DNA from: Marinifilum sp. N1E240
Lineage (GTDB): Bacteria > Bacteroidota > Bacteroidia > Bacteroidales > Marinifilaceae
NCBI RefSeq assembly: GCF_009295825.1
Contig: NZ_WHKF01000009.1
Span: 62,001-126,000, forward strand
DNA: 64,000 nucleotides
Direction: 5' to 3'
Below the pieces are notes generated by a model that made no database searches, was not told where the DNA came from, and saw only the letters and a program-made list of their open reading frames with translations. Shown piece after piece: positions 1 through 64,000 of this stretch. The translations under genes and the position numbers were made by a program. The first letter of the stretch is position 1; every line of letters begins with the position of its first letter.

Positions 1-1
1 G

Positions 2-607
2 TTATTATTCTATGTTTTTATTCTAAATCATAAGTTAGAAACTTACGAAGGAATTATTTTTATAATCCTTTTGATCTCGTTTATGGTGTGGACCATTTGG
101 AACTCGAGAAGGGAAAATAGGGGTTTGGCAGAGGAATTCCCAGAAGCAAAACATTCTATTCCAATAGCAGTACTTTTATTGATTGCATCATCGGTAGGAC
201 TGTATTTTGGTGCCAATTTATTGGTGGATAGCGCAAAAAATATTGCTATCGAATTTGGTGTTAGCGAACGTGTTATTGGATTGACGATTGTTGCCTTTGG
301 CACATCGGTTCCAGAATTGGCAACTTCGGCAGTAGCGGCATTTAAAAAGGAGATGGACATTTCCATTGGAAACATTATTGGATCTAATATCTTCAATATT
401 TTTGGTGTTCTAGGAGTTACTTCAATTGTGAAAAATATTAGGATAACTGAGGCTATCATATCTTTCGATGTGTTAATCATGCTAGCTATATCAGTACTTC
501 TATTTTTACTAATATTGCCATTGAAAAAAGGAAAACTTCACCGATGGAAAGGGATACTACTTCTGTCTTCCTATTTTATTTATGTATATTTGGTTTTCAT
601 GAAATAG
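2..607 (+). CDS. Na+/Ca2+ exchanger (CaCA family), C-terminal part
   Basis: Inner-membrane cation/Ca2+ antiporter, cut at its 5' end by the window edge; the frame is open from base 2. The visible part holds the second alpha repeat, with GTSVPELATS and the GNIIGSNIFNI stretch that line the ion site in CaCA exchangers, and several hydrophobic helices before and after it. A Met at base 71 is internal, because family members carry a full first alpha repeat upstream. The gene ends 10 bases before the lolD-like gene, so the two may be co-transcribed. Family assignment is firm; ion preference cannot be read. Confidence 0.85.
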   Translation, partial: LLFYVFILNHKLETYEGIIFIILLISFMVWTIWNSRRENRGLAEEFPEAKHSIPIAVLLLIASSVGLYFGANLLVDSAKNIAIEFGVSERVIGLTIVAFGTSVPELATSAVAAFKKEMDISIGNIIGSNIFNIFGVLGVTSIVKNIRITEAIISFDVLIMLAISVLLFLLILPLKKGKLHRWKGILLLSSYFIYVYLVFMK

Positions 608-617
608 ATGATTCAAA

Positions 618-1277
618 ATGATCAGTGCAGAGCAAATCAAAAAAAGTTTTGGAGAGGTTAATGTTCTTAAAGGAGTTGATCTGACTATAGAAAAGGGAGA
701 AATTGTATCAGTTGTTGGAGCCAGTGGAGCTGGTAAAACGACTTTGTTACAAATTTTAGGAACTTTAGATCGCCCTGATACCGGATCCATTATTTATGAT
801 GGAACAGATGTGTCTTTATTAAATGAGAAAGACCTTTCTACTTTTAGGAATTTAAATATCGGTTTTGTATTTCAGTTTCACCATTTGTTACCTGAGTTTA
901 CAGCATTAGAAAATGTGTGTATTCCAGCCTATATTGCAAAAAAATCAAAACAAGAAGCAACTTCCAGAGCAAAGGAGTTGCTTGAAATGCTAAATCTTGA
1001 TCATCGTTTGGATCATAAGCCGTCTGAATTATCGGGAGGTGAAAAACAAAGAGTGGCAATTGCTCGTGCGCTTATTAACGAACCTTTGGTTGTTCTTGCC
1101 GATGAACCATCGGGGAATTTAGATTCAAAAACAAAACAGGAATTACACGAGCTTTTCTTTAGCTTACGCGATCAGTTCAATCAAACTTTTATTATTGTGA
1201 CTCATGATCCGGAATTGGCTGAGATGTCGGATCGACAGATTGTAATTTCTGATGGATTAATAGAAAAGGATGCCTGA
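618..1277 (+). CDS. lolD: LolD-like ABC transporter ATP-binding protein
   Basis: ATPase subunit of the MacB/LolCDE type, which in the Lol system powers release of lipoproteins from the inner membrane to LolA. Walker [10 protein letters not shown] is at residues 34-42, the Q-loop region reads [16 protein letters not shown] (the FHHLLP-FTALENV stretch is typical of LolD), the signature LSGGEKQR starts at 138, Walker B with the D-loop is [12 protein letters not shown], and the switch His is H196. Its 219 residues are the normal length. No LolC/E permease is adjacent. The gene overlaps the next one by 8 bases, indicating translational coupling. Confidence 0.85.
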
Positions 1278-2046
1278 TTTAAATTCGATAGAATTGAAAG
1301 AGTTTCTCGATGAGAAATTTGAATTGTATAATCGGGAATCTTTTATTGGTAGTGATCCGATTCAAATTCCTAAACGATTTTCAAAAAAAGAGGATATTGA
1401 AATTGCTGGTTTTTTAAGTGCGGGAATTGCATGGGGGCAGCGTCCTACAATAATTCGTAATGCGAATCGTCTAATGGAACTAATGGATGAGCAACCATTC
1501 GAATTTGTAACGAACGCATCGGATATTGAATTCAACACCTTTAAAGATTTTAAACATAGAACTTTTAATGGCGAGGATTGTATTTTCTTTTTAAAATCTC
1601 TTCGCAATATCTACAGGACCCACTCAGGTTTGGAGTCTGTTTTTACATTAGGATATAAACAGTCGGGTAATATTAAAGGTGCTTTATCTTATTTCAGAAA
1701 AGTGTTTTTTGAAATCGATCATCAGCAAAGAACCCAAAAGCACATTTCGAATGTTGATAAAAAATCTGCAGCTAAGCGCTTGAATATGTTTTTGCGCTGG
1801 ATGGTGAGAAAGGATGATAGGAAAATTGATTTTGGCTTATGGAATAATATTAATATGTCAGATTTGTATTTGCCACTAGATGTACACACCGGTAATGTGG
1901 GTAGAAAATTAGGATTGCTAACAAGAAAGCAGAGCGATTGGCAATCGGTTGATGAAATAACATCAAATTTAAGAAAGTTGGATCCTACAGATCCGGTAAA
2001 GTATGATTACGCTTTGTTTGGATTGGGGATTTTTGAAAAGTTTTAG
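1270..2046 (+). CDS. DUF2400 / TIGR02757 family protein
   Basis: A 258-residue soluble protein of the conserved family DUF2400 (TIGR02757), function unknown. The recognisable parts are the N-terminal [18 protein letters not shown] segment, the [18 protein letters not shown] helix and the C-terminal [17 protein letters not shown] motif; the last recalls helix-hairpin-helix DNA-repair folds, but that is only a resemblance. It starts inside the lolD-like gene and ends 2 bases before trmN6, so the three probably form one transcript. Bacteroidota often carry this gene beside LolD-like genes. Confidence 0.8.
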
Positions 2047-2048
2047 GA

Positions 2049-2768
2049 ATGGCAAACAGTTATTTTGACTTCAAGCAGTTTAGAATTAATCAGGAAGGTT
2101 CTGCAATGAAAGTAGGAACCGATGGCGTATTATTGGGCGCCTGGACTGATGTTGAAGAAACAGAAAGAATTCTTGATGTTGGTACGGGAAGTGGATTAAT
2201 TGCTATTATGCTTGCTCAACGAACTGAGGGTAATACAAAAATTGATGCAGTTGAAATTGATAGTGATGCTTATCAACAAGCTGTTGATAACTCGAACAAT
2301 TGTCAATGGCATTCAAATATTAGCATTTATCACCAATCATTTCAGGAGTTTGAGAAGGAAAATTTGAACACTTACGATAGAATAGTAAGTAATCCTCCTT
2401 ATTTTATGAATGGCTTAAATGCCAAAAGTGAAGGGAGAACAAAAGCCAGAAATGCTGATCATCTTCCTTTTGAGGATTTATTGAATGGGGCAAAAAAAAT
2501 GCTTAAACCAGATGGTACCTTGTCAGTAGTACTTCCTATTGAAGAAGGCAATTATTTTGAACGAATTGCCCGATTGAATGGTTTTTGTTTGAAACGAAAA
2601 GTATCCGTTTTGCCCAATCCTGGAAAACCTGCAAAGAGATTTTTACTTGAATTTTCCTTAGAAGAAACTGAGGTTAAGGAATATGAAATATCAGTAGAAA
2701 ATGGTCAAAGACATGTTTATTCGTCTGAATACATTGAGCTAACCAAAGCTTTTTATTTGAAGTTTTAA
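2049..2768 (+). CDS. trmN6: tRNA1(Val) (adenine37-N6)-methyltransferase
   Basis: SAM-dependent methyltransferase of the YfiC/TrmN6 family, which makes m6A37 in tRNA-Val. The N-terminus FDFKQFRINQEGSAMKVGTD is characteristic of the family. The SAM-binding loop is DVGTGSG at residues 43-49, and the N6-adenine catalytic motif NPPY is at 115-118. Length (239) matches the family. It is the last gene of the lolD run and overlaps by 4 bases, tail to tail, with the lipoprotein gene on the other strand. Confidence 0.85.
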   Translation: MANSYFDFKQFRINQEGSAMKVGTDGVLLGAWTDVEETERILDVGTGSGLIAIMLAQRTEGNTKIDAVEIDSDAYQQAVDNSNNCQWHSNISIYHQSFQEFEKENLNTYDRIVSNPPYFMNGLNAKSEGRTKARNADHLPFEDLLNGAKKMLKPDGTLSVVLPIEEGNYFERIARLNGFCLKRKVSVLPNPGKPAKRFLLEFSLEETEVKEYEISVENGQRHVYSSEYIELTKAFYLKF

Positions 2769-3511
2769 TTCCTTTTTTCGAGCTGAAAGTTTACCCACCA
2801 TTCTTCCAATTCAAATTTATTTTGGTAGGCTCCAGCCTTCAATTTATCTAATCTTTTGTTGATATATTCCTTACTGGTTAAAGCTGAAAAATATTCTTCA
2901 TTGGCTTCATTAACACTTGATATACCTATGCTAATTATTCTTTTTTCGGGTATTGTGTTTGGGTATATTGTTTCAATAGGAATACGAACTCGTGAGCTAT
3001 ATAAAACCTGATTGTTGGTGCTTAAATAAACCTGAACAGCTTCATCTTTATTAATTGTAGATAGTAAAATACTTTCATTTATTCTGGTGTCAATGGTTTC
3101 ATATGCCTGGAATCGATCCATTAATTCTTCTTGAAATTCAACGATAGAAAATCGGTTTATATATTTACGAAAGCTTTTATCAGTAAAAGGGAATTCAACA
3201 GGTAAAGGGTAATTAACCGCATAAACATTTTTTGAATGTCCATTAGGATCTATCCAAACACTTAGTCCTAGATTATAGATTTTTTGCAGTGTAATAGGTG
3301 AATTGGTTTCTAAAACAATATCCACAAATTTGTCATCGTTAAAAACCTTAATGCTTATTTTATCACTTGCATGATAAAAGTGGGCTTCCGATTTCGAAAA
3401 AATATCACTTTTACTATTGTCATTCCAATAGCTATTAAAATATTTTCCTCCTGAGCAGGAAGAAATAAAAATTAGAAGTATTGCAAGAGGTACTAAACGT
3501 TTTCCAATCAT
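2765..3511 (-). CDS. Hypothetical lipoprotein
   Basis: A 248-residue protein with a lipoprotein signal: positive start (MIGKRL), hydrophobic stretch, then a lipobox ending ISSC at residue 19. The mature part has no motif I recognise. It looks beta-rich, and a segment near residue 90 mentions WIDPNGHSKN, seen in some Bacteroidota lipoproteins of unknown function. It is a single gene facing trmN6, with a hairpin between it and the saccharopine-dehydrogenase-like gene upstream, so it is probably expressed on its own. Function not assigned. Confidence 0.65.
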   Translation of the reverse strand: MIGKRLVPLAILLIFISSCSGGKYFNSYWNDNSKSDIFSKSEAHFYHASDKISIKVFNDDKFVDIVLETNSPITLQKIYNLGLSVWIDPNGHSKNVYAVNYPLPVEFPFTDKSFRKYINRFSIVEFQEELMDRFQAYETIDTRINESILLSTINKDEAVQVYLSTNNQVLYSSRVRIPIETIYPNTIPEKRIISIGISSVNEANEEYFSALTSKEYINKRLDKLKAGAYQNKFELEEWWVNFQLEKRN

Positions 3512-3540
3512 GAATTCTGTGCTTTAGTTTTCAAAAATAT

Positions 3541-3580
3541 AAAAAGCTCATGATAATAGTGGGGATTAACATGAGCTTTT
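3541..3580 (-). terminator. Rho-independent terminator of the saccharopine-dehydrogenase-like gene
   Basis: Inverted repeat AAAAGCTCATG / CATGAGCTTTT with a 17-base loop. On the minus strand the hairpin is followed by a T-rich tract, placing it just after the gene ending at 3604. Confidence 0.75.
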
Positions 3581-3603
3581 ACTTGAATAAATGATGTTGG
3601 TGA

Positions 3604-4935
3604 TTATATAATTTCTTCTTTTTCGATAAATTTTACACCTAGAATTTCCAATTCCCGAAGAACAGGCTCGTATATTTCTGGCATTGTAGGTATGTGTACA
3701 CCTGGCATTTTTATTTTATCAGTTGCCAACAGTTTTGTGGCAATGGCAAGTGGAGTGCCTACTGTATAAGACATTGCAGTATGATCTTTATCGTTTCCCT
3801 CAAAGGTCATTGATGAAATAATTCGTTTTTTCATTCCAGTATTTTCATATTCAAATTGGTGCTGCATAACCAATAAATCTCTATCATTTGGACCTAAGAC
3901 CCATTTCTTTTCAAGAATTCTTTGAAGAATCATGGCAGGTGTAGCATCTTTTATTCCTGATATTTCATCAGAGAAAATTCCCAGCCAAACCAACTTCTTC
4001 ATGATTTCTGAATTTGGATCAATACCAACAAATTCACAGAGATTGTTTTCTGTTGTATTAGCATTTTCTGGAAGAAAACTATTGAGATATTCACGATTAG
4101 TTAACTGATGAGAGTTCTTCATTGAATAGGAATCATCGGTACAGCCCAGTTGAACCAAAATATTCCAAGCTTCCGAATATCCAGGTCGGCGCATGGTTCC
4201 TCTCATTATAGTTGGAATATCGCCCAAACCATAAAGATCGATGTATTGCAATGAATCACGGTTGGCATAAACCTCAAATTCTCCGTAGCCTTCAATTTCT
4301 GTTTGAATTAGATTGTTAAAAAGATGATTGTAAGGAATGTATTTGTAATGACCACCTTCTTTGTATTGAGCAATTCCTTGTCCTGCTACAACTACATTTC
4401 TTGGATTCCAGGAAAATTTGTAGTTCCAGGGATTGTCATCGCATGAAGGAGCAACCAATCCACCACAGAAAGATTTAAAAGAGAGTAATTTTCCACCTTC
4501 TTTTGATATCTGATCGATAATTTTCATTGCCGACATATGATCCAGTCCCGGATCAACACCAAGTTCATTTAGAAATGAAATCCCCAATTCTTTAGCTTCC
4601 TCGTGTAATTCTAATATTTCTTCGGATACATAGGAAGGTGTTAGCAAATGCTTTTTATATTTTAAACACTCTTTTGCTACAATAATATGCATAGAAGCTG
4701 GTACCATACTAATTACGATATCAGCTGCTGAAATTTCACTGGCTCTCTGTTCTAAATCTTTTAAATTAAATCGTAATGCCGTTCCGTTAGGATGAACTCC
4801 TACTTTTTTTTGTGCTGTTTCCAGCGACATGTCACCAACAGTAATATGCCAATTGTATTTTTCAGATTGTTTAAGCAAGTAGTGAATTAGGTCGGTTGAG
4901 GATAAACCTGCGCCTATTATTAGAATGTTTTTCAT
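3604..4935 (-). CDS. Saccharopine dehydrogenase-like oxidoreductase
   Basis: A 443-residue NAD(P)-dependent enzyme of the saccharopine dehydrogenase family. The N-terminus MKNILIIGAGLSSTDLIHYL is a Rossmann dinucleotide loop. Family stretches are visible: the LLTPSYVSEEI segment, LNELGVDPGLDHM near residue 135, and FCGGLVAPSCDDNPWNYKFSW. In eukaryotes this fold does the reductive or oxidative steps of lysine metabolism through saccharopine; in bacteria the same family also includes carboxynorspermidine and other imine-forming enzymes, so the true substrate is open. It is a single gene with its own terminator, divergent from mutS. Confidence 0.8.
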   Translation of the reverse strand: MKNILIIGAGLSSTDLIHYLLKQSEKYNWHITVGDMSLETAQKKVGVHPNGTALRFNLKDLEQRASEISAADIVISMVPASMHIIVAKECLKYKKHLLTPSYVSEEILELHEEAKELGISFLNELGVDPGLDHMSAMKIIDQISKEGGKLLSFKSFCGGLVAPSCDDNPWNYKFSWNPRNVVVAGQGIAQYKEGGHYKYIPYNHLFNNLIQTEIEGYGEFEVYANRDSLQYIDLYGLGDIPTIMRGTMRRPGYSEAWNILVQLGCTDDSYSMKNSHQLTNREYLNSFLPENANTTENNLCEFVGIDPNSEIMKKLVWLGIFSDEISGIKDATPAMILQRILEKKWVLGPNDRDLLVMQHQFEYENTGMKKRIISSMTFEGNDKDHTAMSYTVGTPLAIATKLLATDKIKMPGVHIPTMPEIYEPVLRELEILGVKFIEKEEII

Positions 4936-5130
4936 TGGGTTAATTTTATATCAAGTATCTGGTTGTGGTTTGTATATTTATACTTGTTTATTTTCTGTCT
5001 GATTTAAATTTACAACATTATGAAAGTAAATACCATGAGAATTGATAGAATTTTTGATAATACTTTTCTATAAGGGCATTTATATTTTATATCAGTTGTA
5101 TATATCTATAATCTATTTTTAAGGAATGAG

Positions 5131-5138
5131 TATATTTG
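5131..5138 (+). promoter_or_regulatory. Probable -7 box for mutS
   Basis: TATATTTG fits the Bacteroidota -7 consensus TAnnTTTG and lies 44 bases before the mutS start. No good -33 TTTG is seen at the usual distance. Confidence 0.45.
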
Positions 5139-5182
5139 TTCGTGATAGAAAAAAATAAAAATTTACTCTAAATATATTTCCC

Positions 5183-7798
5183 TTGGCAAAACAGAAAAAA
5201 GCCGTTGAAACTCCTTTAATGAAACAATATTATCAGATGAAAGACAAACATCCTGATGCGATATTGTTGTTTAGGGTTGGTGACTTTTATGAAACATTTG
5301 AGAGAGATGCAGTTCGTGCATCGGAAATTTTAGGCATTACTTTAACTAAGCGTGCTAATGGTTCTGCATCTTATGTAGAGTTAGCAGGGTTTCCACATCA
5401 TGCAATTGATACCTACTTGCCAAAATTGGTGAGAGCAGGTATGCGTGTGGCTATTTGTGAGCAGTTGGAAGATCCTAAAAAGACCAAAAAGATCGTGAAG
5501 CGAGGTATTGTTGAATTGGTAACTCCAGGGGTTTCATTCAATGATAATGTACTTGAACACCGGGAGAATAATTTTTTGGCTTGCGTGCATTTGGAGAAAA
5601 ATTCTGCAGGAATCGCTTTTCTAGATGCATCGACAGGAGAATTTTTAACTGCAGAGGGAAATTTTGAATACATTGATAAGTTGCTTGGCAATTTCCAACC
5701 TAAAGAGGTTTTATATCAGAAAGGAAAGGAAAAGATATTTCATGAATTGTTTGGTGGCAAGTTCTATACCTTCACAATGGACGATTGGGTATTTACCGAA
5801 AGTGCTGCTAAAGATCGATTGTTGAGACATTTTGAAACAACATCATTAAAAGGTTTTGGAGTACAGAATCTTCGCAATGGAATTATTGCTTCTGGAGCTG
5901 TTTTGCAATATCTCGATATCACCAAACATAGTCAGGCTGGACATGTTACTCAGCTTTCCAGAATTGAGGAAGACAGATATGTATGGCTCGATAAATTTAC
6001 AGTTCGTAATCTGGAATTATTTGGAGCTTTAAACGATGGTGCTCATACTTTATCGCAGGTAATGGATAAGACATTATCTCCGATGGGATCACGTTTATTA
6101 AAACGTTGGATTGCTTTGCCTCTTAAGGATATTGCTAGAATTAACAGTCGATTAGATGTAGTAAAGTTTTTTCATTCACGAGAGAACGAAGCTCTTACCA
6201 TTGAAGATGAGATCAGACAAATTGGAGATTTGGAGCGTATCATTTCAAAAGTTGCAGTTGCCAGAGTTAGTCCAAGAGAAGTGATTCAATTGAAAAATGC
6301 TCTGTTAGCTATTGAACCAATTCGAGATTTCTGTATGCAAAGTGGAAACGATGGTCTTTTGAAAATTGGAGATCAGTTGAATCCATGTTTGAGTGTAAGA
6401 GAAAAGATAGAGAAGGAAATTAAAGCCGATCCACCAAATATGGTGAGTAAAGGCGGAGTGATTGCTGATGGAGTTTCCGAGGATTTAGATGAGTTAAGAA
6501 AAATTGCTTTCTCAGGTAAGGATTATTTGGTTCAAATGCAGGTTCGCGAAAGTGAGCGAACTGGTATTCCATCACTAAAAATAGGCTTTAATAATGTATT
6601 TGGATACTATATTGAGGTAAGAAATACACATAAAGATAAAGTGCCTGAAGAGTGGATCAGAAAGCAGACATTGGTTAGTGCCGAAAGATACATTACACAG
6701 GAATTAAAAGAATACGAAGAGAAAATTTTGGGTGCCGAAGAGAAAATTTTGGCTCTGGAAACTCGTCTGTACGATGAATTGGTGTTGGGAATTGCCGATT
6801 ACATTTCAACCATACAGTTGAATGCTGCAATGATTGGTCGCTTGGATTGTTTGCTGTCTTTTGCACGTTTGGCAAGAGAAAACAATTATTCCTGTCCTGA
6901 AATAAACGATTCTCAGGTGATCGATATCAAACAAGGTCGTCATCCGGTTATTGAGAAACAATTGCCAATTGGTGAGCAATATATAGCCAATGATGTATTT
7001 CTGGATAATGAAAATCAGCAGGTGATTATTATTACAGGTCCTAATATGGCTGGTAAATCTGCTTTGCTGAGACAAACTGCACTAATTGTACTGATGGCGC
7101 AAGTTGGAAGTTTTGTGCCTGCTGAGTCGGCAAAAATTGGTTACGTAGATAAGATTTTCACTCGTGTTGGTGCTTCGGATAATATTTCATTGGGGGAATC
7201 AACATTTATGGTAGAAATGAATGAGGCTGCGAGTATTTTGAACAATCTATCTTCCCGAAGTTTGATTTTATTGGATGAACTGGGACGTGGAACCAGTACA
7301 TACGATGGAATCTCCATAGCCTGGTCAATTGTAGAGTACATTCATGAGAATGTTAAGTCTAAAGCAAAAACTCTGTTTGCGACACATTATCACGAATTGA
7401 ATGAGATGGAAAAATCATTCAACAGAGTGAAGAATTACAATGTTTCGGTGAAGGAAGTGAATAACAAAGTGATTTTCCTTAGAAAATTGGTTCCTGGAGG
7501 TTCAAATCACAGTTTTGGTATTCATGTGGCAAGAATGGCTGGAATGCCAAAATCGGTTGTGAAACGTGCCGATGAGATCCTTCTTCAACTGGAAGGGAAT
7601 AAAAATGGAGAATCGCTTGGAAAACCTGTTGGTGAGATTGCACAACAGCGGGAGGGTTATCAAATGAGCTTTTTCCAGTTGGATGATCCGGTATTGGAGC
7701 AAATAAGAGGTGAAATTTTAGATTTAGATGTAAATAATCTAACTCCTATTGAAGCACTGAACAAGCTAAATGAGATAAAAAAGATCTCAGGATTATAA
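5183..7798 (+). CDS. mutS: DNA mismatch repair protein MutS
   Basis: Mismatch-recognition ATPase, 871 residues, full family length. The N-terminal [10 protein letters not shown] carries the Phe-X-Glu that inserts at mismatches. The clamp and lever regions follow, then Walker A GPNMAGKS near residue 619, Walker B and the [14 protein letters not shown] segment, and FATHYHEL. The C-terminus holds the helix-turn-helix dimer part (PVGEIA onward). The start is a TTG: the translation [20 protein letters not shown] lines up with the family N-terminus, and the only in-frame ATG nearby would delete it. No mutL is adjacent. Confidence 0.95.
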
Positions 7799-7942
7799 TC
7801 AGAGAAAAAAAATAAAAAAAGTGAGGTGCCCATTATTAAAGGCTTTCGGCGCGTACTGTCTGAATTTCAATGAGTCAGAAAAGTGAGATCAATGGAAGCT
7901 TTTAAGATGATTTAAAAAAAACGAGATAATTATTTTTTTTCT

Positions 7943-7973
7943 TTTGCAGAATCAAAAAATACGCATATATTTG
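7943..7973 (+). promoter_or_regulatory. Promoter of the tRNA-Gly/tRNA-Leu pair
   Basis: TTTG at 7943-7946, 19 bases, then TATATTTG at 7966-7973. This is an exact match to the Bacteroidota TTTG-N19-TAnnTTTG promoter, 44 bases before the first tRNA. Confidence 0.8.
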
Positions 7974-8017
7974 CATCGCAATTGAGAGAACAACGGTTCA
8001 CTTTTAAAAAGCAAAAT

Positions 8018-8090
8018 GCGAGAATAGCTCAGTTGGTAGAGCATAACCTTGCCAAGGTTAGGGTCGCGAGTTCGAGTCTCGTTTCTCGCT
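8018..8090 (+). tRNA. tRNA-Gly (GCC)
   Basis: A 73-base cloverleaf. Acceptor GCGAGAA pairs with TTCTCGC, with discriminator T. The D-arm reads GCTC...GAGC. The anticodon stem TAACC/GGTTA carries loop TTGCCAA, giving anticodon GCC. The T-loop is TTCGAGT. CCA is not encoded. It is transcribed with the tRNA-Leu 17 bases downstream. Confidence 0.95.
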
Positions 8091-8107
8091 CAAAATCCAA
8101 TAAGGAT

Positions 8108-8191
8108 GCCCAGGTGGTGGAATTGGTAGACACGCTGGACTTAAAATCCAGTGGCCTTTTGGCCGTGCGGGTTCAAGTCCCGCCCCGGGTA
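8108..8191 (+). tRNA. tRNA-Leu (TAA)
   Basis: An 84-base class II tRNA with a long variable arm (GGCC...GGCC). The anticodon stem CTGGA/TCCAG carries loop CTTAAAA, giving anticodon TAA. T-stem GCGGG/CCCGC has loop TTCAAGT. Acceptor GCCCAGG faces CCCGGGT: G1-T72 is a wobble as in E. coli tRNA-Leu, but position 5:68 is A opposite C, a mismatch in the acceptor stem. CCA is not encoded. Confidence 0.93.
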
Positions 8192-8200
8192 CTCAGGATG

Positions 8201-8232
8201 AAAGCCGTTTCAGAAATGAAACGGCTTTTTTT
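8201..8232 (+). terminator. Terminator of the tRNA-Gly/Leu transcript
   Basis: Stem AAGCCGTTTC / GAAACGGCTT with a short loop, followed directly by a run of T. Confidence 0.85.
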
Positions 8233-8308
8233 ATATACATATACTTCATGTTTTTTTAAGGAATTGAATTGAGATTTTTCGTAATTTCGAATTGTAAAAT
8301 CGATTCCA

Positions 8309-9733
8309 ATGAACAAACTTATCTTACTACCCTTCTTTTTGCTTCTTTCTTTTGTTGTTAATGCTCAAAAAGTAGAAATCCTTTATTTTACCGATGCTCA
8401 TAGAATATTTCCTGTTGACGATGTGGAAGGAGGTCGAGGAGGAGTTGCTCGCTTAAAAACAATCGCAGATCAAGTAAAAACAACAAACCCGAACACATTA
8501 GTAATACATGGTGGAGATTTGTGCGGAGGTGTTCTGTTTGGCGGAATGTACAAAGGAATGCCGATGATTGAAGCATTCAATGAAATTCCGGTGGATATCT
8601 CTAATTTTGGTCAGCATGAGTTTGATTTTGGTGTGGATCATACGTTGGAAATGCTTAGTAAGTCAAAATTCCAATGGCTGAGCTCGAATCTTAAAAACAG
8701 AGATGGTGGTACTTTTGCCAGTTTGCCAAAATATCTAATTAAGAAATTTGGCGACATGCGTATTGGTTTTATTGGATTAACCGATGCAATGAATTCAACA
8801 ATGCAAACCAAGAGAGTGATTCAGGAAGATTTGTTGGTTGCCATATCAGATGTGATTGAAGAATTGAAATCGGTTGATGTTTTGATTGTAATCAGTCAAA
8901 CAGATTTAAAAACCAATCGAGAAATCCTAAAACAGTTTCCCGAGATTGATTTAATACTTACCGAAGAGCAATACGAGTATGAGAGCAATGTTTTTTACAA
9001 AGGGAATACTCCAATCGTTTCTCCTGCGGGAAATATGAGTTCTTTGGCTAAAATAACGATCCAAAATAATAAAAAAGTGCAGGTAGATATGATTTCATTG
9101 GATTCAACAATTCAAGCGGAGAAATATCTTCGCGATATGGAAATTTACTATAAAAAGGATATGGATTTAAGATTACAAGAGAAGCTTTGTGACCTGGAAG
9201 TTGCTCTGGATTTTAGAAGTGGAATAAAGGGTGAAAGTTTGGCAGGGAATTTAATTAGTGATGCTTATCGTGAATATCATGATTCAAATGTAGGCTTGAT
9301 AAATGGAGGAGGAATCAGAGCTGATATTTCAGCAGGTGATTTTACTTTAAAATCAGCGCGATCATTATTGCCATTTGGAAATAGAATCTGTCAGATTTTG
9401 ATTAAAGGAATTGAGATGAAGAAACTACTTATACAGTTTGCAGGTGATACTAGGGGGCAACTTTTACATGTATCGGGCATTCGCTACAATTACAATCAAA
9501 AATTGAATTCTATAAATATTGAATGGAAAGGAAAAAAATTGCAGGATGATGATTTACTTACAGTCTCTTTAAACAACTATTTTCTTAAAAAATTAACTGT
9601 TGAATTTGAAATTTTAATTGATGAAAATGATCCGCTAGCGCTTGAAGATTTTGAGGTTTTGCGTAAATATTGTGCTAGTAGAAAAATGCTTCATCCTAAA
9701 TTAGAAGGAAGATTTACGATAATTAGGAAATGA
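8309..9733 (+). CDS. Exported 5'-nucleotidase-like metallophosphatase, metal site incomplete
   Basis: A 474-residue UshA/5'-nucleotidase superfamily protein with signal peptide (cleavage after VNA, residue 19). The N-terminal metallophosphatase domain keeps FTDAH (D29, H31), GGRGGVARL and GGD (D70). The usual GNHEFD is GQHEFD (Q102, H103). The later His ligands seem lost: the segment that is normally a T/S-H-x-G motif reads ISQTDL (Q197), and the usual GGHSx reads TEEQYE (about 219-224). The C-terminal nucleotide-binding domain is intact, with LINGGGIRADI and LLPFGN. It may be a pseudo-enzyme or a subfamily with altered chemistry. Single gene after the tRNA terminator. Confidence 0.8.
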   Translation: MNKLILLPFFLLLSFVVNAQKVEILYFTDAHRIFPVDDVEGGRGGVARLKTIADQVKTTNPNTLVIHGGDLCGGVLFGGMYKGMPMIEAFNEIPVDISNFGQHEFDFGVDHTLEMLSKSKFQWLSSNLKNRDGGTFASLPKYLIKKFGDMRIGFIGLTDAMNSTMQTKRVIQEDLLVAISDVIEELKSVDVLIVISQTDLKTNREILKQFPEIDLILTEEQYEYESNVFYKGNTPIVSPAGNMSSLAKITIQNNKKVQVDMISLDSTIQAEKYLRDMEIYYKKDMDLRLQEKLCDLEVALDFRSGIKGESLAGNLISDAYREYHDSNVGLINGGGIRADISAGDFTLKSARSLLPFGNRICQILIKGIEMKKLLIQFAGDTRGQLLHVSGIRYNYNQKLNSINIEWKGKKLQDDDLLTVSLNNYFLKKLTVEFEILIDENDPLALEDFEVLRKYCASRKMLHPKLEGRFTIIRK

Positions 9734-9813
9734 TTTTAACAACGGAGCATAAAATTCCACAGAGATAATTATTCTGTGAAATTCTATGAACTCTGGGCTT
9801 ATATTCTTTTAGG

Positions 9814-12051
9814 CTATAGATTTAATCCCAAAGTAATGTATAGGCTTCTTCCCGGAGCATATATTGCTTCATCACTTCCTTTTACAGATCTACTCAAATG
9901 CTCGTAATAGGCTTCGTCGAAAATGTTTCGAACTCCTCCTGTCAAATGAAATGAGTCTGATATAAAATAGGAAGCATTTAAATCTACAATTGAAAAATCC
10001 GGTGTTTCTGTTTCTCCATATGATTTTGCAATTCTACTTTGCTTTAAGGCATGTCTGAAATTAATTTCAGGGTGAAATTTATTTTTACAAAAATGAGCTC
10101 CAAAAGCATATCTAATATCCAAAGGCGGAATTTCAGGTAATGCCTGATTTTCATCTTTATTTTTACCGTAAGTATAAGCTAAATTAATACGATGGTAAAA
10201 TTGCGAATTGATGGTTTGGTTAAAGCTGATCTCAAATCCGCGCATTACAGCCTTATCTATATTATCATACTGTTTAACACCTGGAGCACTGGACATTTTT
10301 GGTGATAAATCGTTTCGAATTTCAGCGCTGATATAGTCTCTTAACATGGATGCAAAAACATTAATATCCAAATTGAATGATTTTGATTGCCATGTAAAAT
10401 TATAATCTATCTGGTAGTTGATTTCGGGATTCAAATCGGTATTTCCAATCCTTTCGTAAGGATCTACATCTACTGGAAGGTAATTTATGAATCGTTCGGT
10501 TAAGCTTCCACTTCGAGCAGCACGTCCAAACCAGATTCCCATTCTTACTTTATCAGAAATATCGTGAGTTGCTCCAATACTAAGAGAAAGATTCAAATCA
10601 TCCGAAGGATCGCCAGAGTTAGCTAAAATGAATTCATTGGCTTTGCTTTTGCTTTCTGCCGAATTGTTGTCAATTCTGGTAGATGCAATAAAATAGGTAT
10701 TGCCTGATGAGAAATGATACTCTCCAAATACGCCAATATTTGAAATTTTACTATCCTGCCAAATGTTGTCGTAAATTGTGTTGCCTGCCATTGGTCCCAT
10801 CAACATTTCACGAGAGCGAGTACCATCAGCTTCTTCCGATTTATAATCTACTCCCGCAAATAATGAACTTTCTTTGAATTGAAAAGCCGCCTCTGATCTA
10901 AATGCATAGTTTTTGGTTTCAGCTTCGGTAATGGCATTTACTTTTCGCGGATTAAGGTTCTTAGTTAAATTATCCATTACATGATCAACAAAAGATGCAT
11001 TTGTAGCAGTCGAAATGGATGCTAAGGCTGAATTGTTAAAAGTAATTTTGTGTCCCAGGCTAATAAGTTTGGTATCATCTTCTCGTAAATCCATATTTAA
11101 AGCCGGAAAATCAACATCTTCGGCGTAATTGCTATTTGCTGATATTTTTAAACTCTGATTTGAAGATAATTTTAGAACTCCCGAAAGTCCAATATTTCTC
11201 CGGTTAAAACTTGAAGTTACTTTGTCTCCATTTCCATCTTCGTAATCCGATCCTTCGCTGTAAGCTCCAAAAATTCCGAAATTGTAGAATTTTCCTTTAA
11301 CTCCTGCCAGAGCTTCTGTTCTGAAAATTTTCCCATTGCTTTCGTAGTTGGTGGTTGCTCGTCCGAAAGCTTGAGTTTTATCGCTAAAGCTTTTTTGTGA
11401 GGATTTAAAATGAATGCTTCCCCCAAATGAATTGCCGTAGCGCAAAGAGTGTGGACCTTTCATGATTTCCACTTTGTCGACCATATTTAAAGGAATTTGA
11501 CTGATTGGTGGATCCATTCGGTTTGGGCATGCTGCAGTAGCACCTAAACCATCATCCATAATAATGTTAATTTGGTTGTATTTGAATCCTCGTAAAACAG
11601 GATCAAAACCATAACTTCCACTTTTTCGAATTCCGCCGATTAATGCAGTCTGACTAAGAAAATCTCCGGCATCGTGCGATAGTTTATCGCTTGAGTTTAC
11701 TTTCATCACATCTGATTCTGCTTTACCAGTTTTTCGAGCAATAACGGTTGTTGGCATTAAGGAAATATAGGCTTGGGTCAAATATAATTTTCCAGATTCC
11801 AGAGCGTCCTTTAGTTGAGTGCTCTTAATGATGATTTTTCCATAGTTAACATGTGATATTTGTAAGTTATCACCTTCATTGTAAACGATATTTATTTCGC
11901 CTGTTGCGGAAGAACTTCCTTTTTGATTCTGATACAAATAATGAGCAAATGCGATGGGCTCTTTCGTATCCTGATCGAGAATTTGAATGGTTTTTTGTGC
12001 GTAAATCTGAAATCCTAATAGTAGAAAACAGATGGACAATATATTTTTCAT
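9814..12051 (-). CDS. TonB-dependent receptor, probable copper receptor (OprC/NosA-like)
   Basis: Outer-membrane receptor of 745 residues. A signal peptide ends at IYA/Q (residue 19), followed by a carboxypeptidase-regulatory-like domain (20-95), a plug domain (about 105-220; KVEIMKGPHSLRYGNSFGG) and a 22-strand-type barrel to a terminal Leu. The plug reads AACPNRMDPP, giving C175-x3-M179, and the barrel has FVDHVMD, giving H357-x-M359. This CxxxM plus HxM pair matches the copper site described for Pseudomonas OprC. The next gene upstream encodes a small CNGKCH protein, supporting a metal role. The Cu assignment is inference from these motifs. Confidence 0.75.
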   Translation of the reverse strand: MKNILSICFLLLGFQIYAQKTIQILDQDTKEPIAFAHYLYQNQKGSSSATGEINIVYNEGDNLQISHVNYGKIIIKSTQLKDALESGKLYLTQAYISLMPTTVIARKTGKAESDVMKVNSSDKLSHDAGDFLSQTALIGGIRKSGSYGFDPVLRGFKYNQINIIMDDGLGATAACPNRMDPPISQIPLNMVDKVEIMKGPHSLRYGNSFGGSIHFKSSQKSFSDKTQAFGRATTNYESNGKIFRTEALAGVKGKFYNFGIFGAYSEGSDYEDGNGDKVTSSFNRRNIGLSGVLKLSSNQSLKISANSNYAEDVDFPALNMDLREDDTKLISLGHKITFNNSALASISTATNASFVDHVMDNLTKNLNPRKVNAITEAETKNYAFRSEAAFQFKESSLFAGVDYKSEEADGTRSREMLMGPMAGNTIYDNIWQDSKISNIGVFGEYHFSSGNTYFIASTRIDNNSAESKSKANEFILANSGDPSDDLNLSLSIGATHDISDKVRMGIWFGRAARSGSLTERFINYLPVDVDPYERIGNTDLNPEINYQIDYNFTWQSKSFNLDINVFASMLRDYISAEIRNDLSPKMSSAPGVKQYDNIDKAVMRGFEISFNQTINSQFYHRINLAYTYGKNKDENQALPEIPPLDIRYAFGAHFCKNKFHPEINFRHALKQSRIAKSYGETETPDFSIVDLNASYFISDSFHLTGGVRNIFDEAYYEHLSRSVKGSDEAIYAPGRSLYITLGLNL

Positions 12052-12161
12052 CCTTGATTTTTTAAGGTAAGTAATGATGTACTCCTGAAAATTAGGGGTA
12101 CAAAGAATTTCGATATCAATAAATTGAAATTGATTTCGAGAAAAATGGATATTTCGATAGA

Positions 12162-12524
12162 TTATGAGTTCGGAGGATGATATATGTCTGATATCCCTGT
12201 AATGGGACTTAAATTTTTAAAAAGGAAAGAAACCTTATTTTTTGAAATTATTGGTGTTGGTAGTTGTGTGGAAGTATAAAGAATGAAGCATTGAATTTCT
12301 TTCTCAATAACTAATTGATCGTTTTTTGATTTGTTTTCTTCCTGTTCTTTGATTTGTTTTTTTAAATGACATTTACCATTGCATTCCATTTCGGGTTTGT
12401 CTTTGTTCTCGCAAATTTCTGCGAATATATCTTGGTTGATTTTAAAATTTAGCACGATAATGGCTGTCTCAAATGTTTGGAATGAGAAAAGAATGAGCAG
12501 CAGATATGTGAAAAATCTCTTCAA
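12162..12524 (-). CDS. Small membrane-anchored protein with CNGKCH motif
   Basis: Bacteroidota small-protein family of unknown function, recognised by the MECNGKCHLKKQ motif after a DKPEMEC lead and a Lys/Glu-rich stretch. I take a TTG at 12524 as start. It gives MKRFFTYLLLILFSFQTFET, a normal signal or anchor helix, and 120 residues. The longer frame from ATG 12614 starts inside the terminator hairpin of the selD operon and adds an unlikely leader. The Cys-x3-Cys-His could bind a metal. It lies 110 bases before the copper-type TonB receptor on the same strand, so the two probably act together. Confidence 0.6.
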   Translation of the reverse strand: MKRFFTYLLLILFSFQTFETAIIVLNFKINQDIFAEICENKDKPEMECNGKCHLKKQIKEQEENKSKNDQLVIEKEIQCFILYTSTQLPTPIISKNKVSFLFKNLSPITGISDIYHPPNS

Positions 12525-12596
12525 TAGGGATAATAAAAGACAATTGTGTATTAAATATACAAAAGCTTTATGTAATGAGTAATGTAAATTAGCCAC

Positions 12597-12632
12597 AAAA
12601 ATAAAAAAGCTCATCCAAAGTTTGGATGAGCT
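12597..12632 (-). terminator. Terminator of the selD-yedF operon
   Basis: Stem AGCTCATCC / GGATGAGCT with loop CAAACTTTG read on the minus strand, followed by a T-rich run. It lies 24 bases after the yedF-like stop codon. Confidence 0.8.
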
Positions 12633-12655
12633 AATTTTTTATATCGAGTTTTTAC

Positions 12656-12997
12656 TTACAGATTGATTACTTTATCGGCATCTGCCTGAAGAGTAATGAT
12701 ATCAGGCATGCTTCCTATTGCTCCAACTTTAATTTGATCTAACAGGTTGAAATATTCAAGACAAGTTTTACACGCCAGCATTCTAACTCCTTTTTGTTCC
12801 AGGTTTTGCAGAGCTTCTAATGCTGGAGAGTTTTCACAAATCAATTTCACTCCTGCATTGTAGAAAACAATGATTTTCGGCAATCTGCCTTCGGCATCTA
12901 AAAGTTTAAAATAGTTGCTTGCTAATTTTACACCCAACTCTTCGCTTCCCGAACCCATTCCATTCTGGGTAATCTGTATCAATGTATTTTTGTGCAT
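12656..12997 (-). CDS. DsrE-like selenium-metabolism protein (YedF C-terminal type)
   Basis: A 113-residue protein of the DsrE/YedF type. It has the start TLIQITQNGMGSGSEELG, the FYNAGVKL segment, and GVRMLACKTCLEYF, whose Cys pair is the likely reactive centre. It corresponds to the C-terminal half of YedF and lacks the TusA-like N-terminal domain. It starts 2 bases after selD ends, and this pairing is what points to selenium handling, perhaps delivering selenium or persulfide to SelD. The exact role is not known. Confidence 0.75.
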   Translation of the reverse strand: MHKNTLIQITQNGMGSGSEELGVKLASNYFKLLDAEGRLPKIIVFYNAGVKLICENSPALEALQNLEQKGVRMLACKTCLEYFNLLDQIKVGAIGSMPDIITLQADADKVINL

Positions 12998-12999
12998 AA

Positions 13000-14040
13000 T
13001 TATCTTACGCTAATATATGGTTCGTTATCATCTTTTCTTTCCATCAATTTACCAATTGGATTCAAGTTGAATCCTTCTGATTTTGCCAGCTCTACAAAGT
13101 CTGAAATGTTATCATCGTTTACAGCTACCAAAAGTCCGCCACTCGTTTGAGGATCGCAAAGCAGAGCTTTCTGATCTTCGGTAATTTCTCCAATTAAATG
13201 ACCGTAAGAAGCCCAATTGCGTCGTGTTCCTCCAGGCGTACTTCCTTTTTGAATCAAATCTTCAACACCATCGATTTTTGGAACAGCATTGTAATCGATT
13301 TCCGCATTAACTTTACTTCCTTCGCAAATTTCACTTAAGTGACCTAAAAGACCAAAACCGGTAACATCAGTCATCGATTTAATATATTCTTGTTCTCCGA
13401 AAACTACACCAACTTTATTTAAACTGCACATTAAATCAACTGCAATCTGATTGTTTTCGTGAGCGATTAATTTCTTTTTCTCAGCAGTGGTAAGAACACC
13501 AATTCCTAAAGGTTTGGTTAAAAATAGAGTACAATTCGGACTTGCTGTATTGTTTTTCTTTACACGATCGGTTGCAACAATTCCATTTACCGATAATCCA
13601 AAAACAGGATCACCAATATCGATGGAATGACCACCCGCTAATTGAATGTCTGCGTTTGCACAAACATCTCTGGCTCCTTCAATTACTTTTTGGGCAATAT
13701 CAGTTGATAATTTATCTAAAGGCCAGGCTAAAATAGCTAATGCCATAATCGGTTTTCCGCCCATTGCATAAATATCACTTATGGCATTTGTAGCAGCAAT
13801 TCTACCAAAATCATACGGATCATCAACAATAGGAGTGAAAAAATCGGTGGTGCTTATCAAAGCTTGTCCGTTTCCCAAGTCGAATACCGCGGCATCGTCT
13901 TTTGTGTCGTTGCCAACCAGTAAATTTGGATTCGGGACTCTTGGTGTGCTGCTTTTTAGTATACATTCTAAATCTTTTGGTGAGATTTTACAGCCACATC
14001 CAGCTCCCGGACTAAACTGAGTCAGTTTCTTAGTTTCCAT
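13000..14040 (-). CDS. selD: Selenide, water dikinase (selenophosphate synthetase)
   Basis: Makes selenophosphate from selenide and ATP for selenocysteine or 2-selenouridine. The N-terminus [20 protein letters not shown] matches E. coli SelD, with catalytic-site Cys at C17 (Cys, not selenocysteine: no in-frame TGA). The ATP-binding segments are [29 protein letters not shown] and [22 protein letters not shown]. The length of 346 is normal. First gene of a two-gene operon with the yedF-like gene. No selA, selB or mnmH/selU is visible here. Confidence 0.95.
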
Positions 14041-14069
14041 TCTATTATCTGATCTGTTAAATTATCCGG

Positions 14070-14077
14070 CAAAGATA
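14070..14077 (-). promoter_or_regulatory. Probable -7 box for selD
   Basis: On the minus strand TATCTTTG fits TAnnTTTG, about 30 bases before the selD ATG. No clear -33 TTTG is present. Confidence 0.45.
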
Positions 14078-14196
14078 TCACTTTTTAGCCTTCGTTGTCA
14101 CTCGGATAGCAGTCTAATTTTAACAATATTTATTGTGCAGAGATGAGTAAAATCTCTTAAATTTGATATTTCAATTTTGAATTAATTGTTTGTGAT

Positions 14197-14946
14197 TTGA
14201 AAAGACTGTTTAAATTATCTGGATTGTTACTTGTTGTTACAATGATTAGTGCATTCTCGTGTACAACACAGAAGAAATATGCCGAAGCATATTCTGATTG
14301 TGATGCATTTACTTGTGTAAATGAGGTGGATAGAAATGAACAGTTAGAATTAAAGAAGATTGGTAAGCGAAAATTACAGATCTATTTGATTCGACACGCT
14401 AAGCCAAATTTGAAAAAGAAGTTGTTCTATTCGGCGAAAGAAGCGCAGCAGTATGTGATCGATTACAATTCGGTGCCAGTAATTCCTATAGATAAAAATC
14501 TTGTGGAAGTAAACTTAAATCCTGATCATACCATCTATTGTTCCAATTTACCTCGCTCACAGGAAACTGCGCTATCGATTTTTGGAGATCGTTTTCCAGT
14601 AGTTTCTGATTCCATCTTTCGAGAGTTTGAAATCAGAATGATAAACGCAAATAGCATTGTAAAGCTGCCTCTTGGATTATGGCAGGCTTTTAGTCGCGGA
14701 AGTTGGATGTTGGGCTACAATCACCGTGGAATAGAGAGTCGGGAAGAATCAAAATTACGTACAAAACAAGCTGCCGAAAACCTAATTAAAGTTGCAGAAA
14801 AGGAAGAAACAGCGGTCTTAGTTGCTCATGGCATGCTAAACGGAGGAATTGCAAAGGAACTAATTAAACAAGGTTGGCAGATCACTCAAAAAAAAGGTCA
14901 GGTAAACCTTGGAGCTACCATCCTTGTTAAAATTGTTGATTTGTAA
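14197..14946 (+). CDS. Histidine phosphatase family lipoprotein
   Basis: A 249-residue protein of the phosphoglycerate-mutase-like (histidine phosphatase) family. The catalytic motif appears as LIRHAKP (RHA in place of the usual RHG), and the second His is in VLVAHGMLNGG; SNLPRSQETA supplies the usual Arg. The N-terminus MKRLFKLSGLLLVVTMISAF is a lipoprotein signal ending at a Cys (FSC). The start is TTG. The substrate is unknown; placement in the envelope suggests a periplasmic phosphate ester. Single gene, convergent with the O-methyltransferase gene. Confidence 0.7.
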   Translation: MKRLFKLSGLLLVVTMISAFSCTTQKKYAEAYSDCDAFTCVNEVDRNEQLELKKIGKRKLQIYLIRHAKPNLKKKLFYSAKEAQQYVIDYNSVPVIPIDKNLVEVNLNPDHTIYCSNLPRSQETALSIFGDRFPVVSDSIFREFEIRMINANSIVKLPLGLWQAFSRGSWMLGYNHRGIESREESKLRTKQAAENLIKVAEKEETAVLVAHGMLNGGIAKELIKQGWQITQKKGQVNLGATILVKIVDL

Positions 14947-14955
14947 TTTGAAGAA

Positions 14956-15597
14956 TTACTTTTTCCGAATCATCATCAATCCATGACGAATGGGTAGCAT
15001 TAGATTTTCTACTCTATCGTCTTTTTGTACGTGATCGTTAAATGCGAGAATTCCTTGAGTTTGTTTATCGTTTGGGTCTACCTTATCAACAACTTTACCA
15101 TCCCAAAGAACATCGTCGGCTAAAATGAAACCACCTTGTTTTAGTTTTGGTAATACGGCTTCGAAATACTCAATGTACTGGCGCTTGTCGGCATCAATAA
15201 ATACCATGTCAAAACATTCTTCAAGTTTTGGAATGATATCCAAGGCCTCGCCAATATGGAACTCAATTTGATTTTCGCAACCAGATTGCTTAATAAATTT
15301 TCGGGTGAAATATTCCAATTCATCATTGCAATCAATGGTATGAATAACGCAATCATCTGAAGTTCCCATAGCCATACTAATGGCGGAATATCCAGTGTAT
15401 GTGCCAATTTCCAGTACGCGTTTAGGATTCATCATTTGGCAAATCATTTTTAAAAACTTGCCTTGTAAATGTCCCGAAAGCATTCTTGGGCGAAGCATTT
15501 TAACATGTGTTTCGCGCGATAAATCTTTTAAAACTTGCTCTTCGTTTTCGGTGTGTGTTAGAATATAGTCTTCCAGCTCTTTGTTAATCTCCAGCAT
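14956..15597 (-). CDS. SAM-dependent O-methyltransferase (COMT-like)
   Basis: A 213-residue class I methyltransferase of the CCoAOMT/PF01596 family. Visible motifs are RVLEIGTYTGYSAISMA (SAM loop I), HTIDCNDELEYFTRKF, FDMVFIDADKRQYIEYFE (metal-binding Asp) and GGFILADDVLWDGKV. The natural acceptor is unknown; bacterial members act on catechol-like compounds. It starts 3 bases after the M16 peptidase gene ends, so the two are one transcript. Confidence 0.85.
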   Translation of the reverse strand: MLEINKELEDYILTHTENEEQVLKDLSRETHVKMLRPRMLSGHLQGKFLKMICQMMNPKRVLEIGTYTGYSAISMAMGTSDDCVIHTIDCNDELEYFTRKFIKQSGCENQIEFHIGEALDIIPKLEECFDMVFIDADKRQYIEYFEAVLPKLKQGGFILADDVLWDGKVVDKVDPNDKQTQGILAFNDHVQKDDRVENLMLPIRHGLMMIRKK

Positions 15598-15600
15598 GAC

Positions 15601-16821
15601 TTATTTGTACATCAAAGTGGTTAATTTTTCTTTGTCTAAAATCTCGTTGGCAACTTCCATCAACTGTTCCGCAGTTATCGATTCTACTTTTTGGTAAATC
15701 TCCTCAAGAGAATCTACACGATTGTACAGGAGGAAACTTTTGCCAACATTCAACATCAAATTTTCATTGTTCTCCGATGAAATGGCAATTTGACCAATCA
15801 TCTGATTTTTAGCCTTTGTTAATTGTCCAGGTCCTAATTTCTTTGTGCAAAGTAAATCCATTTCTTTGTGAATTAGACTTAAACATTTATCAAGATAACC
15901 TTTGTCAGTTCCAAAGTAGATGCTGAAAACTCCAGTATCAACGTAAGGTGAATAATTGGCTTCGATATTGTATGCCAGTCCGTGTTTTTCGCGAAGAGTT
16001 AAATTCAATCGAGAATTCATTCCTGGTCCACCTAAAATATTGGTGAGCAGTGAAAGAGGAATTCTTCTTTCGTCATTGGCATCGTAAGCTACATTTCCAA
16101 GTACACAATGTCTTTGAAAAGTATTTTTTTCTAATGTTAATGTTCTTGGTTTGTAAGAATTTGGTTTGATTCTTTTGTTAGTGCGAAGATTCACGGGAAT
16201 GTGGCCAAAGAATTTCTCCACCATTTTAACCAGCTTCTTAAAATCGATATTCCCAACCGAACTAATTACCATTTGATCTGTATGATAATTGTTCTCGATA
16301 AAACTCAGAATATCATTTCGCTTAAAAGCTTTAATGTGCTTTGGAGTTCCTAAAATATTTCGTCCTATCGGGTCTTTTTTGAAAATTAATTCTTCGAAAT
16401 CATCAAAAATTAATTCCGAAGGAGAATCTTTATATGAATTGATTTCATCAAGAATTACCTCTTTTTCTTTTTCCAGTTCCTTATCAGGAAAAACAGAATT
16501 AAATGTGATATCGCTAATTAGCTCAAGAGCTCTTTTGTAATCCTTGTCAAGGAAAGTAGTGTAAACACATGTTTCTTCCTTGGTTGTGTAAGCATTCAAT
16601 TCTCCGCCAACATCTTCCATGCGACTTAAAATATGATATGCTTTACGCTTTGTTGTTCCTTTGAACACCACATGCTCTATAAAGTGAGCAATTCCCCATT
16701 CTTCTTCTTTCTCATCTCGGGAACCGGTATTCAAAATAATTCCGCAATGCGCAACAGTGGCATTCACCGGACGATGAATCAGGCGGATACCATTTGATAA
16801 TGTGTGAGTTTCGAATACCAT
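15601..16821 (-). CDS. M16 family zinc peptidase
   Basis: A 406-residue insulinase/pitrilysin-type protease. The inverted zinc motif HFIEH is at residues 46-50, and the distal Glu lies in the KEKEVILDEINSYKDSP stretch. The C-terminal half carries the R/Y substrate-binding pair region (GGPGMNSRLNLTLREKHGLAYN). This is the single-chain short form, like processing-peptidase beta subunits, with no signal peptide. A -7 box TACCTTTG precedes it. It leads a two-gene operon with the O-methyltransferase. Confidence 0.9.
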   Translation of the reverse strand: MVFETHTLSNGIRLIHRPVNATVAHCGIILNTGSRDEKEEEWGIAHFIEHVVFKGTTKRKAYHILSRMEDVGGELNAYTTKEETCVYTTFLDKDYKRALELISDITFNSVFPDKELEKEKEVILDEINSYKDSPSELIFDDFEELIFKKDPIGRNILGTPKHIKAFKRNDILSFIENNYHTDQMVISSVGNIDFKKLVKMVEKFFGHIPVNLRTNKRIKPNSYKPRTLTLEKNTFQRHCVLGNVAYDANDERRIPLSLLTNILGGPGMNSRLNLTLREKHGLAYNIEANYSPYVDTGVFSIYFGTDKGYLDKCLSLIHKEMDLLCTKKLGPGQLTKAKNQMIGQIAISSENNENLMLNVGKSFLLYNRVDSLEEIYQKVESITAEQLMEVANEILDKEKLTTLMYK

Positions 16822-16840
16822 ATACTTTTTTATTAGGCTG

Positions 16841-16848
16841 CAAAGGTA
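16841..16848 (-). promoter_or_regulatory. Probable -7 box for the M16-methyltransferase operon
   Basis: Minus-strand TACCTTTG fits TAnnTTTG, 20 bases before the M16 start codon. No TTTG is seen at -33. Confidence 0.45.
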
Positions 16849-16899
16849 ACAAGAAGTTTATAATCCGATTAAAATTCCTCTCTAATTTTCTTGTTTTTA

Positions 16900-16930
16900 T
16901 TTGGAGGTGTAAATTTTTTACGTACTTTTG
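16900..16930 (+). promoter_or_regulatory. Promoter of the first tRNA-Phe pair
   Basis: TTTG at 16900-16903, 19 bases, then TACTTTTG at 16923-16930, 18 bases before the tRNA. Exact match to the Bacteroidota consensus. Confidence 0.8.
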
Positions 16931-16948
16931 CATCGCTCAAGTAAAGAG

Positions 16949-17021
16949 GGTGCCATAGCTCAGTTGGTAGAGCAATGGACTGAAAATCCATGTGTCCCTG
17001 GTTCGATTCCAGGTGGCACCA
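16949..17021 (+). tRNA. tRNA-Phe (GAA), copy 1
   Basis: A 73-base cloverleaf. Acceptor GGTGCCA/TGGCACC, anticodon loop CTGAAAA (anticodon GAA), T-loop TTCGATT. The discriminator A is followed by CCA in the DNA (17022-17024), which may be an encoded CCA end. It differs from the other two copies at the fourth acceptor pair, G-C instead of A-T. Confidence 0.95.
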
Positions 17022-17052
17022 CCACTTTTTCTTCGAGTAATAATACCAGAAG

Positions 17053-17125
17053 GGTACCATAGCTCAGTTGGTAGAGCAATGGACTGAAAATCCATGTGTC
17101 CCTGGTTCGATTCCAGGTGGTACCA
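17053..17125 (+). tRNA. tRNA-Phe (GAA), copy 2
   Basis: 73 bases, identical to copy 1 except for the 4:69 acceptor pair (GGTACCA/TGGTACC). Anticodon GAA. It lies 31 bases after copy 1 and shares its promoter and the terminator that follows. CCA is not encoded (ACG follows). Confidence 0.95.
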
Positions 17126-17127
17126 CG

Positions 17128-17165
17128 AAAAGAGAGAAAAGCGTAATGTTTTTCTCTCTTTTTTG
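17128..17165 (+). terminator. Terminator of the tRNA-Phe pair
   Basis: Stem AAAAGAGAGAAAA / TTTTTCTCTCTTTT with an 8-base loop, followed by more T. Confidence 0.8.
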
Positions 17166-17179
17166 TTTTTGTATATTTG
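17149..17179 (+). promoter_or_regulatory. Promoter of the PH-domain gene, overlapping the tRNA terminator
   Basis: TATATTTG at 17172-17179 fits the -7 consensus. TTTT at the -33 position (17149-17152) lies in the right arm of the tRNA terminator. The CDS starts 23 bases after the -7 box. Confidence 0.5.
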
Positions 17180-17203
17180 ATATTACCAATGAATAATATC
17201 AAA
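17176..17203 (+). repeat. Inverted repeat just before the PH-domain gene
   Basis: Perfect 10-base arms TTTGATATTA / TAATATCAAA around an 8-base loop. It begins within the -7 box and ends on the first base of the start codon. It could be a repressor site or an RNA hairpin that hides the start. Confidence 0.55.
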
Positions 17204-17610
17204 TGATAAAATATCACTCTAAAATTGGAACAGGAATTCTTATTTTTTTGATTGGAATTTTAGGTGGTTTAACCGTAATTACGATATACTACGAAGCTTG
17301 GCTTGGTGTAGTAATTATAGGTTCAGTAGGGGTATTTATAGGCTATATCTTCTCTTCAACCCAATATATTATTCATGATCAGATATTGAATATCAAAAGT
17401 GGATTTGTAGTTAATATTTCTATTCAGATTAGTGCAATTAAAAGTGTTACCAAGAGCCGTAACCCGATTAGTTCTCCCGCCAATTCTTTCGATAGAATTG
17501 AGATTAGATACAATAAGTATGATACGATATTAATCTCGCCTAGAAATCAAAAAGTATTTATTCAGGATTTGAAAGAAGCTAATCCAAGTATTGAGCTGAA
17601 AGGTTTTTAG
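17203..17610 (+). CDS. PH-domain membrane protein
   Basis: A 135-residue protein with two closely spaced hydrophobic helices near residues 8-50 (TGILIFLIGILGGLTVITIYY and VVIIGSVGVFIGYIF). A beta-rich tail follows, with YIIHDQILNIKSGFVVNISIQISAIKSVTKSRNPISSPANS. This pattern fits the bacterial pleckstrin-homology proteins (bPH_2/DUF304-like) that sit at the inner membrane. Function unknown. It lies between tRNA genes and convergent with the S41 protease. Confidence 0.65.
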   Translation: MIKYHSKIGTGILIFLIGILGGLTVITIYYEAWLGVVIIGSVGVFIGYIFSSTQYIIHDQILNIKSGFVVNISIQISAIKSVTKSRNPISSPANSFDRIEIRYNKYDTILISPRNQKVFIQDLKEANPSIELKGF

Positions 17611-17659
17611 TAAAGCAATTAGAATAAATTATTCATTTACTCAAACCTCATTTGCTTAT

Positions 17660-18961
17660 TTAATTCGCATCAATTAACTCTTCTAATCCTTTTTTCTTGA
17701 ATTCTCTTTCGGTAGTTGATAAAGACTTTGCAGCAGTTATAACAGGGAAACTTCCTTGATTGATATATTCAAGAGCTGCCCTAAAGTTAGATTCGTCTAG
17801 ATCTCCAAAATCATGGCTCAAATCATCTGAAATTTCGTAATCTACAGAAATGCCTTCAAAATAATTTCCTTCATCATTGGCATTTGTAATTGAAAAACTA
17901 ATTGGAACAATTGCTAAATCATATTTGGGTTCTTCAAAAACATACATGCCTACAGGTTTTCCATGGGTTGTACTTCCTATCAGTATTACATTTTCCTCTC
18001 CTAAGTATGGCTTAAGACCATTAATTACCATTTCGCTTGCCGAAGCTGTTGATGAGGTGGTAATGATAAATACTCTGTTGAAATCATATGCTGATGATTG
18101 ATCGTAGAAAGCCTCTGTGAAATCTTCATTTGTTTTACTTTCGTTATGAAAGGTTTTAGAGTAGATTTCACCCTGAAAGATATTTCCTGTGATTAAACCT
18201 GCTAGTTGGTTCGATATATATGTACTTCCACCGCCATTATATCTAAGATCAAGAACTAATTCATCAGCACTATTTGCTTTGAAATAATCAAAAGCTTCAT
18301 TTAAGTCATCTTCAGAACTTCCAATAAAACTGTCGAATGCTAGATAAGCCACTTTATTTCCTTCATATTCGATTACTTCTCTTTTTAAAACAGAATTTTG
18401 ATCCAATTCAATCTGATTTGCTGAGAATTCCTTTTTTTCACCCAAATCATTTTCAAAAACGAAATTACCCGAAGTTTTATCTAACTCGTTAAGAACTTGA
18501 TCGTCGGTTAAGTCTGAAATCATATTGCCATTTAATTCCATTAATTTCCAGCCTCTGGTAATTCCTTCTTTTACCAAAGGAGATTCACTAAATATCAACT
18601 TCACCCTAAGCTCGTCATTTTGATCATATTTAAATGCCAATCCATAACCTGTATAAGTTCCATTTTCAAAATATGCAAGTAACTCTTCTAAATTGGCAAT
18701 ATAACTCCATCGATCTTTTGAGGAAAGTAAATTTTCAAAGTATTTATTAACTGAGGAGTAGTCATCTGAATTAAGGTTTGGAATTTCATCATTCCATAAA
18801 TACCATTCGTTCATTGTTTTATCAATGGTTTCGAAAATGCTTACATCATCACCTCTGTTAAAGCTGTTGTTGTCATCGTCACTGCAAGAATATAGAGTAA
18901 ATAATGAAAAAATGATTAGAATTAAATATCGAACTGACTTATTGGAAAGAATATGTGTCAT
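17660..18961 (-). CDS. S41 family C-terminal processing-type protease, lipoprotein
   Basis: A 433-residue periplasm-facing serine protease of the tail-specific (CtpA/Prc) family. A lipoprotein signal ends at SC (C26), followed by an Asp-rich linker (SDDDNN). A PDZ-like part covers about 95-165, then the S41 core: VLDLRYNGGGSTY, nucleophile S307 in TASASEM, and the partner Lys K335 in THGKPVG. Substrate unknown. Single gene, 256 bases from the third tRNA-Phe on the other side. Confidence 0.88.
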   Translation of the reverse strand: MTHILSNKSVRYLILIIFSLFTLYSCSDDDNNSFNRGDDVSIFETIDKTMNEWYLWNDEIPNLNSDDYSSVNKYFENLLSSKDRWSYIANLEELLAYFENGTYTGYGLAFKYDQNDELRVKLIFSESPLVKEGITRGWKLMELNGNMISDLTDDQVLNELDKTSGNFVFENDLGEKKEFSANQIELDQNSVLKREVIEYEGNKVAYLAFDSFIGSSEDDLNEAFDYFKANSADELVLDLRYNGGGSTYISNQLAGLITGNIFQGEIYSKTFHNESKTNEDFTEAFYDQSSAYDFNRVFIITTSSTASASEMVINGLKPYLGEENVILIGSTTHGKPVGMYVFEEPKYDLAIVPISFSITNANDEGNYFEGISVDYEISDDLSHDFGDLDESNFRAALEYINQGSFPVITAAKSLSTTEREFKKKGLEELIDAN

Positions 18962-19171
18962 AAATCTGATTTTTTAGTATTTAATAGTAAGATTGTATGA
19001 ATAACAAAAATCATACCTTGTTTAATTTTAAACGAACAAAGTAAAGCTCTATTGTTTGAGAAAGTGAATAATGTATTTGTAAACGATCTAAATAAGGGGT
19101 GAAAAAATTGATTTTGAATTGATTTGAGTATTCGGTCATTGTGAAGTTGAATTTCATTTGTCTGAAATAAT

Positions 19172-19201
19172 TTTGCAAAGTAGGATTTTTATTTACTTTT
19201 G
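19172..19201 (+). promoter_or_regulatory. Promoter of tRNA-Phe copy 3
   Basis: TTTG at 19172-19175, 18 bases, then TACTTTTG at 19194-19201, 16 bases before the tRNA. Confidence 0.75.
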
Positions 19202-19217
19202 TAGCACCAAAACAAAG

Positions 19218-19290
19218 GGTACCATAGCTCAGTTGGTAGAGCAATGGACTGAAAATCCATGTGTCCCTGGTTCGATTCCAGGTGGTACCA
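19218..19290 (+). tRNA. tRNA-Phe (GAA), copy 3
   Basis: 73 bases, identical in sequence to copy 2. Anticodon GAA, discriminator A, CCA not encoded. It has its own promoter and terminator. Confidence 0.95.
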
Positions 19291-19292
19291 CG

Positions 19293-19322
19293 AAAAAACC
19301 GATCGAATGATCGGTTTTTTTT
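19293..19322 (+). terminator. Terminator of tRNA-Phe copy 3
   Basis: Stem AAAAAACCGATC / GATCGGTTTTTT with loop GAAT, followed by T. Confidence 0.85.
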
Positions 19323-19459
19323 GTTTTATACCGAAGCTATTTTTCTCAAATTGTAGATTTTCACAACACTTATTTCAATAAATTTTTGTTTGAGATTGAA
19401 CAAATTTCAAAAAGCAAACGTTTTCGATCTAAAATAAAGACTTTCAATCCTCTAAGTTC

Positions 19460-19490
19460 TTTTTTTATTACAATTATTAGGATATTTTTG
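19460..19490 (+). promoter_or_regulatory. Probable gpmI promoter
   Basis: TATTTTTG at 19483-19490 fits the -7 box; the -33 position is TTTT rather than TTTG. The start codon lies 49 bases further on. Confidence 0.5.
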
Positions 19491-19539
19491 CAAGACTTAG
19501 ATATAGAATAACAGAATATTAGATATAAAATACTTCGAA

Positions 19540-21069
19540 ATGACAGATAATAAGAAAGCTTTATTGATGATCCTTGATGGATGGGGAATTGGTGACAAAT
19601 CAAACTCTGATGTAATTTCATCTGTGGCAACTCCATACATGGATAGTTTATTGGAAACTTACCCAAATTCTCAGTTGCAAGCGGCAGGTAGATTTGTAGG
19701 TTTGCCTGAAGGACAAATGGGAAACTCTGAAGTTGGACACTTAAATATTGGTGCAGGTCGTGTTGTTTATCAGGATTTGGTAAAAATCAACATGGCTGTA
19801 GAGCAAGATACTTTGAAAGATAATGAGCAAGTTGTTAAGGCATTTACTTATGCCAAAGAAAATAACAAGAAAGTTCATTTGATCGGTTTGATTGGTGATG
19901 GTGGTGTACACTCTTTAAGTTCACATGCAATTGCTCTTTGCGATGCAGCTCAGGCTTTCGGATTGAATGATGTATTTGTTCACGGTTTAACTGATGGACG
20001 TGATACTGATCCTAAATCTGGTTTGGGATTTGTGAAGACTTTTTCAGAAGCAATCGAAAAAACGGGTTCTGCTAAGTTTGCTTCTATCATTGGTCGTTAC
20101 TACGGAATGGATAGAGACACCAACTGGGATAGAGTAAAATTAGCTTACGATTTATATACAAAGGGAGAAGGAAAGGCTACAACAAGTGCAATTGCTGCAA
20201 TGGAAGAATCATATGCAGAAGGTGTAACTGACGAGTTCATTAAACCAGCTGTTATGGTTGACGCTAATGGAGCACCAGTAGCAAAAATTGAAAAAGGTGA
20301 TGTTGTAATCTGTTTCAACTTCCGTACAGATCGTTTGCGTCAGATGACAACCGTATTTACTCAGGAAAACATTACTGATTTTGGCATGCAAACCATGGAT
20401 GTAGAATGGTACACCATGACTTGTTACAATGCGAACTTTAAAGGTGTTAATGTAATCTACGATAAGGATAATGTTAAAAACACAATGGGTGAGGTTGTTG
20501 CAAATGCAGGTAGAAAGCAAATTCGTATTGCTGAAACTGAAAAATATGCTCACGTAACATTTTTCTTCTCTGGAGGACAGGAAGCTGAATTCGAAGGAGA
20601 GAGCCGACTGTTGGTTGCTTCGCCTAAAGTAGCAACTTACGATTTACAACCAGAAATGTCGGCTCCAGCTGTTGCTGATAAAATTACTGCTGAATTGAAT
20701 GCTAAATCTGCTGATTTTGTTTGTTTGAACTTTGCAAATGGCGATATGGTAGGTCACACAGGTGTTTACGAAGCGATCTCAAAAGCTGTTCAGGCTGTTG
20801 ATAATTGTGCAAAGCAAGTTGTGGAAGCTGCAAAAGCTAATGGTTACGATGTAATTATTATTGCAGATCACGGGAATGCTGATTTTGCCGTAAATGCTGA
20901 TGGTTCACCAAATACTGCTCACTCATTAAATCCTGTTCCATGTATTTGGGTTACTGAAAATCCAAAAGAATTGGACAATGGTATTCTTGCCGATGTTGCT
21001 CCAACTTTATTGGATATCATGGGAATTGAGAAGCCTGAGGATATGACAGGAAAATCGTTGATAAAATAA
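19540..21069 (+). CDS. gpmI: 2,3-bisphosphoglycerate-independent phosphoglycerate mutase
   Basis: Glycolytic enzyme interconverting 3- and 2-phosphoglycerate, with two Mn ions in an alkaline-phosphatase-type fold. The N-terminus holds LLMILDGWGIGD (metal Asp), and S63 in MGNSEVGHLNIGAGR is the phosphorylated Ser. HGLTDGRDTDP, NFRTDRLRQ and IIIADHGNAD supply the other ligands. The length of 509 is normal. Codon choice is more uniform than in neighbours, as expected for a highly expressed gene. Single gene with its own promoter and strong terminator. Confidence 0.97.
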   Translation: MTDNKKALLMILDGWGIGDKSNSDVISSVATPYMDSLLETYPNSQLQAAGRFVGLPEGQMGNSEVGHLNIGAGRVVYQDLVKINMAVEQDTLKDNEQVVKAFTYAKENNKKVHLIGLIGDGGVHSLSSHAIALCDAAQAFGLNDVFVHGLTDGRDTDPKSGLGFVKTFSEAIEKTGSAKFASIIGRYYGMDRDTNWDRVKLAYDLYTKGEGKATTSAIAAMEESYAEGVTDEFIKPAVMVDANGAPVAKIEKGDVVICFNFRTDRLRQMTTVFTQENITDFGMQTMDVEWYTMTCYNANFKGVNVIYDKDNVKNTMGEVVANAGRKQIRIAETEKYAHVTFFFSGGQEAEFEGESRLLVASPKVATYDLQPEMSAPAVADKITAELNAKSADFVCLNFANGDMVGHTGVYEAISKAVQAVDNCAKQVVEAAKANGYDVIIIADHGNADFAVNADGSPNTAHSLNPVPCIWVTENPKELDNGILADVAPTLLDIMGIEKPEDMTGKSLIK

Positions 21070-21092
21070 CAGATTGTAACTGTATATAAAAC

Positions 21093-21131
21093 ATTCCGTA
21101 TTATCTTTGCGCGATAATACGGAATTTTTTT
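21093..21131 (+). terminator. gpmI terminator
   Basis: Stem ATTCCGTATTATC / GATAATACGGAAT with a short loop, followed by a T run. Confidence 0.88.
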
Positions 21132-21168
21132 ATCAGCTTGGCTGGTATAATTTTAAAAGCAGGAAATA

Positions 21169-21753
21169 GTGTTACAGATAGGGAAAGCCATAGTAAGTCT
21201 TGATGTGATTGAAAAGAAATTCATTTGCGATTTCGGCAAATGTAAAGGTGCATGTTGTATCGAAGGAGATTCAGGCGCACCTTTAGACGAGGAAGAAAAA
21301 GCAATTCTTGAAGAAATCTATCCAGATATTAAAGAATATCTTACTGAAAAAGGAATTGAGGAGATTGAGAAGCAGGGTACTTCAGTGATTGATTCTGATG
21401 ACGACTTGGTTACTCCCATTATTAATGATAAGGAATGTGTTTACACCATTTTTGAAAATGGATCTGCTTTATGCGGTATCGAAAAGGCGTATCTCGATGG
21501 AAAAATAAAATATCGCAAACCAATTTCATGTTCTTTATATCCAATCAGAATTGACAAATATGCCGAATTTGATGCGGTAAATTATAACAAATGGGACATT
21601 TGTAAACCTGCTCGCGAATTGGGATTTAAGAATGGTACGCCTGTCTATAAATTTTTAAAAGAGCCATTGATTCGTAAATATGGAGAAGATTGGTATAAAG
21701 AATTGGAATATGCAGCAGAGAATATTGGTGAAATCATGAAAATTAGAAAATAG
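21169..21753 (+). CDS. DUF3109 family Cys-cluster protein
   Basis: A 194-residue soluble protein of the DUF3109 family, related to the YkgJ Cys-cluster proteins. The Cys residues are C20, C25, C29 and C30 (ICDFGKCKGACC), then KECVY, ALCGIEKAYLDG, PISCSLYPIRI and WDICKPAR. Eight Cys of this layout suggest a zinc or iron-sulfur site. Function unknown. The start is GTG at 21169; the start MLQIGKAIVSLDVIEKKF matches the usual family N-terminus. It follows gpmI but is separated from it by the gpmI terminator. Confidence 0.8.
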   Translation: MLQIGKAIVSLDVIEKKFICDFGKCKGACCIEGDSGAPLDEEEKAILEEIYPDIKEYLTEKGIEEIEKQGTSVIDSDDDLVTPIINDKECVYTIFENGSALCGIEKAYLDGKIKYRKPISCSLYPIRIDKYAEFDAVNYNKWDICKPARELGFKNGTPVYKFLKEPLIRKYGEDWYKELEYAAENIGEIMKIRK

Positions 21754-21778
21754 CTAATTTTAAAGAGATATAAAGGAG

Positions 21779-21808
21779 AACAGCGATCGAAAGGTCGCTG
21801 TTTTTTTT
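21779..21808 (+). terminator. Terminator after the DUF3109 gene
   Basis: Stem AACAGCGATC / GGTCGCTGTT with a GAAA tetraloop and eight T. Confidence 0.88.
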
Positions 21809-21926
21809 ATGCTAATTGTTTAGTAGGTTGGATTTTGTAAATAATTCTTAAATCTCATATATAAATTCTCACGATCTATTGTATATTTACCTTCCAATTT
21901 ATTTAAATACAATAAACACACTTAAT

Positions 21927-23300
21927 ATGGAGAATATTAAAGCATATATTGAAGAGAATCAGGAGAGATTCCTGGAAGAATTATTTGAATTAATTCGAAT
22001 TCCTTCTATTAGCTCAATTGAAGCGAATAAGCCTGACATGTACAAAGCAGCAGAATGCTGGAAGAAACTGATGTTGGATGCTGGTGCCGATAAAGCTGTT
22101 GTAATGGAAACTGAAGGTAACCCTGTTACTTATGGTGAGAAAATTATCGATCCAAACCTACCAACAGTAATGGTTTATGGTCACATGGATGTTATGCCGG
22201 TTGATCCTATCGAACTTTGGGATACTGATCCTTTTGAGCCAGTAATTAAAGATGGTAAAATTTGGGCTCGTGGTGCTGATGATGATAAAGGACAAGCTTT
22301 CATGCACGCGAAGGCTTTTGAATATATGGTGAAGAATGATTGCCTTCCATGTAACGTGAAGTTTATGATTGAAGGTGAAGAAGAGGTTGGATCTCCAAAT
22401 CTCCCTAAGTTCTGTGAAGATAACAAAGAGATGTTACAAGCTGATGTAATTTTGGTATCTGATACAGGAATGATTGCTCCTGATATCCCATCGATTACTA
22501 CAGGTCTTCGTGGTTTAATGTATTGGGAAGTTGAAGTAACTGGTCCTAATCGTGATCTTCATTCAGGATTATTTGGTGGTGCTGTAGCTAATCCAATCAA
22601 CGTATTGGCTAAAATGATTACTCAAATGGTTGATGATAATGGTCACATTACCATTCCTGGATTTTACGATGATGTTATCGAAGTTACTGCTGAAGAAAGA
22701 GCAATGATGGCTGAAGCACCATTTAATGAGGAAGAATACAAAAAAGCTATTGATGTGAAAGCATTGGCAGGTGAAAAAGGATTTTCTCCTTCAGAGCATA
22801 CTGGTATCCGTCCATCATTCGATATTTGTGGTATTTGGGGTGGTTACATTGGGGAAGGTGCTAAAACTGTACTTCCTTCAAAAGCTCACGCTAAGATTTC
22901 TACTCGTTTGGTTCCTAACCAAAACTGGGAAAAGATTTCTGTTCTTTTCAAAGAGCATTTCGAAGCTATTGCTCCAGATTGTGTTAAAGTTGAGGTTACT
23001 CCATTGCATGGTGGTCAGGGATATGTTTGTCCTATCGATTTCCCAGCATATATTGCAGCTGAAAAAGCTTATACTGAAGTTTATGGTAAGCGTCCGGTTC
23101 CTGTACGTTCAGGTGGATCTATTCCAATCATTTCTTCTTTCGAAGAGATTTTAGGAATCAAATCAGTATTAATGGGATTCGGTTTGGAAAGTGATGCAAT
23201 TCATTCACCAAACGAAAATTATCCATTGGAGCAGTTTTTCAACGGAATCAACACAATTCCTTTGTTCTACAAGCACTATGCTGAATTGTTGAAAAAGTAA
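21927..23300 (+). CDS. M20 family dipeptidase
   Basis: A 457-residue zinc aminoacylase/carboxypeptidase-type enzyme, probably cleaving dipeptides in the cytoplasm. Metal-site motifs are MVYGHMDVMPVDP, GADDDKGQAFMH, IEGEEEVGSPNLP (catalytic Glu), LVSDTGM and the final His in AIHSPNENYPLEQF. The lid domain begins near PSITTGLRGLMYWEVEV. I choose ATG 21927; a TTG at 21879 would add MYIYLPIYLNTINTLN, which overlaps a promoter-like TATATTTACC. Bacteroidota homologues start with MENIKAYIEEN-like sequence. Confidence 0.92.
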   Translation: MENIKAYIEENQERFLEELFELIRIPSISSIEANKPDMYKAAECWKKLMLDAGADKAVVMETEGNPVTYGEKIIDPNLPTVMVYGHMDVMPVDPIELWDTDPFEPVIKDGKIWARGADDDKGQAFMHAKAFEYMVKNDCLPCNVKFMIEGEEEVGSPNLPKFCEDNKEMLQADVILVSDTGMIAPDIPSITTGLRGLMYWEVEVTGPNRDLHSGLFGGAVANPINVLAKMITQMVDDNGHITIPGFYDDVIEVTAEERAMMAEAPFNEEEYKKAIDVKALAGEKGFSPSEHTGIRPSFDICGIWGGYIGEGAKTVLPSKAHAKISTRLVPNQNWEKISVLFKEHFEAIAPDCVKVEVTPLHGGQGYVCPIDFPAYIAAEKAYTEVYGKRPVPVRSGGSIPIISSFEEILGIKSVLMGFGLESDAIHSPNENYPLEQFFNGINTIPLFYKHYAELLKK

Positions 23301-23322
23301 TTTGTTAAATTGCTATAAATTA

Positions 23323-23353
23323 AGGGCATTTCCATGTGAAATGCCTTTTTTTT
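23323..23353 (+). terminator. Terminator of the M20 dipeptidase gene
   Basis: Stem AGGGCATTTC / GAAATGCCTT with loop CATGT, followed by a T run. Confidence 0.85.
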
Positions 23354-23543
23354 GTTGCAAATCAAATTTTGGTATGATAACTTTGCATTCTGCTAATAAG
23401 GTTAGGGAATTCTTTATGTGATTGCAAAAATATTTATTATATTACATTGAATTATAATGATAATTTCGATCAAAAGTCTTTCTAACCTTGAATTTAGCTA
23501 AAACAATAGCTAAATTAGTAATGTATAAAATTGGATGATTTAG

Positions 23544-23590
23544 TAACGTTTTTTGTGTGGAAAGTTTGTGTACTAAGATGTAAAACGTTA
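23544..23590. repeat. Separated inverted repeat upstream of the FadR-type gene
   Basis: TAACGTTTT at 23544-23552 and AAAACGTTA at 23582-23590, perfect 9-base arms 29 bases apart, 33 bases before the start codon. Possible looped regulatory site. Confidence 0.45.
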
Positions 23591-23613
23591 GAATCGGACA
23601 GCTTGAAGTAAAT

Positions 23614-23624
23614 TTGTATTACAT
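23614..23624 (+). promoter_or_regulatory. Putative FadR-type operator over its own start codon
   Basis: TTGTATTACAT fits the FadR-subfamily half-site pattern TNGTnnnAC and overlaps the ATG at 23623. It would allow autorepression. It matches the motif found before the muropeptide genes downstream. Confidence 0.45.
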
Positions 23625-24339
23625 GGATGAAATTTTTGGAAAAATAGGTACGGCTCAAACATTAAGTCAAAAAATCGAACGCCGAATCGAAGAAGCAATA
23701 AGACAAAAGAAGTTATTGGTTGGAACCAAATTACCTTCTGAGCGAGAATTGTGTGAAATGTTTGCTGTTAGTCGAACTGCTCTTCGCGAGGCTTTAAGAA
23801 GATTGAGTGCTCGAGGATTGATTCAAATCAAAAAAGGTAGTGGAATGTTCGTAAGCGAACTGAAAGTTGAAGATGCAATAGAATCTTTAAACTTGTACTA
23901 CGATTTAAGTTTCGATAGTGACCTGATTTCTCAAATTATTGAAGTTAGAAGAGTATTTGAACCAGAAATAGCTAGAATTGCAGCCCTAAATAGAACAGAT
24001 GAAGATTTGGCTGTATTAAATAAAAATATAACTGATCTGGCAGATTGTGATCCAGATAATACACAGTTAGAAGCTGATATCATCAATAAGTTTCACTTAA
24101 ATGTTGCCAAAGCGACTGGTAATAAGGTGATGATTATTTCAATGGAGCCGATTTATTCATTGTTACCTAGAATGCGTAATTTAATTTATGCCAATGTGGA
24201 TGGTGAAAAAGATTTTACTGTAAAAGCACATCGTTCCATTTTTGAAGCCATTCGAGATAAAAATGGAGATTCTGCCTATAAGGAAATGGCACTTCAAATC
24301 GATCGTACTTTAGAAATATATACTCAGCACTTAAAGTAA
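23623..24339 (+). CDS. GntR-family regulator, FadR subfamily
   Basis: A 238-residue DNA-binding regulator. The N-terminal winged helix is clear (LSQKIERRIEEAIRQKKLLV, LPSERELCEMFAVSRTALRE, GLIQIKKGSGMFVSEL). The C-terminal FCD ligand domain follows (LISQIIEVRRVFEPEIARIAA, then NKFHLNVAKATGNKVM with metal-site His, and TVKAHRSIFEAIRDKNGDSAY). I use ATG 23623; a TTG at 23614 would add only MYY. It stands at the head of the peptidoglycan-salvage locus, facing murQ tail to tail, and is my candidate for its regulator. The effector is probably a sugar phosphate or sugar acid from wall turnover; this is inference. Confidence 0.9.
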   Translation: MDEIFGKIGTAQTLSQKIERRIEEAIRQKKLLVGTKLPSERELCEMFAVSRTALREALRRLSARGLIQIKKGSGMFVSELKVEDAIESLNLYYDLSFDSDLISQIIEVRRVFEPEIARIAALNRTDEDLAVLNKNITDLADCDPDNTQLEADIINKFHLNVAKATGNKVMIISMEPIYSLLPRMRNLIYANVDGEKDFTVKAHRSIFEAIRDKNGDSAYKEMALQIDRTLEIYTQHLK

Positions 24340-24358
24340 GATTAAATTGAGTGGATGT

Positions 24359-24399
24359 GAAAAGCGGAGTTTGAAAATTAGTTTCAGACTCCGCTTTTC
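24359..24399. terminator. Bidirectional terminator between the regulator and murQ
   Basis: An 18-base stem GAAAAGCGGAGTTTGAAA paired with TTTCAGACTCCGCTTTTC (one G-T), loop ATTAG. A/T tracts at both edges let it serve both convergent genes. Confidence 0.8.
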
Positions 24400-24420
24400 G
24401 TATTTATGTGCGTGTGGTAC

Positions 24421-25257
24421 TTATGCTTTTCTATATGCTTCAATTGCCTTTTTTACTGAACCATGTTCAAGTAATAAACCTTTCGAGGATTCTTTGTCAA
24501 GTTTTAATTCTTCCATAATCATTAAGGTACCTCTCTCAACTAGTTTTTTATTGGTTAGTTGCATGTTAACCATTTTGTTTCCTTTAACTCTGCCCAGTTT
24601 TATCATCAAACTGGTAGTAATCATATTTAGGATTAATTTTTGAGCGGTTCCAGCTTTTAACCTGGTGCTTCCAGTAACGAATTCAGGTCCTACAATGGCT
24701 TCGATTACAATTTCAGCCTCTTTCGAAACAGGTGCCTCTGGATTGCAGGTAATACAAGCAGTTAGTAGACCATGTTCACGAGCTTTTTTTACACCGCCAA
24801 TTACATAAGGAGTTGTTCCTGATGCAGCAATTCCTAATACCGAATCATTATCGTTAATGTCATAATTTTGAAGTTCTGCCCATGCTTTTTCAGGATCATC
24901 TTCAGCAGATTCAACAGCACTTCTTAATGCTTTTTCTCCTCCTGCTATCAAACCAATAACGATATTGGCGGGAACTCCAAAAGTAGGAGGAAGTTCTGAA
25001 GCATCAAGAACGCCAAGTCTTCCACTAGTTCCTGCACCTAGATAAAATAATCTTCCACCCGATTTAATTCGATCAATTAAAAGACTAACGAATTTTTCTA
25101 TGGCAGGAATAGCTTTGTTAACTGCCAAATGAATTTGACCATCCTCTTGATTAATTCCAAGAAGTAATTCGTTTACCGACATCTTCTCCAGATCAGAAAA
25201 ATTTGATGGTGCTTCTGTTATTTTGTTATTGGTTTTCTTATTTGGTGTTTTATTCAT
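24421..25257 (-). CDS. murQ: N-acetylmuramic acid 6-phosphate etherase
   Basis: Cleaves the lactyl ether of MurNAc-6-P, giving GlcNAc-6-P and D-lactate. This is the committing step of MurNAc recycling in the cytoplasm. The SIS-fold core is clear: RLFYLGAGTSGRLGVLDASELPPTF, AESAEDDPEKAW with the catalytic Glu, GIAASGTTPYVIGG and TGSTRLKAGTAQKLILNM. The length of 278 is normal. The stop lies just inside the bidirectional terminator region. It is second in an operon, 10 bases after the kinase gene. Confidence 0.95.
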   Translation of the reverse strand: MNKTPNKKTNNKITEAPSNFSDLEKMSVNELLLGINQEDGQIHLAVNKAIPAIEKFVSLLIDRIKSGGRLFYLGAGTSGRLGVLDASELPPTFGVPANIVIGLIAGGEKALRSAVESAEDDPEKAWAELQNYDINDNDSVLGIAASGTTPYVIGGVKKAREHGLLTACITCNPEAPVSKEAEIVIEAIVGPEFVTGSTRLKAGTAQKLILNMITTSLMIKLGRVKGNKMVNMQLTNKKLVERGTLMIMEELKLDKESSKGLLLEHGSVKKAIEAYRKA

Positions 25258-25267
25258 GTTTCAAATC

Positions 25268-26098
25268 TTATTCTTCGATATGGAATTTAATCAAGCCTTC
25301 AAGCGGGCTCTTGATTATTTTGCCTAATTGTAGTTTCATTTGTTCAGCAACTACATTTAATTCGTTTTTAAAATAGTATGCAACACTTCCTATAAAATGA
25401 ATTGGAAGTGATGAATGATTATTATATTGATTGATGTTGCGTTCAAAAAACCTGGTGAATTCTTCTTGAACTAAATTAGTTACATAAGAGTGTTCTATAT
25501 TTTCGGAAAGAAAAACTGTAAACTGAGCCAAAAAACGGCTCGGTGCTTCTTCTCTGTATACTTTGTTAATAATATCAGCGTATTCTAAATCATGTTTTTT
25601 ATAAAATGTTATAGTGATGTCTTCTGGGGCTACTCCTTTTAAAATGTCAGCAATCAGCCTTTTCCCAAGTACAGCGCCACTTCCTTCATCTCCTAAAATA
25701 TATCCTAACGGACGAACATTGTGAATGATAGTTTCACCATCATAAAGGCATGAATTTGATCCCGTCCCAATAATACACGCAATTCCTTTTTCTCTTCCAC
25801 AAACCGATCTTGCGGCGGCTAAAATATCACTATGAATTTCGCTTGATGCATGCGGAAATACTTTAAATAAGGCATCTTTTACTTTTTGTTTAGTGCCATC
25901 GGTAGCGCAACCTGCTCCATAGAAAAAGATTTGATCAATTGACTGAAATCTTTCAAGAGATTTAATATTCTCAATTATTGAATTGATGTCTTGATGAAAA
26001 GGGTTTATTCCTAAAGTTTGTACTTGTTTATGAATATGCCCTTCATTTAAAAGAATCCAATCCGTTTTTGTTGATCCGCTTTCCGCAATTAAAATCAT
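25268..26098 (-). CDS. murK: BadF/BadG-type N-acetylhexosamine kinase (MurK-like)
   Basis: ASKHA-fold kinase of 276 residues. Phosphate-1 loop: MILIAESGSTKTDWILLNEG. Adenosine and phosphate-2 parts: CIIGTGSNSCLYDG, LGDEGSGAVLGKRLI and FIGSVAYYFK. Tannerella and Clostridium MurK of this family phosphorylate MurNAc and GlcNAc at C6. Placement directly before murQ supports the same role, making MurNAc-6-P for MurQ. I choose ATG 26098; the longer frame from 26134 (MTHHTCYKNKKH) covers a putative operator and is unlikely to be translated. Confidence 0.85.
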   Translation of the reverse strand: MILIAESGSTKTDWILLNEGHIHKQVQTLGINPFHQDINSIIENIKSLERFQSIDQIFFYGAGCATDGTKQKVKDALFKVFPHASSEIHSDILAAARSVCGREKGIACIIGTGSNSCLYDGETIIHNVRPLGYILGDEGSGAVLGKRLIADILKGVAPEDITITFYKKHDLEYADIINKVYREEAPSRFLAQFTVFLSENIEHSYVTNLVQEEFTRFFERNINQYNNHSSLPIHFIGSVAYYFKNELNVVAEQMKLQLGKIIKSPLEGLIKFHIEE

Positions 26099-26114
26099 AT
26101 GTTTTTTATTTTTA

Positions 26115-26136
26115 TAACATGTATGATGAGTCATAC
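26115..26136. promoter_or_regulatory. Putative FadR-type operator in the murK leader
   Basis: TAACATGTATGA at 26115-26126 is shared base for base with the site at 41391. It overlaps a palindrome GTATGA-TGAG-TCATAC at 26121-26136. It lies between the murK promoter and start codon. Confidence 0.5.
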
Positions 26137-26240
26137 TTTGAGGTGAAATTATATTTTAATTTAGAATTTATCAACTAAATAGCATAAGAAAAGCGTGCTG
26201 AAATCATCTCTAAATCCTTTTGTTAATAGGAATTCCACTT

Positions 26241-26251
26241 TCATGATACAA
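26241..26251 (-). promoter_or_regulatory. Putative operator at the murK transcription start
   Basis: Minus-strand TTGTATCATGA overlaps the end of the murK -7 box, so a bound regulator would block initiation. It is the weakest match of the set (ATC-AT in place of ATK-AC). Confidence 0.35.
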
Positions 26252-26279
26252 ATATATAAAAAATATTTGCGGGTTAAAA
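26249..26279 (-). promoter_or_regulatory. Promoter of murK-murQ
   Basis: On the minus strand TATATTTG at 26256-26249 is an exact -7 box. Nineteen bases upstream stands TTTT in place of TTTG. The leader to ATG 26098 would be about 145 bases. Confidence 0.55.
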
Positions 26280-26287
26280 GTATTATA

Positions 26288-26305
26288 TAACATGTAATAC
26301 CAATT
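26288..26305 (+). promoter_or_regulatory. Putative FadR-type operator before the NagB/PIG-L operon
   Basis: TAACATGTAATACCAATT. The last 14 bases (ATGTAATACCAATT) are identical to the site before the NlpC/P60 gene at 48514. It lies 65 bases before the start codon. Confidence 0.55.
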
Positions 26306-26369
26306 TTGGAAAATTTAAAATTCTATCCTATTTTTGATTCGAAAGTAATTTAAATCAGGAGATAGCAAA

Positions 26370-28352
26370 ATGGAAAATCAGATATTACAATTTGGAGGAG
26401 AGCTTGATGTAGCTAAGTTGTATTACCAACCATCAGATGAATTCGATAAAACGGTAATGACAAGATATGAAAAAATGCCTGCTGATATTTTTGCAACAGC
26501 TGAGAAAGGTGCAAAATGGGTTGCTCATGAAATTGCAAATTTAATTAGGAAGAAGGCAGATCAAAATGATTTTTGTGTGCTTGGATTGGCCACCGGTGCA
26601 ACACCTTTAGGAGTTTATGCAGAATTAGTACGCTTGCATAAAGAGGAAGGATTATCGTTTAAAAATGTGATTACTTTTAATTTGGATGAATATTATCCAA
26701 TGGTAAATAAGAGTGCGCAAAGCTATAATTATTATATGGATGATGTATTATTTAACCATATTGATATACCAAGAGAACAAATTAATGTTCCTGATGGAGA
26801 AGTGAGTAAAGAGGGAATATTTAAATATTGTTCTAATTACGAATTGAAAATTGATTCTTTCGGAGGTCTTGATCTTCAAATTTTAGGAATTGGTAGGACA
26901 GGTCATGTTGGATTTAATGAACCTGGTTCACAATTAGATTCAAAGACTCGTTTAATCATGCTTGATTCATTAACAAGACGTGATGCTGCCAAAGATTTTA
27001 ATGGATTGAATAAGGTGCCAAAAGCTGCTATTACAATGGGAGTTGGAACCATTTTTAAAGCAAAACGAGTTATTCTAATGGCTTGGGGTGAGGGAAAAGC
27101 TTCAATTGTAAAAAAGGCGTTGGAAGAAAGTCAGAGAGATTCAGTTCCAGCAAGTTATTTGCAGCGTCATGATGAAGTGCAATTTGTTTTAGACGTACCA
27201 GCAGCGAACGATTTAACAAGAGTTAAGCAACCATGGTTAGTTGGTAGTGTTGAGTGGGATCGTTTTTGGATTCGTAAAGCAGTTGTTTGGCTTTGTAACA
27301 AATTAGAGAAGCCCATATTAAAGCTTACCAATAGAGATTATAATGACAATGGCTTAAGTGAACTTCTTGCGTGGTATGGATCGGCTTATGAGGTAAATAT
27401 TAAAGTTTTTAATGATCTGCAGCATACAATATCTGGATGGCCAGGAGGAAAGCCAAATGCTGAAGATACTTATCGTCCGGAAAGAGCTGTGCCAGCAAGT
27501 AAAAGAGTTTTGGTTTTTAGTCCACATCCCGATGATGATGTGATTTCTATGGGTGGAACTTTAAAAAGATTAGTGGATCAGAACCATGAAGTACATGTTG
27601 CTTATCAAACCTCTGGAAATATTGCTGTTGCTGATGATGAGGCAGTTCGTTATTTGTCTTTTGTGAAAAGTTTTGCAAGAACACACGATACTAACGAAGG
27701 GAATCTTCAGTGTGTTATTGAAGATATTCGTAAGTTTTTACTAGAGAATAAGGAGCCAGGAGGAATTGATACTCCTGAGGTAAGAAGAATGAAAGCTTTA
27801 ATTAGAAGAGGAGAGGCTAAAGCTGCTTGTCGATTTGTGGGTGTTCGCTCTAAAAATCTTCATTTTCTTGATCTTCCATTCTATGAAACAGGAAAAGTGA
27901 AAAAAAATCCAATAGGAGAAGAGGATGTTCAAATTCTTGTTAATTTATTAAGAAAGGTGAAACCTCACCAAATATTCGCAGCTGGAGATTGGTCCGATCC
28001 GCATGGAACTCATCGTGTTTGTTGGGAGGGAATTTATCAGGCTCTTCAGATTGTAAAAGAAGAGGAATGGATGGATGATTGTTATGTTTGGTTGTATAGA
28101 GGAGCTTGGCAGGAGTGGGATTTGGATGAAATACAAATGGCAGTTCCAATTAGTCCGGAAGAGTTACAGCTTAAAAGGAATGCTATTTTACGTCATCAAT
28201 CGCAGATGGAATCTGCTCCATATATGGGAGGAGATTCAAGATTATTTTGGCAAAGATCTGAAGAAAGAAATAGAGCAACAGCTAATTTATTTAACAAATT
28301 AGGATTGGCAGAATACGAAGCAATTGAAGCTTTTGTCAGGTTTATTGTTTAG
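26370..28352 (+). CDS. NagB-like / PIG-L deacetylase fusion
   Basis: A 660-residue cytoplasmic fusion. Residues 1-290 are a glucosamine-6-phosphate deaminase fold: LGLATGATPLGVY, FNLDEYYP with catalytic D106, and GIGRTGHVGFNEP with H179 and E184. The Asp of the usual GNDGH triad is T177 here. Residues 378-600 are a PIG-L/LmbE zinc deacetylase with HPDDD (H386, D388, D389) and DPHGTH (H545, H548). Bacteroides has the same architecture (BT_0258-type, annotated deaminase-like). It could deacetylate and then deaminate GlcNAc-6-P, but loss of the Asp makes deaminase activity uncertain. First gene of a nine-gene operon. Confidence 0.85.
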   Translation: MENQILQFGGELDVAKLYYQPSDEFDKTVMTRYEKMPADIFATAEKGAKWVAHEIANLIRKKADQNDFCVLGLATGATPLGVYAELVRLHKEEGLSFKNVITFNLDEYYPMVNKSAQSYNYYMDDVLFNHIDIPREQINVPDGEVSKEGIFKYCSNYELKIDSFGGLDLQILGIGRTGHVGFNEPGSQLDSKTRLIMLDSLTRRDAAKDFNGLNKVPKAAITMGVGTIFKAKRVILMAWGEGKASIVKKALEESQRDSVPASYLQRHDEVQFVLDVPAANDLTRVKQPWLVGSVEWDRFWIRKAVVWLCNKLEKPILKLTNRDYNDNGLSELLAWYGSAYEVNIKVFNDLQHTISGWPGGKPNAEDTYRPERAVPASKRVLVFSPHPDDDVISMGGTLKRLVDQNHEVHVAYQTSGNIAVADDEAVRYLSFVKSFARTHDTNEGNLQCVIEDIRKFLLENKEPGGIDTPEVRRMKALIRRGEAKAACRFVGVRSKNLHFLDLPFYETGKVKKNPIGEEDVQILVNLLRKVKPHQIFAAGDWSDPHGTHRVCWEGIYQALQIVKEEEWMDDCYVWLYRGAWQEWDLDEIQMAVPISPEELQLKRNAILRHQSQMESAPYMGGDSRLFWQRSEERNRATANLFNKLGLAEYEAIEAFVRFIV

Positions 28353-28456
28353 ATTTAACAAGGGTTAAATTGGAAGAATATTGCTTTGCTAAAATTTTAA
28401 AGTTTTACACGAAATATCCTTGATTTACAGTGAAATATTTCACAACAAATTCTTTT

Positions 28457-31400
28457 ATGAGTAATCAATTTTATAAAATAATCGGATTATTTACCATCTT
28501 ATTGATCGTAAATTTTAATGTGCAGGCTTCTGAAAAATCTAATCGTAAACAGCGAAAAGCAGAAAAAGCAGCTATAGAATTTGCAGAGCAAGTTTCTTCT
28601 GATTTTAGATACAAGTTTAAACTTGATAGTCTTCTATTAAATCCAAATAGGATGGAAATTGTAGTGTATATGAATTCTGTATTTTCATATATACCATTTC
28701 GTAATGAAACTGTAGAACAGTACAAAGTAAATCTTCAAAAAAATCTTGGCAGAAAATTCCGGAACTATTTTGTTCGTATTGAAACAATGGGAATGCCAAT
28801 AGAAGATTTAATTCCAAATTTTTATCGTGAGGATGCTATCGCAAAAGATAGGTTAAGTCCATTGAAAGACAAAAAGCAAGCTTTGGTTCGTAAGCTTAGT
28901 TCAAATTCAAACTTAAATAGGGGATTGCAAGGAAATCATATCGCATTGTGGCATTCACACGGGTGGTACTATGATAATACTTTGGATCGATGGGAATGGC
29001 AAAGAGCACGAGTTTTTACTACTGTGGAAGATTTGTGGAGCATGGAATTTGTCGTGCCTTATATTGCTCCAATGCTGGAGAATGCTGGAGCCGTTACTTT
29101 GTTTCCTCGTGAGAGAGATGTTCAGAAAAATGAGCTTATTGTTGATGCTGATTGGAGTTCTGGAAATTCAGAATACAAGGAAATTGGAAATTGGGAAGTG
29201 AACACACTGAAAGGATTTGCAAATAAATATCCATTTTATCTGGAAGGAGAGAATCCTTTTAATTTGGGAAATAGTAAGCAAATTGAAGCAAGCGAAAATT
29301 CAACTTCCACTGTACAATACATTCCAGAAATCCCGCAAAAAGGTGAATATGCTGTTTATGTATCTTACTCTTCGGATGATGATAATGTAACGGACGCACA
29401 TTATTCCGTACATCATTCTGGTGGAACCTCAGATTTTTTGGTGAATCAGAGTATGGGTGGTAAAACCTGGATCTACTTGGGAACATTCCTGTTCGAAGAA
29501 GGGAAAAATCCTGAAATGGGAATGGTGGAATTGAGCAATCAGAGTAAAGAACAAGGGAACTGGGTATCTGCCGATGCAGTTCGATTTGGCGGAGGAATGG
29601 GAAATATTGCTCGTGGTACAAATGCAGAACTTGAAAACTTAAAATCAGAAAGAAACAATTTAGGTTTCGAAATGGATTCTTCAGTTTGGCAAAAATACAC
29701 AAGTAACCGACCGCGTTATCACGAGGCTGCTCGATATTATTTACAATATGCCGGAATGCCTGATTCTATTGTTTATAGTATCAATAAAGATTATAAGGCT
29801 GATTATAGCAATAGAGGTAAAGATGCGGCTAAGTTTCAGAAAAAGGAAGAAGGAAAAACTGATTACAAGGATGACTATATGAGTAGGGGTGAATGGGTTG
29901 ACTATTTAATAGGTGCTCCTTCCGGTCCAACAAAACAGGTTGATGTTAAAGGTTTAAGTGTTCCAGTTGATATGGCTTTAGCATTTCATACGGATGCAGG
30001 AATTACACCTAATGATAAAATAATTGGAACTTTAGCTATTTATAATACCACAAGAGGAGATACTGATATTTTTCCAAATGGACAGTCAAAATGGGCTAGT
30101 CGTGATTTGTGTGATATTGTACAAACGCAGGTAGTTAATGACATTAAGAAATTATACGAACCTAAGTGGAGTAGGCGAGGAATGTGGAACAAGCAATATT
30201 CGGAATCTTATCGTCCAAAAGTTCCAACCATGCTTTCTGAAATGTTGTCTCATCAGAATTTTGCAGATATGTATCAGGCAATGGATCCAAAATTCAAGTT
30301 TGATGTAAGTAGAGCCTATTATAAAGGAATTCTAAAATTTTTATCAAATCAGGATGGGAGAGATTATGTGGTTCAACCCTTGCCGGTAAATTATTTTAAA
30401 ATTGATGAAACTGATAAAGGCATCAGACTAAGTTGGAAAGCTGTTGATGATGAATTGGAGGTAACAGCTAAACCTGAAAAATATAAGATTTACACCCGAA
30501 TAAACGATAGAGGATTCGATAATGGAATTCTTGTAAGTGATAGTTTTTACGAGATTAAAAATATTGAATCTAATGTGATTTATAGCTTTAAGGTAACAGC
30601 GATTAACGATGGAGGTGAAAGTTTTCCTTCCGAAATCTTAGCTTATTGTAAGTCGGAAAATGGAAAGCAACCTGTTCTTATTGTCAATGGATTTGATAGA
30701 GTATCTGCTCCACAAGGTTTTGATGATGGAAAGTACGCTGGCTTTATGAGTTCTGTTGATGAAGGTGTGGCTTATAAAAGAAATATTGCTTATGTAGGCG
30801 ATCAATATGATTTGGATCGTAAATCAAAGTGGAAGGACGATGATGCTTGTGGTCATGGCTCTTCTTATGCTGATTTGGAGGATAAAATAATACCAGGAAA
30901 TAGTTTCGATTATCCTTATGTGCATGGTGAAGCTATAAAAGCATCAGGTTATGGATTTATTTCAATGAGCGATGAGGCTTTTGAGGAACAGGAATGGAAC
31001 TCAGAACAATATTTTGCTTTGGACCTTTTATTTGGAGAGGAAAAAACAACATCAAGAATTTACGGATTGGAGAATAAGGATTTTATCATTTACACTCCTA
31101 AAATGCGTAAAGCGATTAAAAAGTACATACTATCTAAGGATGCTAAAATGATTTTATCCGGTGCATATATTGGGACAGATGTAGAATTATGTGGAGATTC
31201 TTTGGTGAAAGAATTTACCGAAAAAGAATTGCATTATCAGTTCAGAACAAATTATGCTAGTAAATCGGGAATGGTTTCGCATCCAAACGAAGTGAGAGAA
31301 GATTTTGATGGAAATTATCGGTTTGAAACCGGATATGATCAAAATATATACAAAGTTGAAGCTCCAGATGCAATTGAACCAGTCGGAAAAAATACAAGCG

Positions 31401-31564
31401 TATTTTTAAGATATAGTAAAAATACTAAAAGTGCAGGAGTTCTTTTTAATGGTGATTATAAGTCAGTAATAATGGGATTTCCATTTGAGACAATAGAAAC
31501 TGAGGCGGAGAGAATCGAAATGATGTCTAAGATTTTAAAGTTTTTTAATAAAGAGAAAAAATAA
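28457..31564 (+). CDS. Exported amidase_3-like protein with golvesin/Xly insert, FnIII and GATase-like tail
   Basis: 1035 residues with signal peptide (VNFNVQASE). The zinc-amidase core looks split: H166/H168 (ALWHSHGWY) and E191 (FTTVEDLW) come first, then H511 (AFHTDAG) and E595 (MLSEMLSHQN), as in N-acetylmuramoyl-L-alanine amidases. Between them about 320 residues are inserted, including a golvesin/Xly CBD-like beta-sandwich (about 270-380). An FnIII domain (about 645-735) and a C-terminal flavodoxin/GATase-like domain (ILSGAYIGTD, GFPFETIE) follow. Some relatives are labelled xanthan lyase. I take ATG 28457 over GTG 28430. Likely strips peptides from glycan in the periplasm. Confidence 0.75.
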   Translation: MSNQFYKIIGLFTILLIVNFNVQASEKSNRKQRKAEKAAIEFAEQVSSDFRYKFKLDSLLLNPNRMEIVVYMNSVFSYIPFRNETVEQYKVNLQKNLGRKFRNYFVRIETMGMPIEDLIPNFYREDAIAKDRLSPLKDKKQALVRKLSSNSNLNRGLQGNHIALWHSHGWYYDNTLDRWEWQRARVFTTVEDLWSMEFVVPYIAPMLENAGAVTLFPRERDVQKNELIVDADWSSGNSEYKEIGNWEVNTLKGFANKYPFYLEGENPFNLGNSKQIEASENSTSTVQYIPEIPQKGEYAVYVSYSSDDDNVTDAHYSVHHSGGTSDFLVNQSMGGKTWIYLGTFLFEEGKNPEMGMVELSNQSKEQGNWVSADAVRFGGGMGNIARGTNAELENLKSERNNLGFEMDSSVWQKYTSNRPRYHEAARYYLQYAGMPDSIVYSINKDYKADYSNRGKDAAKFQKKEEGKTDYKDDYMSRGEWVDYLIGAPSGPTKQVDVKGLSVPVDMALAFHTDAGITPNDKIIGTLAIYNTTRGDTDIFPNGQSKWASRDLCDIVQTQVVNDIKKLYEPKWSRRGMWNKQYSESYRPKVPTMLSEMLSHQNFADMYQAMDPKFKFDVSRAYYKGILKFLSNQDGRDYVVQPLPVNYFKIDETDKGIRLSWKAVDDELEVTAKPEKYKIYTRINDRGFDNGILVSDSFYEIKNIESNVIYSFKVTAINDGGESFPSEILAYCKSENGKQPVLIVNGFDRVSAPQGFDDGKYAGFMSSVDEGVAYKRNIAYVGDQYDLDRKSKWKDDDACGHGSSYADLEDKIIPGNSFDYPYVHGEAIKASGYGFISMSDEAFEEQEWNSEQYFALDLLFGEEKTTSRIYGLENKDFIIYTPKMRKAIKKYILSKDAKMILSGAYIGTDVELCGDSLVKEFTEKELHYQFRTNYASKSGMVSHPNEVREDFDGNYRFETGYDQNIYKVEAPDAIEPVGKNTSVFLRYSKNTKSAGVLFNGDYKSVIMGFPFETIETEAERIEMMSKILKFFNKEKK

Positions 31565-31582
31565 CAAAAAAGACTATATAAA

Positions 31583-33040
31583 ATGAGTGCAAAAATTACG
31601 TGTTTCATTCCTTTTGGAACAAAAGAGGAAACAACAATAACGGTAAGTGAGTTAAATAAATCAGCATTAGTTTCTAAAATTTATCTTGTAGGTAATACAA
31701 AAGGAGAAGCTATTGAGGGTGCAGAACACTTGACAGATAAAAGCTTATTATCTGGGAAAACTATTCAGGCAATTGCAGAAAAAACGGATACGGATTATGT
31801 TTTTATCTACACAAAAACAAGTGCCTTAACCTTGGGGCAGTTGGCTTTGGATCGTTTTTATCAGGTAGCTAGCGATACAAATAGCGGGTTGGTATATTCA
31901 AATCATAGAGCAATTAAAGAAGGCGTCGTTGAGAATTTACCAGTGATCGATTATCAGGAAGGAAGTTTAAGAGATGATTTCAATTTTGGTTCGGTTCTTT
32001 TTTACGATGCTAAAGTAGTAAAGGACGCGGTGAAGGATGTAGAAGTAAATTATGAACATGCAGGATTGTATGCATTGCGATTGGCAGTTGCAGCCCGTTC
32101 AGAATTTCTAAGAATTCCAGAGGTATTGTATACCGAAGAAGAATTGGATACTAGGAAATCTGGCGAAAAGATTTTTGATTACGTTGATCCAAAAAATCGT
32201 TCTGTGCAAATCGAAATGGAAGTTGCGTGTACTGAGCATCTGAAAAGAATTGGAGCTTATTTGGCGCCTAAATTTGCTGATGTTGCTTTTGATGAGGGAA
32301 ACTTTAAAGTGGAAGCTTCTGTTGTAATTCCGGTTCGCGATCGTGTAAAAACAATTGAAGATGCTATTAAATCAGTGCTAGCACAAAAAGCTAATGTCGA
32401 TTTCAACTTGATAATTGTTGATAATTATTCTACTGACGGAACAACTGAAATCATTAAAAAATATGCTGAGCAGGATTCTCGTTTGATTCATATCATACCG
32501 GAAAGAAAAGATTTGGGTATTGGTGGATGTTGGAATGAAGCTGTAAGCAATGAGCTGTGCGGAAAGTTTGCAATTCAGTTAGATAGTGATGATTTGTATG
32601 CGGATGAAACAACTGTTCAGCAAGTTGTTGATGCATTTTACAGAGAAAACTGTGCAATGGTTGTTGGTACTTATCAAATGGTGAATTTCGATTTGGAAGA
32701 AATCCCTCCGGGAATTATCGACCACAAAGAGTGGACACCAGACAATGGTAGAAATAATGCACTTCGTATTAATGGATTGGGAGCGCCACGAGCATTTTAC
32801 ACTCCTGTATTGCGTAAAAACCCTATTCCAAATGTGAACTATGGTGAAGATTATGCTTTAGGTTTGGCAATTTCTCGTAAGTACCAGATTGGTAGAATTT
32901 ACAATCCAATTTATTTGTGTCGTCGTTGGGATGATAACTCTGATGCTTCTTTGGATGTGGAAAAAATGAACGCACACAATACCTATAAGGATAGAGTTCG
33001 AACTATTGAATTAAAGGCAAGAAAACTGCTAATTAAATAA
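31583..33040 (+). CDS. Tandem GT2-type glycosyltransferase
   Basis: A 485-residue soluble protein. The C-terminal half (about 250-485) is a family 2 glycosyltransferase: ASVVIPVRDRVKTIEDAIKS, LIIVDNYSTDGTTEII, GIGGCWNEAV and the metal motif in IQLDSDDLY. The N-terminal half (1-230) looks like a second, worn GT-A fold: it begins ITCFIPFGTKEETTITVSEL and has DTDYVFIYTKTSAL where a DxD would lie. No signal or membrane helix is seen. The sugar donor and acceptor are unknown. It is 18 bases after the amidase gene and in the same operon, which is unexpected for a salvage locus. Confidence 0.8.
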   Translation: MSAKITCFIPFGTKEETTITVSELNKSALVSKIYLVGNTKGEAIEGAEHLTDKSLLSGKTIQAIAEKTDTDYVFIYTKTSALTLGQLALDRFYQVASDTNSGLVYSNHRAIKEGVVENLPVIDYQEGSLRDDFNFGSVLFYDAKVVKDAVKDVEVNYEHAGLYALRLAVAARSEFLRIPEVLYTEEELDTRKSGEKIFDYVDPKNRSVQIEMEVACTEHLKRIGAYLAPKFADVAFDEGNFKVEASVVIPVRDRVKTIEDAIKSVLAQKANVDFNLIIVDNYSTDGTTEIIKKYAEQDSRLIHIIPERKDLGIGGCWNEAVSNELCGKFAIQLDSDDLYADETTVQQVVDAFYRENCAMVVGTYQMVNFDLEEIPPGIIDHKEWTPDNGRNNALRINGLGAPRAFYTPVLRKNPIPNVNYGEDYALGLAISRKYQIGRIYNPIYLCRRWDDNSDASLDVEKMNAHNTYKDRVRTIELKARKLLIK

Positions 33041-33061
33041 GATATTGATAGAATAAAAAAC

Positions 33062-33087
33062 GGAGTTCTGTGAATTGACAGAACTCC
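33062..33087 (+). other. Intra-operon hairpin without T tract
   Basis: Perfect 10-base stem GGAGTTCTGT / ACAGAACTCC with loop GAATTG in the 62-base gap between the GT2 and DUF1460 genes. No T run follows on the plus strand, so it is not a plain terminator for this operon; it may mark an RNA processing or stability site. Confidence 0.5.
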
Positions 33088-33102
33088 ATAGAATATTTAG
33101 AG

Positions 33103-33987
33103 ATGAGAAAATTGCATGCGATTATTTTAATTTCACTAGTTATAGTTTTTACTGCTTGTATCGGAAATACGAAGCCTCAGGATAAAAATGTTATTGGGAT
33201 TGAATTTTCTGATTCAACAGATCAGGCTATTTTTAATTCAATAAAAGATATAGTCAAACAACAATCACTAGATTCCTTATCTATTGATCTCAGAATAATT
33301 GAAATTGCAAAAATGTTCTTGCAAACTCCGTATGTTGGAGGAACTTTGGAAGGGAATGGACCTGAAAAACTTCGGGTTAATCTTAGACAATTAGATTGTA
33401 CCACCTATCTTGAGAATGTTGTTGTTTTATCAGCAATTGCAGGCAAAAAAGATATTAAAGCAAGTGATTTTTTAAAGGAGTTGGAAACATTGCGCTATCG
33501 AAGTGGTAAGTTGACTAATTATACTTCACGTTTGCATTATTTTACGGATTGGATTTTTGAGAATGAATCAAAAGGAATTGTCAAAAATATAACTGCAGAA
33601 ATAGGTGGTGTTCCTTTCGAAAAGAATATCAACTTCATGAGCACTCATGTTGAAAGTTATGCTGCCTTAAAAGCAGATTCGTCTTTTGTGAAAATAATCC
33701 GTGAAAACGAAAATGTTATTAATAATAGGGAAATGTACTTTATCCCCGAAGAGGAAATTACTATAGTTGAAAAAGAAATTCACGATGGAGATTTGATTGC
33801 GATAACCACCAAGATAAAAGGTTTGGAGATTTCTCATGTGGGAATAGCATTACATGTTAATGATCGATTGCATTTGATGCATGCATCAAGTCTTGCTAAA
33901 AAGGTTGTGATTTCTGAGACACCTCTCGCAGAAATGTTATTAAAAAATAGATTGCAATCGGGAATTATGGTTGTAAGGGTGCAATAA
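33103..33987 (+). CDS. DUF1460 N-acetylmuramoyl-L-alanine amidase-like lipoprotein
   Basis: A 294-residue lipoprotein (MRKLHAIILISLVIVFTAC, lipidated Cys at 19). The DUF1460 family (NlpC/P60-like fold) is recognised from LQTPYVGGTLEGNGPEKLRV, the catalytic-type LRQLDCTTYLENVV, YTSRLHYFTDWIFEN and the C-terminal ISHVGIALHVND...LHLMHASS, giving a Cys/His pair. Family members cleave wall peptides from MurNAc. It would act in the periplasm with the amidase encoded two genes earlier. Confidence 0.85.
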   Translation: MRKLHAIILISLVIVFTACIGNTKPQDKNVIGIEFSDSTDQAIFNSIKDIVKQQSLDSLSIDLRIIEIAKMFLQTPYVGGTLEGNGPEKLRVNLRQLDCTTYLENVVVLSAIAGKKDIKASDFLKELETLRYRSGKLTNYTSRLHYFTDWIFENESKGIVKNITAEIGGVPFEKNINFMSTHVESYAALKADSSFVKIIRENENVINNREMYFIPEEEITIVEKEIHDGDLIAITTKIKGLEISHVGIALHVNDRLHLMHASSLAKKVVISETPLAEMLLKNRLQSGIMVVRVQ

Positions 33988-34019
33988 AAATGAATATTTA
34001 ATTACCAGTTATATAAAAC

Positions 34020-35003
34020 ATGGATATAAACTGCATAGAAAAATTAGAAAGTTTATTGGAAAAGAGTCCTTCCGATCAGATATTAAGTAACTTTCTGAAT
34101 CAGCAGGTGAGAGATTGGCCTCTGGCAAATGGAAATTTTAAAGGATTGGAAAAGGTTGAAGAGAAAGAATTTGAATTTGATGGATTTAAAATGAAAGTGC
34201 AATTTAATCCGGAAAGAATTCGTTCATCTGCTGCTAAGGTTGATAAAAAGAGTATTGAAAATAGAGCCTGCTTTCTTTGTTTGGATAATTTGCCAGCAGA
34301 GCAAGGCGGCTTAGCTCAAGGAGAAGGTTTTGTGATTTTGGTGAATCCATTTCCTATAATCCCTCAGCATTTTACCATTCCAAAAGTAGATCATGTTGAT
34401 CAAAGCTTTATGCCCAATATTAATGGAATGTTGAGTTTGGCCAAAAGTATGGAAGGATACACCTTGTTTTATAATGGACCAAAATGTGGTGCTTCAGCTC
34501 CTGATCATATGCACTTTCAGGCAGGAAACAAAGGATTCATGCCAGTAGAATCGGAATATTTTTTTTTAAAAGATAAATCAGAATTACTTGTTAAAACTGA
34601 AGAAGTTGAGGTAAGATCATTTAATCATTTTTTAAGAAAAATGATTAGTGTAGAATCGACCAATACTAAGGATTTGGTAAAAATAGTTACTGACTTTTAC
34701 AATGTTTTTTCCGAAATGCAGCCAGAAGAGAATGAGCCGATGTTAAATGTAATCTGTTCATATGTAGATGGAAAATACATTATGCATTTGTTCCCTCGCA
34801 AATTGCACAGACCTACTCAATTTTTTGCTGAAGATGATGAGCAATTGTTAATAAGTCCTGCCTCGGTAGATTTTGGTGGAGTTTTTATTACCCCACGTCG
34901 CGAAGATTTTGAGAAAATTACCGCAAGTGATATTGAAGATATTTTTAAACAAACTTGTGTAGATGAAGACACTTTCTTTACTCTTTGTGAGAACTTGAAA
35001 TAA
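34020..35003 (+). CDS. DUF4922 protein, GalT/HIT-like
   Basis: A 327-residue cytoplasmic protein of DUF4922. The segment ENRACFLCLDNLPAEQGGL contains a CxxC, followed by VNPFPIIPQHFTIPK. SAPDHMHFQAG gives the HxHxQ signature of the GalT/Ap4A-phosphorylase branch of the HIT superfamily, so nucleotidyl transfer or phosphorolysis of a nucleotide sugar is plausible. The C-terminal half is a second alpha/beta unit (NVICSYVDGKYIMHLFPR). Substrate not known. It is 32 bases after DUF1460 and 11 before the SpoIID-like gene. Confidence 0.8.
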   Translation: MDINCIEKLESLLEKSPSDQILSNFLNQQVRDWPLANGNFKGLEKVEEKEFEFDGFKMKVQFNPERIRSSAAKVDKKSIENRACFLCLDNLPAEQGGLAQGEGFVILVNPFPIIPQHFTIPKVDHVDQSFMPNINGMLSLAKSMEGYTLFYNGPKCGASAPDHMHFQAGNKGFMPVESEYFFLKDKSELLVKTEEVEVRSFNHFLRKMISVESTNTKDLVKIVTDFYNVFSEMQPEENEPMLNVICSYVDGKYIMHLFPRKLHRPTQFFAEDDEQLLISPASVDFGGVFITPRREDFEKITASDIEDIFKQTCVDEDTFFTLCENLK

Positions 35004-35014
35004 CCCAATTAACT

Positions 35015-36346
35015 ATGAAAATAAAAGAACCACAACTACGAGTTGGAATCATGTACGAAAAAGAGATTTCGTTTCAATTAAACGGAACTTATGTACTTCA
35101 ACAAAATGGGAAAAAATACGCTGGAAATCAGCATGCAAAATTTGTTGATGGAAAAATTGTTTTCGATGGATTATGCGAGAATGAATTGATTTTCAACCCT
35201 GAAAATGAAAAAGAGGGATGCTTTGATCTGTTTGGTGTAACCATTGGAATTAAATTTCATTGGGAGAGAAAAGAAGATCAGAAATTTAAAGGAGCCTTGC
35301 ATTTTATCGTGGAAGACGAAAAACTGACTGCAATTAATGTGCTTTCCCTTGAAGATTATCTGGTAAGCGTAATTTCTTCTGAAATGAGTGCTACAAGTAG
35401 TATGGAACTTTTAAAAGCTCACGCTGTAATTTCACGATCGTGGTTGATGGCTCAGGTAATAAAGGGTGAAGAATTACTGCAATCCAATACAAATTACCAA
35501 AGTATTGTTGAAACAGAGGATTCTTATATTCGCTGGTACGATAGAGAAGATCATGTTAATTTCGATGTTTGCGCCGACGATCATTGTCAGCGTTATCAGG
35601 GAATTACAAGACAATCTACACAATTGGTAGTTGAGGCAATTGAATCTACGCGTGGCTTGGTTTTGACCAGTGAAGGAAGGATTTGTGATGCAAGATTTTC
35701 CAAATGTTGTGGTGGTGTTGCTGAAACTTTCGAAAATGTTTGGGAACCGGAAAATCACAAATACTTGCAGGCAGTGATCGATAATCCTCAGGCACCTGCT
35801 GGTTACGATATGAATTTAAAAGATGAACTTGCTGCCGATAAATTTATTCGCACTTCGCCTGAGGCATTCTGTAATACAACAGATAAGGAAATTCTTTCGC
35901 AGGTTTTAAATGATTACGATCAGGAAACCATGGATTTTTATCGCTGGAAAGTGGAATACACACAGGAAGAAATTGCAGAATTAATCGAAAGAAAAACAGG
36001 AAAAGAATTTGGACAGATTTTGGATCTTATTCCAGGTAAACGAGGTGAATCGGGACGATTAATTACACTGAAAATTATTGGCAGTAAACGATCATTAACC
36101 ATTGGGAAAGAATTAGAAATTCGAAAAGTACTTTCAGAATCTCATTTGTATAGTTCCGAATTTGTGGTTGATAAATTGGATCTTAAAAATGGAGTACCTT
36201 CTAAATTTGTTTTGATTGGTGCCGGTTGGGGACATGGCGTTGGTCTTTGTCAAATTGGAGCAGCCGTAATGGGAGCCAAAGGATACAAACACGATGAAAT
36301 TCTACTTCACTATTTCAGAGGAGCTGAATTAGAAAAAAGATATTAA
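35015..36346 (+). CDS. SpoIID/LytB-domain protein without signal peptide
   Basis: A 443-residue SpoIID family member. SpoIID is a lytic transglycosylase that cuts denuded glycan strands. The catalytic Glu motif is SSEMSATSSMELLKAHAVIS followed by RSWLM, and the C-terminal GWGHGVGLCQIGAAVMGAKG is typical. The insert contains Cys residues (VCADDHCQRY, FSKCCGGVAETF). The protein begins MKIKEPQLRVGIMYEKEIS, with no signal peptide or anchor, and only 11 bases separate it from DUF4922, leaving little room for one. It may therefore act in the cytoplasm on imported glycan, or be exported by another route. Confidence 0.85.
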   Translation: MKIKEPQLRVGIMYEKEISFQLNGTYVLQQNGKKYAGNQHAKFVDGKIVFDGLCENELIFNPENEKEGCFDLFGVTIGIKFHWERKEDQKFKGALHFIVEDEKLTAINVLSLEDYLVSVISSEMSATSSMELLKAHAVISRSWLMAQVIKGEELLQSNTNYQSIVETEDSYIRWYDREDHVNFDVCADDHCQRYQGITRQSTQLVVEAIESTRGLVLTSEGRICDARFSKCCGGVAETFENVWEPENHKYLQAVIDNPQAPAGYDMNLKDELAADKFIRTSPEAFCNTTDKEILSQVLNDYDQETMDFYRWKVEYTQEEIAELIERKTGKEFGQILDLIPGKRGESGRLITLKIIGSKRSLTIGKELEIRKVLSESHLYSSEFVVDKLDLKNGVPSKFVLIGAGWGHGVGLCQIGAAVMGAKGYKHDEILLHYFRGAELEKRY

Positions 36347-36405
36347 CAAATGTTTGAGAGTTTTATTTCGAATGAGGCTCTCAATACTATCAACTCGTTT
36401 TCATA

Positions 36406-38298
36406 ATGGAAAAGAGTAAAAGGATTAATAAAATCAATACAATGTCAAAATCAAAATCAGGAAATCGCTCACCTTGGGCATGGATTCCATCCTTATATTT
36501 TGCTGAAGGTATTCCTTATGTAGTAGTGATGACGGTTGCAGTTATCATGTATAAACGATTGGGTATTTCAAATACAGATATTGCACTTTATACTTCCTGG
36601 TTATACTTGCCGTGGGTAATTAAGCCATTTTGGAGTCCAATTGTTGATATTTTAAAAAGTAAGCGTTGGTGGATTGTAAGCATGCAACTTTTGATTGGTG
36701 CTGGTTTAGCTGGTGTTGCTTTTACTGTTCCAACAACTTTGTTCTTTCAATCAACATTAGCATTTTTCTGGTTATTGGCTTTTAGTTCCGCAACTCATGA
36801 TATTGCCGCTGATGGTTTTTACATGTATGGGATTGATGATAGTCAACAAGCTTACTTTATTGGGATTCGATCTACATTTTATCGTTTAGCGATGATTACG
36901 GGGCAAGGGCTATTGATTATTTTAGCAGGCTTTTTCGAAGTTGCTTGGGGATTAGAGCCAGTTGAAATAATGGTTAATTCTTCAATGAAAGATTCTAAAA
37001 AGGTTGAGTTGTTGGCGGAAAAAAGTACTGAGAAATCTAAGGATGATTTTTATTTTACTCTGGATAATACAAACCTTTTCGTAGAATCTGGTGTTATGAT
37101 TGAGTCTGAGTTTGATTCCATTTCAAATCATGTTAAGAATTCTAATGTTGAGAATGGTTTTGTTTTACTTGAAAAAGAAAAAGAGGAAGAAAAAGAGGAA
37201 GATTCTTGGTGGGATAAATCTGTTGTAGATCCTTTGGAAGGTTTCATTAAAGACAATTTTGGATCTACTAAATATTCAAAAGATAAAGAAATCATAAAAG
37301 GAAATGTTGGAGTGGCTCATGTGAAACTTTCACTTGAACCTAAAGAAGGTAAGGAAATAATTTTAAGCTTATCTAGAAAAAAAGGTAATGAAAGTATTAA
37401 CCTGATCAGTTCGGATCGATTAGTGTTTACAAAGGAGAATTGGGATAAGGAAGCTATTCTTCTTTTTCAAGTAGATCCTAAGATGAAGAAATCATCAAGT
37501 TCAATATTCATAGGAAGATCTGGAAATATTCCAATGGCATGGTCGATGATTTTTGTGATATTAGCAGGTCTGTTTCTATTGTTTTCATTTTATCACAAAT
37601 TTGCTTTACCAAAGCCTCAAGGAGATGAAGAGAAAGAAGTAAAAGGTTTTGCCAATGTATTTTCCGATTTTACTGAAACATTCACTACATTTTTCTTTAA
37701 GAAAGACATCTTGTTGATCATCGGGGTACTACTAACTTATCGCCTTGGAGAGTCGCAATTGGTAAAAATGGCTTCACCTTTCTTGTTAGACGGTAGAGAA
37801 ATTGGAGGATTGGGATTATCTACCAGTGAAGTGGGAATTGTTTATGGAACCATTGGAATTCTTTTTCTTACGATTGGAGGTATTTTGGGAGGATATGCAG
37901 CTTCACGAAAAGGTTTAAAGTACTGGCTGTGGCCTATGGTGATTGCTATTAACCTGCCAAATTTGGTTTATGTGTATCTTTCTTATGCATTGCCTGAATC
38001 ATTTGTTTTGGTTTGTGCATCGGTGGCAGTTGAGCAGTTTGGATATGGTTTCGGATTTACAGCTTATATGTTGTATCAGATTTATGTATCCGAAGGAAAG
38101 CACAAAACAGCGCATTTTGCATTTTGTACGGGTTTAATGGCATTGGGGATGATGATTCCTGGAATGGTATCTGGTTGGATTCAGGAAATGATTGGATATC
38201 AACACTTCTTTGTGTGGGTAATCATTTGTACCATTCCAAGTTTTATTATGGTGAAATTAATCAAGGTTGATCCTAAGTTTGGTATCAAGCAAAAATAA
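36406..38298 (+). CDS. AmpG-like MFS transporter with periplasmic insert
   Basis: Inner-membrane transporter of 630 residues resembling AmpG, the permease for anhydro-muropeptides. TM1-5 lie before residue 180 (YFAEGIPYVVVMTVAVIMYK, LYLPWVIKPFWSPIVD, SATHDIAADGFYMYGID). TM6 starts near 376 and six more follow (from about 430). About 195 residues (182-375) are inserted between TM5 and TM6, on the periplasmic side by MFS topology. The insert has a charged EKEKEEEKEED run and a beta-strand-rich part ending DRLVFTKENWDKEAILLFQV, reminiscent of Calx-beta-type strands. Usual AmpG has no such domain. The start could also be ATG 36442. Confidence 0.82.
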   Translation: MEKSKRINKINTMSKSKSGNRSPWAWIPSLYFAEGIPYVVVMTVAVIMYKRLGISNTDIALYTSWLYLPWVIKPFWSPIVDILKSKRWWIVSMQLLIGAGLAGVAFTVPTTLFFQSTLAFFWLLAFSSATHDIAADGFYMYGIDDSQQAYFIGIRSTFYRLAMITGQGLLIILAGFFEVAWGLEPVEIMVNSSMKDSKKVELLAEKSTEKSKDDFYFTLDNTNLFVESGVMIESEFDSISNHVKNSNVENGFVLLEKEKEEEKEEDSWWDKSVVDPLEGFIKDNFGSTKYSKDKEIIKGNVGVAHVKLSLEPKEGKEIILSLSRKKGNESINLISSDRLVFTKENWDKEAILLFQVDPKMKKSSSSIFIGRSGNIPMAWSMIFVILAGLFLLFSFYHKFALPKPQGDEEKEVKGFANVFSDFTETFTTFFFKKDILLIIGVLLTYRLGESQLVKMASPFLLDGREIGGLGLSTSEVGIVYGTIGILFLTIGGILGGYAASRKGLKYWLWPMVIAINLPNLVYVYLSYALPESFVLVCASVAVEQFGYGFGFTAYMLYQIYVSEGKHKTAHFAFCTGLMALGMMIPGMVSGWIQEMIGYQHFFVWVIICTIPSFIMVKLIKVDPKFGIKQK

Positions 38299-38348
38299 TT
38301 TCACAGAATATAGATCATTAATAATTGCCAAATATTACAAAATTAGAT

Positions 38349-38879
38349 ATGAAAAAGCGAATTGCATTTCTCGGAGATAGCCTAACTCATGCAGGAAGGT
38401 GGGAAGAGTATTTTCTAAATGCCGATATATCTAATAATGGAATTCCAGGAGAAATTTCGATAGAAATTCTTTCACGTTTGGATGGTGTATTGCAAAAGCA
38501 ACCTGATATTATTTTTGTGATGATGGGCATTAATGATTTGGGAAGTGGTATTAATGTGGAAGAGATTCTGGGTCATTATAATCAACTTATTGATCGGGTT
38601 AAAAGAAATTCAAAAGCAAAATTGATTGTGCAGAGTTTGCTTCCTGTGAATTTTGAACTATTTCCTATCACTATTTTTAATGCTGAGGATATCATCAATT
38701 TGAATGATTTGCTAAAATCTCAATGTAAAAAGGAAGATATCACTTTCGTGGATCTGTATTCATCTTTCGCGACAGGTTCCAATGAACTAATGAAAGAGTA
38801 TACCTACGACGGGCTGCATTTAAATGATTCGGGATATTCTGTTTGGAAAAATAAATTGTTCTCTGAAAACCTATTATAA
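38349..38879 (+). CDS. SGNH/GDSL hydrolase
   Basis: A 176-residue esterase-type hydrolase without signal peptide. All four blocks are visible: FLGDSLTHAGRW (nucleophile Ser), NGIPGEISIEIL (Gly), VMMGINDLGSG (Asn) and DGLHLNDSGY (Asp/His). It may remove O-acetyl groups from salvaged sugars or muropeptides, but that is inferred only from its place in the operon. ATG 38349 is preferred to TTG 38325. It ends 4 bases before the next gene. Confidence 0.85.
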   Translation: MKKRIAFLGDSLTHAGRWEEYFLNADISNNGIPGEISIEILSRLDGVLQKQPDIIFVMMGINDLGSGINVEEILGHYNQLIDRVKRNSKAKLIVQSLLPVNFELFPITIFNAEDIINLNDLLKSQCKKEDITFVDLYSSFATGSNELMKEYTYDGLHLNDSGYSVWKNKLFSENLL

Positions 38880-38883
38880 CATT

Positions 38884-39993
38884 ATGGAAAAACCGAAAAG
38901 ACTAATGGCTTTGGATGCCTTTCGTGGGTTAACCATTGCTACAATGATTACTGTAAATACTCCGGGGAGTTGGAGTCATGTGTATGCTCCATTGTTGCAT
39001 TCAAAATGGCATGGTTGCACACCAACGGATTTAGTATTTCCATTCTTTTTATTCGCTGTTGGAGTCGCCATGTTTTTTGCTTTTGGGAAGTTCAATCATC
39101 AATTGAATGCCGAAGCTGGAAAGAAAATAATAAAACGGACTCTTATTATATTTGGCATTGGTTTGTTGCTGAATGCATTTCCGTTTTATCACATCAAGTT
39201 TGAAAATTTGAGAATAATGGGCGTTTTGCAGCGAATTGCTTTGGCTTACGGCATAGGTAGTTTTCTTTGTCTGACTTTAAACAAAACAAGGTTATTGTAT
39301 CTATCTGGGGCAATTTTATTTTCTTATTGGGGCTTGGTGTATTTCTTTGGCGGAGAAAATCCATATAGTTTAGAAGGTAATCCTACTATGGCTTTTGATA
39401 CAATGATTTTAGGAGCAAGTCATATGTATAAAGGTTTTGGAATTACATTCGATCCGGAAGGTTTGTTTAGTACACTTCCTGCAATAGTCACGGTTATTTT
39501 GGGATATCTAACGGGAGCTTTAATTTCCAAATCGGAAAAGAAAAGAATTGTTCCAAAACTATTAGTATTTGGAGCTTTTGGAGTGATATTAGGATTGGTT
39601 TGGAGTTTAGGATTCCCGATTAATAAACCCATTTGGTCGAGTTCTTATGTGATTTACACTGCAGGCTTGGCTCAATTGCTTATGGCGGTAATGATATATC
39701 TTATCGATATACTGGATTATAAAAAATGGGCACATCCATTTCTTGTTTTTGGAATGAATCCCCTTTTTATTTTTGTGCTTTCTGCTGTTTGGGTTAAGAT
39801 TATTGTTTATGTAGTTCACTTTGCTGATGATGCAGGAAAAGTTATGAACGGCTATTCTTGGTTGTATCAGAATGGATTTGCTTCCTGGGCTGGACCTTTA
39901 AATGGATCTTTGCTCTTTGCATTAAGCCATATTTTGGTGTACTGGTTGATTGTATTGTATTTATATCGGAAACGAATTTTTATTAAAATATAA
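38884..39993 (+). CDS. DUF5009 / NagX-like multi-pass membrane protein (possible MurNAc transporter)
   Basis: A 369-residue protein with about ten membrane helices, of the COG4299/DUF5009 family related to heparan-alpha-glucosaminide acetyltransferase. Typical segments: MALDAFRGLTIATMITVNTP, HGCTPTDLVFPFFLFAVGVA (with His) and MGVLQRIALAYGIG. From memory, the Tannerella MurNAc transporter MurT, encoded with murK and murQ, belongs to this family, and NagX of GlcNAc operons does too. Either import of MurNAc/GlcNAc or transmembrane acetylation is possible. ATG 38884 is chosen; the longer frame overlaps the SGNH gene. Last gene of the operon. Confidence 0.8.
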   Translation: MEKPKRLMALDAFRGLTIATMITVNTPGSWSHVYAPLLHSKWHGCTPTDLVFPFFLFAVGVAMFFAFGKFNHQLNAEAGKKIIKRTLIIFGIGLLLNAFPFYHIKFENLRIMGVLQRIALAYGIGSFLCLTLNKTRLLYLSGAILFSYWGLVYFFGGENPYSLEGNPTMAFDTMILGASHMYKGFGITFDPEGLFSTLPAIVTVILGYLTGALISKSEKKRIVPKLLVFGAFGVILGLVWSLGFPINKPIWSSSYVIYTAGLAQLLMAVMIYLIDILDYKKWAHPFLVFGMNPLFIFVLSAVWVKIIVYVVHFADDAGKVMNGYSWLYQNGFASWAGPLNGSLLFALSHILVYWLIVLYLYRKRIFIKI

Positions 39994-39994
39994 T

Positions 39995-40024
39995 AAAAAA
40001 GCTTCGGAATTCCGAAGCTTTTTT
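39995..40024. terminator. Bidirectional terminator between the salvage operon and namZ-like gene
   Basis: A perfect 30-base palindrome, AAAAAAGCTTCGGAA and its complement, giving T runs in both directions for the two convergent genes. Confidence 0.9.
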
Positions 40025-40032
40025 ATTTTGCA

Positions 40033-41310
40033 TTATTGATATAACCAATATTGTTTTGATTTCTTTTTAAATTCTTCAGCAGGAATATCCCAAAGTTCTA
40101 TGATATCTTCTACTCTGTACCTTTTAGAAAATAGACTTCTTATCTTTTTGCTACCACAAACTTTATCAAACATGCTTAATCGTGACTGATCACACATTTT
40201 GAAAATATTTTTTTGTGGATATAATTTATGTAACTCTTGTAATACATAGAATTGAATTAAAGATAATGGAGCTTTTTTGATATCAGTAAAGTGAACCTGG
40301 ACTCCATGAATCATTCTACCTTTGCTAACTGAGTAATAGGGCTTGTAATGAATTGGGCGAAACAGAGTGCCTGGTAAATTTAAATCATTCAGATTTTTTG
40401 ATAGATCATCAGCATTTATCCATTCGGCAGCGAATAATTCAAATGGTTGAGTATAGCCAACTCCTATTGATATTGTATATAATTCACCTAAAATTCCTGA
40501 AATAGGATAATATATAGCACTTAATGAGTTTGGAATGTGAGGCGATGTTGGAACCCATGGTAATTTGGTATCAGCAAAAAGCATGTCTCTTTTCCAGCCT
40601 TCCATTTTTATAACAGTTAATTGGCATTTTTTTTCATTTTTCAACAATCCTTCATTGTTAATATAGTTTGCCAATTCTCCACAGGTAAGTCCGTAAATGT
40701 ATGGGATAGGAAATTGACTAACAAATGAAATATAGTTAGGCTCAACCAAAGCGCCTTCAACTTTTAATCCACCAATCGGATTTGGACGATCCAAAACTAT
40801 TAATTCCAAATTGTTTTCAGCGCAGGCTTCCATAGCTAAACCCATCGTACTGATGTACGTGTATGAGCGAACACCAATATCTTGAATGTCATAAACCAAA
40901 GCATCTAAACCTTTAAGCATTTTGGCATTTGGTTTTTTATTTTTTCCGTATAATGAGTAAACGGTGAGTCCGGTTTTTTTGTCGATGTAAGTTCCGACTT
41001 TATCTCCAGCTGCATGGTCACCACGAATTCCATGTTCAGGACTGTATAGTGCTTTGATTTTTAACTCTGGAGCAGCATGTAGAAGATCTATAGTAGATTG
41101 AAGATGTTGATTTACCCCCGTTGGATTGGTAATAATACCAATAGATTTTCCATTTAGGCTCTCAAAATTAGTTTTTTGTAGTACATCTATCCCTGTTAGT
41201 ACTTTTTGAGCCTTTAACTCTTTAAGCGAAAATACTTGGGTAAATACAAATATTATAAGAAAGAATAGTTGTGTCTTTTTGATGTGAATGCGCTTGTTGA
41301 TCAGTTTCAT
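40033..41310 (-). CDS. namZ: Exo-beta-N-acetylmuramidase NamZ-like (DUF1343, GH171)
   Basis: A 425-residue exported protein. The N-terminal signal (about 35 residues, ending LKAQ) precedes the DUF1343 core: GIDVLQKTNFESLNGKSIGI, ITNPTGVN, ALYSPEHGIRGDHAAGDKVG, LVYDIQDIGVRSYTYISTM, VLDRPNPIGG and GVGYTQPFE. NamZ of Bacillus and Tannerella releases MurNAc from the non-reducing end of MurNAc-GlcNAc chains and founded family GH171. This makes it the periplasmic MurNAc supplier for MurK/MurQ. Monocistronic, sharing a 396-base control region with the GHL10 gene. Confidence 0.9.
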   Translation of the reverse strand: MKLINKRIHIKKTQLFFLIIFVFTQVFSLKELKAQKVLTGIDVLQKTNFESLNGKSIGIITNPTGVNQHLQSTIDLLHAAPELKIKALYSPEHGIRGDHAAGDKVGTYIDKKTGLTVYSLYGKNKKPNAKMLKGLDALVYDIQDIGVRSYTYISTMGLAMEACAENNLELIVLDRPNPIGGLKVEGALVEPNYISFVSQFPIPYIYGLTCGELANYINNEGLLKNEKKCQLTVIKMEGWKRDMLFADTKLPWVPTSPHIPNSLSAIYYPISGILGELYTISIGVGYTQPFELFAAEWINADDLSKNLNDLNLPGTLFRPIHYKPYYSVSKGRMIHGVQVHFTDIKKAPLSLIQFYVLQELHKLYPQKNIFKMCDQSRLSMFDKVCGSKKIRSLFSKRYRVEDIIELWDIPAEEFKKKSKQYWLYQ

Positions 41311-41360
41311 AACTATTTTTAGATTTTCACAAATTAGAACTTTGTTTTTTATAAAATTCT

Positions 41361-41390
41361 ATTGCAAAACTAATAAAATTTCTATTTTTG
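41361..41390 (+). promoter_or_regulatory. Promoter toward the GHL10 gene
   Basis: ATTG at 41361-41364, 18 bases, then TATTTTTG at 41383-41390, an exact -7 box. The putative operator begins on the next base. Confidence 0.5.
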
Positions 41391-41405
41391 TAACATGTAT
41401 GACAA
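41391..41405 (+). promoter_or_regulatory. Putative FadR-type operator at the GHL10 promoter
   Basis: TAACATGTATGACAA, containing the 12-mer TAACATGTATGA also seen at 26115. It directly follows the -7 box and would cover the transcription start. Confidence 0.55.
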
Positions 41406-41706
41406 GTTAATGAATTCTACAAAATCACAAAATTATTTTCCTAAATTTTATTTTTGCTTTTTTCATTCTAATTGTGTGTTTTAATCACTCTTGCAAAAGT
41501 AAAAACAATTTAGCTTTTATAATTGAAACAGGTGAATTCAATATTGCTAATCAGATCATTAATGGTAAGAATTAATGATAGATTAAAAGAATACATACAT
41601 AAAATAAGGACTAATTAATATTTAGTAAGGAGAATAAGAATAATAAGGAGTGAATTTGTGCTGCAATAATTGGCATTTGTTACTTGATAGAAAATTACAA
41701 ATAGAT

Positions 41707-43194
41707 ATGAAAAAAATTGTAATACTTGGGTTAATGATTTTGGTAAGTTTGTGTGTTTCTGCAAAAAAGAAATCGCCCAAAAGAGAAATGCGAGCAGTAT
41801 GGATTGCTACGGTAGATAATATCGATTGGCCATCGAAATCGGGATTAAGTGTTGCTGAGCAAAAGGCAGAATTAATCGCTCATCTGGATCAGCATAAAAA
41901 AAATGGCATGAATGCTGTAATTTTTCAGATTAGACCGGCAACAGATGCTTTGTATGAATCCAGGTATGAGCCTTGGTCGCAATGGCTGACTGGTAAACAA
42001 GGGCAAGCACCGAATCCATATTACGATCCATTGCAATTTGCAATTGAGGAGTGTCACAAACGTGTAATGGAATTGCATGCTTGGATGAATCCTTACCGAG
42101 CTGTATATTCATATAAAGGGGCGAAAACTGATCCAAAGCACATTACCAATATTCAACCTGAACTTTTTCTAACCTACGGAAAACACAAATATTTTAATCC
42201 TGGCTTGCCTGAAACTAGAAACTATGTTTCGAAAATTGTTGGTGATGTTGTTCGCAGATACGATGTGGATGCGATTCATTTCGACGATTATTTTTATCCT
42301 TATAAAATAAAAGGAGAAGCATTCCCGGATTCATTAAGTTTTGCTAATCATGGTGGTAATTTTTATCCAAACCGAATTGATGATTGGAGAAGAGAGAATG
42401 TAAATCTGGTGATTAAGCAAATAAATGATACCATAAAATCCATTAAACCATGGATGCCTTTTGGCATATCTCCTTTTGGAGTCTGGAGAAATAAGAGTCT
42501 GGATAGAAAAGGTTCACGTACTAAGGCTGGGCAAACCAATTACGATGATTTGTATGCTGACGTTTTACTTTGGCTAAAGAAAGATTGGATTGATTATGTA
42601 ACTCCGCAAATTTATTGGCACATTGGTAAGAAGGTAGCCGATTACAAAACAATTGCAAAATGGTGGAATAAAAATTCCTTTGGTAAACCATGTTACATTG
42701 GACAAGGTGCTTACAGATTGAATCCGAAATCAGGAGTGAAAGCATGGCACAATTCCGATGAAATTATTACTCAATTGAGGCTGAATAGAAAATTGAAACG
42801 AGTTGACGGTAGTATGTTTTTCTCATCAAAATCATTTACAAATAACCTTTTAGGAATAAATGAGAAGCTGCAATCTCAAATCTATCAGAAATTAACTTTA
42901 ATTCCTGAATGTAAAACAATAGATCCAATTCAATTGTCTGCTCCAATGAAAATTGGTCTAAGTAAAGGGTATCTGCATTGGGATCAAGTAAAAGGTGCAA
43001 AATGTTATGTCGTTTATGTATTTGATAAAAATGATAAAATACAACTTGATAAAGCAGATACTATTCTTTCAATTACTTCTCAGTCTCAATTGAAATTGGA
43101 AAATGGATCCGAAAATTGTAAGTACGTGGTAACATCTATAAGTAGGACAAATACCGAAAGTATTGCCAGCGAATCTTTCGAGATTGAAAAATAG
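41707..43194 (+). CDS. GHL10-type glycoside hydrolase (DUF187) with FnIII-like tail
   Basis: A 495-residue exported enzyme: signal peptide MKKIVILGLMILVSLCVSA, then the GHL10 domain (PF02638) with REMRAVWIATVDNIDWPSK, MNAVIFQIRPATDALYES, ELHAWMNPYRA, DAIHFDDYFYPYKI, MPFGISPFGVW and DYVTPQIYWHIG. Acidic residues in HFDDYF and the QIYW motif mark the likely active site. A beta-sandwich of about 90 residues closes the protein. The family is thought to act on peptidoglycan or related glycans; the bond cut is not established. I use ATG 41707, which yields a normal signal peptide. Confidence 0.88.
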   Translation: MKKIVILGLMILVSLCVSAKKKSPKREMRAVWIATVDNIDWPSKSGLSVAEQKAELIAHLDQHKKNGMNAVIFQIRPATDALYESRYEPWSQWLTGKQGQAPNPYYDPLQFAIEECHKRVMELHAWMNPYRAVYSYKGAKTDPKHITNIQPELFLTYGKHKYFNPGLPETRNYVSKIVGDVVRRYDVDAIHFDDYFYPYKIKGEAFPDSLSFANHGGNFYPNRIDDWRRENVNLVIKQINDTIKSIKPWMPFGISPFGVWRNKSLDRKGSRTKAGQTNYDDLYADVLLWLKKDWIDYVTPQIYWHIGKKVADYKTIAKWWNKNSFGKPCYIGQGAYRLNPKSGVKAWHNSDEIITQLRLNRKLKRVDGSMFFSSKSFTNNLLGINEKLQSQIYQKLTLIPECKTIDPIQLSAPMKIGLSKGYLHWDQVKGAKCYVVYVFDKNDKIQLDKADTILSITSQSQLKLENGSENCKYVVTSISRTNTESIASESFEIEK

Positions 43195-43276
43195 TCGTAA
43201 AAATATTATCACCTAAATAGAAACATAGAGTTACTTGGAGAAAGACTGATAAGTGACGAACTTCTTATTACTCAAT

Positions 43277-43303
43277 AAAAGGAGTTTTTGTTAACTCTTT
43301 TTT
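43277..43303 (+). terminator. Possible weak terminator after the GHL10 gene
   Basis: Stem GAGTT/AACTC extended by A/T pairs, loop TTTGTT, then a T run. It lies 28 bases before the symporter start, so it may only attenuate. Confidence 0.45.
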
Positions 43304-43330
43304 AAATACTTAAAATCTAATATCACACGA

Positions 43331-44767
43331 ATGAATACATGGATTGTTTTTGGAGTAGTTTTTGGCTATTTCGCACTACTTATGCTTGTATCGTGGTTGA
43401 CATCACGAAATAGCAGTAATGAAACTTTTTTTACAGGAAATCGACGATCGCCATGGTATTTGGTGGCTTTTGGGATGATTGGAGCATCTTTATCTGGAGT
43501 TACTTTTATATCTGTTCCAGGTGAAGTAGGAAATACTGGTTGGAGTTATTTTCAATTTGTTTTGGGGAACTTAGTTGGTTATTGGGTGGTTGCCAAAGCA
43601 TTAATTCCACTTTATTATAAACTGAAATTGGTTTCGATTTATGCTTATTTAAATCAAAGGTTTGGCTTTAGAACTTATAAAACAGGATCTTTTTTCTTTT
43701 TGGTATCTCAAACTATTGGTGCTTCATTCCGTTTATTTCTAGTTGCAGGAGTTTTACAATTGGCTTTTTTTAATGCTTTTAATATCCCTTTTTGGGCTAC
43801 AGTATTAATTACCATTATCTTGATTTGGTGTTATACCTTTCGTGGAGGAATTAAAACCATTGTTTGGACAGATACATTTCAAACATTATTTATGCTGGGA
43901 TCTGTTATTATCACCATCATTGTGATTGCAAATAGATTAGATTATAGCGCTATCGATATGATATATAATATTGGGGAGCATGAATATTCAAAAATATTTA
44001 GCTGGGATTGGCAATCGCCACGTAATTTCTTTAAGCAATTTTTAGCCGGAATAGCTGTTGTTATTGTTATGAATGGTTTGGATCAGAATATGATGCAAAA
44101 AAACCTTACCTGTAAGAATACAAAAGAAGCTCAAAAGAATGTGTATTACTTCAGTTTCTCCTTTGTTCTGGCTAATATCCTGTTTTTATCCTTAGGTGTG
44201 TTGTTATACGTTTTCGCACAACAACAAGGAATTTCCTTGCCCACAAAAAGTGATGATATGTATGCTTTCTTAGCTTTAAATCATTTTGGTTTATTGGCTG
44301 GAATTGTATTCCTTTTGGGGATAACTGCTGCCGCATACTCAAGTGCTGATTCGGCATTAACAGCCTTGACAACTTCATTTTGTGTTGATTTTTTAGGAGG
44401 GGATGTCACGCGAAGAAAGAGACTTTTAATTCACTTGATGTTTTCTGCTATCATGTTTTTTGTAATCGTATTGTTTGATATTTTAAATAATGATAGCGTT
44501 GTAACAGCAGTCTTTAAGGTTGCCGGGTACACTTATGGACCATTATTAGGATTGTTTGCATTTGGAATGGGAAGTAAAAGATTGGTTCGTGACAAATGGG
44601 TTCCAGTTGTATGTGTTTTATCTCCTGTCTTAACTTATTTACTCAATTCTTATTCGGTTGAATTGTTGTGGGGGTATCGATTTGGTTTCGAGCTTCTTAT
44701 TGCAAATGGATTAATAACTTTTGCAGGATTGTGGATTGTTTCATACTCATCAAACGAAAAGAAATAG
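43331..44767 (+). CDS. Sodium:solute symporter (SSS family)
   Basis: A 478-residue inner-membrane symporter with about 13 hydrophobic helices. Family marks are FFTGNRRSPWYLVAFGMIGA, SGVTFISVPGEVG, FRGGIKTIVWTDTFQTLFML and GITAAAYSSADSALTALTTS, the last with the Na+-binding Ser residues. Its place in the salvage locus suggests import of MurNAc, a GlcNAc-MurNAc disaccharide or a sialic-acid-like sugar acid. Substrate is inference. It may be read through from the GHL10 gene 136 bases upstream. Confidence 0.88.
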   Translation: MNTWIVFGVVFGYFALLMLVSWLTSRNSSNETFFTGNRRSPWYLVAFGMIGASLSGVTFISVPGEVGNTGWSYFQFVLGNLVGYWVVAKALIPLYYKLKLVSIYAYLNQRFGFRTYKTGSFFFLVSQTIGASFRLFLVAGVLQLAFFNAFNIPFWATVLITIILIWCYTFRGGIKTIVWTDTFQTLFMLGSVIITIIVIANRLDYSAIDMIYNIGEHEYSKIFSWDWQSPRNFFKQFLAGIAVVIVMNGLDQNMMQKNLTCKNTKEAQKNVYYFSFSFVLANILFLSLGVLLYVFAQQQGISLPTKSDDMYAFLALNHFGLLAGIVFLLGITAAAYSSADSALTALTTSFCVDFLGGDVTRRKRLLIHLMFSAIMFFVIVLFDILNNDSVVTAVFKVAGYTYGPLLGLFAFGMGSKRLVRDKWVPVVCVLSPVLTYLLNSYSVELLWGYRFGFELLIANGLITFAGLWIVSYSSNEKK

Positions 44768-44792
44768 AAGAGCGTTAAATTTGCTATTAAAT

Positions 44793-44834
44793 AATAAAGG
44801 TGGGATCTAAGAATTAGATCCCACCTTTATTTTA
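44793..44834. terminator. Bidirectional terminator, symporter / serine hydrolase
   Basis: A perfect 18-base stem, AATAAAGGTGGGATCTAA and its complement, loop GAA, between the two convergent genes. Confidence 0.9.
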
Positions 44835-44865
44835 TATTGATTGTAAAATTACTTTTTTCGAAATC

Positions 44866-46800
44866 TTAGTTTGCAGTTGAATTCTTTTCCTTAAATACTC
44901 GTATTGCATCGTAAATTCCCTGATGAATAGCTGTTCTTATATTCTTCTTGTAAATCTCTCTGCTTTTTCTGCTTGGGTGAACTCTGTTTGATAGAAAAAT
45001 GTAAATCAATTGTTCTTTTGGATCTGCCCAAACAAATGTTCCTGTAAAACCAGAGTGACCAAAACTTTCTTTACTTGCTCCATAAGCTGGGTAGCATTCT
45101 TGAAGAGATAAGGTATCATTTCCAAATAATGGCTTATCAAAGCCTAAGCCTCTTCTGTTATTATTTTCAGGAAATTGGGTTTTTGTAAACTTTCTCATTG
45201 TTTTTTCTGATATATATCTTCTTCCTCCATATTCTCCCATTTGTACATACATTTGAATTAGCTTTGCCAAGTCGTTTGCGGTTGAAAACAAACCAGCATT
45301 ACCGGATATTCCGCCCATCATTGCACAACCTTCATCATCTACATAACCATGAAGTAAGGTGTTTCTGAAATCATTGTCGTACTCCGTGGGTATAATTCTA
45401 TCTGTAGAGAAGTTTTTGTAAGCATTAAAATCTAAAGTATAAGCTCCTAAAGGCTTATATAATTCATTCTTTATAAAATCATCGTAGGTATTATTTGTTA
45501 TATTTTCGATCATTTTTGGGAATAAATAAAAAGACAAACCGGAATACTTGTAGTGTTTCTCTGGGAGTAATTCAGATTTTTTAATAGCCTTATAAATTTT
45601 CTTTCTATAATTCTTATTAAGAAACATGTGTGGAGCTACTTCTACAGGATATTTTCGAGATTGTCTATAACTATAAGTTCGCTTTTTAAATTGATTGGAA
45701 CTATCTACTGTATTTTTCCAAAAGGCTATCCATGGTTTCAGTTGTGCTTGGTGTGCCAATACATCTCTAAAAATAATATCTTCTTTATCGGTTCTTTTAA
45801 AATCTTTCCAGTACAATGAAAATTTTTCATCCATATTAATTTTACCATTGTCAGCAAGTTGCATAATAGCTGGTAAGGGGCCTGTGATTTTTGTTACAGA
45901 AGCTAAATCATATATATCATTAGGCAATACAGGTAATAGTTTATTATAAGAGTGATAACCAAAGCATTCATGATAAATTATCTTTCGGTCTTTAGCTACA
46001 AGTACTTGACAACCGGGGAATGCGTTAAATTTAAGCCCAACATTCGCAACCGAATCAATTGTTTTATGTAAGGTTTCAGAATCAATGCCTGCTACTTCTG
46101 GTGATGTATATTGAAATCTAATTTCTCCTTTTGTTATTTTTCCTGATTTTGCGGGATATTTGCCAAGTTCATGATCAAGAACTCCTTTTGATGAGATTCC
46201 ACCAAAGATAATTTGAGCTGCTGTTTTCTGTACTTGTTCGGTAGAAGTTTTCGCAAATAGTAAAGATGATGGATTATTGTTCTCCTTTACTAAGATTTCT
46301 GAATTAGGAGTGTTAAACAAAACCGCGATTGTTTCACTTGCTGTGGTAGTATTCGATATAAAATTATCAACTAGATCAATTTTGTTATCTGATATGTTTC
46401 GAAGGCTAAAAATAACGATATCATTAGATTTTAAATTTATGTCAATCCAATCAGTTTTTTTATTTAATGAATCAACGTGAAACTGATAACATTCAATCTT
46501 TGTATACTTTTTTAGCATTTGCTGAAAAGGTGAAATTACTTGTGTTGTATCTGTATTAATAGATATCGAAACGATTTTATTCTTCTCTAGATTATATATG
46601 GGAATTAAGTCATTTCTATTTTCTAATACACAAATCGAATCAGCCATTTTCTTTGAATTCTGTATTATTAAATCGGCTGTTTTTGTGTGAAGAGATAATT
46701 CTATCGGATGAGAATTACAGTTTTTGTGAGATTGTTCTTGTGCTTTTAAGACTAACGAACTAAAGCATATTAATACTACAAGTAAATATAGACGTATCAT
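44866..46800 (-). CDS. Exported serine hydrolase (class C beta-lactamase type) with orphan GH3 C-domain
   Basis: 644 residues. The signal peptide ends at VLKA (residue 20). Residues about 48-225 look like the C-terminal domain of GH3 glucosaminidases (SICVLENRNDLIPIYNLEKN; QIIFGGISSKGVL; KYPAKSG) but the catalytic GH3 barrel that should precede it is absent. Residues 235-630 are a beta-lactamase/DD-peptidase fold with S301-V-T-K304, the Tyr motif in KYSGLSFY and GHSGFTG. Many Bacteroidota have GH3-beta-lactamase fusions of about 1000 residues (NagZ type); this looks like one that lost its GH3 barrel. Likely periplasmic, acting on wall peptides. Confidence 0.82.
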   Translation of the reverse strand: MIRLYLLVVLICFSSLVLKAQEQSHKNCNSHPIELSLHTKTADLIIQNSKKMADSICVLENRNDLIPIYNLEKNKIVSISINTDTTQVISPFQQMLKKYTKIECYQFHVDSLNKKTDWIDINLKSNDIVIFSLRNISDNKIDLVDNFISNTTTASETIAVLFNTPNSEILVKENNNPSSLLFAKTSTEQVQKTAAQIIFGGISSKGVLDHELGKYPAKSGKITKGEIRFQYTSPEVAGIDSETLHKTIDSVANVGLKFNAFPGCQVLVAKDRKIIYHECFGYHSYNKLLPVLPNDIYDLASVTKITGPLPAIMQLADNGKINMDEKFSLYWKDFKRTDKEDIIFRDVLAHQAQLKPWIAFWKNTVDSSNQFKKRTYSYRQSRKYPVEVAPHMFLNKNYRKKIYKAIKKSELLPEKHYKYSGLSFYLFPKMIENITNNTYDDFIKNELYKPLGAYTLDFNAYKNFSTDRIIPTEYDNDFRNTLLHGYVDDEGCAMMGGISGNAGLFSTANDLAKLIQMYVQMGEYGGRRYISEKTMRKFTKTQFPENNNRRGLGFDKPLFGNDTLSLQECYPAYGASKESFGHSGFTGTFVWADPKEQLIYIFLSNRVHPSRKSREIYKKNIRTAIHQGIYDAIRVFKEKNSTAN

Positions 46801-46851
46801 AAAATAGTAAATTATTAAAATATGAGGTAAATATAGATATATTCGCCATAT

Positions 46852-46862
46852 TTGTAATACAT
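46852..46862. promoter_or_regulatory. Putative FadR-type operator before the serine hydrolase gene
   Basis: TTGTAATACAT (minus strand ATGTATTACAA), the same as the site over the regulator's own start except for one base. It is 52 bases before the serine hydrolase ATG. Confidence 0.5.
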
Positions 46863-47039
46863 CATATCAAAAAAATCATATTCTAGTTTATTCTTGAAAT
46901 AAGAGTACATTATTAATGTAATAAATTTCAATATATCGGTCAATGTAGTTGTATTTAGGTGAATAGGTGTAGGTTGTTGAATGGAATAATCTTACAACTA
47001 AATATTTTTAATTGTATAGTAATTGGAATTTTATTGTTA

Positions 47040-47059
47040 ATGTATGACATGTATGATAT
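47040..47059 (+). promoter_or_regulatory. Putative tandem FadR-type operators before anmK
   Basis: ATGTATGACAT at 47040-47050 and ATGTATGATAT at 47049-47059, two overlapping copies in phase at 9 bases. They lie 68 bases before the anmK start. Confidence 0.55.
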
Positions 47060-47127
47060 GTTGTTAGAGTAATACTTAAGATTAAGTGTAAATAAACATG
47101 AACTAAAATTACTAAGAATTTGGACAT

Positions 47128-48231
47128 ATGAGTAAGTATATAGGCGTAATGTCGGGTACTAGTTTAGATGGTGTTGATGCTGTACTGGTTTCAATTAAGA
47201 ACGATAATGTTGAGGTTATTAAAAGTGTATCTCATGATTTTCCATCTGATTTGGTTAATGACCTTAAGAGATTACTGGAAGAGGGAATTATTTCGCTACA
47301 GAAACTTGGAGAAATTAATTACCGCTTGGGTTTGGTTTATGCTAATTGTGTTAATGATTTAATTTTAAAGGCTGGAATAAATTCTGATGAGGTGACAGCA
47401 ATAGGTTGTCACGGACAAACTGTATTTCATGATCCAAGAAGTAAGTATCCTTTCTCGATGCAGCTTGGAGATGGTAATGTGTTAGCTGCAAAGACTGGAG
47501 TTGACGCAATTATGGATTTTAGAGGAATGGATATTGCTTTTGGTGGAGAAGGAGCTCCTTTGACTCCTGCTTTTCATCAAGAATTTTTCAAAGAACAAAA
47601 TGAGAATAGAGTGATTTTAAATCTTGGTGGAATTGCTAATGTTACAGTTCTTAACGAAGATAAAATATTAGGATTCGATACAGGTCCAGCGAATTGTTTG
47701 ATAGATTTATGGATACAGAATGAATTGGGAAAACAGTTTGATAAAAACGGAGATTGGGCTCGATCTGGTAATATTCATAGTGAATTGTTGACTCATTTTA
47801 TGAATGAAGATTATTTTAAACTTAAAGCTCCAAAGAGTACAGGCAAGGAATTATTCAACCTAGAGTGGATTAAAGAAAAACTAGTCGATTTTCCAAATAT
47901 TTCCAATAAAGATGTTCAAGCTACAATCACAGAGTTAACTGCCAGATCAATTGCAGAAGCTATTCATCTTTATGCTTCTAATATAGATGCAATGTATATA
48001 TGTGGTGGAGGTGCTTTTAATTTATATCTACGAGAAAGATTAAGTCATTATATGCCGAAAATAAAAATATCTACTACTTCGGACCTAGGTATTCCCGAGC
48101 AATTGGTTGAAGCTGTTGCATTTGCATGGTTGGCTCATCAAAGAGTTAATGAGTTATCTGGTAATTTACCAAGTGTGACCGGATCAGGTAATACCGCCAT
48201 TCTTGGTTGTGTTTATAAATATATAGGGTAG
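47128..48231 (+). CDS. anmK: Anhydro-N-acetylmuramic acid kinase
   Basis: Phosphorylates 1,6-anhydro-MurNAc while opening its ring, giving MurNAc-6-P, the MurQ substrate. 367 residues. The ATP site is MSKYIGVMSGTSLDGVDAVL. Further marks are GCHGQTVFHDP, MDFRGMDIAFGGEGAPLTPAFH (catalytic Asp), NLGGIANVTVL, FDTGPANCLID and ICGGGAFN. AnmK implies a source of anhydro-muropeptides, fitting the AmpG-like transporter and SpoIID-like protein. Single gene. Confidence 0.97.
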   Translation: MSKYIGVMSGTSLDGVDAVLVSIKNDNVEVIKSVSHDFPSDLVNDLKRLLEEGIISLQKLGEINYRLGLVYANCVNDLILKAGINSDEVTAIGCHGQTVFHDPRSKYPFSMQLGDGNVLAAKTGVDAIMDFRGMDIAFGGEGAPLTPAFHQEFFKEQNENRVILNLGGIANVTVLNEDKILGFDTGPANCLIDLWIQNELGKQFDKNGDWARSGNIHSELLTHFMNEDYFKLKAPKSTGKELFNLEWIKEKLVDFPNISNKDVQATITELTARSIAEAIHLYASNIDAMYICGGGAFNLYLRERLSHYMPKIKISTTSDLGIPEQLVEAVAFAWLAHQRVNELSGNLPSVTGSGNTAILGCVYKYIG

Positions 48232-48470
48232 AGGTCAGTCATATTAGGTAATTGCCTTTTTCGATTAAGTAGATCTTAATATGGAGATTTTTGTACTACA
48301 AATTTTTACAATCTTATAGTATTTCTATAAATTGTATGTTCCTTCTGTTGAACTTGACTTTAGTTTTACTATTTGTGTACTGCCTATGTGTAGTTGCCTG
48401 TAAGTCGTAATTTGCCATATTTGGGTGTAAATCTGAACAATGCGACATGTTGTAAAACATGCAATTATGT

Positions 48471-48501
48471 CTTGGCTTTAAGTGTATGTGTTATATTTTT
48501 G
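48471..48501 (+). promoter_or_regulatory. Promoter of the NlpC/P60-epimerase-SusCD operon
   Basis: CTTG at 48471-48474, 19 bases, then TATTTTTG at 48494-48501. The putative operator begins 5 bases later. Confidence 0.6.
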
Positions 48502-48506
48502 GAATC

Positions 48507-48527
48507 ATGTAAGATGTAATACCAATT
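48507..48527 (+). promoter_or_regulatory. Putative FadR-type operator before the NlpC/P60 gene
   Basis: A partial copy ATGTAAGATGT at 48507-48517 runs into ATGTAATACCAATT at 48514-48527, which is identical over 14 bases to the site before the NagB/PIG-L operon. Confidence 0.6.
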
Positions 48528-48538
48528 ATTTTAATGCA

Positions 48539-49714
48539 ATGAAACAAATTTCATTTATAGTACTTTTTTTAATGTGTGTAGCTTGTTCTAATAATTTGGA
48601 ATTATTACAGCGAGTGGAGCAAATATCAAATGGGCTTAAAAATAAGTTGGCTCCAGATAGCAGGGAAGCCATATATCAAATAAAGTTCTATTTCGAGAAA
48701 AATAATAAGTTAGTGATTAGGGGTGAAACTTCTCTGCCAGATGCGAAAAGCGCCTTATTGACGGCTGTTAAAGAATTAGGAGTTCAATGTATAGATAGTG
48801 TAAGCTTACTACCTGATGAGAAATTGGGAGAAAGAAATTGGGCTCTGATAAATTTAAGTGTTGTTAATCTTAGAGCAAATCCAAGGCATTCGGCAGAGCT
48901 TGTTTCTCAAGCCATAATGGGTACTCCCGTAAAAATCCTTAAGAAAGAAAATTCTTGGTATTTAGTTCAAACTCCCGATAAGTACATTGCTTGGGTGGAT
49001 GCAGCCGCATTAAATCTCAGAAATGAACAGGAGTTGCAAAATTGGAGAGAATCTGAAAGAATAATTTTTAAACCATCTTTTGAGGTTGCCTCTAGTGGTA
49101 ATGGTAAAGAAGTGGTTACTGATATTGTAGCAGGATCTATTCTAGAGATTGATACAATTATTGGAGGAAATTATTTGTTGAAACTACCTGATGGACGCTC
49201 TATTGGATTGGATAAAGAGAAATGTGAGAAGTTTAATGAATGGAAAGTTAAAAACATTACCGATGTATCCATTTTGACTTTAACAGCTAAGCAATTTATG
49301 GGAAGACCTTATTTATGGGGTGGTACTTCTTCGAAGGGAGTGGATTGTAGTGGTTTTGTAAAGTCAGTTTATTTTATGAATGGTATCATTCTCGCACGTG
49401 ATGCATCCTTACAGTTCCTTCATGGTCAATCGATTTTACCAAGCCAAGGATTTATGGATTTAAGAGAAGGTGATTTGGTGTTTTTCGGTAGAAAGGCTGC
49501 AGAAGATGCAAATCAAAAGGTTACTCATGTTGGAATGTATATGAAGGATGGTGAATTTATTCATTCTGCTGGTCGTGTTAAGATTAATAGTTTCGATCCG
49601 AAAGCTTATAATTTCAGTAATTATAGAACTGTAAGTTGGTTGGGAGGACGAAGAATTTTAAATAGAATTGGCGAGAATGGAATTGTACGTGTAGCAAATC
49701 ATCCTTGGTATTAA
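48539..49714 (+). CDS. NlpC/P60 endopeptidase lipoprotein with SH3 domains
   Basis: 391 residues from ATG 48539, giving a lipoprotein-type signal (MKQISFIVLFLMCVAC). Bacterial SH3 domains lie at about 95-165 and 175-235 (VVNLRANPRHSAELVSQAIM). The NlpC/P60 domain has C270 (GVDCSGF), H330 (VTHVGMY) and H342 (FIHSAG). It resembles YkfC-type gamma-D-Glu-diaminoacid endopeptidases, which release L-Ala-D-Glu from wall peptides. That product is the substrate of the epimerase encoded 15 bases downstream. First gene of the SusCD operon. Confidence 0.9.
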   Translation: MKQISFIVLFLMCVACSNNLELLQRVEQISNGLKNKLAPDSREAIYQIKFYFEKNNKLVIRGETSLPDAKSALLTAVKELGVQCIDSVSLLPDEKLGERNWALINLSVVNLRANPRHSAELVSQAIMGTPVKILKKENSWYLVQTPDKYIAWVDAAALNLRNEQELQNWRESERIIFKPSFEVASSGNGKEVVTDIVAGSILEIDTIIGGNYLLKLPDGRSIGLDKEKCEKFNEWKVKNITDVSILTLTAKQFMGRPYLWGGTSSKGVDCSGFVKSVYFMNGIILARDASLQFLHGQSILPSQGFMDLREGDLVFFGRKAAEDANQKVTHVGMYMKDGEFIHSAGRVKINSFDPKAYNFSNYRTVSWLGGRRILNRIGENGIVRVANHPWY

Positions 49715-49729
49715 AAGAAATAACTACAA

Positions 49730-50869
49730 ATGAAAATTGATAGAAGGAAATTTTTAGGGAATACAGGTTTATTGCTAGGTGCTAGTTGTGTACTTCCATT
49801 GAATGGTGGTTGTGGTAATATAAGTGCCAATGAATCTAGCTATAAAGGTAAAGGATTAAAGTTAAGTTTTGAGCCGTATGATTTGCAGTTGAAACATGTT
49901 TTCACTATCGCATCTTTTTCAAGAACAACTACACCAGTTATGCTTGTGAAAATTGAGTGGGGTGGTGTTATAGGTTATGGTGAGGCTTCTATGCCTCCAT
50001 ATTTGGGCGAATCTCACAAAACTGCTACTAAATTTTTAAAAAGTCTTAAGCTAAATCAATTTCATGATCCATTTCGATTGAATGAAATTCTATCATATGT
50101 TGATGGTGTTGCAAGTGGTAATTGCGCGGCTAAGGCATCGGTTGATATTGCTCTTCATGATTTGATTGGAAAATTAATGGAGAAGCCATGGTTTAAAATA
50201 TGGGGCTACAATAAAGAGGATACACCTGTTACAACTTTTACAATTGGCATTGATAAACCAGATGTTGTTGTTGAAAAAGTTAAGGAAGCTGTACCCTATA
50301 AAATGCTTAAGGTTAAAATTGGTAGAGGTAATGATGAGGAAATGATTAAAACAATTAGAACCGTTACCAAAATTCCTTTATGTGTTGATGTGAATCAAGG
50401 GTGGAAAGATAAACAGGAAGCCTTAGATAAAATTCATTGGTTGAAGGAACAAGGTGTTGTATTTGTTGAACAACCAATGGATAAATATGATTTAGATACC
50501 ATGGCTTGGTTGACACAGCATAGTCCTCTTCCAACTATTGCAGATGAAGGTATTCAGCGTTTAGCCGATATACCAAAATTGAGTGGAGCTTATTCAGGTA
50601 TCAATATTAAGCTAATGAAATGTACAGGTATGCGTGAGGCGCATAAAATGATGAATTTGGCTCGATCATTAGATATGAAAGTAATGATAGGTTGTATGAC
50701 CGAGACTTCGGTTGGAGTTAGTGCAGCAGCTCAACTTTCTCCTATGGTTGATTGGGCAGATCTGGATGGAAATTTATTAATATCGAATGACCCATTTAAA
50801 GGTGTAACAGTTAAGGAAGGTAAAGTAATATTACCGGATCAATCTGGAATAGGAGTAATTAAATTATAA
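49730..50869 (+). CDS. Exported L-Ala-D/L-Glu (dipeptide) epimerase
   Basis: A 379-residue enolase-superfamily enzyme. Catalytic Lys pair K194-V-K196 (MLKVKIGRG), metal ligands D220 (VDVNQGW), E247 (VEQPM) and D272 (ADEG), second-face K294 (NIKLMKC), and GCMTETSVG: all present. Dipeptide epimerases convert L-Ala-D-Glu to L-Ala-L-Glu so ordinary dipeptidases can use it. Here the N-terminus MKIDRRKFLGNTGLLLGASC carries a twin-arginine signal (RRKFLG), perhaps with lipidation at the following Cys, so the enzyme seems to be exported folded. It sits between the endopeptidase and SusC genes. Confidence 0.9.
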   Translation: MKIDRRKFLGNTGLLLGASCVLPLNGGCGNISANESSYKGKGLKLSFEPYDLQLKHVFTIASFSRTTTPVMLVKIEWGGVIGYGEASMPPYLGESHKTATKFLKSLKLNQFHDPFRLNEILSYVDGVASGNCAAKASVDIALHDLIGKLMEKPWFKIWGYNKEDTPVTTFTIGIDKPDVVVEKVKEAVPYKMLKVKIGRGNDEEMIKTIRTVTKIPLCVDVNQGWKDKQEALDKIHWLKEQGVVFVEQPMDKYDLDTMAWLTQHSPLPTIADEGIQRLADIPKLSGAYSGINIKLMKCTGMREAHKMMNLARSLDMKVMIGCMTETSVGVSAAAQLSPMVDWADLDGNLLISNDPFKGVTVKEGKVILPDQSGIGVIKL

Positions 50870-50874
50870 TTTGG

Positions 50875-50922
50875 AATCTAAATTTAACACTATATAATTT
50901 GCTAATCTAAATTTAATACTAT
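50875..50922 (+). repeat. Direct repeat before susC
   Basis: Two 19-base copies, AATCTAAATTTAACACTAT at 50875-50893 and AATCTAAATTTAATACTAT at 50904-50922, differing at one base. The second copy runs into the susC ATG; the first ends in ATA. Confidence 0.75.
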
Positions 50923-53900
50923 GAAAAAAATTGCGTGCTTAGCGTTAATTATACTTCTTAGCTGGCAGATATCCTGGGCACAGGAATTGCTAGTGAAGGG
51001 TACAGTTACAGGTAGCGATAATGTAACTTTACCAGGGGTATCAATTGTAGAAAAAGGAACTTCTACTGGAACCATTACCGATATTGATGGTAAATACGAA
51101 TTGAAAGCAGAAGTTGGTGCTACCTTGGTATTTACTTTTGTTGGAATGGAACCTCAAGAGATTGTACTTACAGGACAACAAGTTATTGACGTAGTGCTGA
51201 TACCTCAGTCGATTGGAGTTGATGAAGTTGTAGTTACAGCTTTGGGAATTAAAAAGAGTAAAAAATCTTTGGGGTATGCAGTTCAGAATATAAAATCTGA
51301 TGAATTACTTGCTGGTAACCAGAGCAATATGGTTAACACTTTGCAAGGTAAAATTGCAGGTGTAAGCATTAGTAGTGCTGGTGGATCCCCAGGAGCTTCG
51401 TCGATTATCATGATTAGAGGTGGTTCTTCATTGAGTGGAAATAACCAACCTCTATTTATTGTTGATGGATTACCTATCGATAACTCGACTAATTCGAGTT
51501 CTGAAGTTGCTAGTGCTAACCGTGCTTCCGATATTAATCCAGAGGATATAGAATCTATATCTGTGTTGAAAGGTGCTACAGCCGCTGCTCTTTATGGTAT
51601 ACAAGCCGCTGAAGGTGCTATTATTATTACAACTAAAAAAGGTAAAACAGGTGAAGGTAAAATTTCATTCTCTTCTACTTTATCTGTTGATGAGGTTATA
51701 GGTACTCCTGATATACAGAATACCTTCGGACAGGGAAGTTACGAATATAACAGCGATGGAGATATTCTTGGTTATGACCCATCACCGGGAATACACTTAC
51801 AATCGTGGGGTGATGTAATTCCTGAAGGAACTCCTACTTATGATAATATAAGTAATTTATTCGATAAGGCAGTTACGCAAAAATACAATGTGAACTACTC
51901 AGGTGGTAATGAACAAACCAATATCTTTGCTTCTGCATCTTATTTAGATCAAAATGGTGTTATCGAAAACACTGGTTACGAAAAACTGAATCTTACTTTT
52001 AACGCACAGTCTAAATTTAGAAAAAACTTGACTATTGGTGTTAATGCTAAGTATATTAATACTCAAACTAAAAGTAATAAGCAAGGTACTTCTTCGGGTG
52101 GTTCTTTTATAAGTATGCTTAAATATCCTGTTACCTATGATGCACGTGATTATGCAAACGAAGATGGTACACAAAAGATATTTATGGATTCAAAAGAAGA
52201 TCAAGATTTTGATAATCCATACTGGAGTCTTGATAATTCACCTAATACCGATGAGGTAGACAGATTAATTGGACAAGTTAATTTGAATTATAAACCTCTC
52301 GATTTTCTTACTATTTCTTATCGTTTAGGAACCGACTATTATTCACAATTTAATAAGAAGATTACTGATTTTGGATCTCTTATTAAAGGTAGATCTGATG
52401 GTTACCTTAGACAATACGAGAAAACTAGTCGTTTAGTGACTTCTACACTTCTTGTTATGATGAATAAAACTTTTGACGAAGATTATTCTCTTGACGTAAC
52501 TTTAGGACATACAGTTGACGAAAAGAAGACAAGAACAACTTATACAGGAGGTAATAAGTTTCAAGCTCCTGATATATATAGTGTGTCAAATATTGCTGCT
52601 GATGACCAAACGCTTTCAGAATCTAAATATAGAAGAAGAAGTATGGGTGTTTTTGGTGAAGCTAAATTTGGTTGGAAAAACATTGCATTTTTAAATGTAA
52701 CCGGAAGAAACGACTGGTCTTCTACTTTACCGATTGGAGATCATTCATTTTTCTATCCATCTGTAGGTACCTCTGTTGTTGTTTCTGATCTTCTTAATGA
52801 ATTAGGTACTGATATTACTTCAGATAAGTTCCTTTCATATCTTAAATTAAGAGCTACTTGGGCGCAAGTTGGTAAAGATGCAAGCGCTCATATGTCAGAA
52901 TCTTATTTAACACTACGTTCATGGCACTATGTTCCTGTTTCTGATGGTTATACTTGGAATTCAGACCAAGCTGGTAATCCAAATTTGAAACCTGAATTTA
53001 CCACTTCATTTGAAATTGGTATGGATGCTCGTTTTTTAAAGAATAGAGTTAAGCTAGATTTTAGTTACTACCATAGTTTATCTGAAGACCAACTTTTAAA
53101 TGTGAGACTACCGCCGGCTGCAGGAGCTTATATCGCTCAGCTTAATGGTGGATCTGTTAAAAACGAAGGATACGAAGCTTTAGTTAATGTTTCTTTACTT
53201 CCAAGATCGAGTGACTTCCAGTGGGATATGTCTTTCAATTTTGCAAAAATGGAAAGTACTGTTTATGATCTTCCTGGTGAATTAGTTGAGGTAAATAACG
53301 ATCAGTCGTGGACATGGAATAGCACAGCTTTAGGTGCTGCTGTTTTGGATGGTAACCTTTTCGGATTAAAGGGTAAAAGACCAAAAACAAACGAAAATGG
53401 TGATAGGATAGTGAATAGCGATGGAAATTATTCTCTTGGCGAGGATATCTTTCCGGATGTTGATCGTATGCCAGATTGGACTATGGGGATTATCAACTCA
53501 ATGTCGTACAAAAATTTTAGATTGTCATTCCTTGTTGATATGAGTATTGGTGGCGATGTTTATAATGCTACAGAAGCAGCTTTAACCTATTATGGTTTAA
53601 GTACGACCTCAGAGAACCGATCTATGACCGAAACAATGGTTTTGGATGGTGTTATGGCAAATGGTGTAGATGCTGATGGAAATACGATTTATGTAAAAAA
53701 TACTACTCCTATTTTGAAGGATCAGAAATACTATCAAGATCAGTATTCGCAAAATGCTGAGAACTTTATTGAGGATGCTACATACGTTAAACTTAGATAT
53801 GTAACACTTTCTTATAATCTTCCTAAGACTATTCTTGATAAGATTGGTTTCGATGGAATGGAAGTTTTTGCAACTGGTAGAAATCTATTGATGATTTCTG

Positions 53901-54031
53901 ATTACTCAGGTGTTGATCCTGAAATTGCTTCTTTTGGTGCCTCTGTTAGTGGTTCTGGAGCTATAGGTCTTGATAATCTAAGTACTCCTAATACTAAGGG
54001 TTTTGATTTAGGTGTTAAAATTAATTTCTAA
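50921..54031 (+). CDS. SusC/RagA-type TonB-linked outer membrane transporter
   Basis: A 1036-residue TonB-dependent importer. Signal peptide MKKIACLALIILLSWQISWA, a carboxypeptidase-regulatory-like domain (25-95; VKGTVTGSDNVTLPGVSIVE), the plug (about 110-230; VVVTALGIKKSKKSLGYAVQ, NPEDIESISVLKGATAAALYG) and a large barrel ending in KINF. It works with the SusD lipoprotein encoded 11 bases later. Linkage to the endopeptidase and epimerase suggests wall peptides or muropeptides as cargo rather than a plain polysaccharide; this is inference. Confidence 0.93.
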   Translation: MKKIACLALIILLSWQISWAQELLVKGTVTGSDNVTLPGVSIVEKGTSTGTITDIDGKYELKAEVGATLVFTFVGMEPQEIVLTGQQVIDVVLIPQSIGVDEVVVTALGIKKSKKSLGYAVQNIKSDELLAGNQSNMVNTLQGKIAGVSISSAGGSPGASSIIMIRGGSSLSGNNQPLFIVDGLPIDNSTNSSSEVASANRASDINPEDIESISVLKGATAAALYGIQAAEGAIIITTKKGKTGEGKISFSSTLSVDEVIGTPDIQNTFGQGSYEYNSDGDILGYDPSPGIHLQSWGDVIPEGTPTYDNISNLFDKAVTQKYNVNYSGGNEQTNIFASASYLDQNGVIENTGYEKLNLTFNAQSKFRKNLTIGVNAKYINTQTKSNKQGTSSGGSFISMLKYPVTYDARDYANEDGTQKIFMDSKEDQDFDNPYWSLDNSPNTDEVDRLIGQVNLNYKPLDFLTISYRLGTDYYSQFNKKITDFGSLIKGRSDGYLRQYEKTSRLVTSTLLVMMNKTFDEDYSLDVTLGHTVDEKKTRTTYTGGNKFQAPDIYSVSNIAADDQTLSESKYRRRSMGVFGEAKFGWKNIAFLNVTGRNDWSSTLPIGDHSFFYPSVGTSVVVSDLLNELGTDITSDKFLSYLKLRATWAQVGKDASAHMSESYLTLRSWHYVPVSDGYTWNSDQAGNPNLKPEFTTSFEIGMDARFLKNRVKLDFSYYHSLSEDQLLNVRLPPAAGAYIAQLNGGSVKNEGYEALVNVSLLPRSSDFQWDMSFNFAKMESTVYDLPGELVEVNNDQSWTWNSTALGAAVLDGNLFGLKGKRPKTNENGDRIVNSDGNYSLGEDIFPDVDRMPDWTMGIINSMSYKNFRLSFLVDMSIGGDVYNATEAALTYYGLSTTSENRSMTETMVLDGVMANGVDADGNTIYVKNTTPILKDQKYYQDQYSQNAENFIEDATYVKLRYVTLSYNLPKTILDKIGFDGMEVFATGRNLLMISDYSGVDPEIASFGASVSGSGAIGLDNLSTPNTKGFDLGVKINF

Positions 54032-54042
54032 AATTGTAATAA

Positions 54043-55743
54043 ATGAAAAACTTAAATATAATTAGCGGATTTCTGGTTTTACTTTTGTTAGGAGGACTGT
54101 TTTCCTGTTCCGATGATTTTTTCGATGTTAATGAATCAGAAACAAAACCATCGAATATGTCTTTGCCACCTCAACAACGATTGATGGCTACGATAGATAA
54201 TACTACCGGTTTTGGACAAAGTAGATTGTCCAGAGAAGGTACTGTGCTCTCGTATCATATTACTGAAAGAACAACATATTATTCAAGATGGAGATGGGGA
54301 ACGGTTTCTTATGCCGCTGAGCAGTATCTATATACTAATGCTCTTCCAAATACTGCCGATTTAATTGTCTTAGGTGAAAAGTATAATTCACCTCATTATT
54401 CAGCTGTTGGAAAAATATTGAGAGCCTATCTTTTTTCTATGGTTAGCGATCAGCTTGGTGATATAATTATGGAAGATTCTTATAATGCTAAAGATCAGCT
54501 TATTCTTACGCCAAAGTTAACTTCGCAAAAGGATGCTTACGCTGGGATGCATAAGCTTATCGATGAAGCTCTTTTAGATTTTGATAAACCAAATGAAATT
54601 GATCTTAATGTAATTGGTACGGATGTAATGTTTCAAGGAGATATTACAAAGTGGAAGAAATTTGCATGGGCTCTTAAGGCTCGTCTTCTTAACCATATGA
54701 CTGCTAAAACTTCGGGTGATTTTAAATATGATCCAGCTGCTGTTATTGCTGCTTGTGGGAAAGCTATGAGCTCAAATGCAGATAATGCAAAAAGAGAATT
54801 TACAGGAGAAGAGACTCAAAATAATATCTACCCATGGTCTGATACTGAAGGTGGTGAAGTAGAGGGTGCTTTTGATTCTCGTGCAGATAACTGGTCAAAG
54901 TTTTTTGTTGACAATCTTAAAGATCCATTGTTATTAAATAATGAATCTGTTCCAGATCCACGTTTACCTCTTATCGTGCAACCTGCTTTAGATGCAGAGC
55001 TTTATGGTTTAACTGGTTTAGATATGTATCAAGGTGTTCCTATGGGAACATATCGTGAAAATGGCTTTAACGGTGTTAAAGAGACTGTAAATTTTGTTGC
55101 TGGAGATATCAATCCGTTTACAGGAGAACCTTTCGAAGAGGACATTACAATTGTTATGGATTCAACAGAATATTTCTCCAGAGGTCATCAATATGGTAAG
55201 CCTAATGGTTTGTTTTATACTAGTCCAAATTCTGATTGGTATTTGATTACTTACGCAGAATGTAAATTTATTGAGGCTGAAGCAAATTTCAGAAATGGAG
55301 ATAAAGCAGCTGCTTTTGCTGCTTACAAAGAAGGTATCAATGCGGATATGACTAATATGGGAGTTGATGCTGCTGAAATTGCAAATTATATGACTCAAGT
55401 TGATAATATTGGTTCGGCAAATATCACTCTTGAGCGTATTATGACTCAAAAACATATAGCAACAGTAATGAATCCTGAAACTTGGGTTGATTTGCGTAGA
55501 GTTGAGTACGATAATACTTTTACTAGACTTAAAAGACCTCAAAACCTTAATGCTAGTATATTCCCAACTTCTGGTGATGAAGTTGATGGTAAAGAAGTGT
55601 GGATTCGAGCTCTTAAATATGACAATAGAAATATTGAGAGAAATTCAGCGAATTTACCTGATAATGATGATGCATCTCGTTTCCCAACACGAGTTTGGTG
55701 GAACACTCCTGATGCTGATGACGTAGTGGATTTAACGAAGTAA
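54043..55743 (+). CDS. SusD/RagB-family nutrient-binding lipoprotein
   Basis: A 566-residue surface lipoprotein of the SusD-like_2 branch. Lipobox: LGGLFSCSDDFFDVNES (Cys near residue 22). TPR-type helices are seen (YSAVGKILRAYLFSMVSDQLGD; WKKFAWALKARLLNHMTAKT; YAECKFIEAEANFRNGDKAA), and the typical late segment ITLERIMTQKHIATVMNPETW. It forms the lid over the SusC barrel and sets specificity. It is last in the operon; a hairpin with T run follows at 55867. Confidence 0.93.
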   Translation: MKNLNIISGFLVLLLLGGLFSCSDDFFDVNESETKPSNMSLPPQQRLMATIDNTTGFGQSRLSREGTVLSYHITERTTYYSRWRWGTVSYAAEQYLYTNALPNTADLIVLGEKYNSPHYSAVGKILRAYLFSMVSDQLGDIIMEDSYNAKDQLILTPKLTSQKDAYAGMHKLIDEALLDFDKPNEIDLNVIGTDVMFQGDITKWKKFAWALKARLLNHMTAKTSGDFKYDPAAVIAACGKAMSSNADNAKREFTGEETQNNIYPWSDTEGGEVEGAFDSRADNWSKFFVDNLKDPLLLNNESVPDPRLPLIVQPALDAELYGLTGLDMYQGVPMGTYRENGFNGVKETVNFVAGDINPFTGEPFEEDITIVMDSTEYFSRGHQYGKPNGLFYTSPNSDWYLITYAECKFIEAEANFRNGDKAAAFAAYKEGINADMTNMGVDAAEIANYMTQVDNIGSANITLERIMTQKHIATVMNPETWVDLRRVEYDNTFTRLKRPQNLNASIFPTSGDEVDGKEVWIRALKYDNRNIERNSANLPDNDDASRFPTRVWWNTPDADDVVDLTK

Positions 55744-55866
55744 TTTTATAGCTGTCCTGTTTAATGGGCGGCTATATTTTTAGTAAAGAATAGCGGAGGA
55801 TGGTGTGATAACTTATTAACTATAAGGTTGAATTTACACTAGCCGCAAGTTAGTTTAGTTAGTATG

Positions 55867-55914
55867 CATTATAAAGTGTAGAGTACCTGCTTTGCACTTT
55901 ATAATGTATTTTTT
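55867..55914 (+). terminator. Terminator-like hairpin after susD
   Basis: Perfect 12-base stem CATTATAAAGTG / CACTTTATAATG with a 16-base loop and a T run. It lies about 125 bases after susD. Confidence 0.6.
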
Positions 55915-55945
55915 AATGCAAATACGATCTTTAATAAGCATAGTG

Positions 55946-57127
55946 GTGAAAAAGAATAGAGACAACACCTTAAATATTTATAGGGAATTACACTTTTCAA
56001 AATTGTTTTTTCTGGTTTTGTTTACCTTTTTCGTTGTGAATACTTTTGCTTCTGTTTCTTATACAACAGCAGATGAGAAAGAGGGACATGGTGTCGTCTA
56101 TAGTAAAATTTCCATTAAGAATGGACCTGTTGTCATTCATCAGTTACGCATAGATTTATCCAGTCAGGATATAGAGTTTTCTGGCGGTTTGGCTAATTCA
56201 TACTTAGGATTAGGTTTAGCAAAAACTTCACAAATAGTAGAAGATGAAAAACAGAAGGGAAATAAAATTATAGCAGCGGTAAATGCTGACTTTTTTGGTG
56301 GTTTTAATCCGGTTTTCCAGAACTGCATGATTATCGATGGAAAGTTTGTGAAGGGTGTTAAAATGTCTAGAACTCTTTTTGCTGTAAATCAACAGGGTGA
56401 GATTCGTTTAAACAACTATCAATTTAATGGTCTAAGTATTTTTAATAATGATACCATAGTTTTGAATGGACTTAATGTGCCAATTGAAAATAACAAGTGT
56501 TGCTTTTATAATAGGTACTATCGAAAAATGCCTGTTCAAAACGATTCTGTCACATATTGGAGAATTAAGCCATTAGGAAAATCGATAATCGATTCTATTT
56601 GTGAATATCAAATAAAAGAGCAATTGATGAATCCTGATTCATTAAATTTTGTAACAGGTTGTGAGTACTTAGGGGTTCATAATTCACTGAATAGTAGATT
56701 TAAAATTGGTGATAGAATTGGAATACAATTAAGTGTTTTTCCGAATGAAGTTCACCCACAATTTATGATTGGTGGTTTACCAAGATTAATTCAAAATGGA
56801 AGAAGAATTACACGTTTTAAAAATAGAGAAGGACTGACACGTAAAGGTTTTTGGAAGGATCGGCATCCAAGAACTACAATTGGAATTGATCACAAAAACA
56901 ACTACATGTATTTTGTTGTTGTTGATGGTAGACAGCCAGGTTATAGCATTGGAATGAGTTTAAAACAACTGGGGAAATACCTTCAAAAAATTGGCTGTGA
57001 TGAAGCTCTGAATTTCGATGGAGGAGGATCTTCGACGATGATTTTGGATCAAAAAATAATGAATCAACCCTCCGATAAGGAAGGAGAACGAAGTGTTTCC
57101 AATATATTCTATATAAAGAAGCGTTAA
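55946..57127 (+). CDS. Phosphodiester glycosidase family protein (NAGPA-like)
   Basis: Exported protein of about 393 residues, with the NAGPA/DUF2233 fold (PF09992): AAVNADFFGGFNP, HPRTTIGIDHKNNYMYFVVV, YSIGMSLKQLGKYLQKIGCD and ALNFDGGGSSTM. In animals the family removes covering GlcNAc from mannose-6-phosphate; bacterial members act on sugar phosphodiesters. A hydrophobic signal (KLFFLVLFTFFVVNTFA) begins about 20 residues in. The start is uncertain: GTG 55946, GTG 55943 and ATG 55916 are all possible, while TTG 55892 lies inside the susD hairpin. It might act on teichoic-like or phospho-sugar parts of wall debris. Confidence 0.75.
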   Translation: MKKNRDNTLNIYRELHFSKLFFLVLFTFFVVNTFASVSYTTADEKEGHGVVYSKISIKNGPVVIHQLRIDLSSQDIEFSGGLANSYLGLGLAKTSQIVEDEKQKGNKIIAAVNADFFGGFNPVFQNCMIIDGKFVKGVKMSRTLFAVNQQGEIRLNNYQFNGLSIFNNDTIVLNGLNVPIENNKCCFYNRYYRKMPVQNDSVTYWRIKPLGKSIIDSICEYQIKEQLMNPDSLNFVTGCEYLGVHNSLNSRFKIGDRIGIQLSVFPNEVHPQFMIGGLPRLIQNGRRITRFKNREGLTRKGFWKDRHPRTTIGIDHKNNYMYFVVVDGRQPGYSIGMSLKQLGKYLQKIGCDEALNFDGGGSSTMILDQKIMNQPSDKEGERSVSNIFYIKKR

Positions 57128-57411
57128 TTTGTAGAAAATAAAAAAATCCTGGATATTAATTCAGGTACATTGTAGTAGTAGTGTAGCAGGAGTTCTTTTG
57201 AGCTCCTGCTTTTTTTTAGCTTGAAAATTATCAAAGTCTATTTTTTTCGTAACTTCATCTGATATCCCATTTTGTTCAGATTCGTGCATTGGTTTGTATA
57301 AATAACGAACAAATGCACTCATAATTAATGAAGCTGAAGTGTGGCTTAGTTTTTGATTTGTAGTGTGATGATGGTTTTGGTATTTAGTTTGAATTTTAGA
57401 ACTCAGATTGT
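57128..57411. other. Intergenic region before the metallophosphatase
   Basis: 284 bases. It holds a strong terminator for the NAGPA-like gene at 57185-57218 and then AT-rich sequence without recognisable promoter or gene. Confidence 0.55.
57185..57218 (+). terminator. Terminator of the NAGPA-like gene
   Basis: Stem AGCAGGAG / CTCCTGCT followed by eight T. Confidence 0.88.
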
Positions 57412-58602
57412 ATGAATATAATTCGACGATTTAAAAGATATTTGTTTGTAATTCTTCTTAGTGGAATGATACTTCCCTTGTATGCTCAAAAGAAGAAGTT
57501 GAGCTCCGGAGCTTTTTCAAAGTATGATAAAGTTTTTAGAGGAAATGTGAATGATATCAATTTACCAGATTATACCGAAGGACCTCATATTTTTTGGATT
57601 GATGCGAAAACCGTACGTGCGCAGTATATAGATCATAAGCATGATGGCAACACCATTAGTATTCGTGAAAAGAGAATAAAGGTTAAGCGAGATTCTATAA
57701 TGATTAAAGGACAAAAGGGTGATCCGAACCAGTATTTATTACGAAAAGGTAAATATCCGGTTCAAGCAGCCCAGTATAGTGGTGTAAAAAAAATATTGGC
57801 TATAGGAGATGTTCATGGAGAATATGATACTATGGTTAAGCTTTTGAAAAGTACAGGTGTAGTTGATAGTGATTTGAATTGGTCATGGGATAATGGTCAT
57901 ATTGTGTTTATAGGTGACATTTTTGATAGAGGAAATGGAGTTACCGAAAGTCTTTATCTAATAAAGAAATTGCAAAGACAGGCAAACGCGAGTGGAGGAA
58001 GGCTTCATTTGTTGTTGGGAAATCATGAAATTATGGTTTTAATGAAAGATTCCAGATATGTGGCACCCAAATACAAGCACATGTGTAAAAAGTTAATGCT
58101 AAATTATTCAAGATTTTTTAAAGAGGATACGGAACTTGGCAAATGGTTGCGTTCACTTAATTCTGTTGTGAAAATTAATGATTTGCTTTTTGTTCATGGT
58201 GGTTTATCTCCAGATTTAGTAGAAAGAGAGTTGAGTTTGGAACAAATAAATGATGATATCCGAATGAGTTTAAGTTCAAGTCATGGGAAATCTCAGGAGG
58301 AGTTGATGAAAACCATTTATTTTCCAGGAAATCCACTTTGGTATCGTGGATATTTGATGAAAACAAGAAGTTACTCTCTAATAAATAACGAAGAATTGAA
58401 TAAGGTAATGCAATATTATAATATCAGACAAATATTCTTCGGGCACACCGAAGTAGAATCTATTCGTTTTTTATACGACAATAGAGTTGCGGCAATAAAT
58501 GTTCCCATGGGATATGATGATATAACTCCTCAGGTGCTTATGATTGATGATGGTAAGTACTTTCGCTGCTATATAGATGGGACAAAAGAGTTAGTTAAGT
58601 AA
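57412..58602 (+). CDS. Exported calcineurin-like metallophosphatase
   Basis: A 396-residue protein with signal peptide (ends LPLYA, residue 25), then a Ser/Thr phosphatase-type metallophosphatase domain: AIGDVHGEYDTMVKLL (D, H), FIGDIFDRGNGVTES (D, R), LLGNHEIMVL (N, H), FVHGGLSPDLVER (H) and FFGHTEVESI (H). All metal ligands are present. It resembles the bacterial Shewanella-like (SLP) phosphatases. The substrate is unknown. It is 14 bases before the CotH-like gene, forming a two-gene unit. Confidence 0.88.
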   Translation: MNIIRRFKRYLFVILLSGMILPLYAQKKKLSSGAFSKYDKVFRGNVNDINLPDYTEGPHIFWIDAKTVRAQYIDHKHDGNTISIREKRIKVKRDSIMIKGQKGDPNQYLLRKGKYPVQAAQYSGVKKILAIGDVHGEYDTMVKLLKSTGVVDSDLNWSWDNGHIVFIGDIFDRGNGVTESLYLIKKLQRQANASGGRLHLLLGNHEIMVLMKDSRYVAPKYKHMCKKLMLNYSRFFKEDTELGKWLRSLNSVVKINDLLFVHGGLSPDLVERELSLEQINDDIRMSLSSSHGKSQEELMKTIYFPGNPLWYRGYLMKTRSYSLINNEELNKVMQYYNIRQIFFGHTEVESIRFLYDNRVAAINVPMGYDDITPQVLMIDDGKYFRCYIDGTKELVK

Positions 58603-58616
58603 TAGTTTAAAGAATT

Positions 58617-59711
58617 ATGATATTATTAAAAAGTGAAAATAGAGGTAGGTGGCGAAAGATAGTTTTAGCTATAGTTCTAATTTTTTCAGTTGGAATTGTT
58701 TCAGCAATATCAAAAAAGGAGAGAGATAGCATACTTAACTTACCAATGTTTAAAAAGGATGATTTATTAAAATATGAATTGAAAGGTGATTTAATAAGTC
58801 TATTAAATGATGTTGGCGAGGATAGATTCTACCACAAATGCAAACTTACCTCTTTAAATGAGAGTAATACAGATCATCCAGCATTAAGTGTAAAGGTAAA
58901 AACCAGAGGGAATTTTCGTCGTCGTAAACAAAATTGCAATTTTCCACCTCTGCGGTTTAAATTTTCACCTAAGGAATCGATCGGAACTGTTTTCGAGGGG
59001 CAATCAAAATTGAAATATGTAAGTCATTGTCAATCTTTAAAAGATAATTACGAACAGCATACAATAGAAGAGTATCTTATTTATAAGATGTACAATTTAG
59101 TTAGCGATCACAGTTACCGGGCACGCTTGATGCAAATGAGTTTTGTTGATGTAAATACAAATGATACCTTGGTTAAGTATGGCTTTTTTATTGAAGATAA
59201 GGATGATGTAGCCACACGATGTGGAAAATCAATATTGAATTTTAAAAATATTAAGCAATATGATATTCTAAGAAAAAACATGGTTATGCTTTCTTTGTTT
59301 CAATTGATGATTGGAAATTCAGACTGGGATGTAAGTAGACTGCATAATATTGACATATTGGCTGTAAGTGAAAATAGCATCCCGATGGTTGTTCCATTCG
59401 ATTTTGATTGGTCAGGAATTATCAATCATGATTACTATACATTATCTCCTAAAATTTCCCCAGATGCAAAATATAAAAGAATGTATAAAGGAATGAATTG
59501 GGGTGATGAGGATTTAGAGGCTGCATTTGAAGATTTTAGAGAACTGAAAATGTTATTTTTGAAAATCATTACCGATTGTGAATATCTTAAAGATGAAAAT
59601 AAAAATAGGCTAGTAGCATATATTGAAGAGTTTTATCAATTAATAGGTTCGAAAAAGGATGTTCGGAACGAAATTGTGAAAAAATCACAAAAATTACCAT
59701 CAAATAAATAA
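58617..59711 (+). CDS. CotH-like exported protein of unknown function
   Basis: 364 residues with a hydrophobic N-terminal segment (IVLAIVLIFSVGIVSAIS). The core has KVKTRGNFRRRKQNCNFPPL, SKLKYVSHCQS, YGFFIEDKDDVATRCGKS, FQLMIGNSDWDVSRLHNI and VVPFDFDWSGIINHDYY. The RGN motif, the GNSDWD element and the DFDWSG element recall the CotH spore-coat kinases, where similar Asp/Asn residues bind metal-ATP. The likeness is modest, so kinase activity is only a suggestion. It is paired with the metallophosphatase gene, giving a possible phosphorylation/dephosphorylation pair in the envelope. Confidence 0.65.
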   Translation: MILLKSENRGRWRKIVLAIVLIFSVGIVSAISKKERDSILNLPMFKKDDLLKYELKGDLISLLNDVGEDRFYHKCKLTSLNESNTDHPALSVKVKTRGNFRRRKQNCNFPPLRFKFSPKESIGTVFEGQSKLKYVSHCQSLKDNYEQHTIEEYLIYKMYNLVSDHSYRARLMQMSFVDVNTNDTLVKYGFFIEDKDDVATRCGKSILNFKNIKQYDILRKNMVMLSLFQLMIGNSDWDVSRLHNIDILAVSENSIPMVVPFDFDWSGIINHDYYTLSPKISPDAKYKRMYKGMNWGDEDLEAAFEDFRELKMLFLKIITDCEYLKDENKNRLVAYIEEFYQLIGSKKDVRNEIVKKSQKLPSNK

Positions 59712-59744
59712 TTTCTTAAAAAAAGACATAGATATTAGCGCAAA

Positions 59745-59789
59745 CGATAAAAATAAGGGGGTCCACTCTTATTTTTATCGTTTTTTTTT
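59745..59789 (+). terminator. Terminator of the metallophosphatase-CotH-like operon
   Basis: Stem CGATAAAAATAAG / CTTATTTTTATCG with a 10-base loop and nine T. Confidence 0.88.
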
Positions 59790-59820
59790 ATTTGATACCC
59801 CTAGTTTATTAATAGAGTGC

Positions 59821-59852
59821 TTTGGTCAATTCATTTATTTTTTTCAACTTTG
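59821..59852 (+). promoter_or_regulatory. Probable glnN promoter
   Basis: TTTG at 59821-59824, 20 bases, then CAACTTTG at 59845-59852, one base off the TAnnTTTG box. Confidence 0.45.
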
Positions 59853-59864
59853 CATTGTTATCAC

Positions 59865-59917
59865 AAGGGGGTGTTGAGTTAAAATGTACAATTAATTTTG
59901 CTGATTACCCCTTTTTT
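59865..59917 (+). promoter_or_regulatory. Possible attenuator hairpin in the glnN leader
   Basis: AAGGGGGT at 59865-59872 can pair with ACCCCTT at 59907-59913, followed by T (to 59917), just 41 bases before the glnN start. The shape is that of a terminator inside the leader. The loop is long (about 34 bases). Confidence 0.4.
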
Positions 59918-59957
59918 GATAATGTCAAAAGAACTATTAACTAAAATTTTTCCCATT

Positions 59958-62147
59958 ATGGCCACCATTAGATTTCAAGCGTTAAGTGAACTCCTGAGTA
60001 GAAAACCGATTTCTGTTACTTTACCATCAAATAAAGTCACCGATTACTATGGAGATTTGGTTTTTAATGTAGATTCAATGAGAAAGTATCTTTCTCGTGA
60101 TGCTTTTAAAGCTGTGATGGCTGCTAATGAAAAGGGAGGTTCTATCGATCGAAAAATGTCTGATGGAATTGCCTTGGGTATGAAATCATGGGCAATTGAA
60201 AAGGGTGCAACCCACTACACTCACTGGTTTCAGCCGCTAACCGATGGAACAGCTGAGAAGCATGATGGTTTTATTGATTATGGCGATGGTGGAAATATGA
60301 TTGAAAATTTTTCGGGGAAATTATTAGCTCAGCAAGAGCCAGATGCTTCTTCTTTTCCATCAGGAGGAATTCGCCAAACCTTTGAAGCTCGTGGTTATAC
60401 AGCCTGGGATGTATCTTCTCCTGCTTTTATTGTTGGAACAACTCTTTGTATTCCTACAATTTTTATTTCATATACTGGTGAAGCTCTTGATTATAAAACT
60501 CCACTTCTAAAAGCACTTGCAGCAGTTGACGAAGCGGCTGTTGATGTTTGTCAGTATTTCGATAAAAATGTAACAAAAGTACATGCTAACCTTGGTTGGG
60601 AGCAAGAATATTTTCTGATTGATGAAGCTCTTTTTCAGGCTAGACCAGACCTTGCTTTAACGGGTCGTACTTTAATGGGACACTCTTCTTCAAAAGATCA
60701 GCAGTTGGATGATCACTACTTTGGTTCAATTCCAGAGCGTGTTACTAATTTTATGATGGAACTAGAATTAGAATGTCATAAATTGGGTATTCCGGTTAAA
60801 ACTCGTCACAATGAGGTTGCGCCATCACAGTTTGAGTTGGCTCCTATTTTTGAAGAGGCTAACCTTGCCAATGACCACAACCAGTTGGTTATGGATGTAA
60901 TGAAAAAGGTTGCTCGTCACCATCAATTCCGTGTTTTATTTCACGAAAAACCATTTGCAGCCATTAATGGATCGGGTAAACACAATAACTGGTCGTTGAG
61001 TACCGATACAGGTGTAGTGCTTATGGCGCCAGGGAAAAATCCTAAGGGGAACATGCAGTTTCTTACTTTTGTAGTAAATACTTTAATGACTGTATATAAA
61101 AATCAGGATCTTCTTCGTGCTTCAATTCTTACAGCTTCAAATAGTCACCGTTTGGGAGCGAATGAGGCTCCTCCATCAATTATTTCTGTATTCCTTGGTG
61201 ATGAGGTTTCAAGAATGTTGAAGAAGATTGTTGAAGAAGTTGGTGAGAAAAAGATGACTCCTGACGAAAAGACTGCATTGAAGTTAGGTATTGGTCGAAT
61301 CCCAGAAATTATTTTGGATAATACAGATCGTAACCGTACTTCTCCATTTGCATTTACTGGTAATCGTTTCGAATTCCGTGCTGTTGGATCATCGGTAAAT
61401 AATGCTGCTGCTATGACAGCTTTAAATGCTGCTATGGCAATTCAATTGAGAGATTTTAAGGCTGCTGTTGACAGATTGATTGATGAAGGAATTAAAAAAG
61501 ATGAAGCAATCTTCCAGATTCTTAAGAAAATGATTATCGAATCAAAACCAATTCGTTTTAATGGTGATGGTTATTCAGGTGCTTGGGTTATTGAAGCTAA
61601 AAAACGTGGTTTAACTAATATTACTAGTGTACCAGAATCATTAGAAAAGTATTTGGAAGCTCCTGCTAAAAGATCATTGATTGAAAGTGGAGTGATGACA
61701 GAAAAAGAACTTGAGGCACGTGTAGAAGTTGAAATGGAGAAATTTACCATGAAAATTCAGATTGAAGCTCGTGTTCTTGGTGATATTGCCATTAACCATA
61801 TTGTTCCAACTGCTGTGGCTTATCAAACTAAGCTTATTCAAAATGTTCAGGGACTAAGAGATATCTTTAGTAATAGCGAATTTGAGGAACTAGCTTCGGC
61901 TCGTAAGGATTTGATAAAAGAGATTTCGGGACATATTTCTTCTATTAAAGCTAAGGTTAAAGAAATGGTAGAGGCTCGTAAGGATTGTAATGTAATTGAA
62001 GATGGTCATAAAATGGCTTACGCATACGATCAAAAAGTTCGACCTTACCTTGAAGATATTCGTTATCATATCGATAAATTAGAATTGATTGTTGATAATG
62101 AAATGTGGCCATTGCCAAAATATAGAGAGTTATTGTTTAATAATTAA
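59958..62147 (+). CDS. glnN: Glutamine synthetase type III
   Basis: ATP-dependent synthesis of glutamine from glutamate and ammonia. From ATG 59958 (MATIRFQALSELLSRKPISV) the protein has 729 residues, the length I recall for Bacteroides GSIII; earlier starts at 59898 or 59922 add an unlikely leader. Type III marks: NLGWEQEYFLIDEALFQARP, KTRHNEVAPSQFELAPIFEE, GSGKHNNWSLST, SNSHRLGANEAPPSI, RNRTSPFAFTGNRFEFRAVG. The C-terminal extension of GSIII is present. Single gene with a strong terminator. Confidence 0.95.
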   Translation: MATIRFQALSELLSRKPISVTLPSNKVTDYYGDLVFNVDSMRKYLSRDAFKAVMAANEKGGSIDRKMSDGIALGMKSWAIEKGATHYTHWFQPLTDGTAEKHDGFIDYGDGGNMIENFSGKLLAQQEPDASSFPSGGIRQTFEARGYTAWDVSSPAFIVGTTLCIPTIFISYTGEALDYKTPLLKALAAVDEAAVDVCQYFDKNVTKVHANLGWEQEYFLIDEALFQARPDLALTGRTLMGHSSSKDQQLDDHYFGSIPERVTNFMMELELECHKLGIPVKTRHNEVAPSQFELAPIFEEANLANDHNQLVMDVMKKVARHHQFRVLFHEKPFAAINGSGKHNNWSLSTDTGVVLMAPGKNPKGNMQFLTFVVNTLMTVYKNQDLLRASILTASNSHRLGANEAPPSIISVFLGDEVSRMLKKIVEEVGEKKMTPDEKTALKLGIGRIPEIILDNTDRNRTSPFAFTGNRFEFRAVGSSVNNAAAMTALNAAMAIQLRDFKAAVDRLIDEGIKKDEAIFQILKKMIIESKPIRFNGDGYSGAWVIEAKKRGLTNITSVPESLEKYLEAPAKRSLIESGVMTEKELEARVEVEMEKFTMKIQIEARVLGDIAINHIVPTAVAYQTKLIQNVQGLRDIFSNSEFEELASARKDLIKEISGHISSIKAKVKEMVEARKDCNVIEDGHKMAYAYDQKVRPYLEDIRYHIDKLELIVDNEMWPLPKYRELLFNN

Positions 62148-62167
62148 TTTAGACTACAATATTATTC

Positions 62168-62202
62168 AAAAAAGGATGTTCATAAAATGGACATCCTTTT
62201 TT
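62168..62202 (+). terminator. glnN terminator
   Basis: Stem AAAAAAGGATGT / ACATCCTTTTTT with an 11-base loop. Confidence 0.88.
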
Positions 62203-62374
62203 GTTTACTTGAAATATTAGATTATTCTATCGAATAAAATATTTATTTTTATACTTTGTAGATCTATATCAATTTTAAAATTATTTGGTAATACGAGTTG
62301 TCGTATTCTCTTAGTTTATTGAGAATAACGATGCTTTAAGCGATATCTGATGATTTTATAAGAAAATTTTAAAT

Positions 62375-64000
62375 ATGAAACTTCTTTCTTTAACAGGCAT
62401 TTTGTGCATAATCGGGCTTTTAATTTCGTGTTCCTCTAAATCGTATGTCAATAGAGGCGATAAAATGGTTCTTGCCGGAAAATATTATCATGCACAAGCG
62501 ATGTATGAAAAAGGATATAAAAAGGAAAAGGATAAGGAACAAAAAGCAGAAATTGCTTTTAAAAATGCAGCCTGTTTTGATGAGATAAACGAGCCAAGAA
62601 AAGCTGCATCATGGTATCGTAAAGCTATAATGAATAGAGATACTTTTGCTACTGCGGTTAAAGCTTTGGCATATGCGGAGGTGAAAAATAATAGATTGGA
62701 AGAGGCAGAGGAAAATTTTTGGGAATATCTGGATTTAAACCCAGAAATGAAAAACAAAGATGATGCATCAAAAATATTAAAACGCATTTCGTATTGGGAA
62801 GAATTTCCGGGTAGATATAAGGTGGAAATCTTAAAAGAATTCAATTCGGGAAGTAGTGATTTTGCTCCTATTTATATGGGGAAAGATACCAATGTTATTT
62901 ACTTTACATCGAATCGAAAATATCAGGATAAGCCTAAAAAAGATGGTGTAACGGGAGAGTATTTTTCAAATTTGTACGAATCGCATTATTCTAATGAAGT
63001 AATTCGAAAAAGTAAGAAGAAAAAAGGAAGAAAAGCTAAAAGCAGAAAAATTATAACAGATACTTATCAGTGGAGCAAGCCTGATGGTATTGGAGATACC
63101 ATAAATTCTGACTGGAATGAAGGTGCAGCCTGTTTCACAAGTGGTGGAGATATATTCTACTTCACATCATCCAGGAAAATTAATAAGAACAATCAGGGAA
63201 CGAAGATATTTGCTGTTCAAAGAAAAGATGGTGATTGGGGAAGAGTTGCGATGCAGGAATTGGTAGCAGATTCACTTTCTGTTGGGCATCCTTCAATTTC
63301 TGATGATGGTTCGATTCTTTATTTTGTTTCTGATATGCCAGGTGGCTATGGTGGAAATGACATTTGGATGAGTAAGAAAAGTGGAAGTGGTTGGAGTGAG
63401 CCTCAAAATTTAGGAAGACCAATTAATTCTGATAAGGATGAATTGTTTCCTCATATCCGTGACAACGGCATGCTTTATTTTGCCTCAGACAGAGATGGTG
63501 GAATGGGCGGATTGGATATTTATCAGGCAATGAGAAATGAAGTTGGAGTTTGGCAGGTTGATAATATGAAATATCCTATTAATTCTACCGCTGATGATTT
63601 TGCCATTCATTTTCAGGCAGGACAAGAGAAGGGCATGTTCAGTTCTTCCAGAAAAAAGGGTAATGATGATATCTATAGATTTGACTACATGCCTTTGCAA
63701 TTCACTTTTTCAGGACAAGTGCTGGATTCGGAAAGCAAAGAGCCGATTGAAAAAGCCAGAATCAATATCGTTTCAACTGATGGAGAACAATCCGAAGTAA
63801 AATCAGGTAAGGATGGAAAGTTCTTTTTGGAATTAAAACCAGACCTGGAATACATTGCAATGGTTTCAAAAGATGGTTATCTAAATGGTAAGGAATTGGT
63901 AAATACTTTGGGTATTAATGTGAGTCGTAATTTTAAATCAATCATTGGTTTGAAAGCAATAGAAAAACCAATAGAATTGCCAAATATTTTTTACGATTTT
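62375..64000 (+). CDS. PorE-like OmpA-family lipoprotein, 5' part
   Basis: Open from ATG 62375 to the window end (542 codons, no stop). Lipoprotein signal MKLLSLTGILCIIGLLISCS with lipidated Cys 19. TPR-like helices span about 28-145 (YYHAQAMYEKGYKKEKDKEQ; AASWYRKAIMN). PD40 beta-propeller repeats span about 165-440 (VIYFTSNRKYQD; DIFYFTSSRKIN; ILYFVSDMPGGYGGNDIWM; MLYFASDRDGG), followed by a carboxypeptidase-regulatory-like domain (about 445-530; FSGQVLDSESKEPIEKARIN). This order, normally closed by an OmpA peptidoglycan-binding domain, is that of PorE of the type IX secretion system. The C-terminus lies outside the window. Confidence 0.85.
   Translation, partial: MKLLSLTGILCIIGLLISCSSKSYVNRGDKMVLAGKYYHAQAMYEKGYKKEKDKEQKAEIAFKNAACFDEINEPRKAASWYRKAIMNRDTFATAVKALAYAEVKNNRLEEAEENFWEYLDLNPEMKNKDDASKILKRISYWEEFPGRYKVEILKEFNSGSSDFAPIYMGKDTNVIYFTSNRKYQDKPKKDGVTGEYFSNLYESHYSNEVIRKSKKKKGRKAKSRKIITDTYQWSKPDGIGDTINSDWNEGAACFTSGGDIFYFTSSRKINKNNQGTKIFAVQRKDGDWGRVAMQELVADSLSVGHPSISDDGSILYFVSDMPGGYGGNDIWMSKKSGSGWSEPQNLGRPINSDKDELFPHIRDNGMLYFASDRDGGMGGLDIYQAMRNEVGVWQVDNMKYPINSTADDFAIHFQAGQEKGMFSSSRKKGNDDIYRFDYMPLQFTFSGQVLDSESKEPIEKARINIVSTDGEQSEVKSGKDGKFFLELKPDLEYIAMVSKDGYLNGKELVNTLGINVSRNFKSIIGLKAIEKPIELPNIFYDF

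Follow-up and report, generated by a model that had tools for sequence, protein, structure and literature searches.

The accepted pathway for wall peptides places dipeptide epimerization in the cytoplasm, and dipeptide epimerases were reportedly the subject of a study by Lukk et al. in PNAS in 2012. Among the closest described systems, the YkfC/YkfB pair of Bacillus (B. subtilis and B. cereus) and MpaA/YcjG of Escherichia coli carry out the same two reactions as are predicted for the gene pair described here. In B. subtilis both steps are proposed to be cytoplasmic and in B. cereus the endopeptidase is exported and the epimerase cytoplasmic, YkfB having no predicted signal peptide in either species according to the excerpted source (PMC2954226). 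The same excerpts place the two genes side by side in Bacillus, as are their counterparts in Marinifilum sp. N1E240, but the Marinifilum pair bears export signals on both partners whereas Bacillus YkfB has none predicted (PMC2954226). The genes at 48539–50869 probably (roughly 70%) specify a YkfC-YkfB (MpaA-YcjG) murein-peptide pathway that operates outside the cytoplasm. A survey of titles, abstract openings and passages in the openly licensed literature found no report of an exported dipeptide epimerase, and an earlier mention is possible.

The window analyzed here is the whole 64,000-nucleotide stretch, to which all coordinates refer. Four genes follow one another on its forward strand: a lipoprotein endopeptidase of the YkfC type with Pfam NLPC_P60 and SH3_16 domains (48539–49714), a 379-residue dipeptide epimerase of the enolase superfamily with a Tat signal and a match to 3iji/3ijq (49730–50869), a SusC/RagA TonB-dependent transporter (50921–54031; TIGR04056) and a SusD-like lipoprotein (54043–55743; SusD-like_2, PF12771). 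The gaps between them are 15, 51 and 11 bp, and a hairpin with a T run resembling an intrinsic terminator lies 3' of SusD (55747–55776, forward strand; the scan gave nine such sites where shuffled sequence gave 4.6, sd 2.3). The common strand, the gaps of 11–51 bp and the terminal hairpin agree with the single operon of NlpC/P60, epimerase and SusCD proposed in a preliminary description of this DNA. The end of the upstream anmK gene lies 307 bp from the NlpC/P60 ATG. Sigma-70-type matches occur at the shuffled level (49 vs. a mean of 47.8), and Bacteroidota promoters differ from the sigma-70 type; we therefore claim no promoter for the unit.

The epimerase has the capping domain and barrel of the enolase superfamily, with MR_MLE_N and MR_MLE_C above the Pfam gathering score. 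Its nearest solved relative is the Bacteroides thetaiotaomicron enzyme 3iji/3ijq (Z ∼50, rmsd 1.1 over 335–336 residues, 65% identity; phmmer 8.8e-148), both entries being titled as complexes with L-Ala-D-Glu. Residues K194, K196, D220, E247, D272, K294, D344 and D346, putative catalytic and metal-site positions, are invariant in a 29-member alignment, and we take them to be the catalytic lysines, a metal-binding Asp/Glu/Asp set and a DxD motif for the amino group of the dipeptide. The protein falls below the NCBIfam equivalog cut-offs for L-Ala-D/L-Glu epimerases (132.5 of 500 and 125.1 of 343 bits), and its best NCBIfam score, also below cut-off, is to DgcA, an N-acetyl-D-Glu racemase (200.8 of 400 bits), a ranking that counts against an L-Ala-D-Glu epimerase. 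A search of its own genome at E ≤ 0.001 returned only the epimerase itself. As judged by homology to 3iji, the enzyme is a dipeptide epimerase lying outside the NCBIfam equivalogs. An exported enzyme might instead have other dipeptides or N-acyl amino acids as its main extracytoplasmic substrates, such as peptides brought by a BT2264-like SusCD; the ligands named in the titles of 3rit, 3q45 and 3deq vary among dipeptide epimerases, DgcA is the top NCBIfam model, and the window SusC resembles one that binds peptides (excerpts of PMC7782687). We regard this as unlikely given that the B. thetaiotaomicron enzyme, 65% identical, was solved with L-Ala-D-Glu in what the entry title calls a productive pose, and given a same-strand YkfC-type neighbor in 102 of the 170 genes examined, and the wall-degradation genes that surround the locus.

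The N-terminus of the epimerase is MKIDRRKFLGNTGLLL, in which D-R-R-K-F-L-G occupies residues 4–10, and the signal plus linker (residues 1–42, MKIDRRKFLGNTGLLLGASCVLPLNGGC...; 49730–49855, forward strand) includes a lipobox-like cysteine. The twin-arginine-type signal RRKFLG noted earlier is thus present, and it is conserved in relatives. In the predicted structure pLDDT is below 50 over residues 1–7 and 9–37, and the fold starts near residue 43 with its first strand at 44. In-frame starts up to residue 71 are ATG1, TTG15, TTG24, TTG52, TTG54 and ATG71. Because the next ATG lies inside the predicted fold, no ATG start yields an intact signal-free enzyme, which would be possible only from the rare TTG15 or TTG24. 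A downstream translation start had been named as the observation that would overturn the signal; we reject a misassigned start, since the first in-frame ATG after the assigned one is at residue 71 and the motif persists while its codons drift.

Alternatively, this N-terminus might do no more than anchor the protein in the membrane, or be a signal that has degenerated, with the catalytic domain facing the cytoplasm, where both steps are placed in B. subtilis. Some members of the clade described below have no signal and are presumably cytoplasmic, and the window signal is missed by both TIGR01409 (the NCBI Tat model) and PF10518 (Pfam), which match 19/29 and 13/29 members, respectively, at E ≤ 10 in the alignment that includes the window protein and the signal-less L168. 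Against this, R-R-x-F is conserved with all arginine codons in use, the genome encodes TatC, and the endopeptidase partner has a signal of its own, its B. thetaiotaomicron counterpart BT_1314 being found in vesicles. A cytoplasmic catalytic domain is accordingly very unlikely, and we predict that the epimerase is exported by Tat; its lipobox-like cysteine suggests membrane anchoring in this lineage.

Relatives were drawn from a locus scan (the best 80 of 588 confirmed, hence biased toward close and mostly Tat-bearing genes), from a phylum search with 161 positive genomes (the 59 best non-window matches and one low match with flanks, plus 20 lower ones), and from the Bacteroides group (20 loci read of 89 matches). 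One further Bacteroides-group match (66% identity, open frame of 342) may be without a signal. In this sample, which favors close relatives and includes the window, 121 of 170 nonredundant epimerase genes carry a Tat signal, classed by the pattern R-[RK]-x-[FLIMWY]-[LIMVFNA] and a hydrophobicity threshold rather than by SignalP. Of the 126 genes whose reading frame stays open for 35 codons or more ahead of the domain, 121 have the motif and hydrophobic stretch; their absence from the 44 with fewer open codons is nearly built in, since the motif needs an open frame. Among the 120 genes alignable on the motif, the first arginine is invariant because the pattern defines it, while 115 have R and five have K at the second position, and 113 have F at +3. 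Across the Tat-bearing genes each motif arginine is written with all six codons.

All 121 fall inside one supported clade of 130 rows, nine of which have no signal; none of the 40 rows outside it has one. This rules out an oddity of a single genome. The epimerase had been presented as an exception among normally cytoplasmic enzymes; the export signal stands, and it is not peculiar to this operon, marking a clade that contains the B. thetaiotaomicron structural reference. Three of the nine signal-less members (the Sphingobacterium type) keep an adjoining NlpC/P60 gene, so that export is not indispensable. Whether the signal was lost or gained is read from a FastTree tree built on 338 of 391 columns of the domain alone; its branches are long and its root is weak.

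The B. thetaiotaomicron epimerase (3iji, 3ijl, 3ijq), presumably locus BT_1313, falls within the Tat-bearing clade. Its chain starts at the domain, which might be taken to indicate a cytoplasmic enzyme. We reject this reading in view of the chain numbering, the aligned residues of 3iji/3ijq running from 46/47 to 382, and of a gene identical to the chain at 337/338 positions whose product extends 45 residues further at the N-terminus and carries a Tat signal there (MPNRRDFLKTAAFATLGSG...). It thus resembles the window enzyme in the kind of signal and in the NlpC/P60 gene that lies upstream of the near-identical gene. This locus (L204) differs from the window in that the 15 kb around that gene hold no match to the window SusC above 80 bits.

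The NlpC/P60 protein has a lipoprotein-like start (MKQISFIVLFLMCVAC) and its best PDB matches are 3npf and 3pvq, whose Cys and His residues align with those in the motifs DCSG (Cys), THVG (His) and FIHS (His); we take these three to be the catalytic Cys, His and His. BT_1314 of B. thetaiotaomicron has the same SH3_16 plus NLPC_P60 layout and cleaves L-Ala-D-Glu-DAP (Tri-DAP) according to the excerpted source (PMC12071298). It is predicted to be secreted and listed as Sec/SPI, whereas the window version has a lipobox-like cysteine (MCVAC). Flanks of 1.5 kb or more on either side were available for 138 genes, and in these a same-strand NlpC/P60 gene of this type adjoins the epimerase in 72 of 92 that are Tat-bearing (20 have no such neighbor) versus 4 of 46 that are signal-less; neighbors were scored by tblastn with the window proteins, so that diverged ones may be missed. 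The association is not independent of phylogeny, and correlated gain and loss was rejected as independent evidence, since a sign test had only four independent pairs to work on and gave a median p of 0.5. A hydrophobic N-terminus is present in 96 of 99 assessable partners. The claim that the epimerase adjoins a lipoprotein endopeptidase that could make L-Ala-D-Glu has held up, its pairing with an exported gamma-D-Glu-diamino-acid endopeptidase being well supported by conservation.

The SusCD pair is a less constant companion. The nearest PDB entry to the window SusC is BT_2264 (399 bits over residues 79–1032; next 191.5), and a peptide complex of the BT2263-BT2264 SusCD is cited in the available part of PMC7782687. 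The window SusD is only distantly akin to BT_2263 (E 4e-6 over ∼120 residues) and many other SusD proteins score higher. The pair might be an unrelated glycan or peptide importer that landed behind the epimerase, leaving NlpC/P60 and epimerase as the functional unit, a possibility that we place a little short of even odds. A same-strand SusC lies within ∼3.6 kb downstream of the epimerase in only 14 of 122 genes, and a SusD orthologue occurs in 2/29 other related genomes; in two genomes of the same family it is 96% and 93% identical and follows NlpC, epimerase and SusC. Close relatives have another SusC in this position, 29% identical to that of the window in Marinifilum (nearest to 8aa4 and 5t3r) and 27% in Labilibaculum, and at locus L203 SusC and SusD are 92–93% identical to those of the window compared with 62% for NlpC and 54% for AnmK, as if acquired separately. 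On the other hand, an epimerase gene with a SusC gene behind it recurs in several separate lineages (Marinifilaceae, Marinilabiliaceae, Sphingobacteriaceae and Prevotellaceae), and the SusC proteins of the window, L113 and L137 all have BT_2264 as nearest PDB entry. The SusCD genes do adjoin the epimerase as described before; their proposed role as its importer partner is weakly supported, and we did not retain them as a conserved partner. A SusCD system is hardly needed for a dipeptide.

Genes for wall degradation lie around the four-gene unit. They include the upstream neighbor AnmK, an anhydro-MurNAc kinase (47128–48231, forward strand; NF007139, 486.5 bits, cut-off 367), and, more widely, the exo-N-acetylmuramidase NamZ (40033–41310, reverse strand; PF07075 and PF20732 above cut-off), an AmiA-like N-acetylmuramoyl-L-alanine amidase with a lipoprotein-like start (33103–33987, forward strand; PF07313, 179 bits against 27), which could free the stem peptide, and a candidate muropeptide permease (36406–38298, forward strand; MFS_1 and BT1 above cut-off). 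The last is presumably AmpG, a name suggested in part by resemblance to the Tannerella forsythia ampG operon. The stretch 24421–41310 holds MurQ-like, kinase-like, amidase-like/"xanthan lyase", LytB/SpoIID, AmpG-like and YbbC/NamZ genes, a set resembling the T. forsythia ampG-murTKQ muropeptide operon as far as the excerpted description goes, some of the gene-name equivalences being our assumption. Order and strands agree only partly in that excerpt, which, unlike the window, names no epimerase, NlpC/P60 or SusCD for the operon.

The activity of the pair in this organism, the direction of flux, the uptake route and the SusCD role we infer to be as follows, taking endopeptidase activity from BT_1314 and L-Ala-D-Glu binding from the B. 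thetaiotaomicron epimerase. NamZ and amidases would strip sugar from wall fragments, and the lipoprotein endopeptidase would then cleave L-Ala-D-Glu-DAP to L-Ala-D-Glu and DAP. After folding in the cytoplasm and export by Tat, the epimerase, which in this lineage is probably lipid-anchored, would convert L-Ala-D-Glu to L-Ala-L-Glu outside the cytoplasm. This ordinary L,L-dipeptide could be taken by general peptidases or by POT-type transporters (PTR2 proteins are encoded in the genome), so that peptides bearing a D-residue would not have to pass the inner membrane; SusCD might, as an optional step, import larger wall peptides. Because this enzyme shares its export signal with a large family of bacterial relatives, L-Ala-D-Glu epimerization probably takes place outside the cytoplasm. 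Of the stereochemical editing of wall peptides in the periplasm that had been suggested, export and pairing with an endopeptidase are well supported by conservation; the periplasm is the likely site, with the lipobox-like cysteine pointing to a membrane-anchored enzyme.

More broadly, we lean toward the view that in Bacteroidota and Ignavibacteriota stem peptides lose all D-stereochemistry before reaching the cytoplasm through a secreted YkfC and a Tat-exported epimerase, including the B. thetaiotaomicron enzyme solved as a truncated chain, that this switch arose a single time and was then repeatedly lost, and that D-Glu peptides would also be removed around gut bacteria. If epimerization outside the cytoplasm holds for a widespread clade that includes gut Bacteroides, hydrolysis, stereochemical change and uptake across the inner membrane would follow one another in an order unlike that of the E. 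coli and Bacillus models, and both the uptake of D-amino-acid wall peptides and what becomes, in the gut, of the wall peptides that hosts sense would be directly testable.

The four genes placed by the preliminary description at 48539-55743, encoding an NlpC/P60 lipoprotein, a dipeptide epimerase, SusC and SusD, were all found there on the + strand. The intergenic spacings are 15, 51 and 11 bp, and directly 3' of SusD there is a terminator-like hairpin (55747-55776). The upstream neighbor, anmK (47128-48231), lies 307 bp from the NlpC/P60 gene. The proposal that an exported epimerase edits wall peptides in the periplasm in conjunction with a SusCD importer fits the sequence as regards export and a wall-peptide pathway, but it overstated the role of SusCD and was drawn too narrowly.

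The 379-residue epimerase groups with the Bacteroides thetaiotaomicron dipeptide epimerase by sequence (phmmer 8.8e-148) and fold (Z ∼50 against PDB entries 3iji and 3ijq, with 335-336 residues superposed at rmsd 1.1 and 65% of them identical), and two B. thetaiotaomicron epimerase entries have titles naming a complex with L-Ala-D-Glu, one of them “productive”. Eight residues (K194, K196, D220, E247, D272, K294, D344 and D346) do not vary across 29 aligned members; in the enolase superfamily, such positions serve catalysis, metal binding and substrate binding. A simple L-Ala-D/L-Glu epimerase label is weakened because the DgcA model outscores the L-Ala-D/L-Glu epimerase models in NCBIfam, every score being below cut-off. 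The protein begins MKIDRRKFLGNTGLLLGASCVLPLNGGCGN, from which we infer probable export. Its first predicted strand starts at residue 44, with pLDDT below 50 over residues 1-7 and 9-37 of the model, and in-frame ATG codons within the first 100 codons occur at residues 1, 71 and 88.

The putative twin-arginine (Tat) export signal is a clade-wide trait, judging by N-terminal sequences. Epimerase relatives at E <= 1e-40 are present in 161 of 395 genomes surveyed across the phylum, and a Tat-type signal was found in 37 of 61 genes comprising the 59 best nonwindow matches with flanks, one low match and the window. To these were added the best 80 of 588 relatives from a scan of named genomes, which include Marinifilum, Labilibaculum, Carboxylicivirga, Pedobacter, Dysgonomonas, Prevotella relatives, Muribaculaceae, Ignavibacteria and others, together with 20 Bacteroides-group loci, three extra regions and 20 more distant loci, giving 184 genes, or 170 after clustering at 97%. 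The motif is present in 121 of the 126 genes with at least 35 open codons ahead of the domain, and in 0 of the 44 with fewer, an absence that is nearly built in. Among 120 of the 121 that could be aligned on the motif, of which the first arginine is fixed by the search pattern, 115 have R and five have K as the second residue, 113 have F at position +3, and all six arginine codons occur at both twin-arginine positions.

In a tree built on the epimerase domain alone (170 rows), all 121 Tat-bearing genes fall inside one supported (starred) clade of 130, leaving nine clade members without the signal; none was seen in the 40 rows outside, and the distribution needs at least seven changes. A Sphingobacterium-type trio (L063, L065 and L168) branches first in the clade; the next fork has a value of 86 and no star. 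These loci encode a signal-less epimerase with NlpC/P60 still adjoining and SusC following; the NlpC/P60 proteins of L063 and L065 have a hydrophobic start, and that of L168 is under the N-terminus threshold. Here the same gene set apparently serves cytoplasmic epimerization and, because this trio branches first, the NlpC/P60-epimerase pair may predate export. Three genomes, G093 (loci L057/L088), G240 (L061/L084) and G243 (L058/L089), each contain a Tat-bearing and a signal-less epimerase, which suggests one copy per compartment.

The B. thetaiotaomicron enzyme, presumably BT_1313, would itself carry a Tat signal. Locus L174, from a Bacteroides-group genome, differs from the 3iji chain at only one of 338 residues (337 identical) and has 45 further residues upstream, MPNRRDFLKTAAFATLGSGIAVSQVLAG..., a start type shared by all 20 Bacteroides-group loci listed, L174 included. 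Aligned residues are numbered 46-382 in 3ijq and 47-382 in 3iji, which fits a chain stripped of such a ∼45-residue N-terminus, and the native signal is probably missing from the reference structure. In 20 of 120 Tat-bearing genes the twin arginines are followed, 10-32 residues further on, by a Cys; these include every member of the six-gene clade that contains the window (the window, L094, L095, L096, L202 and L203) as well as L100, L112, L113, L127 and L146. In these eleven it follows G, A or S where the hydrophobic stretch ends, and the sequences suggest a Tat lipoprotein in the window's part of the tree; the window epimerase has NGGC here, which differs from a standard lipobox.

The nearest PDB entries to the window NlpC/P60 protein are 3npf and 3pvq. 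Same-strand NlpC/P60 neighbors occur beside 102 of the 170 epimerase genes; among the 138 with at least 1.5 kb of flank on each side they adjoin 72 of 92 Tat-bearing versus 4 of 46 signal-less genes, counts that share ancestry and reduce to only four independent pairs, which is not significant. A hydrophobic N-terminus is present in 96 of 99 assessable partners and a lipobox in 27 of 99 by a simple pattern that overlooks the window's own MCVAC. The pair also exists in another orientation, the best NlpC/P60 match in L142, L143 and L159 being downstream of the Tat epimerase on the opposite strand. A ykfB-ykfC gene pair has been described, B. thetaiotaomicron included, with YkfC exported in Bacillus cereus and YkfB given without a signal in both Bacillus species (Xu et al. 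2010, PMC2954226).

The window further encodes a MurQ-like SIS protein, a BadF-like kinase scoring just under its Pfam cut-off and, adjoining both, a fusion of glucosamine-6-phosphate isomerase with a PIG-L deacetylase-like domain (26370-28352), in addition to a Golvesin_C protein with a subthreshold Amidase_3 match, an AmiA-like amidase, a SpoIID/LytB protein, NamZ and an AmpG-like permease (36406-38298), with MurQ and AmpG used in part as provisional names. The permease has a long charged insert, apparently nonmembrane, at about residues 180-370. This gene set resembles the T. forsythia muropeptide operon (PMC5388701), and a similar bathymodioline-symbiont contig has been described in which two SusCD pairs accompany an L-Ala-D/L-Glu epimerase (PMC10199937).

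The closest PDB relative of the window SusC is BT_2264 (399 bits; runner-up 191.5), whose SusCD pair has been reported in complex with a peptide (PMC7782687). The NlpC-epimerase-SusC-SusD order is kept in two genomes of the same family (L202 and L203) with SusC and SusD at 92-96%; of the 29 related genomes other than the window's own, these two alone gave a match to SusD at E <= 1e-30. In the same slot, SusC of Marinifilum (nearest 8aa4 and 5t3r) and Labilibaculum is 29% and 27% identical to that of the window. Among 122 genes whose flanks were long enough, 14 have a same-strand SusC within ∼3.6 kb downstream, and in three of the 14 the epimerase is signal-less. SusCD (50921-55743) looks like an exchangeable cassette: it is highly conserved in L202 and L203, NlpC/P60 and AnmK of L203 being only 62% and 54%, and close relatives (L095 and L096) have a different SusC. 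POT transporters favor L,L-dipeptides, and PTR2-family transporters encoded in the organism's own genome are a possible route for L-Ala-L-Glu. We treat SusCD as an optional, exchangeable importer.
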